Shown: positions 1 through 51,339 of the stretch, in pieces
How positions within the stretch are numbered: the stretch's first letter is position 1
How the letters are laid out: the number at the start of each line of letters is the position of its first letter
Assembly: GCA_001769835.1 (NCBI GenBank)
Contig: MEPR01000021.1
Location: 70,541-121,879 of the forward strand
Reading direction: 5' to 3'
Source of the DNA: Bdellovibrionales bacterium GWB1_55_8
Lineage (GTDB): Bacteria; Bdellovibrionota; UBA1018
DNA: 51,339 bases
Notes under the pieces: model-generated
Seen by the model: only the letters and a program-made list of their open reading frames with translations
Database searches by the model: none
What the model was told of the DNA's origin: nothing
Translations under genes and position numbers: made by a program

Positions 1-99
1 CCCTCGCTCATCCGCCTTTGCCGGCCTATCCGGCGCATGAGCCATGCGGGGAATATTCAGATGTTAGGTTCGCCATTGGGCCGGCGGAACCTGTTTCAC

Positions 100-726
100 T
101 TATTTCGAATACAACTCAACAACCAAACGCTCTTCCATCGGAGCAGTGATATCATCACGCGCCGGCAGATCGCGAACTCTGGTGCTCAAGTGAGCCGTAT
201 CGAGTTCAAGCCACTGCGGAATTTCGCGACGCTTCACAGCCTCGAGGGCGCCCTGAATACGCGCCACATTGCGACTCTTTTCGCGGACGTCAACGAGGTC
301 ACCCTTCTTCACGAGGAAGGAAGGAATGTTCACCTTATGTCCGTTTACGCGGAAATGTCCGTGCAAAACCAATTGGCGGGCTTCAGCGCGTGAGTTAGCG
401 AAACCCGCGCGATAGGCCACATTGTCCAGGCGGCGCTCGAGCATAGAGAGGAGGTTGGATCCCGTCACGCCCTTCTGACGCTCAGCTTGTTCAAAAAGGT
501 TACGGAACTGCCCTTCGAGCAATCCGTAGGTCCTCTTAATCTTCTGCTTCTCACGAAGCTGAAGACCGTATTCCGAGAACTTGATCCTGCCTTGGCCATG
601 CTGCCCGGGCGGATAGGCGCGTCTCTCTACTGCGCACTTGTCGCTGTAGCAACGATCACCCTTCAAGAAAAGTTTTTGGTTTTCGCGACGGCACTGCCGG
701 CAAACCGAATCTGTATAACGAGCCAT
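100..726 (-). CDS. rpsD: 30S ribosomal protein uS4
   Basis: Primary 16S rRNA-binding protein that nucleates assembly of the 30S body and helps proofread; in many bacteria it also represses its own operon. The 208-residue length is normal for the family. It is the zinc-binding (C+) form, with Cys9, Cys12, Cys26 and Cys31 arranged as a ribbon. The S4 RNA-binding domain lies at about residues 96-158 ([17 protein letters not shown] onward). It is preceded by rpsK with a 3-nt gap and is the last complete gene of the alpha-type cluster here. rpoA would normally follow. Only about 99 bases remain to the edge, and an ATG at 9-11 behind AAAGGCGG could be its start, but too little is visible to say. 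Confidence 0.98.
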
Positions 727-729
727 TTC

Positions 730-1164
730 TTACACCCTCCTGCGCTTCGGCGGTCTGCAACCGTTGTGAGGAATCGGAGTCACGTCTTCGATAAACGTCA
801 CACGCAGTCCTGCCGCTGCCATCGCCCTTAAAGCTGATTCACGACCCGCACCCGGGCCACTGACAAATACCTGAACGCTCCGCATGCCATTTTCCGCAGC
901 TTTGCGAGCCGCATCTTCGGCAGCAACCTGCGCCGCAAAAGGCGTGTTCTTGCGTGAGCCACGGAAGCCCTTGCCTCCAGCGCTCGACCAGCAGATCGCA
1001 TTACCCATCGCGTCCGTGATCGTCACGATCGTATTATTGAATGATGAAAGGATGTAGACGTTCCCAGTGGAGACGTTCTTCTTACCCTTCTTCACGCGCT
1101 TGATTTCAGGAGCTGCCGCCCCCGAAGTCGCTTCCGTTTTTGTTTCTGTGTTCTGATCAGCCAT
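730..1164 (-). CDS. rpsK: 30S ribosomal protein uS11
   Basis: Component of the 30S platform near the mRNA exit and E site. The 144 residues are longer than the roughly 129 usual, because of an N-terminal segment rich in Thr, Ala and acidic residues (about residues 1-20) ahead of the conserved fold. The C-terminal signature [18 protein letters not shown] is intact. GAAGG six bases before the ATG supports this start. It lies between rpsM (19-nt gap) and rpsD (3-nt gap), the usual alpha-operon order. Confidence 0.98.
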
Positions 1165-1183
1165 ATTTTACCTTCTCACTTCT

Positions 1184-1567
1184 TTACTTCATCGCCTTAA
1201 CAGACTTCTTGCCGGCAATGGCCACAGCCGGGCCTTTGCGAGTACGCGCGTTCGAATGCGTCCTCTGACCATGAACTGGCAGACCCTTGCGATGACGCGT
1301 CCCACGGTAGCAGCCGAGATCAACGAGGCGCTTGATATTCAGACTGACCTCACGGCGAAGATCACCTTCCACCTTGTGGGCGCGATCGAGAATTTCGCGA
1401 ATTTTCGCAACTTCAGCCTCAGTCAGGGCGTCCGTCCGTTTATCGAGATCGATCTGGGCTTCCCCAAGAATTTTACGGGAGGACTGCCTGCCGATTCCGT
1501 AAATGTAGGTCAAAGCCACTTCCATTCTTTTATTGCGTGGGAGATCAACTCCCGCGATACGAGCCAC
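1184..1567 (-). CDS. rpsM: 30S ribosomal protein uS13
   Basis: Protein of the 30S head that contacts the P-site tRNA and forms an intersubunit bridge. The 127 residues start [10 protein letters not shown], include the helix-hairpin region ([10 protein letters not shown]) and end in a basic tail reaching toward tRNA ([18 protein letters not shown]). The start codon is GTG, chosen because AAGGAAGG lies six bases upstream. It follows rpmJ with a 36-nt gap and precedes rpsK. Confidence 0.98.
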
Positions 1568-1603
1568 GCGCTACCTTCCTTTCAAAGTCTCTACTTTAAA
1601 AAA

Positions 1604-1717
1604 TCAACCTTGCCGCTGTTTGTGGCGAGGATTTTCACAAATCACCCGCACCACGCCTCGACGGCGAATCACCTTACATTTGTCACAAATTTTCTTTACC
1701 GATGCCCGAACCTTCAT
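1604..1717 (-). CDS. rpmJ: 50S ribosomal protein bL36
   Basis: A 37-residue protein of the large subunit, read directly from the reverse complement. It begins [19 protein letters not shown] and ends [10 protein letters not shown]. It is the zinc-ribbon (C+) form, with ligands Cys11, Cys14, Cys27 and His32, which fits the C+ versions of uS4 and uS14 in the same cluster. The ATG is preceded by GAGGAAG about two bases away, right after the stop of the infA remnant. The position between map/infA and rpsM is the canonical one. Confidence 0.96.
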
Positions 1718-1725
1718 TGTCTTCC

Positions 1726-1860
1726 TCACTTCACTCGGTATTTAATTCGCCCGCGGGTCAGATCGTAGGACGACATCTCTACCGTTACTTTGTCACCGGG
1801 CAATTATTTGATGATACTCATCCGCACTCGCCCAACATGCGCCAAAATTTTTGATAACCC
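1726..1860 (-). pseudogene. infA: Decayed infA fragment (IF-1 C-terminal half)
   Basis: The slot between map and rpmJ, where bacteria usually carry infA, holds only the second half of an IF-1-like reading frame. One frame translates as KILAHVG-RVRMSIIK, then a TAA stop at 1804-1806, then [25 protein letters not shown] and a TGA at 1726-1728. These match the OB-fold core and C-terminus of IF-1 (LAHVGGRVRM...IPGDKVTVEMSPYDL...GRI.YR). Three lesions are visible. The N-terminal half is absent, since map ends only about 40 bases upstream. One residue is missing in the HVGGRVR motif. The TAA sits where a Leu or Ile codon is expected. No start codon or Shine-Dalgarno site precedes it. IF-1 is essential, so an intact copy should exist elsewhere. 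Confidence 0.8.
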
Positions 1861-1891
1861 CTTCTATAAAATACCGCCCGTATAGTCCACA

Positions 1892-2647
1892 TCAGACTAG
1901 CGTCAAAATCTCAGGCCCCTTGGATGTGATAGCTACTGTGTGCTCGAAATGAGCAGACAAGGAGCGATCCGCAGTGACTGCCGTCCAGCCGTCCGCAAGA
2001 ACGCGCACCTCATGACTACCAGCATTCACCATCGGTTCGATAGCAAGCACCATCCCTGCCTTTAAAGCCATTCCCTTCCCTTTTGGGCCATAATTCGGAA
2101 TCTGCGGCTCTTCATGCAGTGATCGACCTATACCGTGACCAACGAACTCCCTTACCACGCTATATCCGAGCGGTTCAACATAATTCTGCACCGCGTGGCC
2201 TATATCGAATATCCGATTTCCCTCATGGCATTGCTCTATTGCCCGCTTGAGTCCTTCACTGGTAGCGTCCAATAGCTGCTGGGTCTCCTTTGCCACCGCT
2301 CCGACCGGTATTGTACGGGCAGAGTCCCCATACCAGCCCTCGTAGCTCACCCCAAAGTCCAGTCCAACAATATCACCCTTTTTAAGAGTCCTCTTGGCCG
2401 AGGGAATACCGTGAACGACTTCCTCGTTCACCGAGACACACACGCATGCCGGAAATCCATGGTAACCCTTGAAAGCCGGAACAACGCCCAGCTCGCGACA
2501 GCGGGCCTCAGCCAGCTTATCCAACTCAATTGTCGCCAGCCCGGGCTGAATCAGATCCGCCATCTCACCCAAAATCCGTGCTACGGCCGAGCCAGCCTTT
2601 CGCATATATGTGAGTTCGCGTTCTGTTTTGAGGGATACCACCGACAT
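1892..2647 (-). CDS. map: Type I methionine aminopeptidase
   Basis: Removes the initiator methionine from nascent proteins in the cytoplasm. The 251 residues are typical of the short bacterial type I enzyme. The five dimetal ligands of the pita-bread fold are visible: Asp97 (GLDFG), Asp108 (WYGDSA), His171 (VGHGIG), Glu204 (AIEPM) and Glu235 (HFEHTVA). His79 (EVVHG) is the usual substrate-contact residue. It starts 3 bases after the adk stop, so the two are translated from one message. The gene immediately downstream in the operon is the infA remnant. Confidence 0.97.
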   Translation of the reverse strand: MSVVSLKTERELTYMRKAGSAVARILGEMADLIQPGLATIELDKLAEARCRELGVVPAFKGYHGFPACVCVSVNEEVVHGIPSAKRTLKKGDIVGLDFGVSYEGWYGDSARTIPVGAVAKETQQLLDATSEGLKRAIEQCHEGNRIFDIGHAVQNYVEPLGYSVVREFVGHGIGRSLHEEPQIPNYGPKGKGMALKAGMVLAIEPMVNAGSHEVRVLADGWTAVTADRSLSAHFEHTVAITSKGPEILTLV

Positions 2648-2650
2648 CCC

Positions 2651-3292
2651 CTACTTCAGCGCATCTTGAAGGGCGTGGGCCACTTCGGTTGGCGACGTCG
2701 AAGCATCGATACTTCGAAGCTTGCCGGTACTGCGATAATACTCTGCCACAGGTGCAGTCTGCTGATGATAAACGGACAGCCGCTTTTGGATCACTTCCGG
2801 CCGATCATCATCGCGATGCGTGAGCGGGTGCCCGCACTGATCGCACTTGCCCTCAGTCTTGGGCCGAGCGGTTTCCACATGGAACATCGCGCCGCAATTC
2901 CCGCAGGTCCGACGGCCGGAGAGGCGACTCACGAGCTCTGAATCATCAATCTCGAACAAAACCGTGCGATCAACTTGTTTTCCACGCTCCGAAAGCATCT
3001 TATCAAGCGCCTGGGCCTGAGGCACGGTCCGGGGAAAACCATCCAAAATAAAACCCTGCTGGCAGTCTGACTCCTGTGTTCGCTCTCTGATGAGACCTAT
3101 GACGACCTCATCCGGCACCAAAGCGCCTTTATCCATGAACGACTTCGCCTCGAGTCCCAGCTGGGTCCCACGACTGATCGCACCCCGAAGCATGTCTCCG
3201 GTCGACAGCTGCGGCCACTTGCGGTCCGTCACCAGCTTCTTGGCCTGGGTGCCTTTTCCTGATCCGGGAGGCCCCAACAACACGAGGATCAT
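2651..3292 (-). CDS. adk: Adenylate kinase, zinc LID form
   Basis: Interconverts ATP + AMP and 2 ADP in the cytoplasm. The 213-residue long-LID form has a P-loop at residues 7-15 (GPPGSGKGT), the NMP-binding core (LSTGDMLRG) and the DGFPRT motif at 84-89. The LID carries a zinc ribbon with Cys130, Cys133, Cys150 and Cys153, as in many Gram-positive and deep-branching Gram-negative enzymes. Its ATG overlaps the secY stop in an ATGA arrangement, which implies translational coupling. The order secY-adk-map is the standard spc-operon tail. Confidence 0.98.
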   Translation of the reverse strand: MILVLLGPPGSGKGTQAKKLVTDRKWPQLSTGDMLRGAISRGTQLGLEAKSFMDKGALVPDEVVIGLIRERTQESDCQQGFILDGFPRTVPQAQALDKMLSERGKQVDRTVLFEIDDSELVSRLSGRRTCGNCGAMFHVETARPKTEGKCDQCGHPLTHRDDDRPEVIQKRLSVYHQQTAPVAEYYRSTGKLRSIDASTSPTEVAHALQDALK

Positions 3293-4593
3293 GAGTACGC
3301 CGCCCGACCTTTCAGGCGTGTATGCTTCATGAAGCCCTCATAATTCCGCGTCAGGAGAAATGTTTCGATTTGTGCAACCGTATCCAGAGCCACGCCAACG
3401 AGAATGAGAACGCTTGTTCCACCAAAGTAGAACGGAACGTTCATCGTATCCGTCAGCAGTGTCGGAAGCACGCAAATGACAGAGATATAGACTGCCCCTC
3501 CGAGAGTCACTCGCGAGAGAACGAAATCAATATACTGAGCCGTGGGTTGCCCCGGCCGAATACCAGGAATGAATCCACCGTACTTTTTGAGATTGTCCGC
3601 CACGTCGTCGGTCTTGAACGTTACCGCAGTGTAGAAGAAGCAGAAAAAGACAATCAGAGCCACGAAAAGCACGTTGTAGATCAACGTACCCGGCGCGATC
3701 AGCGAAGCAAACTGCTGCATCTTCGGCGACGGAAAGAAAGTCGTTAAAGTTGCAGGGAACATGATGAGCGACGAAGCGAAAATCGGAGGAATCACTCCTG
3801 CGGTATTCACTTTCAAAGGCAGGTTGGTATTTTGACCGCCGTACACCTTTCGCCCGACAATGCGCTTCGCGTACTGGATCGGAATTCTGCGTGCACCACG
3901 CTCGACGAAAATAATAACAAAGAATGTCGCAATAATGATCGCCAGGATGATCAGGATCTTGAAAAAGCTAAGCTCTCCAGACCGGTACAAGCTGAAGGTA
4001 TTGGCGACACCGCCTGGAACACCGGCAGCGATACCCGCGTAAATCAGCAACGAAATACCGTTACCAATGCCACGCTCGGACATCTGCTCGCCGATCCACA
4101 TCAGAAACACCGTCCCGGAGGTCAGCGTAATGGTGGTCATGAGCTTAAATGCCATGCCCGGATCGGAAACGACCGGCGGGTTATTATAACTCTCAAGCCC
4201 CGCAGCGATCCCATATCCCTGGACGAGACAAAGCAGAACCGTTCCGTACCGTGTGTACTGTGTGATTTTCTTACGGCCCTGCTCACCTTCTTTTTGAAGA
4301 TCGTGCAAGTACGGCCACACAACCGTCAGCAGCTGGAAGATAATCGAGCTGCTGATATACGGCATCACACCGAGCGCGAAGATACTGAAGCGCTCGAGAG
4401 CGCCACCACTGAACAGATTGAACCAACCGAAGATCGTACCCTTCATGTTGGCAAACACCTGCTGCAGCGCAGCCCCGTCAATTCCGGGGGTCGGAATATG
4501 AACGCCGATTCGGTAAACGGCGAGCATCAGAAGTGTGAACAGAATGCGCTTACGAAGTTCGGGAATTTTAACCAGTCCATCCGCGCCTGACAT
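3289..4593 (-). CDS. secY: Protein translocase subunit SecY
   Basis: Channel-forming subunit of the inner-membrane SecYEG translocon. The 434 residues contain about ten hydrophobic segments. Family signatures include the plug-region start (GGALERFSIFALGVMPYIS) and the cytosolic loops containing RRIPIQYAKR and NLKKYGGFIPGIRPG. It sits between rplO and adk in the usual order and overlaps adk by 4 nt. GGGAG lies about ten bases before the ATG. Confidence 0.98.
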   Translation of the reverse strand: MSGADGLVKIPELRKRILFTLLMLAVYRIGVHIPTPGIDGAALQQVFANMKGTIFGWFNLFSGGALERFSIFALGVMPYISSSIIFQLLTVVWPYLHDLQKEGEQGRKKITQYTRYGTVLLCLVQGYGIAAGLESYNNPPVVSDPGMAFKLMTTITLTSGTVFLMWIGEQMSERGIGNGISLLIYAGIAAGVPGGVANTFSLYRSGELSFFKILIILAIIIATFFVIIFVERGARRIPIQYAKRIVGRKVYGGQNTNLPLKVNTAGVIPPIFASSLIMFPATLTTFFPSPKMQQFASLIAPGTLIYNVLFVALIVFFCFFYTAVTFKTDDVADNLKKYGGFIPGIRPGQPTAQYIDFVLSRVTLGGAVYISVICVLPTLLTDTMNVPFYFGGTSVLILVGVALDTVAQIETFLLTRNYEGFMKHTRLKGRAAYS

Positions 4594-4654
4594 TTTCCGA
4601 TAGGCTCCCTTTTAAATGGTTCTCAGTTATTGACCGCCGGCCAATACTACCGAG

Positions 4655-5146
4655 TTACTTCTGTGCTGCTGCTTTAACCGGCTTTTTGCCTGGAATCGGC
4701 AGAATTTCAAAGCTACCGCCAGCTTTCGTGATCTTTTCCTGAGCAGAGGGACTCACACGATGCGCTTTCACTTTGAAAGCTTTCGTCAATTCACCAGTAC
4801 CAAGAATCGTGAGGCGATCGTACCGACCCTTGATCAAGTTTCCCGAAACCAAAGTCTCAAGAGAAACTTCTTTCAATTGAGTGGCGTCAAATTTCTCGAG
4901 CTCGAACACGTTCAAGATAGCGTTAGTCCGGCGAGCGAAATTATGAAAGCCGCGCTTCGGAATACGACGGTACAGGGGCATCTGGCCGCCTTCAAATCCC
5001 GGGCGGACACTGCCACCGGAACGTTGCAGCTGACCCTTATCACCCTTACCAGCCGTGGGGCCGTGTCCTGAACCTGAGCCGCGCCCGAGACGCTTGCGTT
5101 TATGAGTGGCGCCTTTATGAGCGCGAATCGTGTTGAGCTTCAACAT
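4655..5146 (-). CDS. rplO: 50S ribosomal protein uL15
   Basis: Late-assembly large-subunit protein. The 163 residues have the glycine/arginine-rich extended N-terminus (KRLGRGSGSGHGPTAGKG) that threads into 23S rRNA, followed by the globular domain. The length exceeds the E. coli protein (144) through a longer Ala/Lys C-terminus. GGAG six bases before the ATG supports the start. It is separated from rpmD by an unusually long 116-nt spacer with a hairpin. Confidence 0.98.
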   Translation of the reverse strand: MLKLNTIRAHKGATHKRKRLGRGSGSGHGPTAGKGDKGQLQRSGGSVRPGFEGGQMPLYRRIPKRGFHNFARRTNAILNVFELEKFDATQLKEVSLETLVSGNLIKGRYDRLTILGTGELTKAFKVKAHRVSPSAQEKITKAGGSFEILPIPGKKPVKAAAQK

Positions 5147-5161
5147 AACTATCTCCTACTT

Positions 5162-5180
5162 GCTGCGCTTGTTCCGCAGC
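5162..5180 (-). promoter_or_regulatory. Hairpin in the rpmD-rplO spacer
   Basis: A perfect six-pair inverted repeat, GCTGCG-N7-CGCAGC, lies 16-34 bases upstream of the rplO start codon in a spacer longer than most others in this cluster. In the mRNA it would form a stem just ahead of the ribosome binding site. There is no U-tract, so it does not look like a terminator. A role in translation or mRNA processing is only an inference. Confidence 0.35.
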
Positions 5181-5262
5181 GGCGGGCCCGACGCCATCCC
5201 GGCCGGATTCCTCACCATTCATTTGGCCCATCCTAAGGGCCTCTCGAATTCTATCCGTCCCC

Positions 5263-5472
5263 TTAGCGGGTTTCGGAAACCACTTCCACGAGGTGTAACA
5301 CCTTCTTGATCATCCCGCGAACTGACGGGGTGTTCTCAAGAGTCCTGACTTGCTCGCGTCTTTTCAAGCCGAGCCCGTTCACCGTTGCGCGCTGAACCGG
5401 ATTGCAGGCGATGGTTCCTTTTTTCAGTCGGATCGTGATTGTCTTCTTTGTCGTTGTTTTCGTTGTGGCCAT
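5263..5472 (-). CDS. rpmD: 50S ribosomal protein uL30
   Basis: Small large-subunit protein, 69 residues. The core ITIRLKKGTIACNPVQRATVNGLGL aligns with the start of the family, and RRVREQ/N-type motifs follow as RREQVRTLENTPSVRGMI. The first ten residues are a Thr/Lys-rich lead. It lies between rpsE (29-nt gap) and rplO. Confidence 0.95.
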   Translation of the reverse strand: MATTKTTTKKTITIRLKKGTIACNPVQRATVNGLGLKRREQVRTLENTPSVRGMIKKVLHLVEVVSETR

Positions 5473-5501
5473 AACCGTATTTCCTTTTCAGACCTAATGG
5501 G

Positions 5502-6017
5502 TCAGAGGATTTCCGCGATGGTTTTGCCACGAGCCCTGGCAATATCCGAGAAGCTGCGAAGCGACTTGAAACCCTCGAACGTGGCGCGAACCACATTGTG
5601 GGGATTATCGCGGCGAATCGACTTCGTCAGGATATTCTGAATCCCGGCAACTTCCATGATGGCGCGGACCGAGGAGCTCGCGATGATTCCAGTTCCTTCC
5701 GGAGCGGGCTTCATCAGAACCTTGCTTGCACCGAACTCGCCGATAATTTCGTGCGGGATCGTATTGCCTTCCATCGGAATCTTCATCAGATTCTTCTTCG
5801 CCTGTTTCCCAGCCTTTTTTATGGCTTCCGGAACTTCGCCCGCTTTGCCAAGGCCGACACCGACCTGACCCTTTTTATCGCCTACGACCACGATGGCCGC
5901 GAAGCTGAAGCGACGTCCGCCCTTTACCACTTTGGCGCAGCGATTAATGTGAATGACTTTGTCCTCGAACTCGGACTCTTCTTGCTGCTGCCGTCGATTA
6001 TCCTGACCAACCGCCAT
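5502..6017 (-). CDS. rpsE: 30S ribosomal protein uS5
   Basis: 30S body protein near the decoding site and mRNA entry, implicated in translational accuracy and helicase activity. The 171 residues contain the N-terminal double-stranded-RNA-binding-like domain ([19 protein letters not shown]) and the C-terminal domain ([21 protein letters not shown]). GGAGATACTC precedes the ATG. Normal spc order, between rplR and rpmD. Confidence 0.98.
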
Positions 6018-6038
6018 GAGTATCTCCTGTTTCCTGCG

Positions 6039-6416
6039 TTAAAACTTCAGGCCGCCTTCACGTGCCGCATCTGCCAATGCTTTGACCCGGCCGTGATATA
6101 GGTACCCGCTCCGGTCAAAAACGACCTGGCTGATGTTTTTAGCCAATGCGCGCTTGGCGATCAGCGTTCCGAGGTTCTTGGCGCCTTCAATGCTCGCCCC
6201 AACCTTGCCCTTCAAATCCTCTTCCAGAGTGCAAGCGGCAACCAGGGTGTGACCCTTGGTGTCGTCCACCAACTGAACATAGAGGTTCTGATTCGAGCGA
6301 AACACTGAAAGACGGGGTCTTTCCGCATTGCCCTCGATACGAGCCCGGATGCGAAGCTTGCGCTTGGCCCGAACAACCTTCTTTTGACTCGTCTTGCGAC
6401 CGATTTTACTCGACAT
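6039..6416 (-). CDS. rplR: 50S ribosomal protein uL18
   Basis: Binds 5S rRNA in the central protuberance together with uL5. The 125 residues start with a basic lead ([20 protein letters not shown]) followed by the conserved [20 protein letters not shown] and the C-terminal [20 protein letters not shown]. Located between rplF (9-nt gap) and rpsE (21-nt gap). Confidence 0.98.
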
Positions 6417-6425
6417 AACTTATCC

Positions 6426-6968
6426 TTACTTCGCACCCGCAGCTTTACCCTGCTTGCGGATAATCGTTTCGTTCGTGTACTTGATACCCTTACCCTGATA
6501 TGGCTCGGGCTTCTTGAACGAACGAATTTTTGCGGCCACCATTCCGATCAGAACCTTATCAGCTCCATTCAGGACGATGTGGGTGTTGTTCTCCACCTTG
6601 GCTGTAATACCGGCGGGCATCTGATAATCAATCGGATGGGAGTAACCGACGGTCAACGTCAGAGTCGTTCCCTTCACTGCCGCGCGATATCCGACGCCGA
6701 CCACATCCAGTTCACGAGTGAAACCTGTATGTGTTCCGTGGACCATGTTGTTAATCAACGTGCGGGTGAGTCCCTGAAGCGCACCGGCGTTCCCGACATT
6801 CTCGTCGCGGGCAACCAGAATCGCACCATTCTCCATCTTCACGTCGACGCCGTGGGGCACTTCGTGAGAAAGCTTGCCCTTGGGTCCTTCGACCTTGACC
6901 TGCTTGCCTTTAATTTCGACTTTTACGCCCGGCAGAATCTTTACCGGGACTTTTCCAACGCGCGACAT
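6426..6968 (-). CDS. rplF: 50S ribosomal protein uL6
   Basis: Large-subunit protein near the factor-binding site. The 180 residues form two tandem L6 domains. The C-terminal signature, PEPYQGKGIKYTNETIIRKQ, is intact. Its ATG lies 3 bases after the rpsH stop. Confidence 0.98.
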   Translation of the reverse strand: MSRVGKVPVKILPGVKVEIKGKQVKVEGPKGKLSHEVPHGVDVKMENGAILVARDENVGNAGALQGLTRTLINNMVHGTHTGFTRELDVVGVGYRAAVKGTTLTLTVGYSHPIDYQMPAGITAKVENNTHIVLNGADKVLIGMVAAKIRSFKKPEPYQGKGIKYTNETIIRKQGKAAGAK

Positions 6969-6971
6969 AAA

Positions 6972-7373
6972 TCACCAGACCTCACAAATGATTTCGCCGC
7001 CCACTTTTTGAGTGCGGGCACGATGCCCTGTGATCACTCCTTTTGAAGTGGACACAATGGCGATTCCAGCTCCACCCAGCGGACGCGGCATATCCTCGTA
7101 ACTCGAGTATCTGCGCAAGCCTGGACGGCTCACCCGGCGAATACCACGAATGACGCTTTCACCAGCTTCAGTATACTTCAAGTACACCTTGATCACCGGC
7201 CGGCCGCCGTCTTCGCGCATCAAGCGGAAGTTTTTGATATACCCCTCTTCCTTCAACACCCGAACCACATTGGCTTTCAGGCGGGAGGCGGGGATTTCGA
7301 CCTTTTCGTGCTTTTCCTTAGCCGCGTTGCGGACTCTGGTCAGCAAATCTGCAATCGGATCCGTCATGCTCAT
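6972..7373 (-). CDS. rpsH: 30S ribosomal protein uS8
   Basis: 16S rRNA-binding protein of the 30S body; in enterobacteria it is also the repressor of the spc operon. The 133 residues begin MSMTDPIADLLTRVRNA and end with the conserved STSKGVITGHRAR...GGEIICEVW. Located between rpsN and rplF. Confidence 0.98.
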   Translation of the reverse strand: MSMTDPIADLLTRVRNAAKEKHEKVEIPASRLKANVVRVLKEEGYIKNFRLMREDGGRPVIKVYLKYTEAGESVIRGIRRVSRPGLRRYSSYEDMPRPLGGAGIAIVSTSKGVITGHRARTQKVGGEIICEVW

Positions 7374-7390
7374 AAATTCGTATCCTTTTC

Positions 7391-7576
7391 TTACCAGCTC
7401 GACTTAGTCACGCCCGGCAGCTGACCCTTCAGCGCCAGACCGCGAAAACAAAGGCGGCACATATTGAACTTCCGCATGTACGCGCGAGGCCGGCCACAAA
7501 GTGGACAACGGTTCCGCACGCGGACTTTAAATTTCGGCTTATTCCCAATCGCTTCGAGTTTACACTTCTTAGACAA
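7391..7576 (-). CDS. rpsN: 30S ribosomal protein uS14, zinc form
   Basis: 30S head protein. This is the short 61-residue zinc (C+) type, with Cys24, Cys27, Cys40 and Cys43 in CPLC...CRLC, and it ends in the typical LPGVTKSSW. The start codon is TTG, preceded by AAGGAG with a seven-base spacer. No in-frame ATG lies nearby. It sits between rplE and rpsH. Confidence 0.97.
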
Positions 7577-7589
7577 GCTCGATCTCCTT

Positions 7590-8321
7590 CTACTTGCGGA
7601 AAGGCATTCCCAGCTCGGTCAACAGCGCCCGGGCATGTTCATTTGTATTTGCCGTGGTGGTGATGGTCACGGTCATACCGCGAATTTTATCCACCTTGTC
7701 GTAATTGATTTCCGGGAAAATAATCTGCTCGCGCAATCCGAGCGAATAATTTCCACGGCCATCAAAACCCTTGGTTCCCACACCCTTGAAGTCGCGCACC
7801 CGAGGGAGAGCAACATTCATAAGGCGATCCAGGAACTCGTACATGCGGGCGCGACGAAGAGTCACGACCACACCGACGGGATTTCCTGCCCGAACTTTGA
7901 AAGCCGCGATGGCCTTGCGAGCGCGGGTCATGACCGGCTTCTGGCCGGCGATGGTCATGATTTCATCGAAAGTTCCGTCAAGAACCTTCGGATTCGCGAC
8001 AGCATCCTTCACTGCGCAGTTGATCACGACTTTTGACAAACGCGGAACCTGCATGGGGTTCTTGAACTGGAACTCCTTCATCAGGGCCGGAATGACTTTC
8101 TCTTTGTAATGCTTCGACAGGCGGGGCGTTTTGGTCGGAGAAACCTTGGTTTCACCCGCCGCGGCAATCTTCAGTCCTGATGCCGCCGCATCTTCCTTCG
8201 CCTTTTTCGCGCGAGCTTTTCCGGCTTCAGCCGCTGCTTTTTTCGCATCGGTTTTGGCCTTTCTCGCGGCGTCTTCCGCGCTAGCGCCTTCAGCCTTCTT
8301 TTCTTCTTTTTCGGCTACCAC
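7590..8321 (-). CDS. rplE: 50S ribosomal protein uL5 with long N-terminal extension
   Basis: 5S rRNA-binding protein of the central protuberance. The conserved uL5 body starts at about residue 70 ([17 protein letters not shown]) and ends FPFRK, matching the 179-residue family length. Ahead of it is a roughly 64-residue extension made almost only of Ala, Lys, Glu and Asp ([20 protein letters not shown]), probably disordered or a charged helix. I place the start at a GTG because AAGGAGG lies five bases before it. A TTG five codons upstream also opens the frame but would place that Shine-Dalgarno site inside the gene. Located between rplX and rpsN. Confidence 0.96.
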
Positions 8322-8353
8322 AACATCCTCCTTCAAACACGTACGCTAGAAGC

Positions 8354-8719
8354 TTACGCGTCGAGCGATTCCCCGCATTTCTTGCAGAAACGAACCTTCA
8401 CTTCGGTCGCTTCCGATCCCTTTTTCTTGCCCGCCTGCTTGACGAGCTTCACGCCGTGACGAACGCCGCGATTGCACTTGGTGCACATAAGCAGCACGTT
8501 CGAATAGTTCACGGGAAGCTCCTTCTCAAGGATCCCACCCTGCGGGTTCTTTTGACTCGCCTTCACGTGACGCTTGACCAGATTGACTTTCTCAATGGTC
8601 ACAGCGCCGGTATCGCGGTCCAGATCAACGATTTTTCCGGTTTTGCCCTTCTCGCGTCCGGCAATGACCTGAACCTGATCGTTCTTACGAAGTGTCAGTT
8701 TAAAACCTGTTTTCTGCAT
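8354..8719 (-). CDS. rplX: 50S ribosomal protein uL24
   Basis: Assembly-initiating large-subunit protein. The KOW motif lies near residues 14-40 ([17 protein letters not shown]). The 121-residue length exceeds the common ~104. The C-terminus carries two CxxC pairs, Cys79/Cys82 and Cys112/Cys115, a likely zinc site of the kind seen in some uL24 lineages. It follows rplN by 6 nt. Confidence 0.97.
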
Positions 8720-8725
8720 AAATCC

Positions 8726-9094
8726 TCACAGCACTTCCGGCGCAAGCGAAATGATCTTCGTAAACGCCCTGGCGCGTAGTTCACGAGCGACTGGCCCAAA
8801 GATGCGGGTTCCGATCGGCTCATTCTGCGCGTTAATCAAAACTGCAGAGTTCGTATCGAAGCGAACGTAAGTGCCGTCATTACGGTTCACTTCTTTTTTC
8901 GTACGCACGATCACGGCCTTCAAGATATCGCCCTTCTTCACTTTCGCATTCGGAACGGCTTCTTTTACCGTGACGACGATAACGTCGCCCAGGCTCGCGT
9001 ATCTTCTGCGACTGCCGCCGAGCACCTTGATACACATGACGGATCTGGCGCCCGAATTATCGGCCACGTCCAGACGAGATTGCATCTGAATCAT
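8726..9094 (-). CDS. rplN: 50S ribosomal protein uL14
   Basis: Large-subunit protein at the intersubunit face, next to bridges to the 30S. The 122 residues are of standard length, with the signature [20 protein letters not shown] and the C-terminus [10 protein letters not shown]. Located between rpsQ and rplX. Confidence 0.98.
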
Positions 9095-9112
9095 GTTATC
9101 CTCCTGCCCTTC

Positions 9113-9499
9113 TCAGACGTTTGCTTCCGGAGCCTGACCGGCCCGGCGCACGATTGACTGCAGCGCCCAGCGCTTGTCTTTGCTAAGAGGCCGAGATTCG
9201 ACGAGCTGAACTCGATCGCCAATCTTGGCCTCGTTCTTTTCATCATGGGCTTTGAAATTCCGTGAAACGACAACGTACTTCTTATAGAAGGCGTCCTTCA
9301 CACGGCGGTCCACCCGAACGACGATGGTTTTCTGCATCTTATCGCTCATCACAACGCCCTCAACAACGCGGCGTTTCTGAACCTGATTGCGATTATCGGT
9401 GACAACCGGACCTACTGCCTTGACTTCTGCAACAGCCTCGGTCTTTGTCGTCGCCGGTTTTTTAGTTGCGGTTTTAGCCGCTTTCTTCTCGGTTGCCAT
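9113..9499 (-). CDS. rpsQ: 30S ribosomal protein uS17 with N-terminal extension
   Basis: Primary 16S rRNA-binding protein. The conserved OB-fold body starts near residue 42 ([20 protein letters not shown]) and runs to about residue 120, including [20 protein letters not shown]. It is preceded by about 40 residues rich in Lys, Thr and Ala that are absent from the ~85-residue E. coli protein. The ATG is preceded by GGAGGT with eight bases between, a site embedded in the end of rpmC. Confidence 0.97.
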
Positions 9500-9501
9500 A
9501 C

Positions 9502-9714
9502 TTATTTACCTCCGGCGGACGCCGTCTTCGCGCCCAAGAGCGCCTTCATTCGCGCCAGCTCCTTGCGGGCTTTCCAAAGAGAAGCCGTATCGCTCAGTTG
9601 GCCGGTTACCTTTTTCATCTTGCCGTCGAAAAGCTTCGCTTGGACATCACGAATCCGCGTCGTGAGCTCATCTTTCGTCAGGTTCTTCAATTCATTCGAT
9701 TTTTTCGTAGCCAT
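9502..9714 (-). CDS. rpmC: 50S ribosomal protein uL29
   Basis: Small helical protein near the peptide exit tunnel, where it helps dock SRP and trigger factor. The 70 residues contain the conserved [20 protein letters not shown] and the second helix with [13 protein letters not shown]. Its last codons provide the Shine-Dalgarno sequence for rpsQ, so expression is likely coupled. Confidence 0.96.
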
Positions 9715-9723
9715 GTCTTTACC

Positions 9724-10200
9724 TCACTCGCCACGAGCCGAAGGAGCTTTGGCAGCAGCGGCTTTCGCCTTGTCAGCCAATCTCATTTTTTCGATTTCCC
9801 GGCTAACAGGCTTACACGAGATCGGAAGCTTGTTATTGGCAAGCCGCAGTGCTTCGAAAGCCTCAGTCTTCGGAATTCCGTCCATTTCAAAAATGATACG
9901 ACCGGGCTTAATCACGGCCGCCCATTCCTCGACGTTTCCTTTTCCGGAACCCATTCGGGTCTCAGCAGGTTTCTTGGTGAGCGCTTTGTCTGGGAAAATA
10001 CGAACCCAGATTTTTCCGCCGCGCTTCACATAACGGGTCATAGCAACACGGGAAGCTTCGATCTGGCGGGAGGTAATTTTTCCACACTCAGTTGCCTGCA
10101 ATCCGAATTCGCCAAAGAAGAGGTTTCCGCCGCGATCGGCCTTGCCTCTCATTTTGCCCTTCTGGTGCTTACGCCATTTGACTCGCTTAGGTGCCAGCAT
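9724..10200 (-). CDS. rplP: 50S ribosomal protein uL16
   Basis: Large-subunit protein near the A-site tRNA and peptidyl-transferase center. The N-terminus ([19 protein letters not shown]) and the [23 protein letters not shown] motif are diagnostic. The 158 residues exceed the usual ~137 through an Ala/Lys-rich C-terminal tail. Located between rpsC and rpmC. Confidence 0.98.
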
Positions 10201-10206
10201 GGTCCA

Positions 10207-10878
10207 TCACTCCTTCTGCATCGCCTTGGCTTCGGCGGCAGCTTGTTTCTTCAGGGTCTGCATCTCGCCATGGTAAACCCACGCCTTCACGCCGATGAGG
10301 CCGTAGGTCGTATGAGCTTCCGCAGTCCCGTAATCGATATTCGCGCGCAAAGTATGCAACGGAACACTGTCTTCGCTATACCACTCGGTACGCGCGATTT
10401 CGGCGCCGCCGAGACGTCCTGAAACGCGAATCTTGATACCCTTGATGCCTTGCTTGAAAGCAGAGGTCATGCATTTCTTCATCGCGCGCCGGAAAGCGAC
10501 GCGCTTTTCGAGCTGTGCAGCCACGTTCTCAGCGATCAGTGTCGCATTCGCTTCGGGCTTCTTCACTTCGATGATGTTGAGGAAAACCTCGTTCTTCGAC
10601 AGCCTCTGAACGTCAGATTTCAAGGACTCGACGCCAGCGCCTTTCTTTCCGATCACAATGCCCGGACGGGCGGTGTGAACGTTGATCTTCACCTTGTTAG
10701 CTGCACGCTCAATGTCAATGCGAGCGATGCCGGCGCTATAAAGCTTCCGCTTCAGATAATCCCGAAGCTTGATGTCTTCATGAAGGAGCTTGCTGTAATC
10801 GCGCTTGGCGAACCAGCGGCTGTCCCAGCTCCGGGTGACCCCAATTCGAAATCCAACTGGATTGACTTTCTGACCCAT
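10207..10878 (-). CDS. rpsC: 30S ribosomal protein uS3
   Basis: mRNA-entry protein of the 30S head. The 223 residues begin [20 protein letters not shown]. The type II KH domain with its GxxG loop ([13 protein letters not shown]) lies at about 72-84, and the C-terminal S3 domain contains [20 protein letters not shown]. It ends in a short Ala/Lys tail. Located between rplV and rplP. Confidence 0.98.
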
Positions 10879-10888
10879 GTTCTTCCTC

Positions 10889-11224
10889 TTACCGTTCCGC
10901 GAGCGTGACGCTCACGTGGCTGCTCATTTTATTAATCCGGAAGGCCGAACCCTTGGCGCGGGGACGGAAACGCTTCATCGTCACGCCTTTTCCCACGAGA
11001 ATCGTCTTCACGAAAAGCGTATCGACATCTACGGTACCCTTCTGGTCCGCGTTGGCAGCGGCGCTCTTCAGAAGCCTGTACAGAACTTCCGCGGTACGTT
11101 TTCTGGGCGACAGACGGAGATAAGTAAGAGCTTCGTTAATGCCCTTGCCCCGAATTTCGTCGGCCAGCAGACCCATTTTCCTGGGCGTGATCCGGATTGA
11201 ACTGACTTTTGCGCTAACTTGCAT
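10889..11224 (-). CDS. rplV: 50S ribosomal protein uL22
   Basis: Lines the peptide exit tunnel; its beta-hairpin shapes the constriction and is the site of macrolide-resistance changes in other bacteria. The 111 residues include [17 protein letters not shown] and the hairpin region [16 protein letters not shown]. Located between rpsS and rpsC. Confidence 0.98.
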
Positions 11225-11241
11225 TGCTCAACTCCTTCGCC

Positions 11242-11553
11242 TTACTTCTTCGCCGCTGCTGGAGCTGCTGCTGATTCGGTTGCAGCCTTCTTCTCAGCAG
11301 AAGTGTGGCCATGGAAAGTGCGGCTGGGAGAGAATTCCCCAAGCTTGTGACCAACCATGTTTTCCGTCACATAGACCGGAATAAATTTCTTGCCGTTATG
11401 CACGGCGAAAGTGAGACCCACGAAATCCGGAAAAATCGTGGAACGACGGGACCAGGTTTTAATGACCTTGCGATCCTGACTCTGTCTGGCGTTCTGAGCC
11501 TTCTTCAGAAGATGCTCATCACAAAACGGGCCTTTCTTAATGGAACGAGCCAC
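11242..11553 (-). CDS. rpsS: 30S ribosomal protein uS19
   Basis: 30S head protein partnered with uS13. Signatures are [18 protein letters not shown], the [20 protein letters not shown] core and [15 protein letters not shown]. The 103 residues include about ten extra C-terminal residues, almost all Ala and Lys. Located between rplB and rplV. Confidence 0.98.
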
Positions 11554-11566
11554 GGTTCATTCTCCT

Positions 11567-12400
11567 TTACTTGCGCCGCTTGACGATAAACGTGTCAGTG
11601 CGCTTATTATTTCTGGTCTTGTAACCTTTGGTAGGAACGCCCCACGGGGTACGGGGATGACCGCCGCCCGAGGACTTTCCTTCACCACCGCCGTGCGGAT
11701 GGTCGATCGGATTCATCGAAACACCACGATTGGTCGGGCGAATACCGAGCCAACGAGTCCGACCTGCTTTACCGATCGTGATATTTTCATGATCGGTATT
11801 GGAAAGCTGGCCAATCGAAGCGCGGCAACGGGAGTGAACCAAGCGAATTTCGCCGCTCGGCATCTTAACCTGGCAATAATCGCCTTCTTTGGCCATCAGC
11901 TGAGCGAAGTTGCCGGCAGACCGCGCAAGCTTACCGCCTTTTCCGGGCTCACTTTCGATATTGTGGATCAACGTGCCCACCGGAATCGCCGAGATGGAAA
12001 GATTGTTGCCTGGCTTGATGTCTGCGTGATCGCTTGCGATGACCGCGTCGCCCACATTGAGATTCAACGGAGCGATAATGTAACGCTTTTCACCATCAGC
12101 ATAGTGCAGAAGAGCGATGTAAGCGGTGCGGTTAGGATCGTACTCGATCGAGGCGACCTTCGCCGGGATCTCGCGCTTGTCGCGCGCAAAATCAACCACA
12201 CGGTAACGGCGCTTGTGGCCCCCACCAATGTGTCGAACAGTCATTTTACCGAAGCCGTTACGACCACCGGACTTACTCAGAGATTGCGTGAGCTTCCGGG
12301 GCTTCTTCGGCTGATCTTTTTTCGGCGTCAGAACCGAAAAGTCCGCGACAGTTTTGTATCGCAGGGTCGGTGTTGTCGGTTTAAAGGTTTTGATCGGCAT
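11567..12400 (-). CDS. rplB: 50S ribosomal protein uL2
   Basis: Large-subunit protein needed for subunit association and peptidyl-transferase assembly. The 277 residues are of standard length. Both the N-terminal OB-like fold and the C-terminal SH3-like domain are present, including the conserved [15 protein letters not shown] loop with the functionally important histidine. Located between rplW and rpsS. Confidence 0.99.
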
Positions 12401-12407
12401 AGTTCAC

Positions 12408-12698
12408 TCACTTCGTTTGGAAGAAGTCGATCTTCTGGCCTTCAGCCAGCGTCACGAGAGCTTTCTTCCAGTTGGACCGCTTAATTTCGGAACGGCCGGT
12501 ACGTTTGATTTTTCCATGCATCACCATCGTACGCACTTCACGAACCTTCACGTTGAAAAGCTGCTGAACAGCTTCCCGAATCTCGTGCTTGTTCGCCTGA
12601 AGAGCGACTTCGAAAGCATAGCGACCGGCAACTTCCGCCAGGGCCGTGCTTTTTTCGCTGATGATGGGCCTTTTAATCACGTCGTAAACGTTACGCAC
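12408..12698 (-). CDS. rplW: 50S ribosomal protein uL23
   Basis: Exit-tunnel protein and docking site for trigger factor and SRP. The 96 residues open with VIKRPIISEKST and contain the beta-hairpin around KVREVRTMVMHGKIKRTGR. Located between rplD (8-nt gap) and rplB (7-nt gap). Confidence 0.97.
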   Translation of the reverse strand: MRNVYDVIKRPIISEKSTALAEVAGRYAFEVALQANKHEIREAVQQLFNVKVREVRTMVMHGKIKRTGRSEIKRSNWKKALVTLAEGQKIDFFQTK

Positions 12699-12706
12699 AA
12701 ATCACC

Positions 12707-13336
12707 TCAACTTCTCGGCGCCAGGCGGGTTTCAACGGCCTGCACTGCGCGCTTGGTCAGGAGAATCCAGTCGTGGCGAACAATGTCATAGACATTCAAG
12801 CCTTCAGTCCGAAGGATCTTCACGTGCGGGATATTGCGGCCCGAACGCTCCAGATTGAAATTCTCGTCATCAACAATGAGAACCTGACTGAGATCGAGCT
12901 TCTTCTTGAGCAACTCGGCCAAAATCTTCGTCTTCACTTCAGTGACCTTGAACTCGTCCATCACAAGAAGCCGACTCGACTTCACGCGATCCGAAAGAGC
13001 TGAGCGCAGAGCTCCACGCATCATTTCCTTCGGCGTTGCCTGCTCATAAGAACGCGGAACCGGACCATGACTCTGTCCACCACCCGGACGAAGCGGAGTA
13101 CGAATCGAACCCTGACGAGCATTACCGGTACCCTTCTGCTTGAAGGGCTTCCGTCCGCCGCCACGAATTTCCGATTTGGTTTTCGTCTTCGCAGTACCCT
13201 GCCGACGACCGGCGAGCTGCGCCTTGAGAACCTGGTGAACCAACGGAACATTCACATCCACAGCGAACACGTCGTCGCGTAGATCAATCGTTCCGACTTT
13301 CTTCTTGTCCTGATTAATAATGTCTAAAGTTGGCAT
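12707..13336 (-). CDS. rplD: 50S ribosomal protein uL4
   Basis: Large-subunit assembly protein with a tunnel-reaching loop (GRKPFKQKGTGNARQGSIR); in enterobacteria it is also the autogenous repressor of the S10 operon. The 209 residues match the family length. Located between rplC (3-nt gap) and rplW. Confidence 0.98.
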   Translation of the reverse strand: MPTLDIINQDKKKVGTIDLRDDVFAVDVNVPLVHQVLKAQLAGRRQGTAKTKTKSEIRGGGRKPFKQKGTGNARQGSIRTPLRPGGGQSHGPVPRSYEQATPKEMMRGALRSALSDRVKSSRLLVMDEFKVTEVKTKILAELLKKKLDLSQVLIVDDENFNLERSGRNIPHVKILRTEGLNVYDIVRHDWILLTKRAVQAVETRLAPRS

Positions 13337-13339
13337 AAC

Positions 13340-14068
13340 TCACTCCGCCCTTTTCACTGCACGGCGAACCGTGACAACCCCGCTACGGGGACCGGGCACA
13401 CTTCCGTTAACCAGAAGGAGCTGATTCTCAGTATCCACTCGGATCACGCGAACGTTCTGAACCGTGACCTGCTCGTGGCCCATATGGCCAGGCATTGGCT
13501 TACCAGGGAACACACGTCCGGGGTCGGCGCGATTTCCGATGGAGCCAATCTGCCGGTGAGAAACCGACGCACCGTGCGTCTTGTAATTTCCATGATAATG
13601 AAAGCGCTTCACGCCGCCCTGAAAGCCCTTGCCCTTGCTCATCGCTGTAAGATCGACAAGATCGCCAGGCTTCAGGAAATCAGCCGACAGGACTTTCCCA
13701 ACGCTCAAACCATCGAGACTGTCGGAGTCAGCAAGACGAAATTCCTGATAGTGATAAAAGCCAGAGGCGTTCGCGGCTTTCGCGTGGCCTTGTTCTGGCT
13801 TGGTCGCGGCCTTGGCCTTCTTGGGAAGGAAGCCAACCTGAACAGCTTGATAGCCGTTCTTCGCTTTTGTCTTTACTTGCGTGATCACGGCTTGCTTCAG
13901 GTCGATAACGGTGACAGCAAAGCAGTCTCCGTTTTCATCGAACACCTGGGTCATGCCGGCCTTAACTCCCAACAAGCCACCACGGCCCTGAGTCAAGGCA
14001 ACCTTCTCGGTTGAAGCAGGTGCGGAAGCTGTGCTTGCACCAGCCTGCTCTTCAGGCTTTTGTTCCAT
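13340..14068 (-). CDS. rplC: 50S ribosomal protein uL3 with N-terminal extension
   Basis: Early-assembly large-subunit protein whose loop reaches the peptidyl-transferase center. The conserved body starts around LLGVKAGMTQVFDENGDC, includes MSKGKGFQGGVKRFHYHGN and ends near VTVRRAVK. Ahead of it are about 30 Ala/Glu/Ser/Thr-rich residues not typical of the family. I place the start at the ATG preceded by GGAG with a six-base spacer, rather than at a TTG four codons upstream. The protein is then 242 residues. The gap to rpsJ is unusually wide, and a TAAAAT box at 14102-14107 could give rplC its own promoter. Confidence 0.96.
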   Translation of the reverse strand: MEQKPEEQAGASTASAPASTEKVALTQGRGGLLGVKAGMTQVFDENGDCFAVTVIDLKQAVITQVKTKAKNGYQAVQVGFLPKKAKAATKPEQGHAKAANASGFYHYQEFRLADSDSLDGLSVGKVLSADFLKPGDLVDLTAMSKGKGFQGGVKRFHYHGNYKTHGASVSHRQIGSIGNRADPGRVFPGKPMPGHMGHEQVTVQNVRVIRVDTENQLLLVNGSVPGPRSGVVTVRRAVKRAE

Positions 14069-14131
14069 AGTTGTCTCCAAGGCGAAAATCTTTGAGCGCC
14101 TATTTTATCTATCTGACGTCCCACCATCACA

Positions 14132-14169
14132 GCATCACCGGGAAGCCGCCTCTTCAGGCCGCCGGATGC
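14132..14169 (-). promoter_or_regulatory. Hairpin in the rpsJ-rplC gap
   Basis: In the transcript this element closes with GCATC/GATGC and CGG/CCG pairs around an inner GCCT-GAAG-AGGC hairpin. rpsJ and rplC are normally almost adjacent, but here 219 bases separate them. A structured leader for rplC, such as an autogenous control site or an RNase site, is a reasonable inference, but no known motif is recognised. Confidence 0.4.
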
Positions 14170-14259
14170 TTTCATGCAGTGGAAGTTTGAGCCCCGAACG
14201 ACTTTCCTTCTGGGAAGCGCTTTCGCGACATGCAGAAGATAGTATCGACTTTGCTCTAA

Positions 14260-14277
14260 CACCCCTTCTCAGGGATG
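14260..14277 (-). promoter_or_regulatory. Hairpin just after the rpsJ stop
   Basis: The transcript can pair CATCCC with GGGGTG around a six-base loop, within about ten bases of the rpsJ stop. The bases after the stem (TTAGAGC) are not a U-tract, so termination is unlikely to be efficient. It could be an attenuator or a protective stem. Function unknown. Confidence 0.3.
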
Positions 14278-14287
14278 CGCCCCGTGC

Positions 14288-14599
14288 TTAGGACTTGATC
14301 TCCACGTCGACCCCAGCCGAAAGATCCAGCTTCATCAGCGAATCCACCGTCTGCTGAGTCGGTTCAAGGATATCCAAAAGCCGCTTATGGGTCCGAATCT
14401 CGAACTGTTCGCGGGACTTTTTGTCTACATGAGGGGATCGGAGAACGCAATACTTATTCGTAACGGTCGGAAGAGGAATCGGCCCGCGTACGCTGGCGCC
14501 GGTCCTTTTCGCGGTGTTCACGATTTCCCAAACGGATTGATCGAGAACCCGATGATCGAAAGCTTTGAGTTTAATCCGAATCTTATGTTCAATTGCCAT
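14288..14599 (-). CDS. rpsJ: 30S ribosomal protein uS10
   Basis: 30S head protein and also the NusE partner of NusB in antitermination. The 103 residues show [21 protein letters not shown] and the conserved [26 protein letters not shown] lies eight bases before the ATG. It is the first gene of the S10-spc run. The tuf gene often found upstream is absent, replaced by an oppositely oriented regulatory pair. Confidence 0.98.
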
Positions 14600-14910
14600 T
14601 TGTCACATCTCCATTAAAGCTGAAGCTAATTACTTAAATTCAGCTTGTTATCCGGGAAGTTCCCTCAACCGCATGTGACAGCGATCGAGCAATCTTTCCC
14701 AGTGCGTCCATAAAAGAACCAAAGAATAAGAACTCGAATCTATACAGGCCCGGTTGACTGAATACAATAGGTATTTTGAATCAAAATAAAGCACATCCGG
14801 CCACACGCAGGTCCATGGAGGAGTTCGCAGCATCAAATTAGCCGAATTCTTTCCATTCTGCATAATCGCTCGTTGCACTGAAACGAAAGACCGATAAAAA
14901 TTGAGGGACG
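14600..14910. other. Divergent intergenic region upstream of rpsJ
   Basis: This 311-base stretch separates the S10 operon from the plus-strand response-regulator unit. It should hold promoters for both. I see no gene, tRNA or terminator in it. Candidate minus-strand promoter boxes are listed separately. On the plus strand, TTGCAC-N16-TAAAAA about 15 bases before the downstream ATG is a weak candidate. Confidence 0.5.
14739..14767 (-). promoter_or_regulatory. Candidate promoter for the S10 operon
   Basis: On the minus strand TTGTAT, a 17-base spacer and TATAGA give a plausible sigma-70-type pair roughly 140 bases before rpsJ. Matches to consensus are only partial (3/6 and 4/6), so this is tentative. 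Confidence 0.3.
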
Positions 14911-15351
14911 ATGCCAGGCCCCAGCGCTATGTCTCTCATCAATCCCGCAGATTTTTCCCCCCGGAAAGTTGACATCTCCCTCAGCAATCCCGCAACTCGA
15001 ACGGCCATTCGTCATGGGAGCAGGCTCTTCGATGGTCGCGAGATCGCGCCTGCAACAATCGACCTTCTCGAATTGCATGAAACCGGATTCGTCTTGGAAA
15101 TTCCCACCAAAACCTGCGCATCAGGCCAGATCATCTCCCTGGAGATTCAGGTGGCCGACCCGAATGCAGCAACAATCGGAATGAAGGCAACGGCAAAGGT
15201 AACCCTATGTGAAACCGCTTCAACGGAGCGCGACACCGTGACCCTCAGCTTCATCCAATACGATCTGCAAGCATGGTCAGGGCTTCGCGAAGGATTCACG
15301 CGCCGCCAGGAGGAGATCATGGATTTCCTGCGGACAGCCAGAGGACTCTGA
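14911..15351 (+). CDS. PilZ-like small protein, function unknown
   Basis: A 146-residue cytoplasmic protein without signal peptide or membrane segment. The middle (LLELHETGFVLEIPTK, then GQIISLEIQV, then ATAKVTL, then DTVTLSFIQYD) has the strand pattern of a PilZ beta-barrel, with ETG in place of the usual DxSxxG. The RxxxR c-di-GMP motif is not evident, so it may be a non-binding or degenerate PilZ. GAGGGA precedes the first ATG closely; a second ATG six codons in is possible. The next gene starts 1 base after its stop, so the two are surely co-translated. The family assignment is weak. Confidence 0.75.
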   Translation: MPGPSAMSLINPADFSPRKVDISLSNPATRTAIRHGSRLFDGREIAPATIDLLELHETGFVLEIPTKTCASGQIISLEIQVADPNAATIGMKATAKVTLCETASTERDTVTLSFIQYDLQAWSGLREGFTRRQEEIMDFLRTARGL

Positions 15352-15352
15352 A

Positions 15353-16684
15353 ATGCCCTCCCTCAAAAGCCTGGACTCAAAAAAAATCGAGCAGGTTTTC
15401 GCAAAATACATTTCGACCCGAAAAATTCTCATCGCGGACGAGGCCGCATCCTCCCGCACCGGCCTGGCCCGCACTTTGGTCGACATGGGAGCAAAGTCGA
15501 ACCTCGTCACGCTAGCCTCTTCGTTGGCAATTGCCGAACAGGAAATGGCGCGTGTGCAGCCACATGTCGTCCTCTGCGATTTCGATCTCGGTCGCGGCGC
15601 AGGCCTCAACCTGCTTCAGTCTCAGCGCAAAAACCGCCCTGAAACAAAAGAAAGCCTTTTCATCCTGGTAACAGCCAACACCTCGCAATCCGCAGTGGCA
15701 CAGGCAGCCGAGGAAGACGTGGATTGCTACATCATCAAACCCTACACGATAGAGGTGATGCGGCGCCTGATCATGGAAGCGGCGATCGCAAAGCTGCAGC
15801 CCGATGAATATTCGCGCCTTATCGAAGAAGGGAAAAACCATCTCGCCTCGAAAAAGACGGAGGAAGCGCTCAAGCTTTTCGAGAAAGCCTCGGGACTGAG
15901 TCAAAAACCATCCCTCGCATGCTTCTACGCTGGCCAGGCGAACATACAAAAAAACGCCCTCGATAATGCGGAAGGAAGTTACACCAAGGGACTCGTCCAC
16001 AACAAGATCCATTACAAATGCATGGTCGGGCTTTTTGAACTCATGATGCAGAAGAAAATGCATACGGAGGCTTACGCGATCGTTAAGCGAATCTCGCAGT
16101 ATTTCCCAGCCAATCCGCAACGGCTGGCCTCCGTACTTCGGCTCGCGATCATCACGCGCAGTTACGACGACATTGAGGGTTATTATCAGGCCTTCACGGG
16201 ACTCGACCACAGGAACGACGAGATCGTGCGCTATATCTGCGCGGCCCTTGTGGTCTGCGGAAAATACTATCTTTCGACAGGCTCACAGAGCCGCGCACTT
16301 TCCCTTTTTCAGAAGGCCGCAGTGACCGGTACCGGCAGAACCAAAATCCTGCGCGAGGCAATCACGACGCTGCTTGAGTTTCAGCTAGTACAGGAAGCCT
16401 CAACCTATCTTGGCCGCTTCCCTCCCGATACACAGTCGGGAGTCGATTACCTCGCTTCGGAGTACATGATAGCGAACCAGAGATCGACACCCGGGATGGT
16501 CATCGAGAAAGGTCGAAAGCTGATTAAGCAAGGGGCCCATGATCCGACGATTTACAAAATTCTGATTCATCGATCGCGCCAGGCCGGCCTTGCCGAAGCT
16601 GCCGAGTCACTGATTCGGGACGCACTCGAAAGGTTTCCAGAGAACGGAAACGATTTCATAAAAGTTCCGCCTCCGGGCGCCTGA
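15353..16684 (+). CDS. Response regulator with receiver and TPR domains
   Basis: A 443-residue cytoplasmic signalling protein. The receiver domain (about 22-145) has the acidic pair Asp29/Glu30, phosphoacceptor Asp76 (VLCDFDL), Thr107 (LVTAN) and Lys129 (IIKPY), so it should accept a phosphoryl group. The rest (about 155-435) is helical repeat, with TPR-like stretches such as EEALKLFEKASGL and ALSLFQKAAVTG, suggesting protein-protein output instead of DNA binding. No histidine kinase is nearby. It is coupled to the PilZ-like gene in front and converges with fusA, only 5 bases apart. Confidence 0.93.
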   Translation: MPSLKSLDSKKIEQVFAKYISTRKILIADEAASSRTGLARTLVDMGAKSNLVTLASSLAIAEQEMARVQPHVVLCDFDLGRGAGLNLLQSQRKNRPETKESLFILVTANTSQSAVAQAAEEDVDCYIIKPYTIEVMRRLIMEAAIAKLQPDEYSRLIEEGKNHLASKKTEEALKLFEKASGLSQKPSLACFYAGQANIQKNALDNAEGSYTKGLVHNKIHYKCMVGLFELMMQKKMHTEAYAIVKRISQYFPANPQRLASVLRLAIITRSYDDIEGYYQAFTGLDHRNDEIVRYICAALVVCGKYYLSTGSQSRALSLFQKAAVTGTGRTKILREAITTLLEFQLVQEASTYLGRFPPDTQSGVDYLASEYMIANQRSTPGMVIEKGRKLIKQGAHDPTIYKILIHRSRQAGLAEAAESLIRDALERFPENGNDFIKVPPPGA

Positions 16685-16689
16685 TATTT

Positions 16690-18795
16690 CTATACCCCTG
16701 GCGGGCGCTCCACGATGCCGAGCCGCGTTTTAATCTCGTTTGCCACATTGGCCGGTACGGATTCATAACGGGCAAAGGACATCGTATAAACAGCACGCCC
16801 CTGAGAAGCCGACCGAAGAGCCGTCGAATAGCCGAACATTGTGGCGAGCGGCACCTCTGCAGAAATGACCTGCATCCCATGCCTTGGCGCCATGTTCAGA
16901 ATTTTTCCGCGACGGGCATTCAGATCTCCGATGACTCCGCCCATATAGTCCTCAGGGCAAACCACCTCGCAAGACATGATCGGCTCCATGAATTGCGGAT
17001 CGCCCTTCAAAGCGGCCTCCTTGAAGGCCATCGACGCGGCGATCTTGAACGCAATTTCGCTGGAGTCCACATCGTGCGACGATCCGTCCAGCAGGGTGGC
17101 GCGCATATCGACGGCAGGATACCCCGCGACAATGCCGCCCAACATGGATTCACGAATCCCCTTGTCCACGGCAGGAATGAACTCTTTCGGGATCTTGCCG
17201 GCTGTTATTTTGTTCACGAACTCAAAACCCTTGCCGGAAGACAGCGGTTCCAACTGAATCACTACGTGCCCGTACTGGCCTTTTCCTCCGCTCTGCCGAA
17301 TGAACTTTCCTTCAGCCTGCGACGTGCGAGCGATCGTCTCTTTATAGGAAACCTGCGGCTGACCCACATTCGCATCGACTTTAAACTCCCGCTTCATGCG
17401 GTCAACGATGATCTCCAGGTGAAGCTCACCCATTCCGCTGATCAACGTCTGCCCGGTATCCTCATTCGTACTGACATGAAAGGAGGGATCCTCCATGGCA
17501 AGTCGCTGAAGGGAAGCCGCGAGCTTCTCTTCATCAGCTTTCGTTTTCGGCTCAATCGCGATCTGAATGACAGGTTCCGGAAACTCGATTTTCTCAAGAA
17601 GGATCTGCTGCCCCTCGTTGCACAGCGTGTCCCCTGTCGTCGTAAAACGCAGCCCGACAGCTGCGGCGATGTCACCAGCACGAACTTCAGTGATGTCCTC
17701 GCGTTTATTTGCGTGCATCTGAAGAATTCGGCCCAGACGCTCGCGTTTGCCCTTGGCAGAGTTGTACACCATCACGCCCTGCTCGATTTTGCCTGAATAG
17801 ACGCGGAAATACGTGAGCTGCCCGACATACGGATCGTTCTGGATTTTGAAAGCAAGCGCTGAAAAGGGCTCGTCGACGCTCGCCTCACGGATAAGCGTTT
17901 TCTCCTCGTCATGCGGATCCTTGCCCTGCATCGGGGGAACATCCGTGGGACATGGAAGGAAATTCACGATCGCATCGAGCAGCGGCTGAACGCCTTTGTT
18001 TTTGAAGCTCGATCCGCAGATCAGCGGCACCAGCTTCATCGAGATCGTGCCCTTTCGAATCGCATCGCGGATCTCAGCAGCGCTCACTGCTTCACCACCG
18101 ACGTACTTCTCCATCAGCGAGTCATTCTGTTCGGCGGCGGCTTCGACGAGCTTCTCACGATATTCGGCAGCCTGCTCGGCCAGCTCCTCCGGGATCTCGA
18201 CAGTGTCAAACGTTGCACCCAGATCTTCGGAGTGCCAGCGAATGGCCTTCATTTCGATCAGATCAATGATCCCGAGGAAAGTGTCTTCACTACCCCACGG
18301 AAGCTGAAGAGCCACCGGGTTGGCACCCAGACGTTTTTTCACCTGCTCCAGAACATCAAAGAAATCCGCTCCGACGCGATCCATCTTGTTCACGAAAGCG
18401 ATCTTCGGAACATGATACTTGTCGGCCTGCCGCCAGACCGTTTCGGACTGGGGTTCCACCCCACCCACAGCACAAAAAACCGCCACAGCCCCGTCCAGGA
18501 CCCTGAGAGAGCGTTCCACTTCTATCGTGAAGTCGACGTGCCCAGGGGTATCGATGATGTTTACGCGATAATCCTTCCAGAAGCAGGTGGTGGCAGCCGA
18601 GGTGATGGTGATCCCACGCTCCTGCTCCTGCGGCATCCAGTCCATGACCGTCGTGCCTTCATGAACTTCGCCGATCTTGTGCGTTTTACCGGTGTAGTAA
18701 AGAATCCGCTCGGTTGTCGTGGTTTTCCCGGCGTCAATGTGCGCCATGATGCCGATGTTGCGAATATTCTGAAGTGATGTTGCGGGATCAGCCAT
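16690..18795 (-). CDS. fusA: Translation elongation factor G
   Basis: GTPase that drives ribosomal translocation and, with RRF, recycling. The 701 residues are of standard length. The P-loop is at 18-25 (AHIDAGKT), switch II region DTPGHVDF and NKMD are clear, and domains II-V follow, ending [11 protein letters not shown]. It lies downstream of rpsL-rpsG in the classical str order, but a strong terminator separates it from rpsG, so it needs its own promoter. The upstream bases TATATAGCGAGTACTT show no good Shine-Dalgarno sequence. No tuf gene follows. Confidence 0.98.
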
Positions 18796-18925
18796 AAGTA
18801 CTCGCTATATAACACTTTGATTGTGATGCACAGTGCAAGAAACAGAAGGCCCCCACCGGTGGTTAGCGGTATGCGTGTCCCAGTTATCGCGAACCGCAGG
18901 TACCAGGTCTTCTCAGGAAAGCAGC

Positions 18926-18958
18926 AAAAAAAAACGCCGGAGTTGCCCCCGGCGTTTT
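18926..18958 (-). terminator. Rho-independent terminator after rpsG
   Basis: On the minus strand ACGCCGG pairs with CCGGCGT around an eight-base loop and is followed by nine T residues. It lies about 50 bases past the rpsG stop and before fusA. The A-rich left flank pairs with the U-tract and might allow weak function in the other direction, but no plus-strand gene reads into it. Confidence 0.9.
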
Positions 18959-19005
18959 CAAGTCTTTGATGCAGCCCTAGACCAAAAGGCGCGGGCAGCT
19001 TTTTT

Positions 19006-19476
19006 TTACCAGCGATAATGAGCAAAAGCCTTATTGGCTTCAGCCATCTTGTGCACGTCTTCGCGCTTCTTCATCGCACCGCCACGGCCGTTGGATGCTT
19101 CGATGAACTCAGCGGCAAGGCGCTCTGCCATCGAATGCTCAGGGCGGCCGCGAGCAGCATCAATGATCCAGCGCGAAGCCAGTGACTGGCGACGAGCCGG
19201 TTTCACTTCGATCGGAACCTGATAGGTGGCGCCACCGACGCGGCGGGATTTCACTTCGAGGATCGGCTTTACGTTTTCCAGGCCCTTTTTGAATACTTTC
19301 AGGCCTTCTTCACCGGTTCGATCCTGGATATTGTCCACGCAGCCGTAAAAGATCGACTCAGCCGTGGAGCGCTTTCCCGCTTCCATGATGGAGTTGATGA
19401 ATTTCGCTACGACCGTATCGTTGAATTTAGGATCCGGCAGAATCTCACGTTTACGAATAAATTTCTTACGACCCAT
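19006..19476 (-). CDS. rpsG: 30S ribosomal protein uS7
   Basis: Primary 16S-binding protein of the 30S head, near the E site. The 156 residues are standard: [39 protein letters not shown] and the terminal AHYRW. GAGG lies about ten bases before the ATG. It follows rpsL by 21 nt and is followed by a terminator. Confidence 0.98.
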
Positions 19477-19497
19477 TTGGCATCATCCTCAAACTAA

Positions 19498-19884
19498 TTA
19501 TTTGGCGGCTGGAGCGCTGGAGCGCTTTGCACCGTACTTGGAGCGGCTCTGTTTGCGGTTAGCAACACCCTGTGCGTCGAGCGTGCCGCGGACAGTGTGG
19601 TAACGAACACCGGGAAGATCTTTCACACGGCCTCCGCGAATCAGCACAATCGAGTGCTCCTGCAGGTTATGGCCGATGCCCGGGATGTAGGAAGTGACTT
19701 CATACCCGTTGGTCAGGCGAACACGGCAGACCTTGCGGAGAGCGGAATTCGGTTTCTTCGGAGTCGTGGTGTAAACGCGGGTACAGACTCCGCGACGCTG
19801 GGGGCAGCTTTGAAGCGCGGGCGATTTCGTCTTCCACTGCTTGTTGCTCCGGCCCCTGCGAATGAGCTGGTTAATGGTGGGCAT
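19498..19884 (-). CDS. rpsL: 30S ribosomal protein uS12
   Basis: Decoding-center protein. The 128 residues include [11 protein letters not shown], the [20 protein letters not shown] segment, and [16 protein letters not shown]; Lys residues of these loops are the sites of streptomycin resistance in other bacteria. AAAGGA upstream acts as the ribosome site. It opens the rpsL-rpsG unit, downstream of lon. Confidence 0.98.
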
Positions 19885-19910
19885 GAACTGCTTTTCCTTT
19901 CATCTCTATC

Positions 19911-19935
19911 AATTCAGATATCAATTTCAGATATC
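19911..19935. repeat. Tandem GATATC-containing repeats before rpsL
   Basis: Read on the minus strand, GATATCTGAAATT is followed at once by GATATCTGAATT and then a partial GATAGAG. Each unit holds the palindrome GATATC. The units lie 27-51 bases before the rpsL start, where promoter or operator elements would be, so they could be part of the rpsL promoter or a regulator site. No recognised regulator. Confidence 0.4.
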
Positions 19936-19964
19936 ATTCAAACAAAACGGCAAAACTAACAAAC

Positions 19965-20055
19965 AAAAACGTGCTCCCTCGCGTTTACGTGAAATGCCGG
20001 GCGCGGTGACGCGGCCGAATGACACACTTTTCACGTTTGAGCGCGAAGGAGCACG
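19965..20055 (-). terminator. Long stem-loop terminator after lon
   Basis: Between lon and rpsL the minus strand can form a long imperfect stem. CGTGCTCC pairs with GGAGCACG, followed by one mismatch and TCGCG/CGCGA, a short internal loop and ACGTGAAA/TTTTCACGT-type pairing. The loop is about 35 bases. The stem is followed by TTTTTG on the minus strand, supporting termination of lon transcription. A-tracts on both sides make some bidirectional function possible. Confidence 0.7.
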
Positions 20056-20086
20056 AAAATAGACGACAGTTATCCTAGGGTCAAGC

Positions 20087-22558
20087 TTAATGTTTTACCG
20101 TACGCGGCGTTTCCTTCGGAGATTCCGCGATAACTGCTGCCGGCAAGGGAACAACGTCCTCTGCTTTCACCGCAAGGAACTCGTCCGGACGCTCAAGCTC
20201 AAGCGCAAGCCTTAGAACTTGATCCGCATTTTCGACCGGAATGATGTCGACCCCGGAGGTAATTTCCTTCGGAATCTTCTTCAAATCCGGCAAGTTGCCC
20301 TTGGGTATCAGGACAGTCTTGATGTTGCCTATCTTTGCAGCAAGCAGCTTTTCTTTCAGGCCACCGATCGGCAAAACCCTGCCACGGAGCGTTATTTCTC
20401 CCGTCATGGCAACTTCACGCTTCACCGGTATTCTACAAAGAGCACTGGTGATAGCCGTCGCCATCGTGATGCCGGCGGATGGACCATCCTTGGGCACTGC
20501 CCCTTCTGGCACATGCAGGTGGATATCAATGGACTGGTAGAAGTCCTTATCGAGACCCAATGCCTGCGCCCGTGAGCGTACATAGCTCATCGCGGTCGCA
20601 GCTGACTCCTGCATCACCTCTCCGAGCTTACCTGTGATCTTCACGCCACCCTTTCCGGGAACGACGCTGACCTCGATCTGAAGCATGTCACCGCCAGCGT
20701 CAGTGTACGCCAGGCCGTTCGTGAGACCGATCTCCGCTTTCTCCTCCGCTTTGCTGACCGTGTACTTCGGAGGCCCGAGCAATTCCTCGAGGTCCGCCTC
20801 AGTGATCTTCACGGTAGCCACCTTTGCCTTAGCCTTGCCTTTGGCTTCCGCCGCTGCCCTGAGTTCCACGATCTTTCTCGCGGATTTCCGGCAAACCGTC
20901 GCCACGGTTCGCTCAAGGTTCCGAACTCCGGCCTCACGCGTATAAAACCGGATGATCCCGGAAACCGCGTCGTCCGTGATTTCGAGGTCGCCTTCCTTCA
21001 GCCCATGGGCTTCCATCTGCTTCGTGATGAGGTAGCGCTTCACGATATTGAACTTCTCGATTTCCGTGTAACCGGAGATCGTGATGACCTCCATACGGTC
21101 GAGGAGCGGCTTCGGAATACTGTGAAGTGAATTCGCCGTGAGGACGAACATGACCTTTGAGGTGTCGTAGTCCACCTCAAGATAATGGTCACCGAAGCTC
21201 ACGTTCTGCTCAGGATCAAGAACCTCAAGAAGCGCCGATGAAGGATCTCCGCGGAAATCCATGCTCATCTTGTCCACCTCATCCAAGAGGAAGACGGGAT
21301 TCGAGGAACCCGCCTTTTTCAAGGACTGGATGATCTTTCCCGGCAATGCGCCGACGTAAGTGCGACGATGGCCGCGGATTTCGGCTTCATCACGCACGCC
21401 GCCCAGCGAGCAGCGAACGAACTTCTTATTCAGCGACCGAGCAATGGATTTCGCAAGCGAGGTTTTACCGACGCCGGGAGGACCAGCGAAACAAAGTATC
21501 TGCCCCTTCGTGTTATCGGTGAGAACACGAACCGCGAGGTATTCAAGAATACGTTCTTTCACCTCTTCAAGTCCGTAATGATCCTCCTCGAGCACGTCTT
21601 CAGCGACTTTCAGGTCGTGACGATCGGTCGTGTACTCGTTCCACGGCAACGTCACGAGCCAGTCGATGTAATTGCGAACGACGGTTGCTTCCGCGGACAT
21701 CGGGGACATCATCTTGAGCTTCTTCAGCTCCTTGGTGGCCTTCTCTTTGGCCTCCTTCGACATGGCCTTCGAGCGGATCTGCTTTTCAATTGCCTGGATT
21801 TCAGCCTTGAACTCGTCTTTTTCACCGAGTTCCTTCTGAATCGCCTGCATCTGCTCGTTTAAGTAGTACTCCTTCTGGGAGCGCTCCATCTGCTTCTTCA
21901 CACGCGAGCGAATCCGTCGTTCGACCTGAAGGATTTCGATCTCACCCTGCATGAGCTGAAGGAGCTTCTCAAGGCGCTTGGAGGCGTCCTGAAGCTCCAG
22001 GATCTCCTGCTTGTCCTCAAGTTTCAGATTCAGGTGCGCGACGATCAAGTCGGCCAAACGTGCGGGCTCCTCGACCGTGTTCACGCTCATCAGCATCTCC
22101 GGAGGGATCCGCTTATTGAGCTTCACATAATTTTCAAAGGTCGCCTTGAGCGAACGAACCATTGCCTCGAGCTCGATACCGGTCGTGCCGAGATCCGGAA
22201 TCTCCTCGACGTCCGCTTCGATCATACGATCGGTTTCCCGGTAACCGGTGATCCGCGCGCGACGCTTTCCCTCGATCAGAACCTTCACAGTGTTGTCAGG
22301 AAGCCGCAGGATCTGAAGAATGGTTCCAAGCGTGCCGACCTCGAAAATATCCTCGTGTCCGGGGCTCACGGTAGTCGCTTGGCGCTGAGCAACCAGGAAT
22401 AAATCGAGCTTCTTGTTAACGCACTCTTCAAGCGCGTTGATGGATTTCTCGCGTCCCACGAACAACGGAACTACCATGTGCGGGAAAATGATCACATCCC
22501 TGAGTGGGAGAAGAGGAACAGTCATCTTGGCTGGCTTCTTCGAGCTTGTTGCACCCAT
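20087..22558 (-). CDS. lon: ATP-dependent protease Lon
   Basis: Cytoplasmic AAA+ protease that degrades misfolded and regulatory proteins. I take the ATG with AAGGAGG nine bases upstream as the start, giving 823 residues; an upstream TTG-opened extension of 19 residues lacks such support. The N-terminal LON domain begins at [20 protein letters not shown] coiled-coil stretch precedes the AAA+ module. Walker A is at 359-366 (GPPGVGKT) and Walker B at 422-430 (VFLLDEVDK). The protease domain has the Ser694 (DGPSAG) and Lys737 dyad spaced 43 residues apart, as in E. coli. It lies downstream of clpP-clpX. Confidence 0.97.
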
Positions 22559-22586
22559 ATCCGCGCGCCTCCTTGGCTTAGATTTC

Positions 22587-22605
22587 GGGAGTCTCGTTGA
22601 CTCCC
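22587..22605 (-). promoter_or_regulatory. Hairpin in the lon leader
   Basis: A perfect seven-pair inverted repeat, GGGAGTC-N5-GACTCCC, ends 28 bases upstream of the lon ATG and close to the AAGGAGG ribosome site. It could be a 5'-UTR stem or a dyad operator. It does not match CIRCE (TTAGCACTC-N9-GAGTGCTAA). Confidence 0.4.
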
Positions 22606-22781
22606 CTCTCCTCAATCATACCCATAGTGCGAGTGCAAACTCCAGACACCGTCGGTAGATCGAAAAAAAAACCTGGGGAAAATATCATGCCCACGAGTGG
22701 CCCGCTTGAGCTCGCAATAGGGCCTTCGACGGCAGACTGACTGCCACGATTCTGGCGAAGTGGGGCCTATTCAGGACCAGT

Positions 22782-24101
22782 TCAGGCGATCTCGGCCTTT
22801 TCAGTACCGGCGGCGGCCGCTGTGCGAGCCGCTTCGGTCCCGTCTGAAAGCACCATCACAGGTCGCTCACCGTTCATGATGACCGCTTTGGTGACAATGC
22901 ATTTCTTGACGTTCGTTTTCGCGGGCAGCTCGTACATGACTTCAAGCATTGCCTGCTCAAGAATCGCGCGAAGACCGCGGGCGCCCGTATTCCTCTTGAT
23001 CGCTTCCTTCGCGACGGCTTCGAGTGCGTCCGATTCAAACTCGAGCCCGACACCATCGTATTCGAACAGCTTGGTGTACTGCTTGGTAAGAGCGTTTCTG
23101 GGTTTCGTGAGAATTTCGATCAAGGCCTTTTCATCAAGCTCTTCAAGCGTCGCGATAATGGGAAGACGTCCGATGAACTCCGGAATCAAGCCGAACTTGA
23201 TAAGATCCTCGGGCTCGACCTGCGCGATCGTCATCGAGTAATTCTCTTCCTTCTTCGAGGTGATCGTCGCCTGAAGACCGAGGCTCCGCTTCCCTTTTCT
23301 CATCGAGACGATTTTATCCAGCCCGACGAACGCGCCACCACAGATAAAGAGAATATTCGAGGTATCCACCTGAACGAATTCCTGCTGTGGATGCTTGCGC
23401 CCGCCCTTGGGAGGAACATTGGCAATCGTTCCTTCGATGATCTTCAACAAAGCCTGCTGAACACCCTCACCGCTCACGTCACGCGTGATCGACGGATTTT
23501 CACTCTTGCGCGAAATCTTGTCGACCTCATCTATATACACGATCCCTTTTTGCGCGCGTTCGACATTATTATCGCAGCTCTGGAGCAGATTCAGAATGAT
23601 GTTTTCAACGTCTTCACCGACATAACCTGCTTCGGTAAGCGTCGTGGCATCCGCCATCGCGAACGGAACATTGAGGACTTTCGCAAGAGTCTGCGCAAGC
23701 AGCGTCTTGCCCGAGCCCGTGGGCCCGATCAGCATGATGTTGCTCTTCGACAACTCCACGTGATCCTGCTTCTCGCGACCGGTCTTCCGCTCGCCAGTGT
23801 GCTGAATCCGCTTGTAATGGTTGTAGACCGCGACGGAAAGCACTCGCTTCGCGCGATCCTGGCCGATGACGTACTGATCAAGGGTCGACTTGATCTCGGC
23901 AGGCTTTGGGATGGCCTGCGAAGAACGTGCAGGAGTTTCCTTCTGTCCTTCTTCCGCAATGATGTCGTTACACAGCTCGATGCACTCGTCGCAAATGTAA
24001 ACGGTGGGACCGGCGATGAGCTTCTTCACCTCACGCTGATTTTTCCCACAAAAGGAGCAGCAAAGATTCCCGAATCCATCCCCGTACTTTCTTCCGTCCA
24101 T
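22782..24101 (-). CDS. clpX: ATP-dependent Clp protease ATPase subunit ClpX
   Basis: Hexameric AAA+ unfoldase that recognises substrates and feeds them to ClpP. The zinc-binding domain has Cys15, Cys18, Cys37 and Cys40. Walker A is at 126-133 (GPTGSGKT), the pore loop GYVGED at 159-164, and the sensor and ClpP-binding regions follow. I use the second ATG (MDGRKYG, 439 residues) because AAGGA is five bases before it; the first ATG overlaps that site. An Ala/Glu-rich tail ends the protein. It follows clpP by about 65 bases. The 223-base gap to lon contains small hairpins and a T9 run but no gene. Confidence 0.97.
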
Positions 24102-24166
24102 AGTCATCCTTCTAAATCTCTCTTCTCTGTTCAGTAACGCATTAAATAGAATCTATTCAACCCTAA

Positions 24167-24853
24167 TTAAGTACTCACTCGCTTCTCGACCACCTTGTCG
24201 ATCAGCCCATACTCGACCGCTTCCTTCGCTGAAAGGTAATTGTCGCGATCCGTATCTTTGATGATCTGATCCATTGTCCTGCCAGAATGATGCGAAAGGA
24301 TCTGGTTGAGGCGATCTTTCAAATAAAGAATCTCTTTAGCCTGAATTTCTATATCCGAAGCCTGACCACGCGCACCACCCAGCGGCTGGTGAATCATGAT
24401 GCGGCTATGCGGAAGGCTGTAACGTTTTCCCGCAGCTCCGGCCGCAAGCAAAAGAGCACCCATGCTCGCCGCCATTCCCAGACAGTAGGTGCTTACATCC
24501 GACTTGATGAACTGCATGACATCGTAGATGGCGAGACCGGCATAAACCGAGCCCCCTGGCGAGTTGATGTACAAGTGAATGTCCTTATCGGGATCAGACG
24601 ATTCCAGAAAGAACATCTGTGCCACGAGAAGATTCGCAACCGTATCGTTCACCTCGGTACCGAGGAACACGATGCGGTCCAGGAGAAGCCGCGAATAAAT
24701 ATCATATTGCCGCTCTCCCCTCGCAGTCTGTTCCACAACGATGGGATTCGGAATGTAGGCCGCGGGCCTTTGGAAAACACTCGGATCAAATCCGACGACA
24801 TCGGGCTGGATCAAGTTATCGGGAATTCTATTCAGGGATGATCGAATCAACAT
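24167..24853 (-). CDS. clpP: ATP-dependent Clp protease proteolytic subunit ClpP
   Basis: Serine peptidase that forms the double-heptamer chamber of ClpXP. The catalytic triad is Ser130 (GMAASMGA), His155 (MIHQP) and Asp204, with the family spacing of 25 and 49 residues. The 228 residues exceed the E. coli protein by about 20, mostly at the N-terminus, which may include a longer propeptide. GAGGAGG nine bases before the ATG supports the start. It is followed by clpX. The tig gene that often precedes clpP is absent. Confidence 0.97.
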
Positions 24854-24897
24854 AGATGAGTGCCTCCTCGGAGCCTAAACGAAAGTAATCTGCTCCC

Positions 24898-24903
24898 AGT
24901 ATA
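24898..24903 (-). promoter_or_regulatory. Candidate clpP -10 element
   Basis: TATACT (5/6 to consensus) lies about 45 bases before the clpP ATG on the minus strand. A matching -35 is not obvious (GAGCAA or GCAACA at 17-18 bases), so the sigma factor is uncertain. Confidence 0.35.
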
Positions 24904-25019
24904 CATGTCGAATTGAAATGTTGCTCCGGGCCAGGGTTTTTTTTTGAAGCGGCTGACGCGAGAAAGCGTCAAAAATACATCGCTGTTCGATTGATTCGAC
25001 TTGAAGGAGACCGACCGCG

Positions 25020-25277
25020 TTATTGCGCAGCATCCGGCTCTGGGGAGGTCAGCGCATCTTCATCAAAAATTTCATCGGGGGGCGGGGCCAGAGTTTCAAG
25101 ATACGCCAGCATCGCCGCGCGAAGACCTTCGAGCGTCAGCTCACCGGTACTCGTTCCGCTGAGCTCGAGAATGCGATCCAATTCATCATGAGCATCCCGT
25201 TCAGGCAAACCACTCAGGGATACAACAGCCTGAACAAGCTTTTCACCGTCCAGTTTCTCTGATTTGGAGACGTCCAT
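25020..25277 (-). CDS. Small acidic protein of unknown function
   Basis: An 85-residue acidic cytoplasmic protein. It has no signal peptide or membrane segment. Helical segments GEKLVQAVVSLSGLPERDAH and LTLEGLRAAMLAYLETL are followed by an acidic, Pro-rich tail. I do not recognise a family. The ATG is chosen because GGAGG lies five bases before it; a GTG four codons upstream is the alternative. It precedes clpP in the same direction by 166 bases and may be a separate unit, since clpP has its own candidate promoter. Confidence 0.7.
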   Translation of the reverse strand: MDVSKSEKLDGEKLVQAVVSLSGLPERDAHDELDRILELSGTSTGELTLEGLRAAMLAYLETLAPPPDEIFDEDALTSPEPDAAQ

Positions 25278-25376
25278 TTCTCCCTCCACGTGCTCAGTAT
25301 AGAAATGTATTTTCGGTATTCACAAGACTTAATTTTCTTCCAAACATAATAATGATGCAGCGGGGTTAGCAAGCCA

Positions 25377-26366
25377 CTATTGCGCTGCAACATCCGGCAC
25401 GGTACTCTCCTCCCCGCCTGTGCGCTCCGCGCGTCCACGAAACAGCGCAACCAAGGACCGGCCAAAAACCGCGGTCAAAATCAGCAAAGCCCCGAACGCC
25501 TGAACTGCGCTGAGGCGCTCGCCCAGCAGCAATGCACCGAGCAGTGAGCCAAAGACCGGCTGCACAAAAAGTGTAATCACCACCGCGGCAACCGGCGCGC
25601 GCTTCAACGCAGTCATCCAGTAAAGGTAACTCACCATGGTCCCGAGCGGCCCTAACCAAAGGACCGCGAAAAAACTGCTCCACGTGAACGAGGAGAATTG
25701 CGGAAGCGCCGCTCCAGCAAAGAACGCATTCGAGAGAGTCAACAGCAGCATTCCGATTCCAAGGGCGGACCCGAAAACCGGCATGGGCTCGTGCCGAATC
25801 ATCAGCTTCTTGCCGAGCACCGAATAGACAGCTTCTCCAGTGATCGATATCAGCAGGATCAGATTTCCAACTGTATGACCGCTCAGGTCCAGCGAGAGAA
25901 TTCGCGAGAGAGTGATATCCGCCAGCAGCGAAAAACCGAGAAGCGCGAATCCCAGTGCGATGAGTTGATGTGACCCCACCCGCTCGCGGAGCAGCATCCA
26001 TGCGAGCAAAATCGCGAGCATCGGCTCCATCGCGGTGATCAGGGCTCCATCCATCGCACGCGACACCTGCAGCCCCCCCATGTTAGCGAGGGGTGAGACG
26101 CAAAACGCAAAAAATCCGAGAACCGCGATCAAAAGCCAATCCTTAACCTTTGCAGGCATAGCGAAAGCGTGAGCGAATCGACCGCGAAACATAATGAACA
26201 CGAGATAGCTGCCGAACGCACTGCCGTAACGGAGCCAGGCAGCGTCCGGAGCGCTGAAGTCACGGAGCAGGAATTTGCTCAGGACCGGGTTCGCGGACCA
26301 GATCAAATTGCAAACCAGCAGCAATATCAGCGTGCGCAATTCCATCTTCCATGTGCTTAAGCGCAT
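25377..26366 (-). CDS. EamA-family (DMT superfamily) transporter
   Basis: A 329-residue inner-membrane protein with about ten hydrophobic segments arranged as two EamA repeats. The first half includes LLLVCNLIWSANPVLSKFLL and ALITAMEPMLAILLAWMLLRE. The second ends with VVITLFVQPVFGSLLGALLLGE, and both halves carry the typical P-x4-x(10)-LLGE type motif. Family members export amino acids or other metabolites; the substrate here cannot be told. The start is uncertain: no Shine-Dalgarno site fits the first ATG, and an ATG seven codons later is possible. It is divergent from the thioesterase gene, 49 bases away. Confidence 0.93.
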   Translation of the reverse strand: MRLSTWKMELRTLILLLVCNLIWSANPVLSKFLLRDFSAPDAAWLRYGSAFGSYLVFIMFRGRFAHAFAMPAKVKDWLLIAVLGFFAFCVSPLANMGGLQVSRAMDGALITAMEPMLAILLAWMLLRERVGSHQLIALGFALLGFSLLADITLSRILSLDLSGHTVGNLILLISITGEAVYSVLGKKLMIRHEPMPVFGSALGIGMLLLTLSNAFFAGAALPQFSSFTWSSFFAVLWLGPLGTMVSYLYWMTALKRAPVAAVVITLFVQPVFGSLLGALLLGERLSAVQAFGALLILTAVFGRSLVALFRGRAERTGGEESTVPDVAAQ

Positions 26367-26415
26367 TGGAGTTGGGGGTCAACGGCGTTATGCTCGGCCA
26401 AAGAGGATAGCTCCG

Positions 26416-26955
26416 ATGTCTAATGAATCTCCGAATGAAGCTCCGACTGTTTCTCGCGAACCCATCCCGGGCAAACGACCGTCCCAGTCGGCTGTGACGA
26501 TGACAGAACTCGTGCTTCCGCCCGATGCGAACACCCTCGGCACCGTTTTCGGCGGACGAGTAATGAGCTGGATTGATATTGCCGCCGCCATTGCAGCTGG
26601 CAAACACGCCAGAAAGGTTGTCGTAACCGCCTCCCTGGACGCCCTCCACTTCCTCGCACCGCTACGCGTGGGGGACGTTGTCCAGATTTGCGCCATGGTG
26701 AATTTCGCGTCACGCACCTCCATGGAAGTTGGGGTACGCGTGGAATCCGAGAATCTCGTCACGGGCGAGCGCAAACACACTGCCAGCGCCTATACGACGT
26801 TCGTGGCGATTGACGGCGCAGGAAGGCCCTCGCCGGTGCCGAAACTTTCGCCGGAAACCCCTGACGAAAAACGCCGCTATCGCGAGGCCGAGAAAAGGCG
26901 ACAGGCCCGAGTGGCCCTTGCGGCGGATCTCAAGAAAATGGAAGAAAAAGACTAG
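26416..26955 (+). CDS. Acyl-CoA thioesterase, hotdog fold
   Basis: Probably hydrolyses acyl-CoA to free acid and CoA in the cytoplasm. The 179 residues contain one YciA/BACH-like hotdog domain. ELVLPPDANTLGTVFGGRVM leads to SWIDIAAAIAA, with Asn39, Gly46-Gly47 and Asp54 in the positions of the family active site. Strands DALHFLAPLRVGDVV and SMEVGVRVE follow, then a charged helical tail rich in Lys, Arg and Glu. AAGAGG nine bases before this ATG supports it over an upstream frame opening that overlaps the divergent gene. Substrate chain length is unknown. Confidence 0.92.
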   Translation: MSNESPNEAPTVSREPIPGKRPSQSAVTMTELVLPPDANTLGTVFGGRVMSWIDIAAAIAAGKHARKVVVTASLDALHFLAPLRVGDVVQICAMVNFASRTSMEVGVRVESENLVTGERKHTASAYTTFVAIDGAGRPSPVPKLSPETPDEKRRYREAEKRRQARVALAADLKKMEEKD

Positions 26956-26956
26956 A

Positions 26957-27265
26957 TCAGTTCGAGATTGAACTCTGGATTCCTGACCAGAGATTGATGT
27001 CTCCGCCGGTCTGAAGTGCCTCACTGGTCACCTCACCGACCGTGGCGCGAACCGAAAGCCCCTCTCCATGCGCAGTTCCACCGCCTGACACGATCGCAAA
27101 TCCCGGCAACGGCATGACCATGATCTGGTTATCCGTCGAAATTGCGGAAGCCTTGGCCTTGCCTTGATTGATCAAGGTGACCTTGGCGCAGCCGGTAATG
27201 CCGCTCAGCGCAATAGCCAAGAAACCAAAGGGGAGCGCAAATCGCTTCACATACGTCCAGCTCAT
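26957..27265 (-). CDS. Small lipoprotein with a single TIG-type repeat
   Basis: A 102-residue precursor with signal peptide and lipobox SGITGC, lipidated at Cys26. The C-terminal half (AIVSGGGTAHGEGLSVRATV, then GEVTSEALQTGGDINLWSGI) resembles one copy of the short SGGG...TIGQ...SGG...GFW motif found singly or in tandem at the end of exported proteins in several phyla. Function unknown. No Shine-Dalgarno site is present. A near-consensus promoter ends 7 bases before the ATG, so the mRNA is probably leaderless. Its 3' end lies one base from the end of the thioesterase gene. Confidence 0.75.
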   Translation of the reverse strand: MSWTYVKRFALPFGFLAIALSGITGCAKVTLINQGKAKASAISTDNQIMVMPLPGFAIVSGGGTAHGEGLSVRATVGEVTSEALQTGGDINLWSGIQSSISN

Positions 27266-27272
27266 AGCAACA

Positions 27273-27301
27273 ATTATCCGACTAAAACACTTTTAAGTCA
27301 A
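27273..27301 (-). promoter_or_regulatory. Strong sigma-70-type promoter of the small lipoprotein gene
   Basis: TTGACT, a 17-base spacer and GATAAT, each 5/6 to consensus. The -10 ends exactly 7 bases before the ATG, which would put the transcription start at the start codon. Confidence 0.65.
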
Positions 27302-27358
27302 CTTTAAGAATTCCAGAATTCCCCTTTGAAATCAACGCAATTTAAAACCGGTTTAGGT

Positions 27359-27386
27359 TTGATTTGAATCTGAACGGCGCTAAACT
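27359..27386 (+). promoter_or_regulatory. Candidate promoter of the PD40 lipoprotein gene
   Basis: TTGATT, a 16-base spacer and TAAACT end 7 bases before the ATG, again implying a leaderless message. A perfect ten-base palindrome, AAACCGGTTT, at 27345-27354 sits just upstream and could be an operator. Confidence 0.45.
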
Positions 27387-27393
27387 ATTTACA

Positions 27394-28725
27394 ATGCTGC
27401 GAAGAACCCCATTCCTCATCGGAGGACTCCTCGTTACCCTGGCGGGCTGGTCTGGCTGCGGCCCAGGGATTCAGCTTTTTCCATCAGCCCTGACAGATGG
27501 CGTTATCGTGATGTTTTCTTCAAAATCCGATCTGAGCGGCACCTCGGACGGCACTCCGACAGAATCAGAGAACCTCTGGTATACCCTAACCAACGCAAGC
27601 ATAGCGAAACCCCTGACTCTGAATTCGAATTCGCTCCTGGGAAGCTTCGCGGCCTCGCTATCCCCCGATGGTAGCCGCGTGGCTTTCCACTCCTTCACAG
27701 CTCTCGATGGACTCTGGAACGGCACCGGCACGAGCTCCTACAACATCTGGCTGATGAATTCCGATGGAACCGGCATGACGCCGCTGACGAGAAACACCGC
27801 AAGCTCACTACACAGCCGGTCCCCGAACTTTTCTCCCGATTGCACCAGGCTCGTCTTCACCTCGAACACCGCACTCAGTGGCAGCTGGGACGGTACGCCG
27901 ACCGGATCCGCGAATATCTGGGTCATAGGGGCCGATGGCAGCAATCCGATCCCACTCACCGGCAACACGGCGACAGGCTTAAGCAGCTTCACCCCCGTTT
28001 TTTCACCTGATGGGAGCAAAATAGCGTTTTCCTCGATGACCGCACTCAGTGGCTTACCGGATGGGACCAGGACTCCGATGAACATCTGGATCATGAACGC
28101 CGATGGGACCGGCCTTACAGCACTCACCAGGAACACGAATACCGTTGCCGCACTGGACAGCCAACGCCCGGTATTTTCGCCGGATGGCACCAAAATCCTG
28201 TTTTCTTCAGCGATGAACCTGGAGGGAACATGGGACGGGACTCCGGCAGGAACTGAGAATATCTGGATCATGAACATTGACGGGAGCGACCTCACACCAC
28301 TCACAAAAAATCAAGGCGTCACCGCTCCGAGCATGAACGCGGAATTCTCCCCTGATGGGGCATGGATCACTTTCCAATCCAGAAGTTCGCTTTCAGGCAC
28401 CTGGAGCGCTTCCCCGGCGGGGTCCGACAACATCTGGCGAATTCGCCCGGACGGCACTGATAAAACCGCACTGACACAAAGTGAGACGGCTCCAAGCACA
28501 TTTCCCACCTACACAGGCGACGGCTCGGCACTGGTATTCTGGTCACGAGGCGCCTTGGATGGGGACTGGACAACAGCCGCTCTTTTCACTGAGAATCTCT
28601 GGGTGATGAGCGCAGACGGAAACGAAAAAATGCCCCTGACGAAAAATACCGCTTCGTCTTTCAGCGGCTCTGTCTCAACTCCGGCCGTGTTAAAAAATGG
28701 CAGCTGCCAGGGAGCCACTCCATGA
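27394..28725 (+). CDS. Seven-bladed PD40/TolB-like propeller lipoprotein
   Basis: A 443-residue exported lipoprotein with lipobox ending at Cys22 (AGWSGC). The mature part is seven repeats of roughly 60 residues, each with a SPDGSKIAFSS-type strand, an AL-G-W-GTP linker and a NIWIMNADGTG-LTPLT segment. These are PD40/WD40-like blades as in TolB, and seven would close a propeller. It probably faces the periplasm or the outer surface and binds protein or glycan; the ligand is unknown. The ATG lacks a Shine-Dalgarno site, consistent with a leaderless message. The frame is open ten codons further up to a TTG. It overlaps the next gene by 4 bases (ATGA). Confidence 0.9.
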   Translation: MLRRTPFLIGGLLVTLAGWSGCGPGIQLFPSALTDGVIVMFSSKSDLSGTSDGTPTESENLWYTLTNASIAKPLTLNSNSLLGSFAASLSPDGSRVAFHSFTALDGLWNGTGTSSYNIWLMNSDGTGMTPLTRNTASSLHSRSPNFSPDCTRLVFTSNTALSGSWDGTPTGSANIWVIGADGSNPIPLTGNTATGLSSFTPVFSPDGSKIAFSSMTALSGLPDGTRTPMNIWIMNADGTGLTALTRNTNTVAALDSQRPVFSPDGTKILFSSAMNLEGTWDGTPAGTENIWIMNIDGSDLTPLTKNQGVTAPSMNAEFSPDGAWITFQSRSSLSGTWSASPAGSDNIWRIRPDGTDKTALTQSETAPSTFPTYTGDGSALVFWSRGALDGDWTTAALFTENLWVMSADGNEKMPLTKNTASSFSGSVSTPAVLKNGSCQGATP

Positions 28726-29336
28726 AACTGGGTACGCGGGCCCTGCTGCTTCTGGCATTGACTCCGGCGATGATCATGACGGCATTCGCACAGCCTCCTG
28801 TCCCAAGGAAACCGGCCCCGGTAAAGGCGCGCGCAGCCGCAAAACCACGAGCACGCGTCATTCAACCTAGAGCCGCCGTTAACCCATCGCCCGCGAACCA
28901 GGGAATCAATTGGCGCAGCGTGGACCTGCACTGGAACATGCTGCTGCAATCCGCAAGCTCTTACTCGTCCGCAGTGGGATTTGCATATACGCCCAGTTAC
29001 CAGATCAGATCCGGATTCTCCGCCGGGCTCAGTGCCGGCGCCCAGATGGCAAAATCGACCGACGCGAAGATGATGGCCATCGCCGAGCTCGGGATTTTTC
29101 TCGAGGTCCCGCTGACGACTGAAATTTTCTTCAGGCCCGATGGAGGCATCGCAGCCTCCTTTCCCGCGGCGCCTCCGGGCTCGACCTCGAAAACGGCCTT
29201 TCCTTATTTCGGCGGCGGATTCGGATACCACATGTCTAAAACCAGCCTGGTTCAGAGCCTTTCGATTCAATACCAGATCCTGTCAGCGGATTCGAAAACG
29301 CATCAGATCCTGTTTGGACTCGGAATCGGCTGGTAA
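28722..29336 (+). CDS. Probable outer-membrane beta-barrel protein
   Basis: A 204-residue precursor with signal peptide (MKLGTRALLLLALTPAMIMT, cleavage probably after AFA at 23), then a basic Pro/Ala linker of about 35 residues. The rest has alternating strands (AVGFAYTPSYQIRSGFSAGL, KMMAIAELGIFLEVPL, FPYFGGGFGYHMS, QSLSIQYQILS, ILFGLGIGW) and ends in an aromatic residue, as expected for a small outer-membrane barrel. No specific family recognised. Translation is coupled to the PD40 lipoprotein by a 4-base overlap, so the two may work as a surface pair. It converges with the next gene with no intergenic base. Confidence 0.85.
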   Translation: MKLGTRALLLLALTPAMIMTAFAQPPVPRKPAPVKARAAAKPRARVIQPRAAVNPSPANQGINWRSVDLHWNMLLQSASSYSSAVGFAYTPSYQIRSGFSAGLSAGAQMAKSTDAKMMAIAELGIFLEVPLTTEIFFRPDGGIAASFPAAPPGSTSKTAFPYFGGGFGYHMSKTSLVQSLSIQYQILSADSKTHQILFGLGIGW

Positions 29337-30161
29337 TCACGCTTCGGCGTGGATCAATTCAATCAGGGCTTCCCGCCAGGACCTCAAACGGATCTTTCTG
29401 GAACCAAGCACCTCAGAGGCGGATCGTGCCGGTCCGTCCTGAAAATGCGCATTCGGGCGGAGCGTGATGGGCGATCGACTCCGCAGTGTTCCGACGATCG
29501 CTTCCGCTATTTCCACCGGCGTAGCCGCGCCCTCGTTCACGACATGCCAGATACCTGATTCACATTTTTCCAGGAGTCCGGCCACGACTGAGACCAGATC
29601 ACGGACGTAGGTCGGCGAACCTTGCTGCTGATCGGTAGCCTCGATCGCGGCGCCGGCGCGTGCCTTTTCCACAGCATCATCGACAAATTTCCGATGATGC
29701 GCACCGTGACCGCCAAAAACCCAGCCCGTGCGGATAATCAATGCTCCAGGACAACTCTTCTGGATCAATACCTCGGCGAGATGTTTCGTCTGACCGTAGA
29801 TATTGACCGGATCATGAGGCATCTCTTCAAAGAAAACGCTCCCGCGGGGACCATTGAAGACGGCTGCGGAAGACAGAAAAACGAAGGGAACACCGCGCGA
29901 GCGCGCATACTCCGCCAGCCCTAGCGTGCCCAGAACGTTCACTTTCATCGAAAGAAGGGGATTCCGCTCAGATTGCCGAATGTCCAACGCAGCAAGGTGG
30001 AGGATCGCCTCCGGACGAAGCGCGTCCAGCTTCTGAGTCAGAGTGAACAACTGCCCCACGTCGAGTTCCGCGCGAGACAGCTTGAGACCCCAAGGAAGAG
30101 CAGAACCGATCATCCCGCCCGCGCCGGTGACCACGATTCTTGAAAAATCAATTTTTACCAA
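29337..30161 (-). CDS. NAD(P)-dependent sugar reductase/epimerase (RmlD-like SDR)
   Basis: Extended short-chain dehydrogenase acting on nucleotide sugars. The 274 residues have the Rossmann glycine motif TGAGGMIG (12-19), the catalytic Ser region FLSSAAVFNG, and Tyr122/Lys126 in YGQTK. Overall form and order resemble dTDP-4-dehydrorhamnose reductase. Its substrate is not certain. I choose a TTG start because GAGG lies six bases before it; no ATG fits. The start overlaps the methyltransferase stop by 14 bases. Last gene of a five-gene same-strand run that begins with a collagen-like protein. Confidence 0.9.
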   Translation of the reverse strand: MVKIDFSRIVVTGAGGMIGSALPWGLKLSRAELDVGQLFTLTQKLDALRPEAILHLAALDIRQSERNPLLSMKVNVLGTLGLAEYARSRGVPFVFLSSAAVFNGPRGSVFFEEMPHDPVNIYGQTKHLAEVLIQKSCPGALIIRTGWVFGGHGAHHRKFVDDAVEKARAGAAIEATDQQQGSPTYVRDLVSVVAGLLEKCESGIWHVVNEGAATPVEIAEAIVGTLRSRSPITLRPNAHFQDGPARSASEVLGSRKIRLRSWREALIELIHAEA

Positions 30162-31401
30162 CCGGTACCTCGCGCATCTCAGGGAAAGGTATGAGGACAA
30201 CCCCGTCTTTCACGCGCTCGGCAAGCTTTGCAAGCATATCGGCCTGATAATTCCAGGAGAGAACCAGATACGCGCGGACTGAAGCATCGCCACCAGGGAG
30301 CGCGCGCAGCGCCTCCCAGCCTTGAACAGGAATGTGCATTCCCGGAACCAACCGGCCCTGTTTCAATGGCGTGTCATCGACCACGAAATCAATGTCATCG
30401 GCATTCAGGCCGCAGTAATTCAGAATGACCACACCCCGTGCCGGTGCGCCGAGAGCTATCAATTTCTTTCCGTATCTTCGCTTGAGTTCGGCGACTCTTG
30501 ACCGCAGCTCCATGCGAAACGCCGCCACTCTGGCCGGCACGCCCTGATAGGAACGGATATCCGTGAAACCTTTGGCGGCTTCCTGCGCGAGCAGTTCCGT
30601 AACCCGTTTCGATGGCGTGACCTGCCGGTCCTTCCTGCAGCCGAACACCCGGATTGACGAACCCTGGGTCGGGATGATCTCCACATCAACCACCTTGAGC
30701 CCACTCAAGTCAAAAGCCTTGCTGAGCGCGGACAAGGAAAAGCAGTAAACGTGCTCGTGATAGATCGTATCGAACTGGCCCTTGAGAATCGTATCCACCA
30801 CATACGCATTCTCCATCAGAAACGTGCCGTCCTCCGTCAGCGTTTCACGCACCCCTTTCAGCAGGGAAACAAAATCCGGAGTGTGCGCCACCACGTTCAG
30901 CGCGACCACCCAGTCTTTCCTGCCGTATCGCTGAGAAATCTTTTTTCCAAGGTCCTCGGAAAAGAAATCCGCGAGGACTTCCATCCCATTGCCCCTGACC
31001 TGCTCGGCAAGATTCCGCGCCGGATCCACACCCAGCACGCTGGCTCCTTCGCGCCTGAAAATACCGAGAAGCGTTCCATCATTCGATCCGATCTCGAGGA
31101 TGCGCTTGTCACCAAGATCCGCTAGTGATGAGCGCGACTTCACCACCTGAGCAACCTCCTCCAGGTGAGCGACGTTTGCTTTCGAAGCACCGGATAGATG
31201 CAGATAATGCGAAAAGAGATTTACCGGGGGAACACGCTCACCCAGCTGCACGAGCGCGCATTGCTCACAAAAGAACAGATCGAGAGGAAAGCCCTTTTCC
31301 TCGGGGATCTGTGCCGCCTCAAGAAAATCATTCACGGGCGGCACGCTTCCAAGTGAAAACAGGAGCGTCAGTTCCGAACTACCGCATCCGCCGCAAACCA
31401 T
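30148..31401 (-). CDS. Sugar C-methyltransferase (TylC3-like)
   Basis: SAM-dependent methyltransferase probably acting on a keto-deoxysugar nucleotide to make a branched-chain sugar. The 417 residues show the three-part family layout. An N-terminal zinc site uses Cys3, Cys6, Cys45 and Cys48. The SAM fold has LEIGSNDGT at 102-110. The conserved catalytic block DTIYHEHVYCFS (Tyr214, His215, Glu216, His217) is followed by the C-terminal Rossmann-like domain with ALGAPARGVVILNYCG. It overlaps the upstream epimerase-GT2 gene by 23 bases and the downstream reductase by 14, so all three are tightly coupled. Confidence 0.93.
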   Translation of the reverse strand: MVCGGCGSSELTLLFSLGSVPPVNDFLEAAQIPEEKGFPLDLFFCEQCALVQLGERVPPVNLFSHYLHLSGASKANVAHLEEVAQVVKSRSSLADLGDKRILEIGSNDGTLLGIFRREGASVLGVDPARNLAEQVRGNGMEVLADFFSEDLGKKISQRYGRKDWVVALNVVAHTPDFVSLLKGVRETLTEDGTFLMENAYVVDTILKGQFDTIYHEHVYCFSLSALSKAFDLSGLKVVDVEIIPTQGSSIRVFGCRKDRQVTPSKRVTELLAQEAAKGFTDIRSYQGVPARVAAFRMELRSRVAELKRRYGKKLIALGAPARGVVILNYCGLNADDIDFVVDDTPLKQGRLVPGMHIPVQGWEALRALPGGDASVRAYLVLSWNYQADMLAKLAERVKDGVVLIPFPEMREVPVGKN

Positions 31402-33292
31402 CCGCCGCCTCTTTTTTTGTGACTTCGTTGGTGCTTGCTGGTGGCACTTTCAGTCCTGACTCGGATATCCGGTCAAATATGCTGCAATACCTGAGGCCGG
31501 CGCGCGCCAGCAGAAACTTACCAAGCTCGACAAAGGTCCGCACGGCATAGACGCTCGCACCACGAATACTGTGGGAGGTGTGTTCAGCGTGATAATCCGC
31601 TTCGACGGGAACCTCGGCGACCTTCCTGCGATAATACGCGGCTTGCGCGATGATCTGGAAGCTGAAGAGGTAATTATCCGCGTTCCGCTCATAGGGAACA
31701 CGCTGAAGCAGGCTCCTCCCGTAAATCCGGAAACCGGTATGGAATTCCGTCAACGGCAGCCGGAGGACCAGACGATCAAAAAAGCTCAGAAAAATATTGG
31801 CAAAAAAACGGATGTACGGCATCCCGTTCGCGAGAGCGAGCCACTTATTCTGAAACCGCGAGCCCAGAATCAGATCCGCACCGCTCTGCATGTGCGGCAG
31901 CGCATGTGCGATCGAAGCCGGGTTGAACTGAGCCCCGTCACCATGGACCTCGACAATGTACTCGGCACCCATTTCGAGCGCCTTTTTCATTCCGGCCTTC
32001 AGATTACCCCCGTACCCGAGGTTCTTTTCATTCCGGAACACTTTGAGACCGAGCGCCTGCGCGGCCTCGTAAGTCTTGTCGCGGGATCCGTCATCCATAA
32101 CGATGATGTCATCGACGAGGTCCTTCGGAATACGCTCGTAAGCCCGCCCGATCATCCTCTCGCAGTTGTAGGCAAGCACGACAGCGATGGTTTTCTTTCT
32201 TCGGAGCGGAATAACGGAAGCCCCCTTCAAAATGACACCCGACCAGTTCGGGGTGGCGGCAGGGCTGTAGTAGCTCAAGAAAGTCGGATTGGCTTTCTTC
32301 AGAATCATCAGATTGTAATAACGTTCATCATCCATGTCGCCAAAAATCCCGTCTTCGAAGGCCTGCACCAATTCGTCGATCGCGAAACCTATATCCCGCT
32401 TCGGAACAATCCCGAGCCCTTCCCTTACCGCCTGGAATGACACGCGGTAGGAGCGCGCATCTGCACTCTCGGGGACAGTCGTCAACTCAAGCGAAGGAAA
32501 GCGGGCGTGAATCGCTCGAGCCAGATCAGAGATCCGGTAATTCAATTCATCAAGCCCGAGATTCAGAATTTTTCCGGACGCCGCATTGTCATTTCTTGAA
32601 ATGACGTCCATCAGCGCGTCGGCGGCATCCTCCACGTGCAGAAAGGGACGATACTGCTTTCCGTCTCCATGCACGATCAAAGGGTGGCCCTGATAAGCAC
32701 GCTTCACCATGACATTGACGGCAAGGTCAAACCTCATCCGGGGGGAAAAACCAAAAAGCGTGGCCGAACGGAAGACGGTCATCGCGAAACCAGGAGCATT
32801 CAATTCCATCAAGCTGGATTCGGACTGAAGCTTCGTCAGTGCATATAGCGTGAGCGGGCCGGTTTCCGAGCGCTCATTCAAGATCTTGTCCGCGGCGCCG
32901 CCATAAACGGAACACGAAGACATGAAGACAAAACGTCGAACACCTTCGAGCCTGGCTCTCCGGGCGAGCGAGACCGTAGCGAAGAAGTTCACTCGTACCG
33001 TGAGGTTCGGGTCCAGGTCAGCGGATGGATCGTTGGAAATACTTGCGAGATGAATCACGGCATCCACGCCAGAAAAGAGATCCGGGTGATTCTCATGATT
33101 GAGCATCTCGTCTTCAATGACTGTAAGGCGAGGATGTCCCTCAACGCTCCTCAATGGTTCACGTCCGAAATAGAAACAATCCAGTACCTTTACATAGAAA
33201 CCCTGCTCAAGAAGCTTCGGTACGAGGACTGATCCCAAATAACCGCCGCCACCCGTCACCAGGACCGTGCGGACCGGTTTTTCGCTCGCCAT
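31379..33292 (-). CDS. Fusion: nucleotide-sugar epimerase/dehydratase + GT2 glycosyltransferase
   Basis: One 637-residue chain with two enzyme domains. Residues 1-325 are an extended SDR epimerase/dehydratase: TGGGGYLG at 14-20, the SSCSVYGG region, and Tyr150/Lys154 in YALTK. Residues about 367-600 are a DPM1-like GT2 transferase: AVVLAYNCERMIGRAY, IIVMDDGSRDKT, the HGDGAQ metal-binding motif and the acceptor region LTEFHTGFRIYGRS. No membrane segments follow, so it is cytosolic or membrane-peripheral. I take the ATG with GGAGGT four bases before it. The GT2 part could make a polyprenyl-phosphate sugar, which a GT-C enzyme such as the next-upstream gene product would use. Confidence 0.92.
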   Translation of the reverse strand: MASEKPVRTVLVTGGGGYLGSVLVPKLLEQGFYVKVLDCFYFGREPLRSVEGHPRLTVIEDEMLNHENHPDLFSGVDAVIHLASISNDPSADLDPNLTVRVNFFATVSLARRARLEGVRRFVFMSSCSVYGGAADKILNERSETGPLTLYALTKLQSESSLMELNAPGFAMTVFRSATLFGFSPRMRFDLAVNVMVKRAYQGHPLIVHGDGKQYRPFLHVEDAADALMDVISRNDNAASGKILNLGLDELNYRISDLARAIHARFPSLELTTVPESADARSYRVSFQAVREGLGIVPKRDIGFAIDELVQAFEDGIFGDMDDERYYNLMILKKANPTFLSYYSPAATPNWSGVILKGASVIPLRRKKTIAVVLAYNCERMIGRAYERIPKDLVDDIIVMDDGSRDKTYEAAQALGLKVFRNEKNLGYGGNLKAGMKKALEMGAEYIVEVHGDGAQFNPASIAHALPHMQSGADLILGSRFQNKWLALANGMPYIRFFANIFLSFFDRLVLRLPLTEFHTGFRIYGRSLLQRVPYERNADNYLFSFQIIAQAAYYRRKVAEVPVEADYHAEHTSHSIRGASVYAVRTFVELGKFLLARAGLRYCSIFDRISESGLKVPPASTNEVTKKEAADGLRRMR

Positions 33293-33372
33293 GCTCACCT
33301 CCACGAGCTCCTTATCGGCGGAATTGTGGAGACTCTGAAGAGATAGACGCAGCGCAATAAACAGCGGCCAGC

Positions 33373-35328
33373 CTAGGGCTGTTCCGTAGTTTTTTCAGCG
33401 ATGGCCTTCAGATAGGAAAGCGCCGAGAAGTCCTTGGGAGCGAGCATCAGCTTTTGCTCCCATCTCTCCTTTGATTCACGGTAGTTCCCGAGCTGAAAAC
33501 GAATCCATGCGGCATTGTGCAGCGCCTGAATATCGTTCGGATTCCTGAATGAGAGCTCATCGAAGATGACCTGCGCTTCCGGATAGCGCTGTAACCGGAT
33601 CAGACCCAGCCCCTCTCCGAATTTTCCATCCCGATTCTCGGGCTGAACGCGTTGTACCTCCCGTGCTGCGCGAATCATATCCTCAGCACGATTCAGATCC
33701 TGGTAGATCCAGATCTGCATCACGAGGCATGGCAGAAACTTCCGGTCCGCGAGTTCATTGCAACGTTCGATCACCGGCAGGGCTTCAGCAGGTTTACCCT
33801 CGGTCTCGAACAGAAACTTCGCGTGATGATGATGGACCACGACGGAATCGGCTCCAACCGCAGCAGTGGTCAGACGGTGAATGACCTCGCGCGCTTCAGG
33901 AATTCGATGCATCGCCACCAGACAGATAACCTGGTTGATCAGCGCATACTTGTATCCGGGGGCCATCTTTTCCGAACGAATGAAAAGATCCAGCGCTTCC
34001 GCAAGCTTTCCTTGCGACATGATCTGGATGCCGAGGTTATTCAGTGCGCGGCCGTTCCCGGGATCTTTCGCCACCACATCCGACCAGAGCGTTTCCTCCG
34101 TTCTCCAGATTCTGTTCTGGTGAATGGTCACCGACGAAAAGACCAGCAGAACCGCGAGAATTGCGCCGGTCTTCAGTGTTACAGGGAGTCTCTGCAGCAC
34201 CGATGAAACCCCTGAGCTCTCCCTGACAGCGGAAATCCCAAGTACCAGGGCCGGCAAAAACAAAGCAAAGGACAGGTAATATCGATGCTCGTTGATTGGC
34301 TCACTTAAAGGGAAAAAGCTGCTGGCCGGGAGCAGGCAGATAATGTACCAGCCCATTCCGAATGCCAGAAACGGCCGGCCGGGCTCGGAGTCGCCCGGCC
34401 TCGCCCAGCGATAGGTTTTCAATAAGCTGGCAAGGATAAGAACGGCGGAACCAAGCACGGCGGGCTCGAAGAGACTTTTACTGAATCCGAACGAATGGTG
34501 CTCGACCGAGTAGCCCCATGGAGTGAAAATTTTATAAATGTAGTAAACCCAGGCGCGGAGCTGGGTGAAAAAGTACTCGTACCAGGGAAGGGTGCCGAAG
34601 ATCACCGTCCTGGAACCAAGAAGGTGGCGAACGGCCAGATACGCAAAGAGCACGCCGAAGGCGATTCCGTAGGACCGCTTGTCGCGTTTCCAATCCTTGT
34701 ACACCCAGGAGTAAAGCAGAATCACGGCGGGAAAAGAGGCTCCCTCCTCTTTAGTCAACATGCTTGCGAGCGCAAGCAGCGCCATCAGAAAAAACTTTTT
34801 TCCGAGAAAAGCCCAGAAGGCGGCAACATAAAAGACAGCGCACTGAACGGATGTCAGCGAAGATGAATAGTTCACGGCTTCCGACAGGGCGGGGTGAATC
34901 ACGAAAAGCAAAGCGCCCAACCAGAGTGAGGCCTTCGCGGTCCGGTCGACCTGCCCTTCTTTTGCGACCAGAACCATTCCGATGCGCAACGACATCCACG
35001 CAATCAGCACGTGCATCAGGATCTTATGAACGTGAAAAACCCAGACAGAGCCGTTCCCGATTGCCCAGAGAAACGCGAAGCTTACCGTGGACAGCGGGCG
35101 ATAGGGTGCGTTTTCCGGAAGAGCGGAGAGCGTCCGGTAATCAGTAAAATAACTCCAGAAGAACCGCAGATCCTGAATGAACGGGTTATCGCGGATGTTG
35201 TATATGTCATCGAAAACGAAAGCGCCGCTCAAGGAATTGGCGTAGACCAGGGCCCCGCAGGCAAGGAGCGCGACCAATCCGAAAACACTGTGCCTTGTTT
35301 CCAACACGCGAAAGAGTTTCGAGAGCAT
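33373..35328 (-). CDS. TMTC-like GT-C membrane transferase with TPR domain
   Basis: A 651-residue polytopic membrane protein. It has about ten or more hydrophobic segments up to residue ~400 and four or more TPR-like repeats from about 425 to 640 (GRALNNLGIQIMSQGKLAEA, ALHNAAWIRFQLGNYRESKE). The first luminal loop has Asp40-Asp41 (AFVFDDIYNI), the acidic pair typical of GT-C transferases. TLSALPENAPYRPLS, LTKEEG and PWGYSVEHH are motifs seen in the TMTC/DUF1736 family, whose eukaryotic members O-mannosylate proteins with lipid-linked mannose. The bacterial role is not established. It lies 71 bases downstream of the collagen-like gene, with no terminator visible between. Confidence 0.85.
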   Translation of the reverse strand: MLSKLFRVLETRHSVFGLVALLACGALVYANSLSGAFVFDDIYNIRDNPFIQDLRFFWSYFTDYRTLSALPENAPYRPLSTVSFAFLWAIGNGSVWVFHVHKILMHVLIAWMSLRIGMVLVAKEGQVDRTAKASLWLGALLFVIHPALSEAVNYSSSLTSVQCAVFYVAAFWAFLGKKFFLMALLALASMLTKEEGASFPAVILLYSWVYKDWKRDKRSYGIAFGVLFAYLAVRHLLGSRTVIFGTLPWYEYFFTQLRAWVYYIYKIFTPWGYSVEHHSFGFSKSLFEPAVLGSAVLILASLLKTYRWARPGDSEPGRPFLAFGMGWYIICLLPASSFFPLSEPINEHRYYLSFALFLPALVLGISAVRESSGVSSVLQRLPVTLKTGAILAVLLVFSSVTIHQNRIWRTEETLWSDVVAKDPGNGRALNNLGIQIMSQGKLAEALDLFIRSEKMAPGYKYALINQVICLVAMHRIPEAREVIHRLTTAAVGADSVVVHHHHAKFLFETEGKPAEALPVIERCNELADRKFLPCLVMQIWIYQDLNRAEDMIRAAREVQRVQPENRDGKFGEGLGLIRLQRYPEAQVIFDELSFRNPNDIQALHNAAWIRFQLGNYRESKERWEQKLMLAPKDFSALSYLKAIAEKTTEQP

Positions 35329-35399
35329 TCTAATAACAAACGTAGATGGAATTACCGCTCATGGCCATAGGCTTGTGGGACTTCATCCATTCACAGACG

Positions 35400-36992
35400 T
35401 CAACGGCGAATGGATCTGGACAGACGTTTCAATTCAGCCCTGAGCTCTTCAATATCCCTCGCCTGCTGCTCAAGCCGCCGAGCCTGATCTTCGTTCGATG
35501 CTTTCAGCTTCTCGATCTCGGAATTCTGATACTTCACGGCTTCAACAACCGGGGCTATCAGGTTTCCGTACTGAACGGACTTGATGCCTGTTCTGGGATC
35601 CGTCTTCACCAACTCAGGGAAAACTCTTTCCACATCCTGAGCGATGAAGCCCACGTCAGCCACATCGCTCCTGATCCACCTGAAGGAGACCCCTTGCAGC
35701 TCAAGAATCTTCCGTAACGCCTCGATACCGCCCAGTCCTTCGATCTCCGTCTTCAACCGTCGATCTGAATTGTAGAGGAATGAACCGGCAGTGATCGAAT
35801 AACTGGTGATGCTGATATTACCAGCCAGAGAGGCCGTCGTGCCGTTCCAGGAAAACGGGCTCGCACCCGTGGGACCGGTTGCTCCGGCAGGACCCGTTGG
35901 ACCCGTTGCGCCCACCGCTCCATTCGAACCAGCGGGGCCAGCCGGGCCCACGTCGCCTGTTGGACCAGCAACGCCTGGCAAGCCTGTGGGGCCGGTCGGA
36001 CCTTGAATCCCCTGAGCGCCGGTTGCACCAGCAGGACCCGTTGGACCTGTTGCGCCCACCGCTCCGTTGGAACCAGCGGGGCCAGCAGGACCCGTAGGAC
36101 CTACATCACCTGCGGGGCCTTGAATCCCCTGAGCGCCGGTCGCACCAGCAGGACCCGTAGGACCCGTTGCGCCCACCGCTCCGTTGGAACCAGCGGGGCC
36201 AGCCGGGCCCACGTCGCCTGTTGGACCAGCAACGCCTGGCAAGCCAGTGGGACCCGTCGGACCTTGAATCCCTTGAGCGCCGGTCGCGCCCGCAGGGCCC
36301 GTTGGACCCGTTGCGCCTGGGATACCCTGCGGACCGGTAGGTCCAGGTGTACCCGCAGTGCCGTCGGTCCAGGAGAATGTTACGCCATCAGCCGTATAGA
36401 GGAATTTTCCTGCAGCAGCCCCAGCGACACTGGATGCATTGTTGATCTGAAGAAACTCTTCCGGCCCGATTCCTTGCAGAGTGTCGGCTACCTGCGACTG
36501 TGGGATTGCGCTGATTGCCTGGTCAGGTGAAAGCGTCGTCGGAATTCCCGTCGATTGAGGAGTCACCGTGACTCGAAGTTTTCTGGAATCGCCCGTCGAA
36601 GGACTATACCCGCTGGGACAGTTGATCGGGGAAACCGGCACAATTCCGCGATTCGCAAATACCTGGGACATGCTCAGACCCGGATCGAAAGTGGTACGCT
36701 TCGAACTCCCGATAGCAGATCCCACCTGAACCGCAAACACGCCCATACTGCGGGTAACATCGATACTGGCCTGGTGCTCTTCGTACAACACGCAGGTACC
36801 ACTTGGATCCAGAATGGCCAAAGTCAGATCGAGTACTTCGGCCAAAGGGGCCGTTCCGCTCGCGTTAAAAAACCTGCCTTGATAGGTGAATGTTTGTGGA
36901 GTGCCGTTCGCGGCGAAGGCAGAGATTGATGCCAATAGAGCAGCGCCTGACAAACTCTTCTTCGTCAATCGTTTAGAAATTATGGAGATCAT
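35400..36992 (-). CDS. Collagen-like surface protein with S74 chaperone domain
   Basis: A 530-residue secreted fibre protein. The signal peptide is within [20 protein letters not shown]. An N-terminal globular domain (about 32-210; [26 protein letters not shown]) is shared with the second collagen-like gene. The Gly-X-Y region (about 214-376) has some 54 triplets, mainly GPT, GPA and GAT. The C-terminal peptidase-S74 intramolecular chaperone starts at [15 protein letters not shown] (about 409), with the Ser-Asp pair where such domains self-cleave. It ends in a coiled coil (490-530). S74 domains fold trimeric fibres, which fits a collagen triple helix. GAAAGG nine bases before this ATG decides the start. 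It is the first gene of the glycan-enzyme run. Confidence 0.93.
35865..36353 (-). repeat. Collagen-like Gly-X-Y repeat tract with internal duplication
   Basis: About 54 Gly-X-Y triplets without interruption. A 48-residue block starting [20 protein letters not shown] and ending AGSNGAV occurs twice, identical in protein, with starts 261 bases apart. A shortened third copy lies between them. This is tandem duplication within the gene. The tract is rich in Thr at the Y position and lacks Lys. Confidence 0.9.
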
Positions 36993-37047
36993 CGTAAACA
37001 ACCTTTCGGCAAACGTGCAACCAAGCTCAATCCACAGGGACGATCTC

Positions 37048-37076
37048 ATTATCTGATCATTTTCATCAAATATCAA
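37048..37076 (-). promoter_or_regulatory. Promoter of the first collagen-like gene
   Basis: TTGATA, a 17-base spacer and GATAAT (5/6 and 5/6). It would give a 5' leader of about 50 bases. Boxes and most of the spacer are repeated in front of the second collagen-like gene. Confidence 0.7.
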
Positions 37077-37216
37077 TTTTTATTGAAGCTCTTTCGATTT
37101 GGCTAAGTAACTGATTTTAAATATTTATTTTATACCAATGTCGGCTTCTCATTTGAAATAAACAAAACTGCTCACAATGTTAAGACTCAGTCTAAGTTCA
37201 ACGAGCAGGCTCCTTT

Positions 37217-37246
37217 AGGACAAAAAGCGAGCGCGTGATGTACACT
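37217..37246 (+). promoter_or_regulatory. Candidate promoter of the membrane PilZ gene
   Basis: AGGACA, an 18-base spacer and TACACT end 7 bases before the ATG, again suggesting a leaderless transcript. Box matches are moderate (4/6 each). A short palindrome, AGACTCAGTCT, lies upstream at 37183-37193. Confidence 0.35.
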
Positions 37247-37253
37247 CTTCCAC

Positions 37254-38090
37254 ATGAGAAGACGACCCTGGCCCATAGTCATTCTGGCGTTCATCCATAT
37301 ACTAGGTCCCATCGGGAACTTGATTCTCAGCGCGCATGTCCAGGAAATGAGTTTGGCCCAGTATTTTTTCGCTTTGATAAGGACATCCAGCACATGGGGC
37401 CTCATTGATTTCTTTGCTTTGCTTCCGATGGCGGGCGTCGCGATTTATTTGTGCAAGAAATGGAGTTACCCCATTTTCCTGCTTGTGGCCGGACTTACGA
37501 TTTACTCCAACTTCAACACCTGGTCTCAAGCGCCCGATCGATTCCCCGCATGGGGTCTTGCGCTCACACTTTTCCTGGATGCGGTTTTCGTGGGGTATTT
37601 CCTCATTCCAGCAGTACGAACCGTTTACATGGACCCTCGCATTCGCTGGTGGGAATCAAAGCCCCGTTATCTGGTCAATGCTCCGGGGTCAGTCAAGGAT
37701 GCTGACGGCGAAAAGAACGGAACTGTCGCAGACTTATCTGAAGGCGGGATATTCTTCGCTGCGGAAGAAACCATTTCGCCGCAAGAACCGGTTACAGTGC
37801 GCTTTAAAAGCGGAGACCGTGAGATCGAGGTGCGCGGCACCGTAGTTTATCACCGTAAAAACTCCGGAGCGGCGCACGGCGGCTACGGAGTCCAGTTCCT
37901 CCACACCCGCGAAACAGCCTGTGCCGTTCGAAAAATGGTCAGAAATCTGCGCCGTTCAGGGATGGAAGCCAGAGGTACCTCCGACTGGAGAGAAGACCTC
38001 ACCACCTGGTTTGTCACCCTCGCGAAGACCGGTAAAGGCCTTGTCCCCACCCCCCAGGGACAAAGGGCAGCCACAAACAACAATTCTTAA
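37254..38090 (+). CDS. Membrane protein with C-terminal PilZ domain
   Basis: A 278-residue protein with four hydrophobic segments in the first ~125 residues (PIVILAFIHILGPIGNLIL, GLIDFFALLPMAGVAIYL, YPIFLLVAGLTIY, GLALTLFLDAVFVGYFLIPA). The cytosolic PilZ domain (about 136-235) has the DLSEGG form of the DxSxxG motif at 160-165, an Arg-containing lead (SKPRYLV) and YGVQFLH. c-di-GMP binding is plausible but the Arg motif is not canonical. It could tune surface-structure production at the membrane. No Shine-Dalgarno site before the ATG. Divergent from the collagen-like gene. Confidence 0.9.
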   Translation: MRRRPWPIVILAFIHILGPIGNLILSAHVQEMSLAQYFFALIRTSSTWGLIDFFALLPMAGVAIYLCKKWSYPIFLLVAGLTIYSNFNTWSQAPDRFPAWGLALTLFLDAVFVGYFLIPAVRTVYMDPRIRWWESKPRYLVNAPGSVKDADGEKNGTVADLSEGGIFFAAEETISPQEPVTVRFKSGDREIEVRGTVVYHRKNSGAAHGGYGVQFLHTRETACAVRKMVRNLRRSGMEARGTSDWREDLTTWFVTLAKTGKGLVPTPQGQRAATNNNS

Positions 38091-38131
38091 AGCAGTTCCA
38101 GCTACTTACCGACAAGTTAATGATAGCATCC

Positions 38132-38153
38132 CTCGACTACAAAAATAGTCGAG
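38132..38153. promoter_or_regulatory. Perfect palindrome over the giant-gene promoter
   Basis: CTCGACTA-N6-TAGTCGAG is an exact eight-base inverted repeat. It covers the place where a -35 box would lie relative to the TATACT element that follows, so it looks like an operator. Without a U-tract it is not a standard terminator for the PilZ gene. Confidence 0.5.
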
Positions 38154-38158
38154 TGTAA

Positions 38159-38167
38159 TGGTATACT
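38159..38167 (+). promoter_or_regulatory. Extended -10 element of the giant lipoprotein gene
   Basis: TGGTATACT is an extended -10 (TGn followed by a 5/6 hexamer). It would give a leader of about 30 bases ending in a GAAGGA ribosome site. No good -35 is seen; the palindrome occupies that position. Confidence 0.5.
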
Positions 38168-38204
38168 TTTATGAGGTCTACCAGATGCCCGAAGGACGTT
38201 GCGG

Positions 38205-41200
38205 ATGGCTTTAAAACTGGTCAGCAAAAAACGGCTTAGCCGTTTGAGAAAACTCGCGGGGCTTATTGCCCTGGGAGTCGGTGCGCTCACCGGTTGCGCA
38301 CCCGCGGGGGATCCCTCATCCGTCAACACGGGCCCGCCGAGCGGGCTGCAATACTCATCTAACCCCGCACGATATCCTTACGGGGTCGAAATCACCCCAA
38401 ACCTGCTGTTCGCCCAAGGCTCTAAACTTCAGTCCGCAACGATCAACACCGCACTTCCTGAAGGCCTCGAATTTGATCCGATGACAGGAACGATTTCCGG
38501 CACGCCTGAATCAATCACCCCCGCGCAGGAGTTCGTCATCACGGCGCGAAATCCGCATGGCGCCAACTTCATGCGCTTGCTGCTTGAAATCACTGATCTG
38601 CCGCCAGTCATGACCTATGGCGGGGATACCGTACTTGATCTTGACGTAAACGTCGCGGCAGCCGCGATCACGCCTGATCTTGCCGGCGGCGCGGCCACAA
38701 GTTGCGAATCAGTTCCGCCCTTGCCAGCAGGCATGACCCTCTCGGACCAATGCGAAATTTCCGGGACCCCGCTTGTTGCTCAGGCAGCGACCGTTCACCT
38801 CGTCTCGGCCGTCAACTCAGGAGGAAGCTCCACCATCGCCTTTACAATCACCGTGAACGACCTGCTTCCGGTGATCAGCTACGCCGACAGTCCTTACACG
38901 TTCCATCTGGGAGTGGAGATTACCGATGTCGCCGTCGTCAGCACGGGCGGAGTGATCGCGTCCTGCACGATTGCCCCGGCATTGCCAGCCGGGCTCACAC
39001 TCAGTTCTGCATGTGGAATATCCGGCACCCCGGAAGCTCTGGCCGCAGCCACTGATTATGTGATCACCGCAATCAACGTAAACGGTGCGAACGGCACTGC
39101 AACAATCAACATTCTCGTGAACAACATTGCGCCAGCCATCAGCTTCAGCGGCAGCCCTTTCACATTCACGAAAGAAACCGCGATCGCTGCTGCAACCCCG
39201 CAAAACACAGGGAGCCCCATAACCTCATGCGCGATGGCTCCTGCCGTGCCAGCAGGGCTTTCACTATCTGACACCTGTGTTCTCAGCGGAACACCCACTG
39301 AAGCTTCCACGGCAACCGATTACACCGTCACAGCCACAAACCCGGGCGGTTCTGGCAACGCGACCATCAACATCACGATTACCGATATACCTCCGAAGCT
39401 CGTCTATTTCGGAACGTCATTCACGTTTGTTGCCGGGCAGAATGTGGAGATTGAGAGAATTCCAGCTGGAGGAGGAACCCCCGCCACCTGCGTCGCGGTC
39501 CCCGCCCTTCCCGCAGGACTTTCCATAGAAAACGCCACCTGCAAAATCAGCGGAACTCCCGCTTCAGGCGCCGCTCAGAAGAATTATTTGATTACCGCGA
39601 CCAACAGCGGTGGATCAGCACAGAAGACGTTGTCGATCACCGTTCAGGAAATACCGCCTGCGATTTCGTATGCAGGCAGCCCCTTCACCTTCCAGAACAA
39701 TATCTCACTGCCTCCGATCCCCGCCGCAAACACCGGAGGCGTGATCACGAACTGCTCAGCAGAACCGGGACTTCCCACTGGGCTCTCGCTTTCCACCTCC
39801 TGCTCGATTTCCGGGACCCCGACTGGCGTGCTGCCGGCGGCGGACTACACTATCACCGCATCGAACACTGCCGGGTCATCAACCGCAACGATCAACATCG
39901 CTGTAACCGAACAGGCACCATCAATCTCCTATGCGGGCAGTCCCTTCGTGTACGCGAAAGCTTCCGCGATAGCCACTGTGATGGCCGCCAATAGCGGGGG
40001 ACCCATCACCTCCTGCACAGCAGCGCCCGCACTTCCCGCCGGACTCTCAGTTTCGAATGCAACTTGTGCGATCTCCGGCACTCCGAGCGCAATCACCGCG
40101 GCCGCCGATTACACAATCACTGCGAACAATTCGATCGGCAGCAGCAACGCCGTAATCAATATCACGGTGAACGACTTGCCCCCTGCGATTTCCTATCCGA
40201 CAAGTCCGTTCAGTTTCACCAAAGATACAGGCATTGCTTCAACATCAGCCGTGAACACGGGCGGGGCGATCACATCCTGCAACGTGAACCCAGCCCTTCC
40301 TTCGGGCCTGTCAATTGCGGCGGACTGCACGCTCTCCGGAACTCCGAACGCACTATCCTCGGCGGCGCCCTATACGATCACAGCGAACAATACCGGAGGC
40401 AGCTCCAACGCGATCATCTCTATCAGCGTGACGGATATCCCTCCCGTAATCAGTTTCAGTCCGACGGTATTCGTTTTCACGAAAGATGACGCTATTCCCG
40501 CGATCACCGGGACCTCAACAGGAGGAGCCATCACAAGCTGCTCTTCCTCTCCCACGTTGCCTGCGGGTCTGGGTATCAATGCCACCACGTGTGAAATCAC
40601 CGGAACACCCACGTCTGTTTCAGCAGCTGCCAACTTCGTGATCACAGCCACCAACTCGGGCGGGTCGTCCGCAGTCACATTGAACATCGCCGTAAATGAT
40701 GACATGCCAGCGTTCTCTTACGCAGGCGGTCCGTTTGTCGAAAGCAAGGGAACACCGATCGATCCGCTAGTTCCCACCAGCACTGGCGGCACGATCGTCA
40801 GCTGCTCAGCCTCCCCTTCGCTTCCCGGCGGACTCAGTCTTTCCAATGGCTGTGTCATTTCCGGAACCCCCGGGGTCATCAGCGCTCCCACGGTATTCAC
40901 GATAACGGCCACCAATTCCGCAGGGACCGCTTCGGCGGCCATCGATCTGCAAGTGAACGATGTGCCTCCGGTGATTTCTTTCGCAGGCTCACCCTTCACT
41001 CACGCCGTTGGAACCCCCATTGCTCCGCTTTCACCTTCGAATACCGGAGGGGCGATTACTGGATGCAGCTCAAATCCGTTGTTGCCGGCAGGACTCAGCC
41101 TTTCGGCGGGCTGCGCATTGAGCGGAACACCGAGCGCACCCGCGCCGCAGACGGATTACGTGATCACCGCCACCAATACCGGCGGAAATTCAGATTTCAC

Positions 41201-44200
41201 GCTCAGAATAACGGTAAACGATATCGCCCCAGACATCAGCTTCGCAGGCGGGCCCTACAGTTATCCGAAAACATTGGCGATGACTCCTCTGAGCCCGGGG
41301 AACACCGGAGGAGCAGTCGTTTCGTGTGACGTCGTTCCGGCACTACCCTCCGGACTGACACTTGCCGCGAACTGTACGATCAGTGGCACCCCGACCCTCA
41401 TCACGGCTGCCACAGACTACACCGTAACGGCAACCAACACCGGCGGCTCTTCCATCAAGCTGATCAATATTACTATCAGCGATGCACCTCCCGTACTTTC
41501 GTATGTCGGAGGACCATTCACTTATACGAAGGACGCGTTGATTACCCCTCTTTCAGCCGCAAACGCGGGCGGTGTCGTAACATCCTGCATCTCCGCACCA
41601 GCCCTGCCCACAGGACTGTCATTGTCCAGCACCTGTGAAATTACCGGGACTCCTACCTCAATTACAGCCGCGAACGTTTACACAATCAGCGGCACGAACC
41701 TGGGCGGGACATCCAGCACACCTGTCACGATCACCATTGCCGACATCGCTCCGGCGATTGACTACATCCCGACATCGTATAATTTCAATTACACGAGCAA
41801 CGTCGCGATTGACCCACTTACCCCGAACAGTACCGCTGGCCCAATTGCCTCCTGCACAGTGTCGCCAGCGCTTCCTGCGGGACTGAGCATCAACTCAGGC
41901 GACTGCACCATTAGCGGCACCCCGGTCGTGGCTCGCGCGGCGACCGATTACACCGTTACCGCCACAAACTCAGGCGGGTCATCAGCCGTGATCATCACGA
42001 TCACGGTCCTTGATCAAGCTCCCGCGATTGCTTACACCGCGAATCCGTATACCTTATACCGAACGGTCGCGACCGCTCCGATCACGCCAACGAATACCGG
42101 AGGAGCCAGTAGCTCTTGCTCCTCGAGCCCGGTTTTGCCGGCGGGCCTGAGTCTCTCAGCAGCCTGCGTGGTGTCCGGCACACCAACGGTTCTCAGCGGC
42201 GCCACAAGCTACACCATCACAGCGGGAAATCCGGTAGGCAACTCAACGGCAACCATCTGGATCAGCGTCCTGGAACCCGCACCTTCAATCACCTACTCAG
42301 GAAGTCCGTTCTCATTCCAAAGAACAGTCGCGATCACTCCGCTTACGCCCATCAATATTGGCGGAACACCCGCTACCTGCACCTCTGCTCCGGTTCTGCC
42401 GGCAGGCCTGAGCATTTCGGCACTATGCGAAATCAGCGGAACACCGACGAACATTACGCCAGCCGCGGATTACACAATCACGGCAACCAACACCACGGGA
42501 TCCTCGTCTCAGACGATCAACATCGCGACGCCCGACACACCGCCTTCGATCAGCTACGCAGGCGGTCCTTATAGCTACCTGAACGGAGTAGCAATTGCCC
42601 CGCTCACCGCGGCAAATACTGGCGGGGCGACCACAGGATGCAGCTCTGCACCGGCGCTCCCTGCAGGACTCAGCTTATCGTCCACATGTGAGATTACGGG
42701 GACTCCGCCCGCTCCGGTAGCCAGCACCGATTACACGATCACCGCGACCAACTCCGGGGGATCAAGCGACGCCATCATCAACATTACAGTAGTGGACTCG
42801 CCTCCAGACCTGAACTACGCCCCTGCAAATTTCGTTTACAAGATTCGCGAGACCATCTCAAATGTGAATCCCATCAATCTCGGAGGCGCGATCACAGGAT
42901 GCAGCTCCGCGCCTGCGCTTCCTGCAGGGCTGAGCCTCTCGTCCGGCTGCGTGATTTCCGCAGCGGCAACGGTGAAGGCTGCGGCCGCTGATTACACAAT
43001 CACCGCCAGTAATTCAGGTGGTAATTCCTCGTTCGTCATAAACATCGAAGTGACGGACCTGCCGCAGATCCTGTTCTATGGATATACGGCCCTGAGCGGC
43101 GCGTTTAATGGCACGGCACCGCTGTCTCAGAATATCTGGAAAGCGGCTTCCGATGGTCAGGGCCGTGTAGCCCTCACGCAAAATTCAAACGCTTCGCTCA
43201 ACTCGATTTATCCGACATTTTCCGCCGATGGCGCGAGCGTATTGTATTCGTCTCGCCGTGACCTCAATGGGTTCACCAACGGAGCTACCAGTAATTCCTA
43301 CAACATCTGGAAATCAACACCCACCGGCACGGCACCCACAAAGCTAAGCACGAATTCAAACGCCAGCCTGGACAGCGAGCAGCCTGTTTTTTCCCCCGAT
43401 GGAACCAAAATCGCTTTCGTTTCCAAAACAGCTCTGACAGGACTGCCCGATGGCGCAGCGACACTTTCTTACAACCTTTGGGTGATGAATGCTGACGGGA
43501 CCGGAAAAACTCCACTCACTTCGAATTCAAACGCGGGGCTCGATAGCTACAGCCCTGTATTCTCGCCCGACGGTTCGGTCATCTATTTCTATTCGAAAAA
43601 CGACCTCACCAACATTGACAACGGGACTGCCCCGGGCTCATTCAATATCTGGAAAGCCAACACAGACGGCTCCGGCCGGGCCGCCTTGACAAGCGAGGTT
43701 GGCGTCGGCCGGGACTCCATGACTCCCGCGATTTCACCCGATGGCCTGACAGTCACTTACTCTTCGAAATCGCGCGTCGGCGGCATCGCCGCATTATCAT
43801 ATAATATCTGGACTATGACCTCGGCGGGAGTCAGCCGTACCCGACTTACGCCTAACATTGACGCCGGGCTCGACAGCACAGAGCCCCAATTCTCCCCCGA
43901 CGGCACAGAAATTCTGTTTGCGTCGAAGATGGCCGTGAACGCAGCTCCGGCATCGTCTTTCAACATCTGGAAAATGGCTGTCAACGGCACCAGCCAGGTG
44001 GCGCTGACCACCAATAACGACGCCAATCTGGACAGCGAATCACCCAGGTTCTCGACCGACAACCTCAAAATCGTTTTCACATCGAAGATGAATATCGGAG
44101 CTACCCCGGCCCAATCGCGGAATATCTGGATCATGAACTCAGACGGAACCAGCCCGACGCCAATCACGTCGAATACAAATGCGGGCCTCGACAGCTTCCT

Positions 44201-44231
44201 GGCGCCAGGCCGGGTATGGTACGCGGACTAA
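38205..44231 (+). CDS. Giant Ig-repeat plus PD40-propeller surface lipoprotein
   Basis: A 2008-residue lipoprotein; the lipobox ALTGC places the lipid on Cys31. Residues about 43-1621 are 18 tandem Ig-like (putative-Ig, He_PIG type) repeats of about 85-90 residues. Each reads roughly PALPAGLSLSSTCEISGTP, then DYTITATNSGGSS, then INITVTDIPPAISYAGSPF. Repeats 2-18 each carry one Cys pair, C-x15/16-C, flanking the LPAGLSL segment, so an intradomain disulfide is likely. Residues 1622-2008 are seven PD40 blades (FSPDGTKIAF, NIWKMAVNGT) closing a propeller like that of the 27.4-kb lipoprotein. The likely form is a long stalk holding a binding head away from the membrane. GAAGGA eight bases before this ATG decides the start. 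Confidence 0.93.
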   Translation: MALKLVSKKRLSRLRKLAGLIALGVGALTGCAPAGDPSSVNTGPPSGLQYSSNPARYPYGVEITPNLLFAQGSKLQSATINTALPEGLEFDPMTGTISGTPESITPAQEFVITARNPHGANFMRLLLEITDLPPVMTYGGDTVLDLDVNVAAAAITPDLAGGAATSCESVPPLPAGMTLSDQCEISGTPLVAQAATVHLVSAVNSGGSSTIAFTITVNDLLPVISYADSPYTFHLGVEITDVAVVSTGGVIASCTIAPALPAGLTLSSACGISGTPEALAAATDYVITAINVNGANGTATINILVNNIAPAISFSGSPFTFTKETAIAAATPQNTGSPITSCAMAPAVPAGLSLSDTCVLSGTPTEASTATDYTVTATNPGGSGNATINITITDIPPKLVYFGTSFTFVAGQNVEIERIPAGGGTPATCVAVPALPAGLSIENATCKISGTPASGAAQKNYLITATNSGGSAQKTLSITVQEIPPAISYAGSPFTFQNNISLPPIPAANTGGVITNCSAEPGLPTGLSLSTSCSISGTPTGVLPAADYTITASNTAGSSTATINIAVTEQAPSISYAGSPFVYAKASAIATVMAANSGGPITSCTAAPALPAGLSVSNATCAISGTPSAITAAADYTITANNSIGSSNAVINITVNDLPPAISYPTSPFSFTKDTGIASTSAVNTGGAITSCNVNPALPSGLSIAADCTLSGTPNALSSAAPYTITANNTGGSSNAIISISVTDIPPVISFSPTVFVFTKDDAIPAITGTSTGGAITSCSSSPTLPAGLGINATTCEITGTPTSVSAAANFVITATNSGGSSAVTLNIAVNDDMPAFSYAGGPFVESKGTPIDPLVPTSTGGTIVSCSASPSLPGGLSLSNGCVISGTPGVISAPTVFTITATNSAGTASAAIDLQVNDVPPVISFAGSPFTHAVGTPIAPLSPSNTGGAITGCSSNPLLPAGLSLSAGCALSGTPSAPAPQTDYVITATNTGGNSDFTLRITVNDIAPDISFAGGPYSYPKTLAMTPLSPGNTGGAVVSCDVVPALPSGLTLAANCTISGTPTLITAATDYTVTATNTGGSSIKLINITISDAPPVLSYVGGPFTYTKDALITPLSAANAGGVVTSCISAPALPTGLSLSSTCEITGTPTSITAANVYTISGTNLGGTSSTPVTITIADIAPAIDYIPTSYNFNYTSNVAIDPLTPNSTAGPIASCTVSPALPAGLSINSGDCTISGTPVVARAATDYTVTATNSGGSSAVIITITVLDQAPAIAYTANPYTLYRTVATAPITPTNTGGASSSCSSSPVLPAGLSLSAACVVSGTPTVLSGATSYTITAGNPVGNSTATIWISVLEPAPSITYSGSPFSFQRTVAITPLTPINIGGTPATCTSAPVLPAGLSISALCEISGTPTNITPAADYTITATNTTGSSSQTINIATPDTPPSISYAGGPYSYLNGVAIAPLTAANTGGATTGCSSAPALPAGLSLSSTCEITGTPPAPVASTDYTITATNSGGSSDAIINITVVDSPPDLNYAPANFVYKIRETISNVNPINLGGAITGCSSAPALPAGLSLSSGCVISAAATVKAAAADYTITASNSGGNSSFVINIEVTDLPQILFYGYTALSGAFNGTAPLSQNIWKAASDGQGRVALTQNSNASLNSIYPTFSADGASVLYSSRRDLNGFTNGATSNSYNIWKSTPTGTAPTKLSTNSNASLDSEQPVFSPDGTKIAFVSKTALTGLPDGAATLSYNLWVMNADGTGKTPLTSNSNAGLDSYSPVFSPDGSVIYFYSKNDLTNIDNGTAPGSFNIWKANTDGSGRAALTSEVGVGRDSMTPAISPDGLTVTYSSKSRVGGIAALSYNIWTMTSAGVSRTRLTPNIDAGLDSTEPQFSPDGTEILFASKMAVNAAPASSFNIWKMAVNGTSQVALTTNNDANLDSESPRFSTDNLKIVFTSKMNIGATPAQSRNIWIMNSDGTSPTPITSNTNAGLDSFLAPGRVWYAD
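38460..43067 (+). repeat. Array of 18 Ig-like repeats (about 260 bases each)
   Basis: Degenerate DNA repeats encode the Ig-like domains. The most conserved codons are for the SGTP turn, the LPAGLS motif and the NSGGSS loop. Neighbouring units differ enough to show that the array is old and not freshly amplified. Unit 18 has lost the SGTP turn (SAAAT). Confidence 0.85.
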
Positions 44232-44280
44232 CTCATTCAGGCGGCTTGCCACCTGCGCATGACTTGCATCCTTGTGATTC

Positions 44281-44883
44281 ATGCACGCTGAGACCCGCTG
44301 GCTGGGCTTTGCAACCTGGAATATCCTGCCGCCTCTCGCTTTCTACGCCCTGTTTCAGAGCTACGGAGCGAAGCCGGCCGTAGCTCTGGCCATTGTGCTG
44401 TCCGTGAGTCATGCGGTTTTGCATGGCACGGGAGCAACGCGAAATTCTCCGTTTTTTCTGGTGAGTTCTTTTTTTACAGTCACTTTTGGAACGCTCGATC
44501 TGATTGGCCGAACGCCTCAGTTTTACCGCTTCGAACCCTTCTTTCAGAACATGATTCTTGGGGTGGCGTTTGCCGCCACGGTATTCACGCGAGTCCCGAT
44601 CGCAGCGTGGTTCGCTGAGGGACTTCCCGCCGCATTACGGCCCAATTCGAACGAAATGAACAATGGTTACCTGCGAAAAGTGACCGGCGCCTGGGCCGGT
44701 CACTTTTTTGCCAAGGCAATGGTATTCCTCTATCTCGCCTTCCAGGTCACCCTCGCGGAACTCGTGGTTCTACGCTCCCTTATCGGAGGTTCAAGCCTTT
44801 TAATAATGATCGGAGGAGAGATCCTCATCAGGAAGAGACGCCGGCTGCGAGGGTTTCGTGCCCATCATCAATCAGTAGGTTAA
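44281..44883 (+). CDS. Multi-pass membrane protein, family unknown
   Basis: A 200-residue protein with about five hydrophobic segments (FATWNILPPLAFYALF, PAVALAIVLSVSHAVL, FFLVSSFFTVTFGTLDLI, MILGVAFAATVFTRVPIA, LRSLIGGSSLLIMIGGEILI) and a basic C-terminus. The overall pattern recalls the VC0807/septation-protein-A type of small membrane proteins, but I cannot assign it. The start lacks a clear ribosome site. It follows the giant gene by 49 bases and overlaps the end of the convergent LamG gene by 12 bases. Confidence 0.7.
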   Translation: MHAETRWLGFATWNILPPLAFYALFQSYGAKPAVALAIVLSVSHAVLHGTGATRNSPFFLVSSFFTVTFGTLDLIGRTPQFYRFEPFFQNMILGVAFAATVFTRVPIAAWFAEGLPAALRPNSNEMNNGYLRKVTGAWAGHFFAKAMVFLYLAFQVTLAELVVLRSLIGGSSLLIMIGGEILIRKRRRLRGFRAHHQSVG

Positions 44884-45630
44884 AATGATATTTTGGGACT
44901 GGTACAAGTTCTGTACTTCAGTGGCATTCAATGCGCGGTTCCAGATCCCGAGAGAAGAAACGTCACCGGTAAAATATCTTGCTTCGGTTGCCCGTCTTCC
45001 CAAGGTTGTCGTCGCGACCGAGGCGGTGATCGTTCGTTTATCAATCACACTCGCCGTCAAGACACCATCCGTATAGATTTTCCATTGCGTCGTGCCGTCC
45101 CCGACCGGAGACATCGTCCCGACGACGTGGTGCCACGCTGAATCAGCCGGAACGGCCGAATTCAGAGGCAAATTGTAAGTGGGATAACCCGTGCCCCCAA
45201 ACCAGTGACCAAACTGATAATTCCCACTGGTGATAACAAGCCCAAAGCCATCTTCGTTGTTCCAAACACCGCGTTCAAACATCTGCCCATCCGGGTTTCG
45301 CGTCCAGACGGAAACGGTGATCCCTGTAAACGCCTGTGACACTTGCGTACCGAGAGTCAGAAACTGTCCCCAGGCGAACCGCAGGTAATTACCCGACGCA
45401 CTCGCGATCGTGGAGGGACAGGTTGCTGAAGCACAGGTCGCAATAAACCCGCTTGGGGAAGAGTCCAAGAAAACGCGGTCGCCGCTCGCGCTAGCCTCAT
45501 TCAGATTCAACATCAAAACATTGTCGCTGCTGGTGCTGACCGTGGGCAAAGGCATGAACATGAATGGCATGTTGCCGCCCGCAAACACAGAGCCGGCAAA
45601 AGCGGTGAACAGCATTGCTAAGTTCCACAT
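44872..45630 (-). CDS. Secreted LamG/concanavalin-like protein
   Basis: A 252-residue exported protein with signal peptide [17 protein letters not shown]. The mature part is one LamG/laminin-G-3-type jelly roll: YLRFAWGQFLTLG, GITVSVWTRNPDGQMFERG, WHHVVGTMSPVGDGTTQWKI, YTDGVLTASV, TLGRRATEARYFTGDVSSLG and the terminal ALNATEVQNLY. Such domains bind glycans or proteins. Cys residues in ATCASATCP may form a disulfide. The ATG shares its A with the TGA of the collagen-like gene (TGATG), so the two are translationally coupled and probably function together. I reject a longer frame that would start inside that gene. Confidence 0.9.
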   Translation of the reverse strand: MWNLAMLFTAFAGSVFAGGNMPFMFMPLPTVSTSSDNVLMLNLNEASASGDRVFLDSSPSGFIATCASATCPSTIASASGNYLRFAWGQFLTLGTQVSQAFTGITVSVWTRNPDGQMFERGVWNNEDGFGLVITSGNYQFGHWFGGTGYPTYNLPLNSAVPADSAWHHVVGTMSPVGDGTTQWKIYTDGVLTASVIDKRTITASVATTTLGRRATEARYFTGDVSSLGIWNRALNATEVQNLYQSQNIILTY

Positions 45631-47513
45631 CAGAACCCCGATCCCCACGAGACGTAGACGGTGGTTCCGATTCGCATCAAGGTGTACACCGTGTGAGAAG
45701 AAGCCGTGCGAGCGGCATTTGCAGGCTTGAACCTGTAGGTGACCGTCGCTGCGTCCGTTCCTCCGGTACTCGTGGAGAAGCCGCATTGTGTCGTCCCTGT
45801 ATCGGTGACCACAAGCGTGTAGGTGCCGCCATCTCTCAAGTTGTTCAGCGTGAAATTACTCGCACAACCGTAGTCCGTGGAAATTGCGTTTCCGTTATTC
45901 CAATCCAGTGTCGACGTGCCTGATGTGATCACCTGCGAACCGGATGAAATCTGTCCGGATGCGCGCACATTGCCCGCAGAATACGCGTCGCCTGTGTTTG
46001 AAATGTTGAATTTCGTCACTCCGCCGACCTGCGCATCAACCAGTCTTTGGACGCCTGATCCAACTGCTGTCTGGGTTCGATTAATGAGCAAATCGGTGTT
46101 TGAGGCCGTTCCAGAAGTCTGGTTGTACACCGGGGTAATGGACAGGCCTCCATTGGTACCAGAAGTCTGGGTCATGATGTCACTATGGGTCATACGAATC
46201 ATGAATCCGGTTCCAGATGATAAATAGGAGGAGAGCGTGAGAGGGGTATTCACCGCCCAGGGCGAAAGCGTGGCACCACGGATTGCACCCAGGCCGCCAT
46301 TGACATAAATGGTGGACCCCGTGAATACCGTTCCGTCATTACCCACCCGGAACTTGCTCACTCCCCCCACCTGAGCATCAATCAGACTCTGAGTGCCGGG
46401 AGTCGCCCCCAGGCTTGTTTCTGTCCGGTTAATCAGAAGATCCGTATTCACGATGGAGCTGGCCCCTGCCTGATTATAAGTAGGCAAGACTTTCACACCA
46501 AAAACCGGGCCCGCCGTCGACGTATGAGTGGAAGCGATATGCAGAGAAGAAGAAGGACTCGTTGTGCCGATTCCGACATTCCCCGCAGAGTAATAAGTGT
46601 TTGCGCCGCTCAAAGCCCAAGGACTCGCACCAGCAGGACCGGTGGGACCAGCCGCGCCAGTTGCACCAGCAGGACCGGTAGGGCCCTGGACGCCAGGTAA
46701 ACCGGTCGCACCTGTCGGACCTGCTGCACCCGCTGCACCCGTTGCTCCAGTCGGACCCGCCTCACCAGCAGGACCGGTGGGACCTGTCGGACCGGTGGCG
46801 CCAGTTGCTCCGGCAGGACCGGTCGCTCCTGTAGCACCGGTCGGGCCTGGGGTTCCGGCAGTACCATCGGTCCAGGAGAATGTTACGCCATCTGCCGTAT
46901 ACAGAAACTTACCTGCGGCCGCTCCAGCTACGTTGGAAGCCTTGCTCACTTGCAGGAACTGATCTGGCGAAAGCCCTTGCAGAGTGTCGGCGACCTGAGA
47001 TTGCGGGGTCGCATTAATCACCTGATCGGGCGAAAGCGTCGTCGGAATTCCTGTTGATTCCGGGGTGACGGTCACGCGAAGTTTCCGCGAATCGCCGGCA
47101 GCAGGCACATAACCATTCGGGCAGTGAGTCGAAACAGGCAGGCTGCCTCGATTCGCGAAGACATCCGACATGCTCAAGCCGGGGTCGACGTTCGTACGTT
47201 TCAGACTTCCGACTGCTGAGCCGATCTGAACCGCGAAGACACCCATACTTCTACTGACATCGATGCTCGATTGATGTTCCTCGTACAAGACGCAGGTGCC
47301 ACTCGGATCCAGAATGGCCAACGTGAGGTCAAGTACCTCCTGCAAAGGAGCTGTCCCACTCGCGTTGAAAAACCGTCCCTGATACGTAAACGTCGGACTG
47401 CCACTGCCCTCTGCGCCCCATGAAGAGGCGGACGTGAACAAGGCACCGATCAGAAATATAAAAACGCCCAAATGTTTCAAACCAGTTATAAACACCACAA
47501 ATTTCCCTTTCAC
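45630..47513 (-). CDS. Second collagen-like surface protein, no S74 domain
   Basis: A 627-residue secreted fibre protein. Signal peptide in the first 34 residues. The globular domain (about 39-219) is closely similar to that of the first collagen-like gene ([46 protein letters not shown]). The Gly-X-Y tract (220-296) is shorter, about 25 triplets. The C-terminal half is different: [20 protein letters not shown] of the tail-fibre type, then two copies of a NTDLLINRT...DAQVGGV-KF module, then a beta-rich end ([11 protein letters not shown]). No self-cleaving chaperone is seen. The start is a GTG; another GTG five codons later fits AAAGGG better. Coupled to the LamG gene. Confidence 0.9.
46626..46856 (-). 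repeat. Collagen-like Gly-X-Y tract of the second fibre gene
   Basis: About 25 uninterrupted Gly-X-Y triplets, mainly GPT, GAT, GPA and GAA. It lies at the same place relative to the shared N-terminal domain as in the first gene, but is half as long and lacks the 48-residue duplication. Confidence 0.9.
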
Positions 47514-47548
47514 AGACGTACAGCTAGGAATAGTGTGCGGTCTTCATG

Positions 47549-47577
47549 ATTATCTGATTATTTCAGTCAAATATCAA
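47549..47577 (-). promoter_or_regulatory. Promoter of the second collagen-like gene
   Basis: TTGATA, a 17-base spacer and GATAAT, the same boxes and spacing as at 37048-37076. Most spacer bases also match, so it is a duplicated promoter. Confidence 0.7.
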
Positions 47578-47614
47578 GATATTTGATGCCTGCGTCTCAT
47601 CTGACACGGACTAA

Positions 47615-48862
47615 CTACTCCTGAATCATTCGATAAAACTGCGTGACAACGGGATCACTGAAGATCGAGCGAGGATGCCAACCTTCAATGTACAGACCTT
47701 GTTCCGAGCGAACCCGGCTAAGTGCCACATAAGCCTGGCCCGGCTCCCAGAGCCGCCTCAGGTCCACGCACATTCGATCCAAGGTCGCACCCTGCGCTTT
47801 ATGGATCGTGAGCGCCCAAGCCAGAATCACCGGAAAGTTGTTTGCCGTCGCGACAGGCTTCCCATCCGCGTCAAGCAAGGTGAAATCCACGCGTTCAATC
47901 TCAACGTCTTTACCATTGAGAAGCCTGATCCAAAGCTTTTCCGAACTCATTTCATGAACACGACCCAGACTTCCATTGACCCAGCGCTGTTCGGGATCAT
48001 TGAGCCGCATCATCACCAGCGCGCCGTTTTTCAGAGAAAGAGTGTCTGGAACAGGCGCCTGCCTTTGGAACCGCTCCACTTCGCGCTCTTTACCGCTGTA
48101 CACGGTGATGAATGTCTCGGTATCGCCACGAAGCTCGGCCAAGCGCGCGAGATTGTACCTCTCCACGTCCTCACGGCGCGCGAAAAGCCGGGTCACGTCA
48201 TCCGCTGACGGCGGGGGAACAGACCTTTCAGTCAGAAAATCCGCGACACTTTCGTCGACCTCGCCGTTCCGCACGGCGTTCAAAACCGCGAGAAACCGGT
48301 GTTCCGAAGTTCGCATCACTTCATTCAGGATTGCCGGCACAAAGCCGGAGCGATGCCAGACGCTGTCCAGAAATGCCCATTCCTTGCCGCCAAACACATT
48401 CACCGGCGGAAGCTGCGCAAAATCACCAACGGCAATCACCCTCAAGCCGCCCCAGGGGCGAAGATCATCACGTGCTTCGCGCGCGATCTCCTCCGCAAGC
48501 GCCAGGGTCGGCCCCGAAAGCATCGAGACCTCATCAATGACAACTCCGTCCACTTTCTGCAGGCGTTTCAACAGACGCTTGTTGGATAGCGCGCGTTGAA
48601 GTGTCGCCTCCCTGCCCCCCTCCATGATGCCCAGCCCGAAAAAGCTGTGGAAAGTGCGGCCGCCCACAAGAATTGCCGCCGCTCCGGTGCTGGCCAGTAC
48701 CGGAAATTTTTCCGGATTTCTGTTTTTCAGAAACTCACGAAGAAGATAACTCTTCCCTGAGCCAGCAGCCCCGGTCAAAAACACATTCTCCTCGCCATCC
48801 AGAATCTGAAGGGCACGCTCCTGGTCCGCACTCAAATTGTGTGAATCAGGGCTGGGCAGCAT
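47615..48862 (-). CDS. PIF1/RecD-like superfamily 1B helicase
   Basis: A 415-residue ATPase. Walker A is at 31-38 (GAAGSGKS), Walker B at VVIDEVSM (Asp110-Glu111), followed by VGDFAQLPPV (motif III), the RTSEHRF region and the C-terminal UvrD-like motifs LAWALTIHKAQGATLD and YVALSRVRSEQGLYI. The layout is that of bacterial PIF1-like helicases that unwind forks or G-quadruplexes 5'-3'; the exact role here is unknown. The ATG lies inside the end of the SNF2 gene, a 17-base overlap in another frame, so the two are co-expressed. Confidence 0.92.
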   Translation of the reverse strand: MLPSPDSHNLSADQERALQILDGEENVFLTGAAGSGKSYLLREFLKNRNPEKFPVLASTGAAAILVGGRTFHSFFGLGIMEGGREATLQRALSNKRLLKRLQKVDGVVIDEVSMLSGPTLALAEEIAREARDDLRPWGGLRVIAVGDFAQLPPVNVFGGKEWAFLDSVWHRSGFVPAILNEVMRTSEHRFLAVLNAVRNGEVDESVADFLTERSVPPPSADDVTRLFARREDVERYNLARLAELRGDTETFITVYSGKEREVERFQRQAPVPDTLSLKNGALVMMRLNDPEQRWVNGSLGRVHEMSSEKLWIRLLNGKDVEIERVDFTLLDADGKPVATANNFPVILAWALTIHKAQGATLDRMCVDLRRLWEPGQAYVALSRVRSEQGLYIEGWHPRSIFSDPVVTQFYRMIQE

Positions 48863-51339
48863 CGCGCTCTTCGTCTGTTCCTGTTTCAGCCGGTTCCTCG
48901 TTCACACCATCGGGGGCAAGGATTTCGAGCAGATCTTTCCGCGAGAAGGATTTCAGACCGAGCGAGGATTCCTCGATCAATGCGCCGGAAAGCTGGATTT
49001 TCGATTCAATGATGCTTGCGATCCGGTCTTCGACTGAACCCGGAATCTGAAGTTTGAACACCTGCACGCCGCGTGTCTGACCAATGCGGTGCAAACGATC
49101 GGTCGCCTGATTTTCCTTTGCGGGATTCCACCAGCGGTCCATGTGAATGCAGACGCTTCCAGCGGTCAGATCAATACCAAGGCCGCCCGCAAGCAAGCTG
49201 CATACGAAAACCCGGCAATCCGGATCCACGCGAAAACGCTCGAGGCGTTGCTCGCGATCCGTCGTGTCTCCCCGCAGATCGACGAAGCGAACCTCTTTTT
49301 CCTTCAGGTAGCGACCGACCAGATCCATCATCCCCAAGTATTGCGTGAACACCACGATCTTGAGATTGGAACCCAACGCTTCGCTGACAAGCTCGTCAAA
49401 CGCCTCCCATTTGCCGCTCTCAAAGGGATTGGCTTTCTTGAGGCTTCCCGAAGTGAGCGCCGGAAGTTTCGGATGATCGCAAACCTGTTTGAGCCTGGTC
49501 AGCAGCGCGAGAACGTTGGCGTAATCGACTTTGCCCTGGCCCTGCAGACTTTCCCGGATGTTTGTGGCGTCAGCTCCGTAGAGGAACTCACGATAGATTT
49601 TCTTCTGAATCGGTGTCATCTCGCAATGCACCACTTCTTCGGTTTTTTCCGGCAGTTCTTTCAGCACCTGCGCTTTGGTTCTGCGAAGAAGGAAGGGCGT
49701 CACAAGCCGCTTCAACGCGGCAGACTGCACTTCCGGCGGGATCTCACGCCCAGTGCCGTAGAGGCGCTTGAACCGGGGCAGCGACCCCAGATACCCGGGA
49801 AGCAGAAACTCCATCAAGGACCAGAGATCGGTCGCCTGATTTTCAATCGGCGTTCCTGTCATGGCGACGCGGAACTCGGCTTTCAAGGCGCGAGTCGCGC
49901 GCGAACTGATGGTTCCGGCATTCTTCACCATCTGCGCCTCGTCCAGAATCACGGTGTGCCATTCGCGATCGCGGAGCAGGGATTCACGCTGAAGAATCCC
50001 ATAGGTCGTCAACACCAGATCCGCGCCTGAATCCGGGAGCGTTCGCCCGGCGCCATGAAACACGTGCCAGTTCAGACCGGTGTCGTACTTTTTAAGCTTC
50101 TGAATCCAGGCGGCGATGACCGAGGTTGGCGCGATCACCAGGGATGGCTTCTTCGGTGATTTCTTTCTCCCGTAAAGAGTCGTCAGAAAAGCGAGAACCT
50201 GATGCGTTTTCCCGAGACCCATCTCATCCGCCAGAAGTCCCGAAAGTCCGCGATGATAAAGGCTCCAAAGCCAGCTCAAACCATTCTTCTGGTATTCACG
50301 GAGCTGAAAGCCGTATTCCATTTCGGGAAGGGCCGGAATTCGCTTCTTCTCGAAGGTCTTTCGCCAATCAGAGAACTCTTCCCAATCGGTGTCCACCTGG
50401 AATTGGTCGACGCCGAGCTCCAGACTGAGGCGATAAGCCGCGATCGGATGGAGCGGCCGATCGGCGGTGTCGGCGATCGCGCCGAAGGCGCTCAGCTTCG
50501 GCGGGGCATTGCCCTCCTCTTCGGATCCTTCGATGGCGGCGACTCCGCTTCGATTGGCGTAACGGAAAAGCTGCGAAAGCGAGATCCCGAAACGATAAAT
50601 CCGATCGTCTTTCCAGACGTAGTTGGCGCTCAGGCGCCCGAACTTGTTCAGCTCCTCGAGTTCCTCGGAACTCAGGCGGACCCCGCTGCTTTCAAACTGG
50701 TAACTGAGCGAGCGCTGCTGCTCGACCTTTTTTCCGATGCTCAGCGAAACCAATCGCATCGGAAGGGTCTCCACTCGCACATTCACCGCCGGATCAAACA
50801 CCATCTGGTGACGATCACGATGCGTGAGCAGTTTTGCCAGGTTTTCAAGCGCGGCCTGACCCTGGTAGATCACCTTGCTCTGCTCGAGGCGCTGGATGAA
50901 ATTGGCCTCTTCCTCGGGAGGAGGTACCGGCACCTGTATGAGGATATTATGAGTGGTCATCCAGAGCCCGGGCTCGGGCTTCCGGGTCAGGTAGGTCAGC
51001 GTGTTCACCTGAATCGTGTGATTCTGCGGATCGCGATAACGAATCGCGGACTCGACCGTCAGTGCTGAAAAAGCGCGCCCCTGAAAAATCCCACGCACGA
51101 AAAGCACAGGTTCGCCCTCGACTGCCTTAGGGTGATCCGGTTTGGCTTCGGTTTTGGCGTGCTCCAGCAGTGCAATCGCTTCGATCGAGGTAACCGGAAT
51201 GGAGAACGGGGCGCCCCGAAGATCCTTGCCGATCAAAACACCGGCCATCAGATCGCGTCTGATCACGAAAGGCACATAGGCCAGGAAAGGATGCGCGAGC
51301 AGCAGCTTGCGAAGCCTTCTGTCCTCGGCCGCGCGCTGC
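48846..51339 (-). CDS. SNF2-family DEAD/DEAH helicase (5' end outside window)
   Basis: DNA translocase/ATPase of the SWI2/SNF2 family. Over 820 codons are visible and the frame is open to the window edge, so the true start lies beyond it; a GTG at 51275 is internal. The N-terminal ~300 residues resemble the accessory region of bacterial SNF2 proteins. The core follows: FQLREYQKNGLSWL, Walker A DEMGLGKT, APTSVIAAW, DEAQMVKN (motif II), MTGTPIENQATDLWSL, then the helicase C domain with VVFTQYLGMMDLV, SLLAGGLGIDLT and ATDRLHRIGQTRGV. It overlaps the PIF1-like gene at its 3' end. Confidence 0.95.
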   Translation of the reverse strand, partial: QRAAEDRRLRKLLLAHPFLAYVPFVIRRDLMAGVLIGKDLRGAPFSIPVTSIEAIALLEHAKTEAKPDHPKAVEGEPVLFVRGIFQGRAFSALTVESAIRYRDPQNHTIQVNTLTYLTRKPEPGLWMTTHNILIQVPVPPPEEEANFIQRLEQSKVIYQGQAALENLAKLLTHRDRHQMVFDPAVNVRVETLPMRLVSLSIGKKVEQQRSLSYQFESSGVRLSSEELEELNKFGRLSANYVWKDDRIYRFGISLSQLFRYANRSGVAAIEGSEEEGNAPPKLSAFGAIADTADRPLHPIAAYRLSLELGVDQFQVDTDWEEFSDWRKTFEKKRIPALPEMEYGFQLREYQKNGLSWLWSLYHRGLSGLLADEMGLGKTHQVLAFLTTLYGRKKSPKKPSLVIAPTSVIAAWIQKLKKYDTGLNWHVFHGAGRTLPDSGADLVLTTYGILQRESLLRDREWHTVILDEAQMVKNAGTISSRATRALKAEFRVAMTGTPIENQATDLWSLMEFLLPGYLGSLPRFKRLYGTGREIPPEVQSAALKRLVTPFLLRRTKAQVLKELPEKTEEVVHCEMTPIQKKIYREFLYGADATNIRESLQGQGKVDYANVLALLTRLKQVCDHPKLPALTSGSLKKANPFESGKWEAFDELVSEALGSNLKIVVFTQYLGMMDLVGRYLKEKEVRFVDLRGDTTDREQRLERFRVDPDCRVFVCSLLAGGLGIDLTAGSVCIHMDRWWNPAKENQATDRLHRIGQTRGVQVFKLQIPGSVEDRIASIIESKIQLSGALIEESSLGLKSFSRKDLLEILAPDGVNEEPAETGTDEERDAAQP

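Follow-up and report, generated by a model that had tools for sequence, protein, structure and literature searches.

Is the collagen-like fiber of Bdellovibrionales bacterium GWB1_55_8 encoded together with the enzymes that would glycosylate it? A sequence-only reading of the locus had proposed such a system, in which a branched sugar is built, loaded onto a lipid, and transferred to the threonines of the collagen outside the membrane. The window, that is, the whole stretch of 51,339 nucleotides that was analyzed (contig MEPR01000021.1), carries a run of housekeeping genes at positions 1-25000 (ribosomal protein L2, SecY, EF-G, Lon, ClpX, and ClpP) and is, therefore, ordinary chromosome.

Five genes on one strand

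Genes for a fiber, a TMTC-like protein, an SDR-GT2 fusion, a C-methyltransferase, and an RmlD-like protein were found on the minus strand where the sequence-only reading had placed them, and domain searches agreed with the kinds of protein it had described (Table 1). The last three genes do overlap, as it had claimed: the fusion and methyltransferase genes share 23 nt, and the methyltransferase and RmlD-like genes share at most 53 nt, depending on the start. Gaps of 71 nt and 68 nt precede the TMTC-like and fusion genes, respectively. The consensus scan listed no minus-strand terminator in either gap, in line with the claim that none follows the fiber gene, and no flippase gene lies within the cluster. 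The longest fiber ORF begins at TTG 37076, but this codon falls within a promoter-like sequence, and a similar sequence precedes a second fiber at 47.6 kb. ATG 36992 is, therefore, the likely start.

Table 1. Features of the locus in window coordinates.
Feature	Position	Strand	Remark
MAT-family fiber: signal peptide, MAT_N head, collagen-like stalk, S74 chaperone	35400..36992	-	Likely ATG 36992
MAT_N head domain (NF053851)	36441..36932	-	70-82% identity to heads of three paralogs in the genome
Collagen-like stalk: 55 uninterrupted perfect Gly-X-Y triplets, 13 GPT and 8 GAT	35865..36362	-	
S74 intramolecular chaperone domain	35604..35768	-	E 7e-16; SDRRLK fits SDxxxK
Sigma-70-like promoter TTGATA-17-GATAAT upstream of the fiber	37048..37076	-	Consensus match only
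TMTC-like protein: about 11 hydrophobic segments, then TPRs	33373..35328	-	
SDR-GT2 fusion: extended SDR (nucleotide-sugar epimerase/dehydrogenase) and polyprenyl-phosphate sugar synthase-type GT2	31379..33304	-	
SDR half of the fusion	32354..33271	-	Nearest solved relative 6vo6, E 4.8e-33
GT2 half of the fusion	31475..32197	-	Nearest solved relative 5mlz, E 2.5e-16
Sugar 3-C-methyltransferase, TylC3/TcaB9 type	30148..31401	-	
RmlD-like sugar 4-ketoreductase	29337..30200	-	ORF from 30200, likely start about 30158
Second collagen-stalked MAT fiber	45630..47513	-	Sugar genes not beside it

The fusion protein matched the Pfam families Epimerase (E 2.8e-39) and GT2 (E 1.2e-17). 4,6-Dehydratases carry a TDEVYG-type motif, in place of which the SDR half has SSCSVYG, and it is, therefore, unlikely to be a dehydratase. 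Its nearest solved relative is recorded as a putative epimerase/dehydratase, which we take to be Campylobacter Cj1427. Cj1427 is a C4-dehydrogenase (PMC10680097). When the solved relatives of the GT2 half were ranked, 5mlz, a dolichol-phosphate mannose synthase, came first and a chondroitin synthase second by E-value, with ArnC and GtrB (sll0501) among those that followed. The GT2 half thus resembles polyprenyl-phosphate sugar synthases, and synthase activity is predicted for it. It is related by profile search to the dolichol- and polyprenyl-phosphate sugar synthases DPMS, ArnC, GtrB, and PpgS, but differs from them in being fused to a sugar SDR.

The C-methyltransferase matched Methyltransf_13/14 (Pfam; E 3e-16 and 2e-35). 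It is of the TylC3/TcaB9 type of sugar 3-C-methyltransferase, resembles D-mycarose 3-C-methyltransferase (4rv9) over its full length (E 2.3e-72), and has the YHEH motif, here within an FDTIYHEH stretch common to it and 4rv9. In contrast to TylC3/TcaB9, no 4,6-dehydratase gene lies within the cluster. The last protein matched RmlD (Pfam; E 3.5e-48).

The second gene was assigned to the TMTC-like, GT-C type by reasoning from motifs, topology, and Pfam TPR matches, and GT-C activity is putative. TMTCs have a DD after the first span, YRP, K-E, and C-terminal TPRs (PMC7801869). The protein carries FDD (39-41, after the first span), YRP (76), KEE (193), and NEHR (346), which are conserved in homologs; the TMTC residues D40-D41, Y76-R-P78, and K193-x-E195 are, thus, all in place. 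It shares these motifs, the multi-span N-terminal part, and the C-terminal TPRs with the animal O-mannosyltransferases TMTC1-4 and their prokaryotic homologs (PMC7801869), but identity is only 20-37% even among the bacterial relatives compared, and the adjoining genes point to a C-methylated sugar and not to mannose. No GT-C model matched the protein itself; PMT_2 matched 3 of 15 homologs (best 1.8e-6). Searched as a profile against the PDB, the membrane part gave no hit, and an AlphaFold model from a two-sequence input was confident in the TPR part only, the membrane part being poor. The four enzymes are of the kinds that the sequence-only reading had named, the second on the reasoned assignment just given.

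The fiber and its paralogs

Besides Collagen (E 1.3e-25) and S74 domains (Pfam), the fiber has a head of the mosaic adhesive trimer (MAT) family (NCBIfam NF053851, Bdello_MAT_N; E 4.5e-30), scoring 104.6 bits against a curated cut-off of 60 bits. The sequence-only reading had noticed neither this membership nor the second collagen-stalked MAT of the window. A hydrophobic leader before the head is signal-peptide-like, as judged by eye. MAT fibers are surface adhesins of Bdellovibrio bacteriovorus that function in prey recognition, and SDxxxK is the catalytic motif of their S74 domains (Caulton et al. 2024, PMC10769870). The fiber has the same plan of signal peptide, MAT_N head, variable stalk, and S74 tip, but its stalk is collagen-like and it comes from another organism. 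A trimeric surface adhesin acting on prey is known for B. bacteriovorus alone, and the main text of that paper mentions neither collagen nor glycosyl (PMC10769870).

Threonine occupies the Y position in 21 of the 55 stalk triplets and the X position in 2. Since Thr at Y is widespread among bacterial collagens (PMC8968730), the Thr-richness of the stalk is weak evidence alone, and we rejected it by itself as evidence of glycosylation. The sequence-only reading had also drawn a parallel with BclA. The stalk does resemble the BclA collagen-like glycoproteins of Bacillus and Clostridioides spores in its Thr-rich Gly-X-Y triplets, although here the acceptor-like triplets alone are seen. C. difficile BclA3 is glycosylated by SgtA, another kind of glycosyltransferase, whereas a membrane GT-C enzyme and a lipid-linked sugar are proposed here. 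The parallel, therefore, extends to the proposed outcome and not to the machinery.

There are 11 MAT_N matches in the 3.8-Mb genome and a single TMTC gene. At least three other MAT paralogs are collagen-stalked, with heads 70-82% identical to that of the fiber: one in the window (47513-45630) and the others on contigs C45 and C15. No sugar genes were found in the flanks covered of these three; contig C15, of only 5.4 kb, is truncated there. Thr-rich stalks also occur on several MATs unlinked to sugar genes.

Recurrence of the gene set

The sequence-only reading had named recurrence in other genomes as a check. Of the phylum's 369 genomes, two have the SDR-GT2 fusion: this one and that of the distant relative Bdellovibrio sp. 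CG10_big_fil_rev_8_21_14_0_10_47_8 (CG10). Relatives were recovered with a two-sequence alignment as the query; the fusion sequence alone gave no match in the genome contigs. A scan of viral contigs found no relative. On one CG10 contig (PEZR01000135.1; G221:C71, L189/L209), all four sugar and transfer genes lie together on one strand in the order fusion, methyltransferase, RmlD, and TMTC, which differs from that of the window, and they abut or overlap. Identities are 58% for the fusion overall (68% for its GT2 half), 52% for the methyltransferase, 49% for RmlD, and 37-48% for TMTC. About 1 kb downstream of the TMTC gene, on the same strand and after two small lipoprotein-like ORFs, is a MAT-like fiber head. 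Its NF053851 match is sub-threshold (E 1.5e-4) and interrupted by an N-gap. We could, thus, reject the idea of a cassette confined to this genome, and the check came out in favor of the proposed gene set. The four genes keep together, close to a related fiber gene, in two distantly related genomes and, therefore, probably work as a unit.

The MAT-like head of CG10 leaves its contig at ...NWIGPAAGLT. On another contig (G221:C139), a head-like ORF, matching where the C71 head ends, continues ...QWVGSNTGLTGPTGATG into GPTGATG repeats, and a third CG10 contig starts inside a collagen-S74 gene. A collagen stalk on the fiber beside the CG10 cassette is, for these reasons, likely.

The sugar genes also occur, without the fusion, on a Pacearchaeota contig (L210), with identities of 51% (SDR), 67% (GT2), 46% (methyltransferase), and 43% (RmlD). 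They belong there to a polysaccharide locus that also encodes a flippase-type protein and a carbamoyltransferase; neither a TMTC nor a collagen or fiber gene is present in that locus, and the genome has one weak, sub-threshold collagen match. This locus led us to reject the notion that the gene set is always accompanied by a fiber. Each part of the system is of a known kind. Their combination, present in two families of the phylum, did not turn up in a limited literature search, in line with the sequence-only reading, which knew of no described system with this gene set.

TMTC genes elsewhere were compared with collagen genes in 97 relatives. Among the matches listed, 3 of 24 non-seed TMTC loci (G021:C24, G021:C54, and G034:C14) lie within 5 kb of a collagen gene, against 0.13 expected (Poisson P 3e-4), and 0 of 20 methyltransferase loci lie within 10 kb of one. 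Since the test was devised after the data were seen, genome sizes were rounded, and a single genome (G021) supplies two of the three cases, this excess of TMTC homologs near collagen-like genes is only suggestive. The three loci were rejected as members of the cassette; the stretches covered have TMTC and collagen genes without the methyltransferase or fusion. The closest TMTC relatives adjoin other sugar genes, several without a fiber nearby, and several other relatives adjoin GT2, polysaccharide deacetylase, and ATP-grasp genes.

Some further neighbors of TMTC genes were seen. S74-domain proteins are encoded beside TMTC-like genes at L145:3983-6397 (G056) and L208:12509-14521 (G256), one of them with a prepilin-type start, and a collagen-bearing lipoprotein lies near another TMTC. 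G021, whose contigs break inside collagen repeats, has more collagen-stalk fibers (L138:1-1190, L250:1-828, and L134:12573-14084), two with MAT-like heads as judged by eye.

A proposed pathway and its rivals

The protein families, the gene order, the recurrence of the set, and its recurrence beside a MAT-like fiber were read from the sequences; from these, we infer a reaction order, the sugar, its flipping, its transfer to protein, and the fiber as acceptor. The four enzymes are very probably one unit that makes and transfers a lipid-linked C-methylated sugar. The SDR half would oxidize or epimerize a nucleotide sugar, probably at C4. Oxidation there would provide the 4-keto group needed for 3-C-methylation and RmlD-type reduction, if that order is correct. 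The methyltransferase would then methylate C3, beside the 4-keto group, before reduction of that keto group by the RmlD-like enzyme. The GT2 half would load the sugar onto polyprenyl phosphate and, once it had been flipped across the membrane, the TMTC-like GT-C enzyme would move it to Thr/Ser of exported proteins in the periplasm. The neighboring collagen-stalk MAT fiber would be the likeliest acceptor, because a fiber gene adjoins the set in both genomes and TMTCs elsewhere lie near collagen genes, and its collagen-stalked paralogs would probably be acceptors too. In this way, the stalk of a surface adhesin would come to be coated with glycans.

We give a probability of about 0.5 to the reading that the cassette serves O-glycosylation with a lipid-linked C-methyl sugar and that the collagen-stalk fiber is among its likely acceptors; the cassette is well supported, and the fiber is its presumed acceptor. 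Only tentatively do we suggest a dedicated cassette of the Bdellovibrio phylum that puts a 3-C-methyl sugar on the collagen stalks of prey-binding MAT fibers, by way of a TMTC-like GT-C enzyme and a lipid-linked donor that the SDR-GT2 fusion protein makes. The sequence-only reading is, thus, supported in part, by the kinds of enzyme, the recurrence, the type of GT2, and the proximity of TMTC to collagen genes. Several points count against it and against our explanation alike: there is one TMTC for 11 MAT matches, and the other MATs with collagen stalks are not linked to sugar genes; the closest TMTC relatives adjoin other genes, several being fiber-less, and the archaeal version has neither TMTC nor fiber. 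Our explanation is also weakened by other points: the cluster has no flippase; a promoter-like sequence precedes the fiber gene, and 71 nt separate that gene from the TMTC gene; the TMTC-like protein matches no GT-C model, its membrane part is poorly modeled, and the co-location test was post hoc. Prokaryotic TMTC homologs have so far been noted without known function, and their activity becomes directly testable with a cassette in which one of them is tied to a lipid-linked sugar pathway as well as to a candidate acceptor. If the explanation is true, collagen of bacteria can be glycosylated outside the membrane, and the phylum's prey-recognition fibers would bear glycans, which would affect their stability and binding.

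A polysaccharide acceptor is the main rival. The target of the cassette could be a surface polysaccharide or LPS, in the manner of Gtr-type GT2 and GT-C pairs, which decorate O-antigen, with the fiber a neighbor by chance. The sugar genes of the archaeal polysaccharide locus, which manage without fiber or TMTC, would fit this, as would the other sugar-gene settings of the methyltransferase/GT2/SDR clusters in relatives, and with 11 MAT matches per 3.8 Mb a MAT neighbor is not very rare. We nevertheless consider it unlikely, given the same four genes near a MAT-like fiber in a second family, the TMTC-collagen co-location in other genera, and a TPR domain that may point to a protein acceptor.

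A broad set of protein acceptors is also possible, in which case the TMTC-like enzyme would be a general periplasmic O-glycosyltransferase for many exported Thr/Ser-rich proteins and the fiber one among them. This seems quite improbable to us with the cassette lying beside a fiber gene both in CG10 and here, although the single TMTC gene, the Thr-rich stalks on several unlinked MATs, and the S74 proteins and collagen-bearing lipoprotein near other TMTCs are consistent with it. The fiber and the four sugar genes might even be separate transcription units with unrelated roles, adjacent in two genomes by coincidence or shared horizontal transfer. The promoter-like sequence that the fiber has in common with the unlinked second fiber and the gaps of 71 and 68 nt point in that direction, but gene order differs between the genomes and yet the fiber gene stays near, and we find this explanation barely credible.

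Other genes of the window were observed near these features. A membrane PilZ protein (37254-38090, plus strand) is encoded divergently from the fiber gene, followed by a 2010-aa lipoprotein-like protein with He_PIG Ig repeats and PD40 repeats at its end (38199-44231, plus strand); a shorter PD40 protein is encoded at 27364-28725 (plus strand). Directly 3' of the second MAT fiber is a LamG/ConA-like lectin ORF (44872-45786, minus strand, the gene probably starting at 45630; PF13385, E 6e-18), which may encode a tip protein or a partner.

Follow-up and report, generated by a model that had tools for sequence, protein, structure and literature searches.

A promoter pair, very probably real and kept by selection, in front of two anciently duplicated collagen-stalk MAT fibre genes

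Two nearly identical 29-nt sequences in the genome of a Bdellovibrionales bacterium are, with a probability that we put at about 0.8, functional sigma70-family promoters of paralogous mosaic adhesive trimer (MAT) fibre genes, which would share common ancestry and be held alike by purifying selection. The sequence itself gives their position, identity and constraint, the gene family and a layout common to five paralogs, and from it we infer promoter activity, the sigma factor, the start site, the function of a leader box and the timing of expression. They form a constrained pair on anciently duplicated MAT fibre genes and are otherwise promoters of an ordinary kind. Among the literature matches listed, no title deals with MAT promoters, which is not to deny that such papers exist. 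The finding bears on how predators in this phylum choose among many prey-binding fibres. A promoter under selection ahead of duplicated fibre genes that differ in their tips, and a leader layout common to five of the 11 fibre paralogs found, offer a concrete sequence on which joint control of the whole set of fibres might be examined.

The probable promoter pair and its fibre genes

The window, that is the whole stretch of 51,339 nt that was analysed, covers positions 70541-121879 of contig C21 in a draft genome of 3.78 Mb and 96 contigs. Its minus strand carries TTGATA-N17-GATAAT at 37048-37076 (-35 TTGATA at 37071-37076, -10 GATAAT at 37048-37053) and at 47549-47577 (-35 at 47572-47577, -10 at 47549-47554), each with a spacer of 17 nt. 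The first-pass annotation had pointed to this motif and its largely matching spacer, and rightly so: 25 of the 29 bases are the same and all four differences lie in the spacer (13/17 same). It had also placed a promoter-like site before both collagen-like genes, and the two sites do stand on the right strand and at a suitable distance, 55 nt (37-kb gene) and 50 nt (47-kb gene) from the probable gene starts. A local promoter scan of 35000-49500 ranks them top, with 10/12 sigma70 matches each, while finding no surplus overall (5 sites vs 6.6 expected).

When one mismatch is allowed, the window still contains just these two matches to TTGATA-N17-GATAAT, neither of which has a mismatch, on the minus strand; shuffled windows contain 0.08 on average, and two or more in 1 of 100 shuffles. 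Genome-wide, this pattern with one mismatch occurs at 14 places (3 in the reversed control), the perfect form being confined to the two window sites. The proposed genome-wide search for the 29-base motif returned the two known sites alone (reversed control, 0), and allowing up to 3 mismatches brought no third one to light in the draft genome.

The 47-kb promoter precedes a collagen-stalk MAT fibre gene (45630-47498, minus strand; open frame to 47513, putative GTG start) with a signal peptide, the MAT N-terminal domain, a Gly-X-Y stretch (46623-46865) and a different tip. The gene behind the 37-kb promoter (35400-36992, minus strand; open frame to 37076, putative ATG at 36992) likewise encodes a signal peptide, the MAT N-terminal domain and a Gly-X-Y stretch (35859-36362), together with an S74 peptidase/chaperone domain (PF13884, 58.7 bits, cut-off 22); SDRRLK in this protein fits the SDxxxK motif of the S74 subfamily. 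The domain search gave no S74 match in the 47-kb protein, which would be a non-S74 member of the family. Both proteins begin with a hydrophobic N-terminus followed by TFTYQGRFF... (signal peptides were judged by eye), score 104.6 and 105.4 bits for Bdello_MAT_N (cut-off 60) and match Pfam Collagen; in a six-frame scan of the window, at least 10 consecutive Gly-X-Y triplets occur in these two genes only. A PDB search with the tip of P0002 gave no useful relative (bd2133 only at E 0.38), and the P0002 collagen part is matched in several genomes of the source organism's family. Relatives of the fibre domain are found in named records of uncultured Oligoflexia, Bdellovibrio, Bdellovibrionales and Bacteriovoracaceae MAGs, in keeping with a source organism from Bdellovibrionota; in viral contigs, 0 of 72 candidate stretches were confirmed as MAT domains.

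The report on the B. bacteriovorus MAT family describes S74 and non-S74 members built on one N-terminal base, and fibres that are displayed on attack-phase cells and held to serve prey recognition (PMC10769870). By likeness to that family, the two fibres may be displayed at the surface and bind prey. Two neighbours are of note in their own right. A Concanavalin A-like/Laminin G domain gene (44872-45786, minus strand) immediately follows the 47-kb fibre gene, and the open frames of the two overlap. Between the two fibre genes lies a 2010-residue open frame (38199-44231, plus strand); its product, which has beta-propeller repeats as well as putative Ig domains (He_PIG, 18 significant stretches), is likely another surface protein.

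The same genome has 11 places with a MAT domain at E 7e-13 or better, one of them truncated by a contig end; a twelfth, at E 0.34, was left out of the count. In a tree of 37 MAT domains (37 of 39 rows, two short ones being omitted), the two genes of the window group together as sisters (98/89) and fall in a clade of five genes from this genome (100/99). All five genes have a common layout: TTG, a 17-nt spacer, xA(A/T)A(A/C)T and then a leader box, GNNGYACGT, that begins 48-56 nt downstream of the -35, counted from the first base of the hexamer. In the alignment of the five leaders, the TTG, A.A.T of the -10 and ACGT columns are invariant. The window boxes are GNNGYACGTNNGNNRAA (GCTGTACGTCTGTGAAA) at 47508-47524 and GTTGCACGTTTGCCGAA at 37005-37021, both on the minus strand, starting 53 and 55 nt, respectively, after the first T of the -35. 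The other three members have their own common promoter version (TTGCYG...), which matches sigma70 weakly (7-8/12). The first reading as a pair is thus incomplete: the two genes belong to a five-gene MAT clade with the same layout and leader box, and the leader found across this clade comes in two versions, of which the window 29-mer is one. A structured RNA leader was considered and rejected: no consensus pair exists across the five leaders, individual leaders show no folding advantage over shuffled sequence (z -0.85 to 0.98) and no Rfam family reaches its gathering score in the window.

Probable sigma factor and possible operators

RNA polymerase would use RpoD at these promoters and start about 7 nt after the -10, near 47542 for the 47-kb gene and near 37041 for the 37-kb gene. 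The leaders would then be about 44 and 49 nt long, with the GNNGYACGT box before the coding start. RpoD is the best fit, given 5/6 matches in each hexamer at 17 nt from one another, and synthetic sigma70 promoters are reported to work in attack-phase B. bacteriovorus (PMC12622784). Expression would most likely come before prey attachment because MAT fibres sit on attack-phase cells of B. bacteriovorus.

FliA, the attack-phase regulator of Bdellovibrio, is a possible though doubtful alternative reader, in which case the fibre genes would be attack-phase genes. Read as TTGAT-N16-CAGATA, the window sites have the same spacing as the attack-phase FliA consensus given for B. bacteriovorus, TTAAG-N16-CCGATA (PMC3627812), and agree with its -10 at 5 of 6 bases. 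The genome encodes FliA (TIGR02479, 269.2 bits, cut-off 189.6) as well as flagellins. FliA-like sites precede one flagellin gene (none at the other flagellin genes scanned) and also genes for what are probably a chemotaxis receptor and a protease (identities by eye), and two lipoprotein genes on contigs C22 and C50, described below, have promoters with a perfect CCGATA. The -35 tells against FliA: TTGAT matches the Bdellovibrio consensus at 3/5 and TAAA, the -35 consensus of E. coli FliA, at 2/4, as against 10/12 for sigma70. Furthermore, the clade members L065, L006 and L070 keep the TTG but agree with the -10 of FliA sites at no more than 4, 3 and 2 of 6 positions, and TTRA-N17-CMGATAA is not clearly abundant genome-wide (13 matches vs 4 in the reversed control).

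Other promoters of this general type were seen. A small lipoprotein gene of the window (26957-27292, minus strand) has a strong sigma70-like promoter, TTGACT-N17-GATAAT, from 27301, and a similar-looking small lipoprotein of relative G003 (L146 near 2480; its contig also carries a MAT gene) has TTGACT-N17-GATAAT and the box. About 50 identical bases with TTGATC-N17-GATAAT occur twice in G000, 4.46 kb apart (C50:13340 and C50:17800; L073); a long open frame follows the first copy but not the second.

Co-regulation of the two fibre genes is plausible on sequence grounds, but a common core promoter of sigma70 type is not by itself joint control, and further upstream the two genes have different sequences. 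Could the 29-mer be mainly an operator for a transcription factor common to both? We find this improbable. The spacer is kept too, so that the conserved blocks exceed the two hexamers, and a perfect 9-bp inverted repeat, TCAAATATC-TT-GATATTTGA (47567-47586), forms a 20-bp palindrome over the -35 of the 47-kb copy; however, the palindrome search reported none at the 37-kb copy, and the genome yielded no third site. A candidate site at which an activator might bind is the dyad GTC-N6-GAC at 47594-47605, 16 nt upstream of the -35, noted by eye and without statistics. Also by eye, such dyads occur 17-18 nt upstream of the -35 in three other clade leaders (L065, L072 and L070), which makes four of five leaders at 16-18 nt, and none was seen at the 37-kb gene.

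Constraint on the promoter

The duplication that gave rise to the two genes is old, because their synonymous sites are saturated: over the shared N-terminal region (176 aligned codons), dN is 0.098 and the synonymous difference pS is 0.755. In the shared domain, only 31 of 87 4-fold sites and 43% of third positions agree, and in the region coding for the signal peptide 48 of 99 bases do. Set against the 4-fold sites, the 25/29 identity of the promoters is most unlikely (binomial P 2.8e-8, Fisher 1.6e-6). With synonymous sites saturated, such an identity therefore points to selection, not recent copying, as what keeps the promoter. That non-coding sequence has been kept alike across the duplication was already claimed in the first-pass annotation; the saturation of synonymous sites makes the support for this claim stronger than its author could know. 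Thus, the promoter is very probably a genuine one that selection has preserved, purifying selection being the simplest reading. After the duplication, the upstream DNA, leader and signal peptide would have diverged, and synonymous sites would have changed to saturation, while the promoter was held nearly constant.

It is very improbable that recent duplication or gene conversion merely left the promoters alike. The two copies do lie 10.5 kb apart on the same strand and belong to genes that are sisters in the tree, but recent copying is at odds with the saturated synonymous sites, on which we reject recent duplication, and with the DNA on both sides of the 29-mer, which is unalike in register between the two genes. 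Chance likeness of AT-rich DNA, for which one may cite a short, AT-rich motif and a local promoter scan whose total is at background, can be dismissed, since the best ungapped 29-nt match between the 150-nt stretches around both promoters is 25, whereas dinucleotide shuffles (1000 pairs) give a best match that averages 17.0, peaks at 21 and never reaches 25/29 (the 29-mer was chosen post hoc, and this test covers all placements), and since the pair is unique in the genome.

At up to 8 mismatches, the 29-mer stands upstream of 2 of the 11 MAT paralogs of its own genome, the other nine being without it, and upstream of MAT genes in 0 of the 15 relatives examined; it therefore has no cross-species footprint of its own. 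In this upstream comparison, 6 overlapping loci were omitted by hand, and another locus set was also stripped of 11 duplicates and 1 short locus.

The leader box beyond the MAT genes, and known systems

A composite promoter-plus-box pattern, written from the five MAT leaders, has eight matches in the genome (reversed control, 0): the five MAT genes, one site each on C22 and C50 before lipobox genes and one inside an open frame on C39. The C22 and C50 genes encode surface lipoproteins with Ig/Fn3-like similarity (of the listed domain scores, only Big_13 in C50 passes the Pfam cut-off). Their promoter and box are spaced similarly to those of the MAT leaders, with an overlap of box and start codon in C50. 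A longer box pattern, fitted to the five MAT leaders and C22 so that C50 alone is independent of its making, has 19 matches vs 6 in the reversed control; a promoter stands 48-56 nt upstream in 7 of the 19, namely the five MAT genes, C22 and C50.

The lipoprotein idea came from these two matches, and relatives were examined afterwards. Across 57 relatives, the composite pattern shows no overall excess (23 matches vs 23 in the reversed control), several of its matches leading into lipoprotein genes. Automatic classing places 14 of the 26 non-MAT matches (3 own, 23 from relatives) inside open frames, 3 without a gene and 9 before a gene. By a home-made lipobox pattern, written after the matches were known, 6 of these 9 genes encode lipoproteins, as against 5 of 36 behind box-less promoters (Fisher 0.003) and 1 of 8 in a strict-promoter background (Fisher 0.036); the box-less backgrounds contain the two window MAT genes, and 1 of the 5 background lipoproteins resembles a MAT paralog. 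By eye, two further composite matches (C50; L128), classed otherwise by the script, lead into lipobox genes.

A leader model, R1, built from the five MAT leaders recovers these training members plus one match at E 0.98 in the genome; the C22 and C50 leaders are not among its matches at E 10 or less (150 of 303 first-look candidates scored). A 451-kb sample of the genome (the window plus 20 stretches) has GYACGT in the last 75 nt before 2/25 lipoprotein genes, 2/73 secreted-protein genes (both being the window MAT genes) and 8/279 others (one of them another MAT paralog). GYACGT alone is thus not enriched before lipoprotein genes, which leaves the box unsupported as a general lipoprotein element. 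We regard it as rather unlikely that TTGnnn-N17-nAWAMT, followed after about 16-27 nt by GNNGYACGT near the start, marks an unrecognised surface regulon of a Bdellovibrionota family, comprising MAT fibres and unrelated lipoproteins. The hint is a lead, not a finding, because R1, with half of the candidates scored, omits the lipoprotein leaders, GYACGT alone is not enriched, the relatives show no excess of the pattern and the C50 box overlaps its start codon. A small RNA might base-pair with the leader box, since either base at the C/U position can pair with G; alternatively, the box might act as an operator downstream of the promoter. If the regulon exists, the box might let the cell change all the fibres of its coat together.

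How does the pair compare with known systems? TTGATA-N17-GATAAT resembles RpoD promoters in its consensus match and usual spacing; unlike typical sigma70 promoters, the window pair has a spacer largely kept between paralogs and a leader box downstream. With the Bdellovibrio FliA sites described in PMC3627812, the pair has in common the spacing, the GATA core of the -10 and the class of gene (cell-surface proteins), and differs from them in its -35 TTGAT and -10 CAGATA. As for the genes, collagen Gly-X-Y stalks set the two proteins apart from the B. bacteriovorus MAT genes, and the paper on those genes never uses the word 'collagen' in its main text (PMC10769870; 0 occurrences). In other respects they resemble the genes described there: a conserved N-terminal domain follows the signal peptide (PMC10769870; NCBIfam NF053851), and a large paralog family with S74 and non-S74 members combines one base with different tips (PMC10769870).
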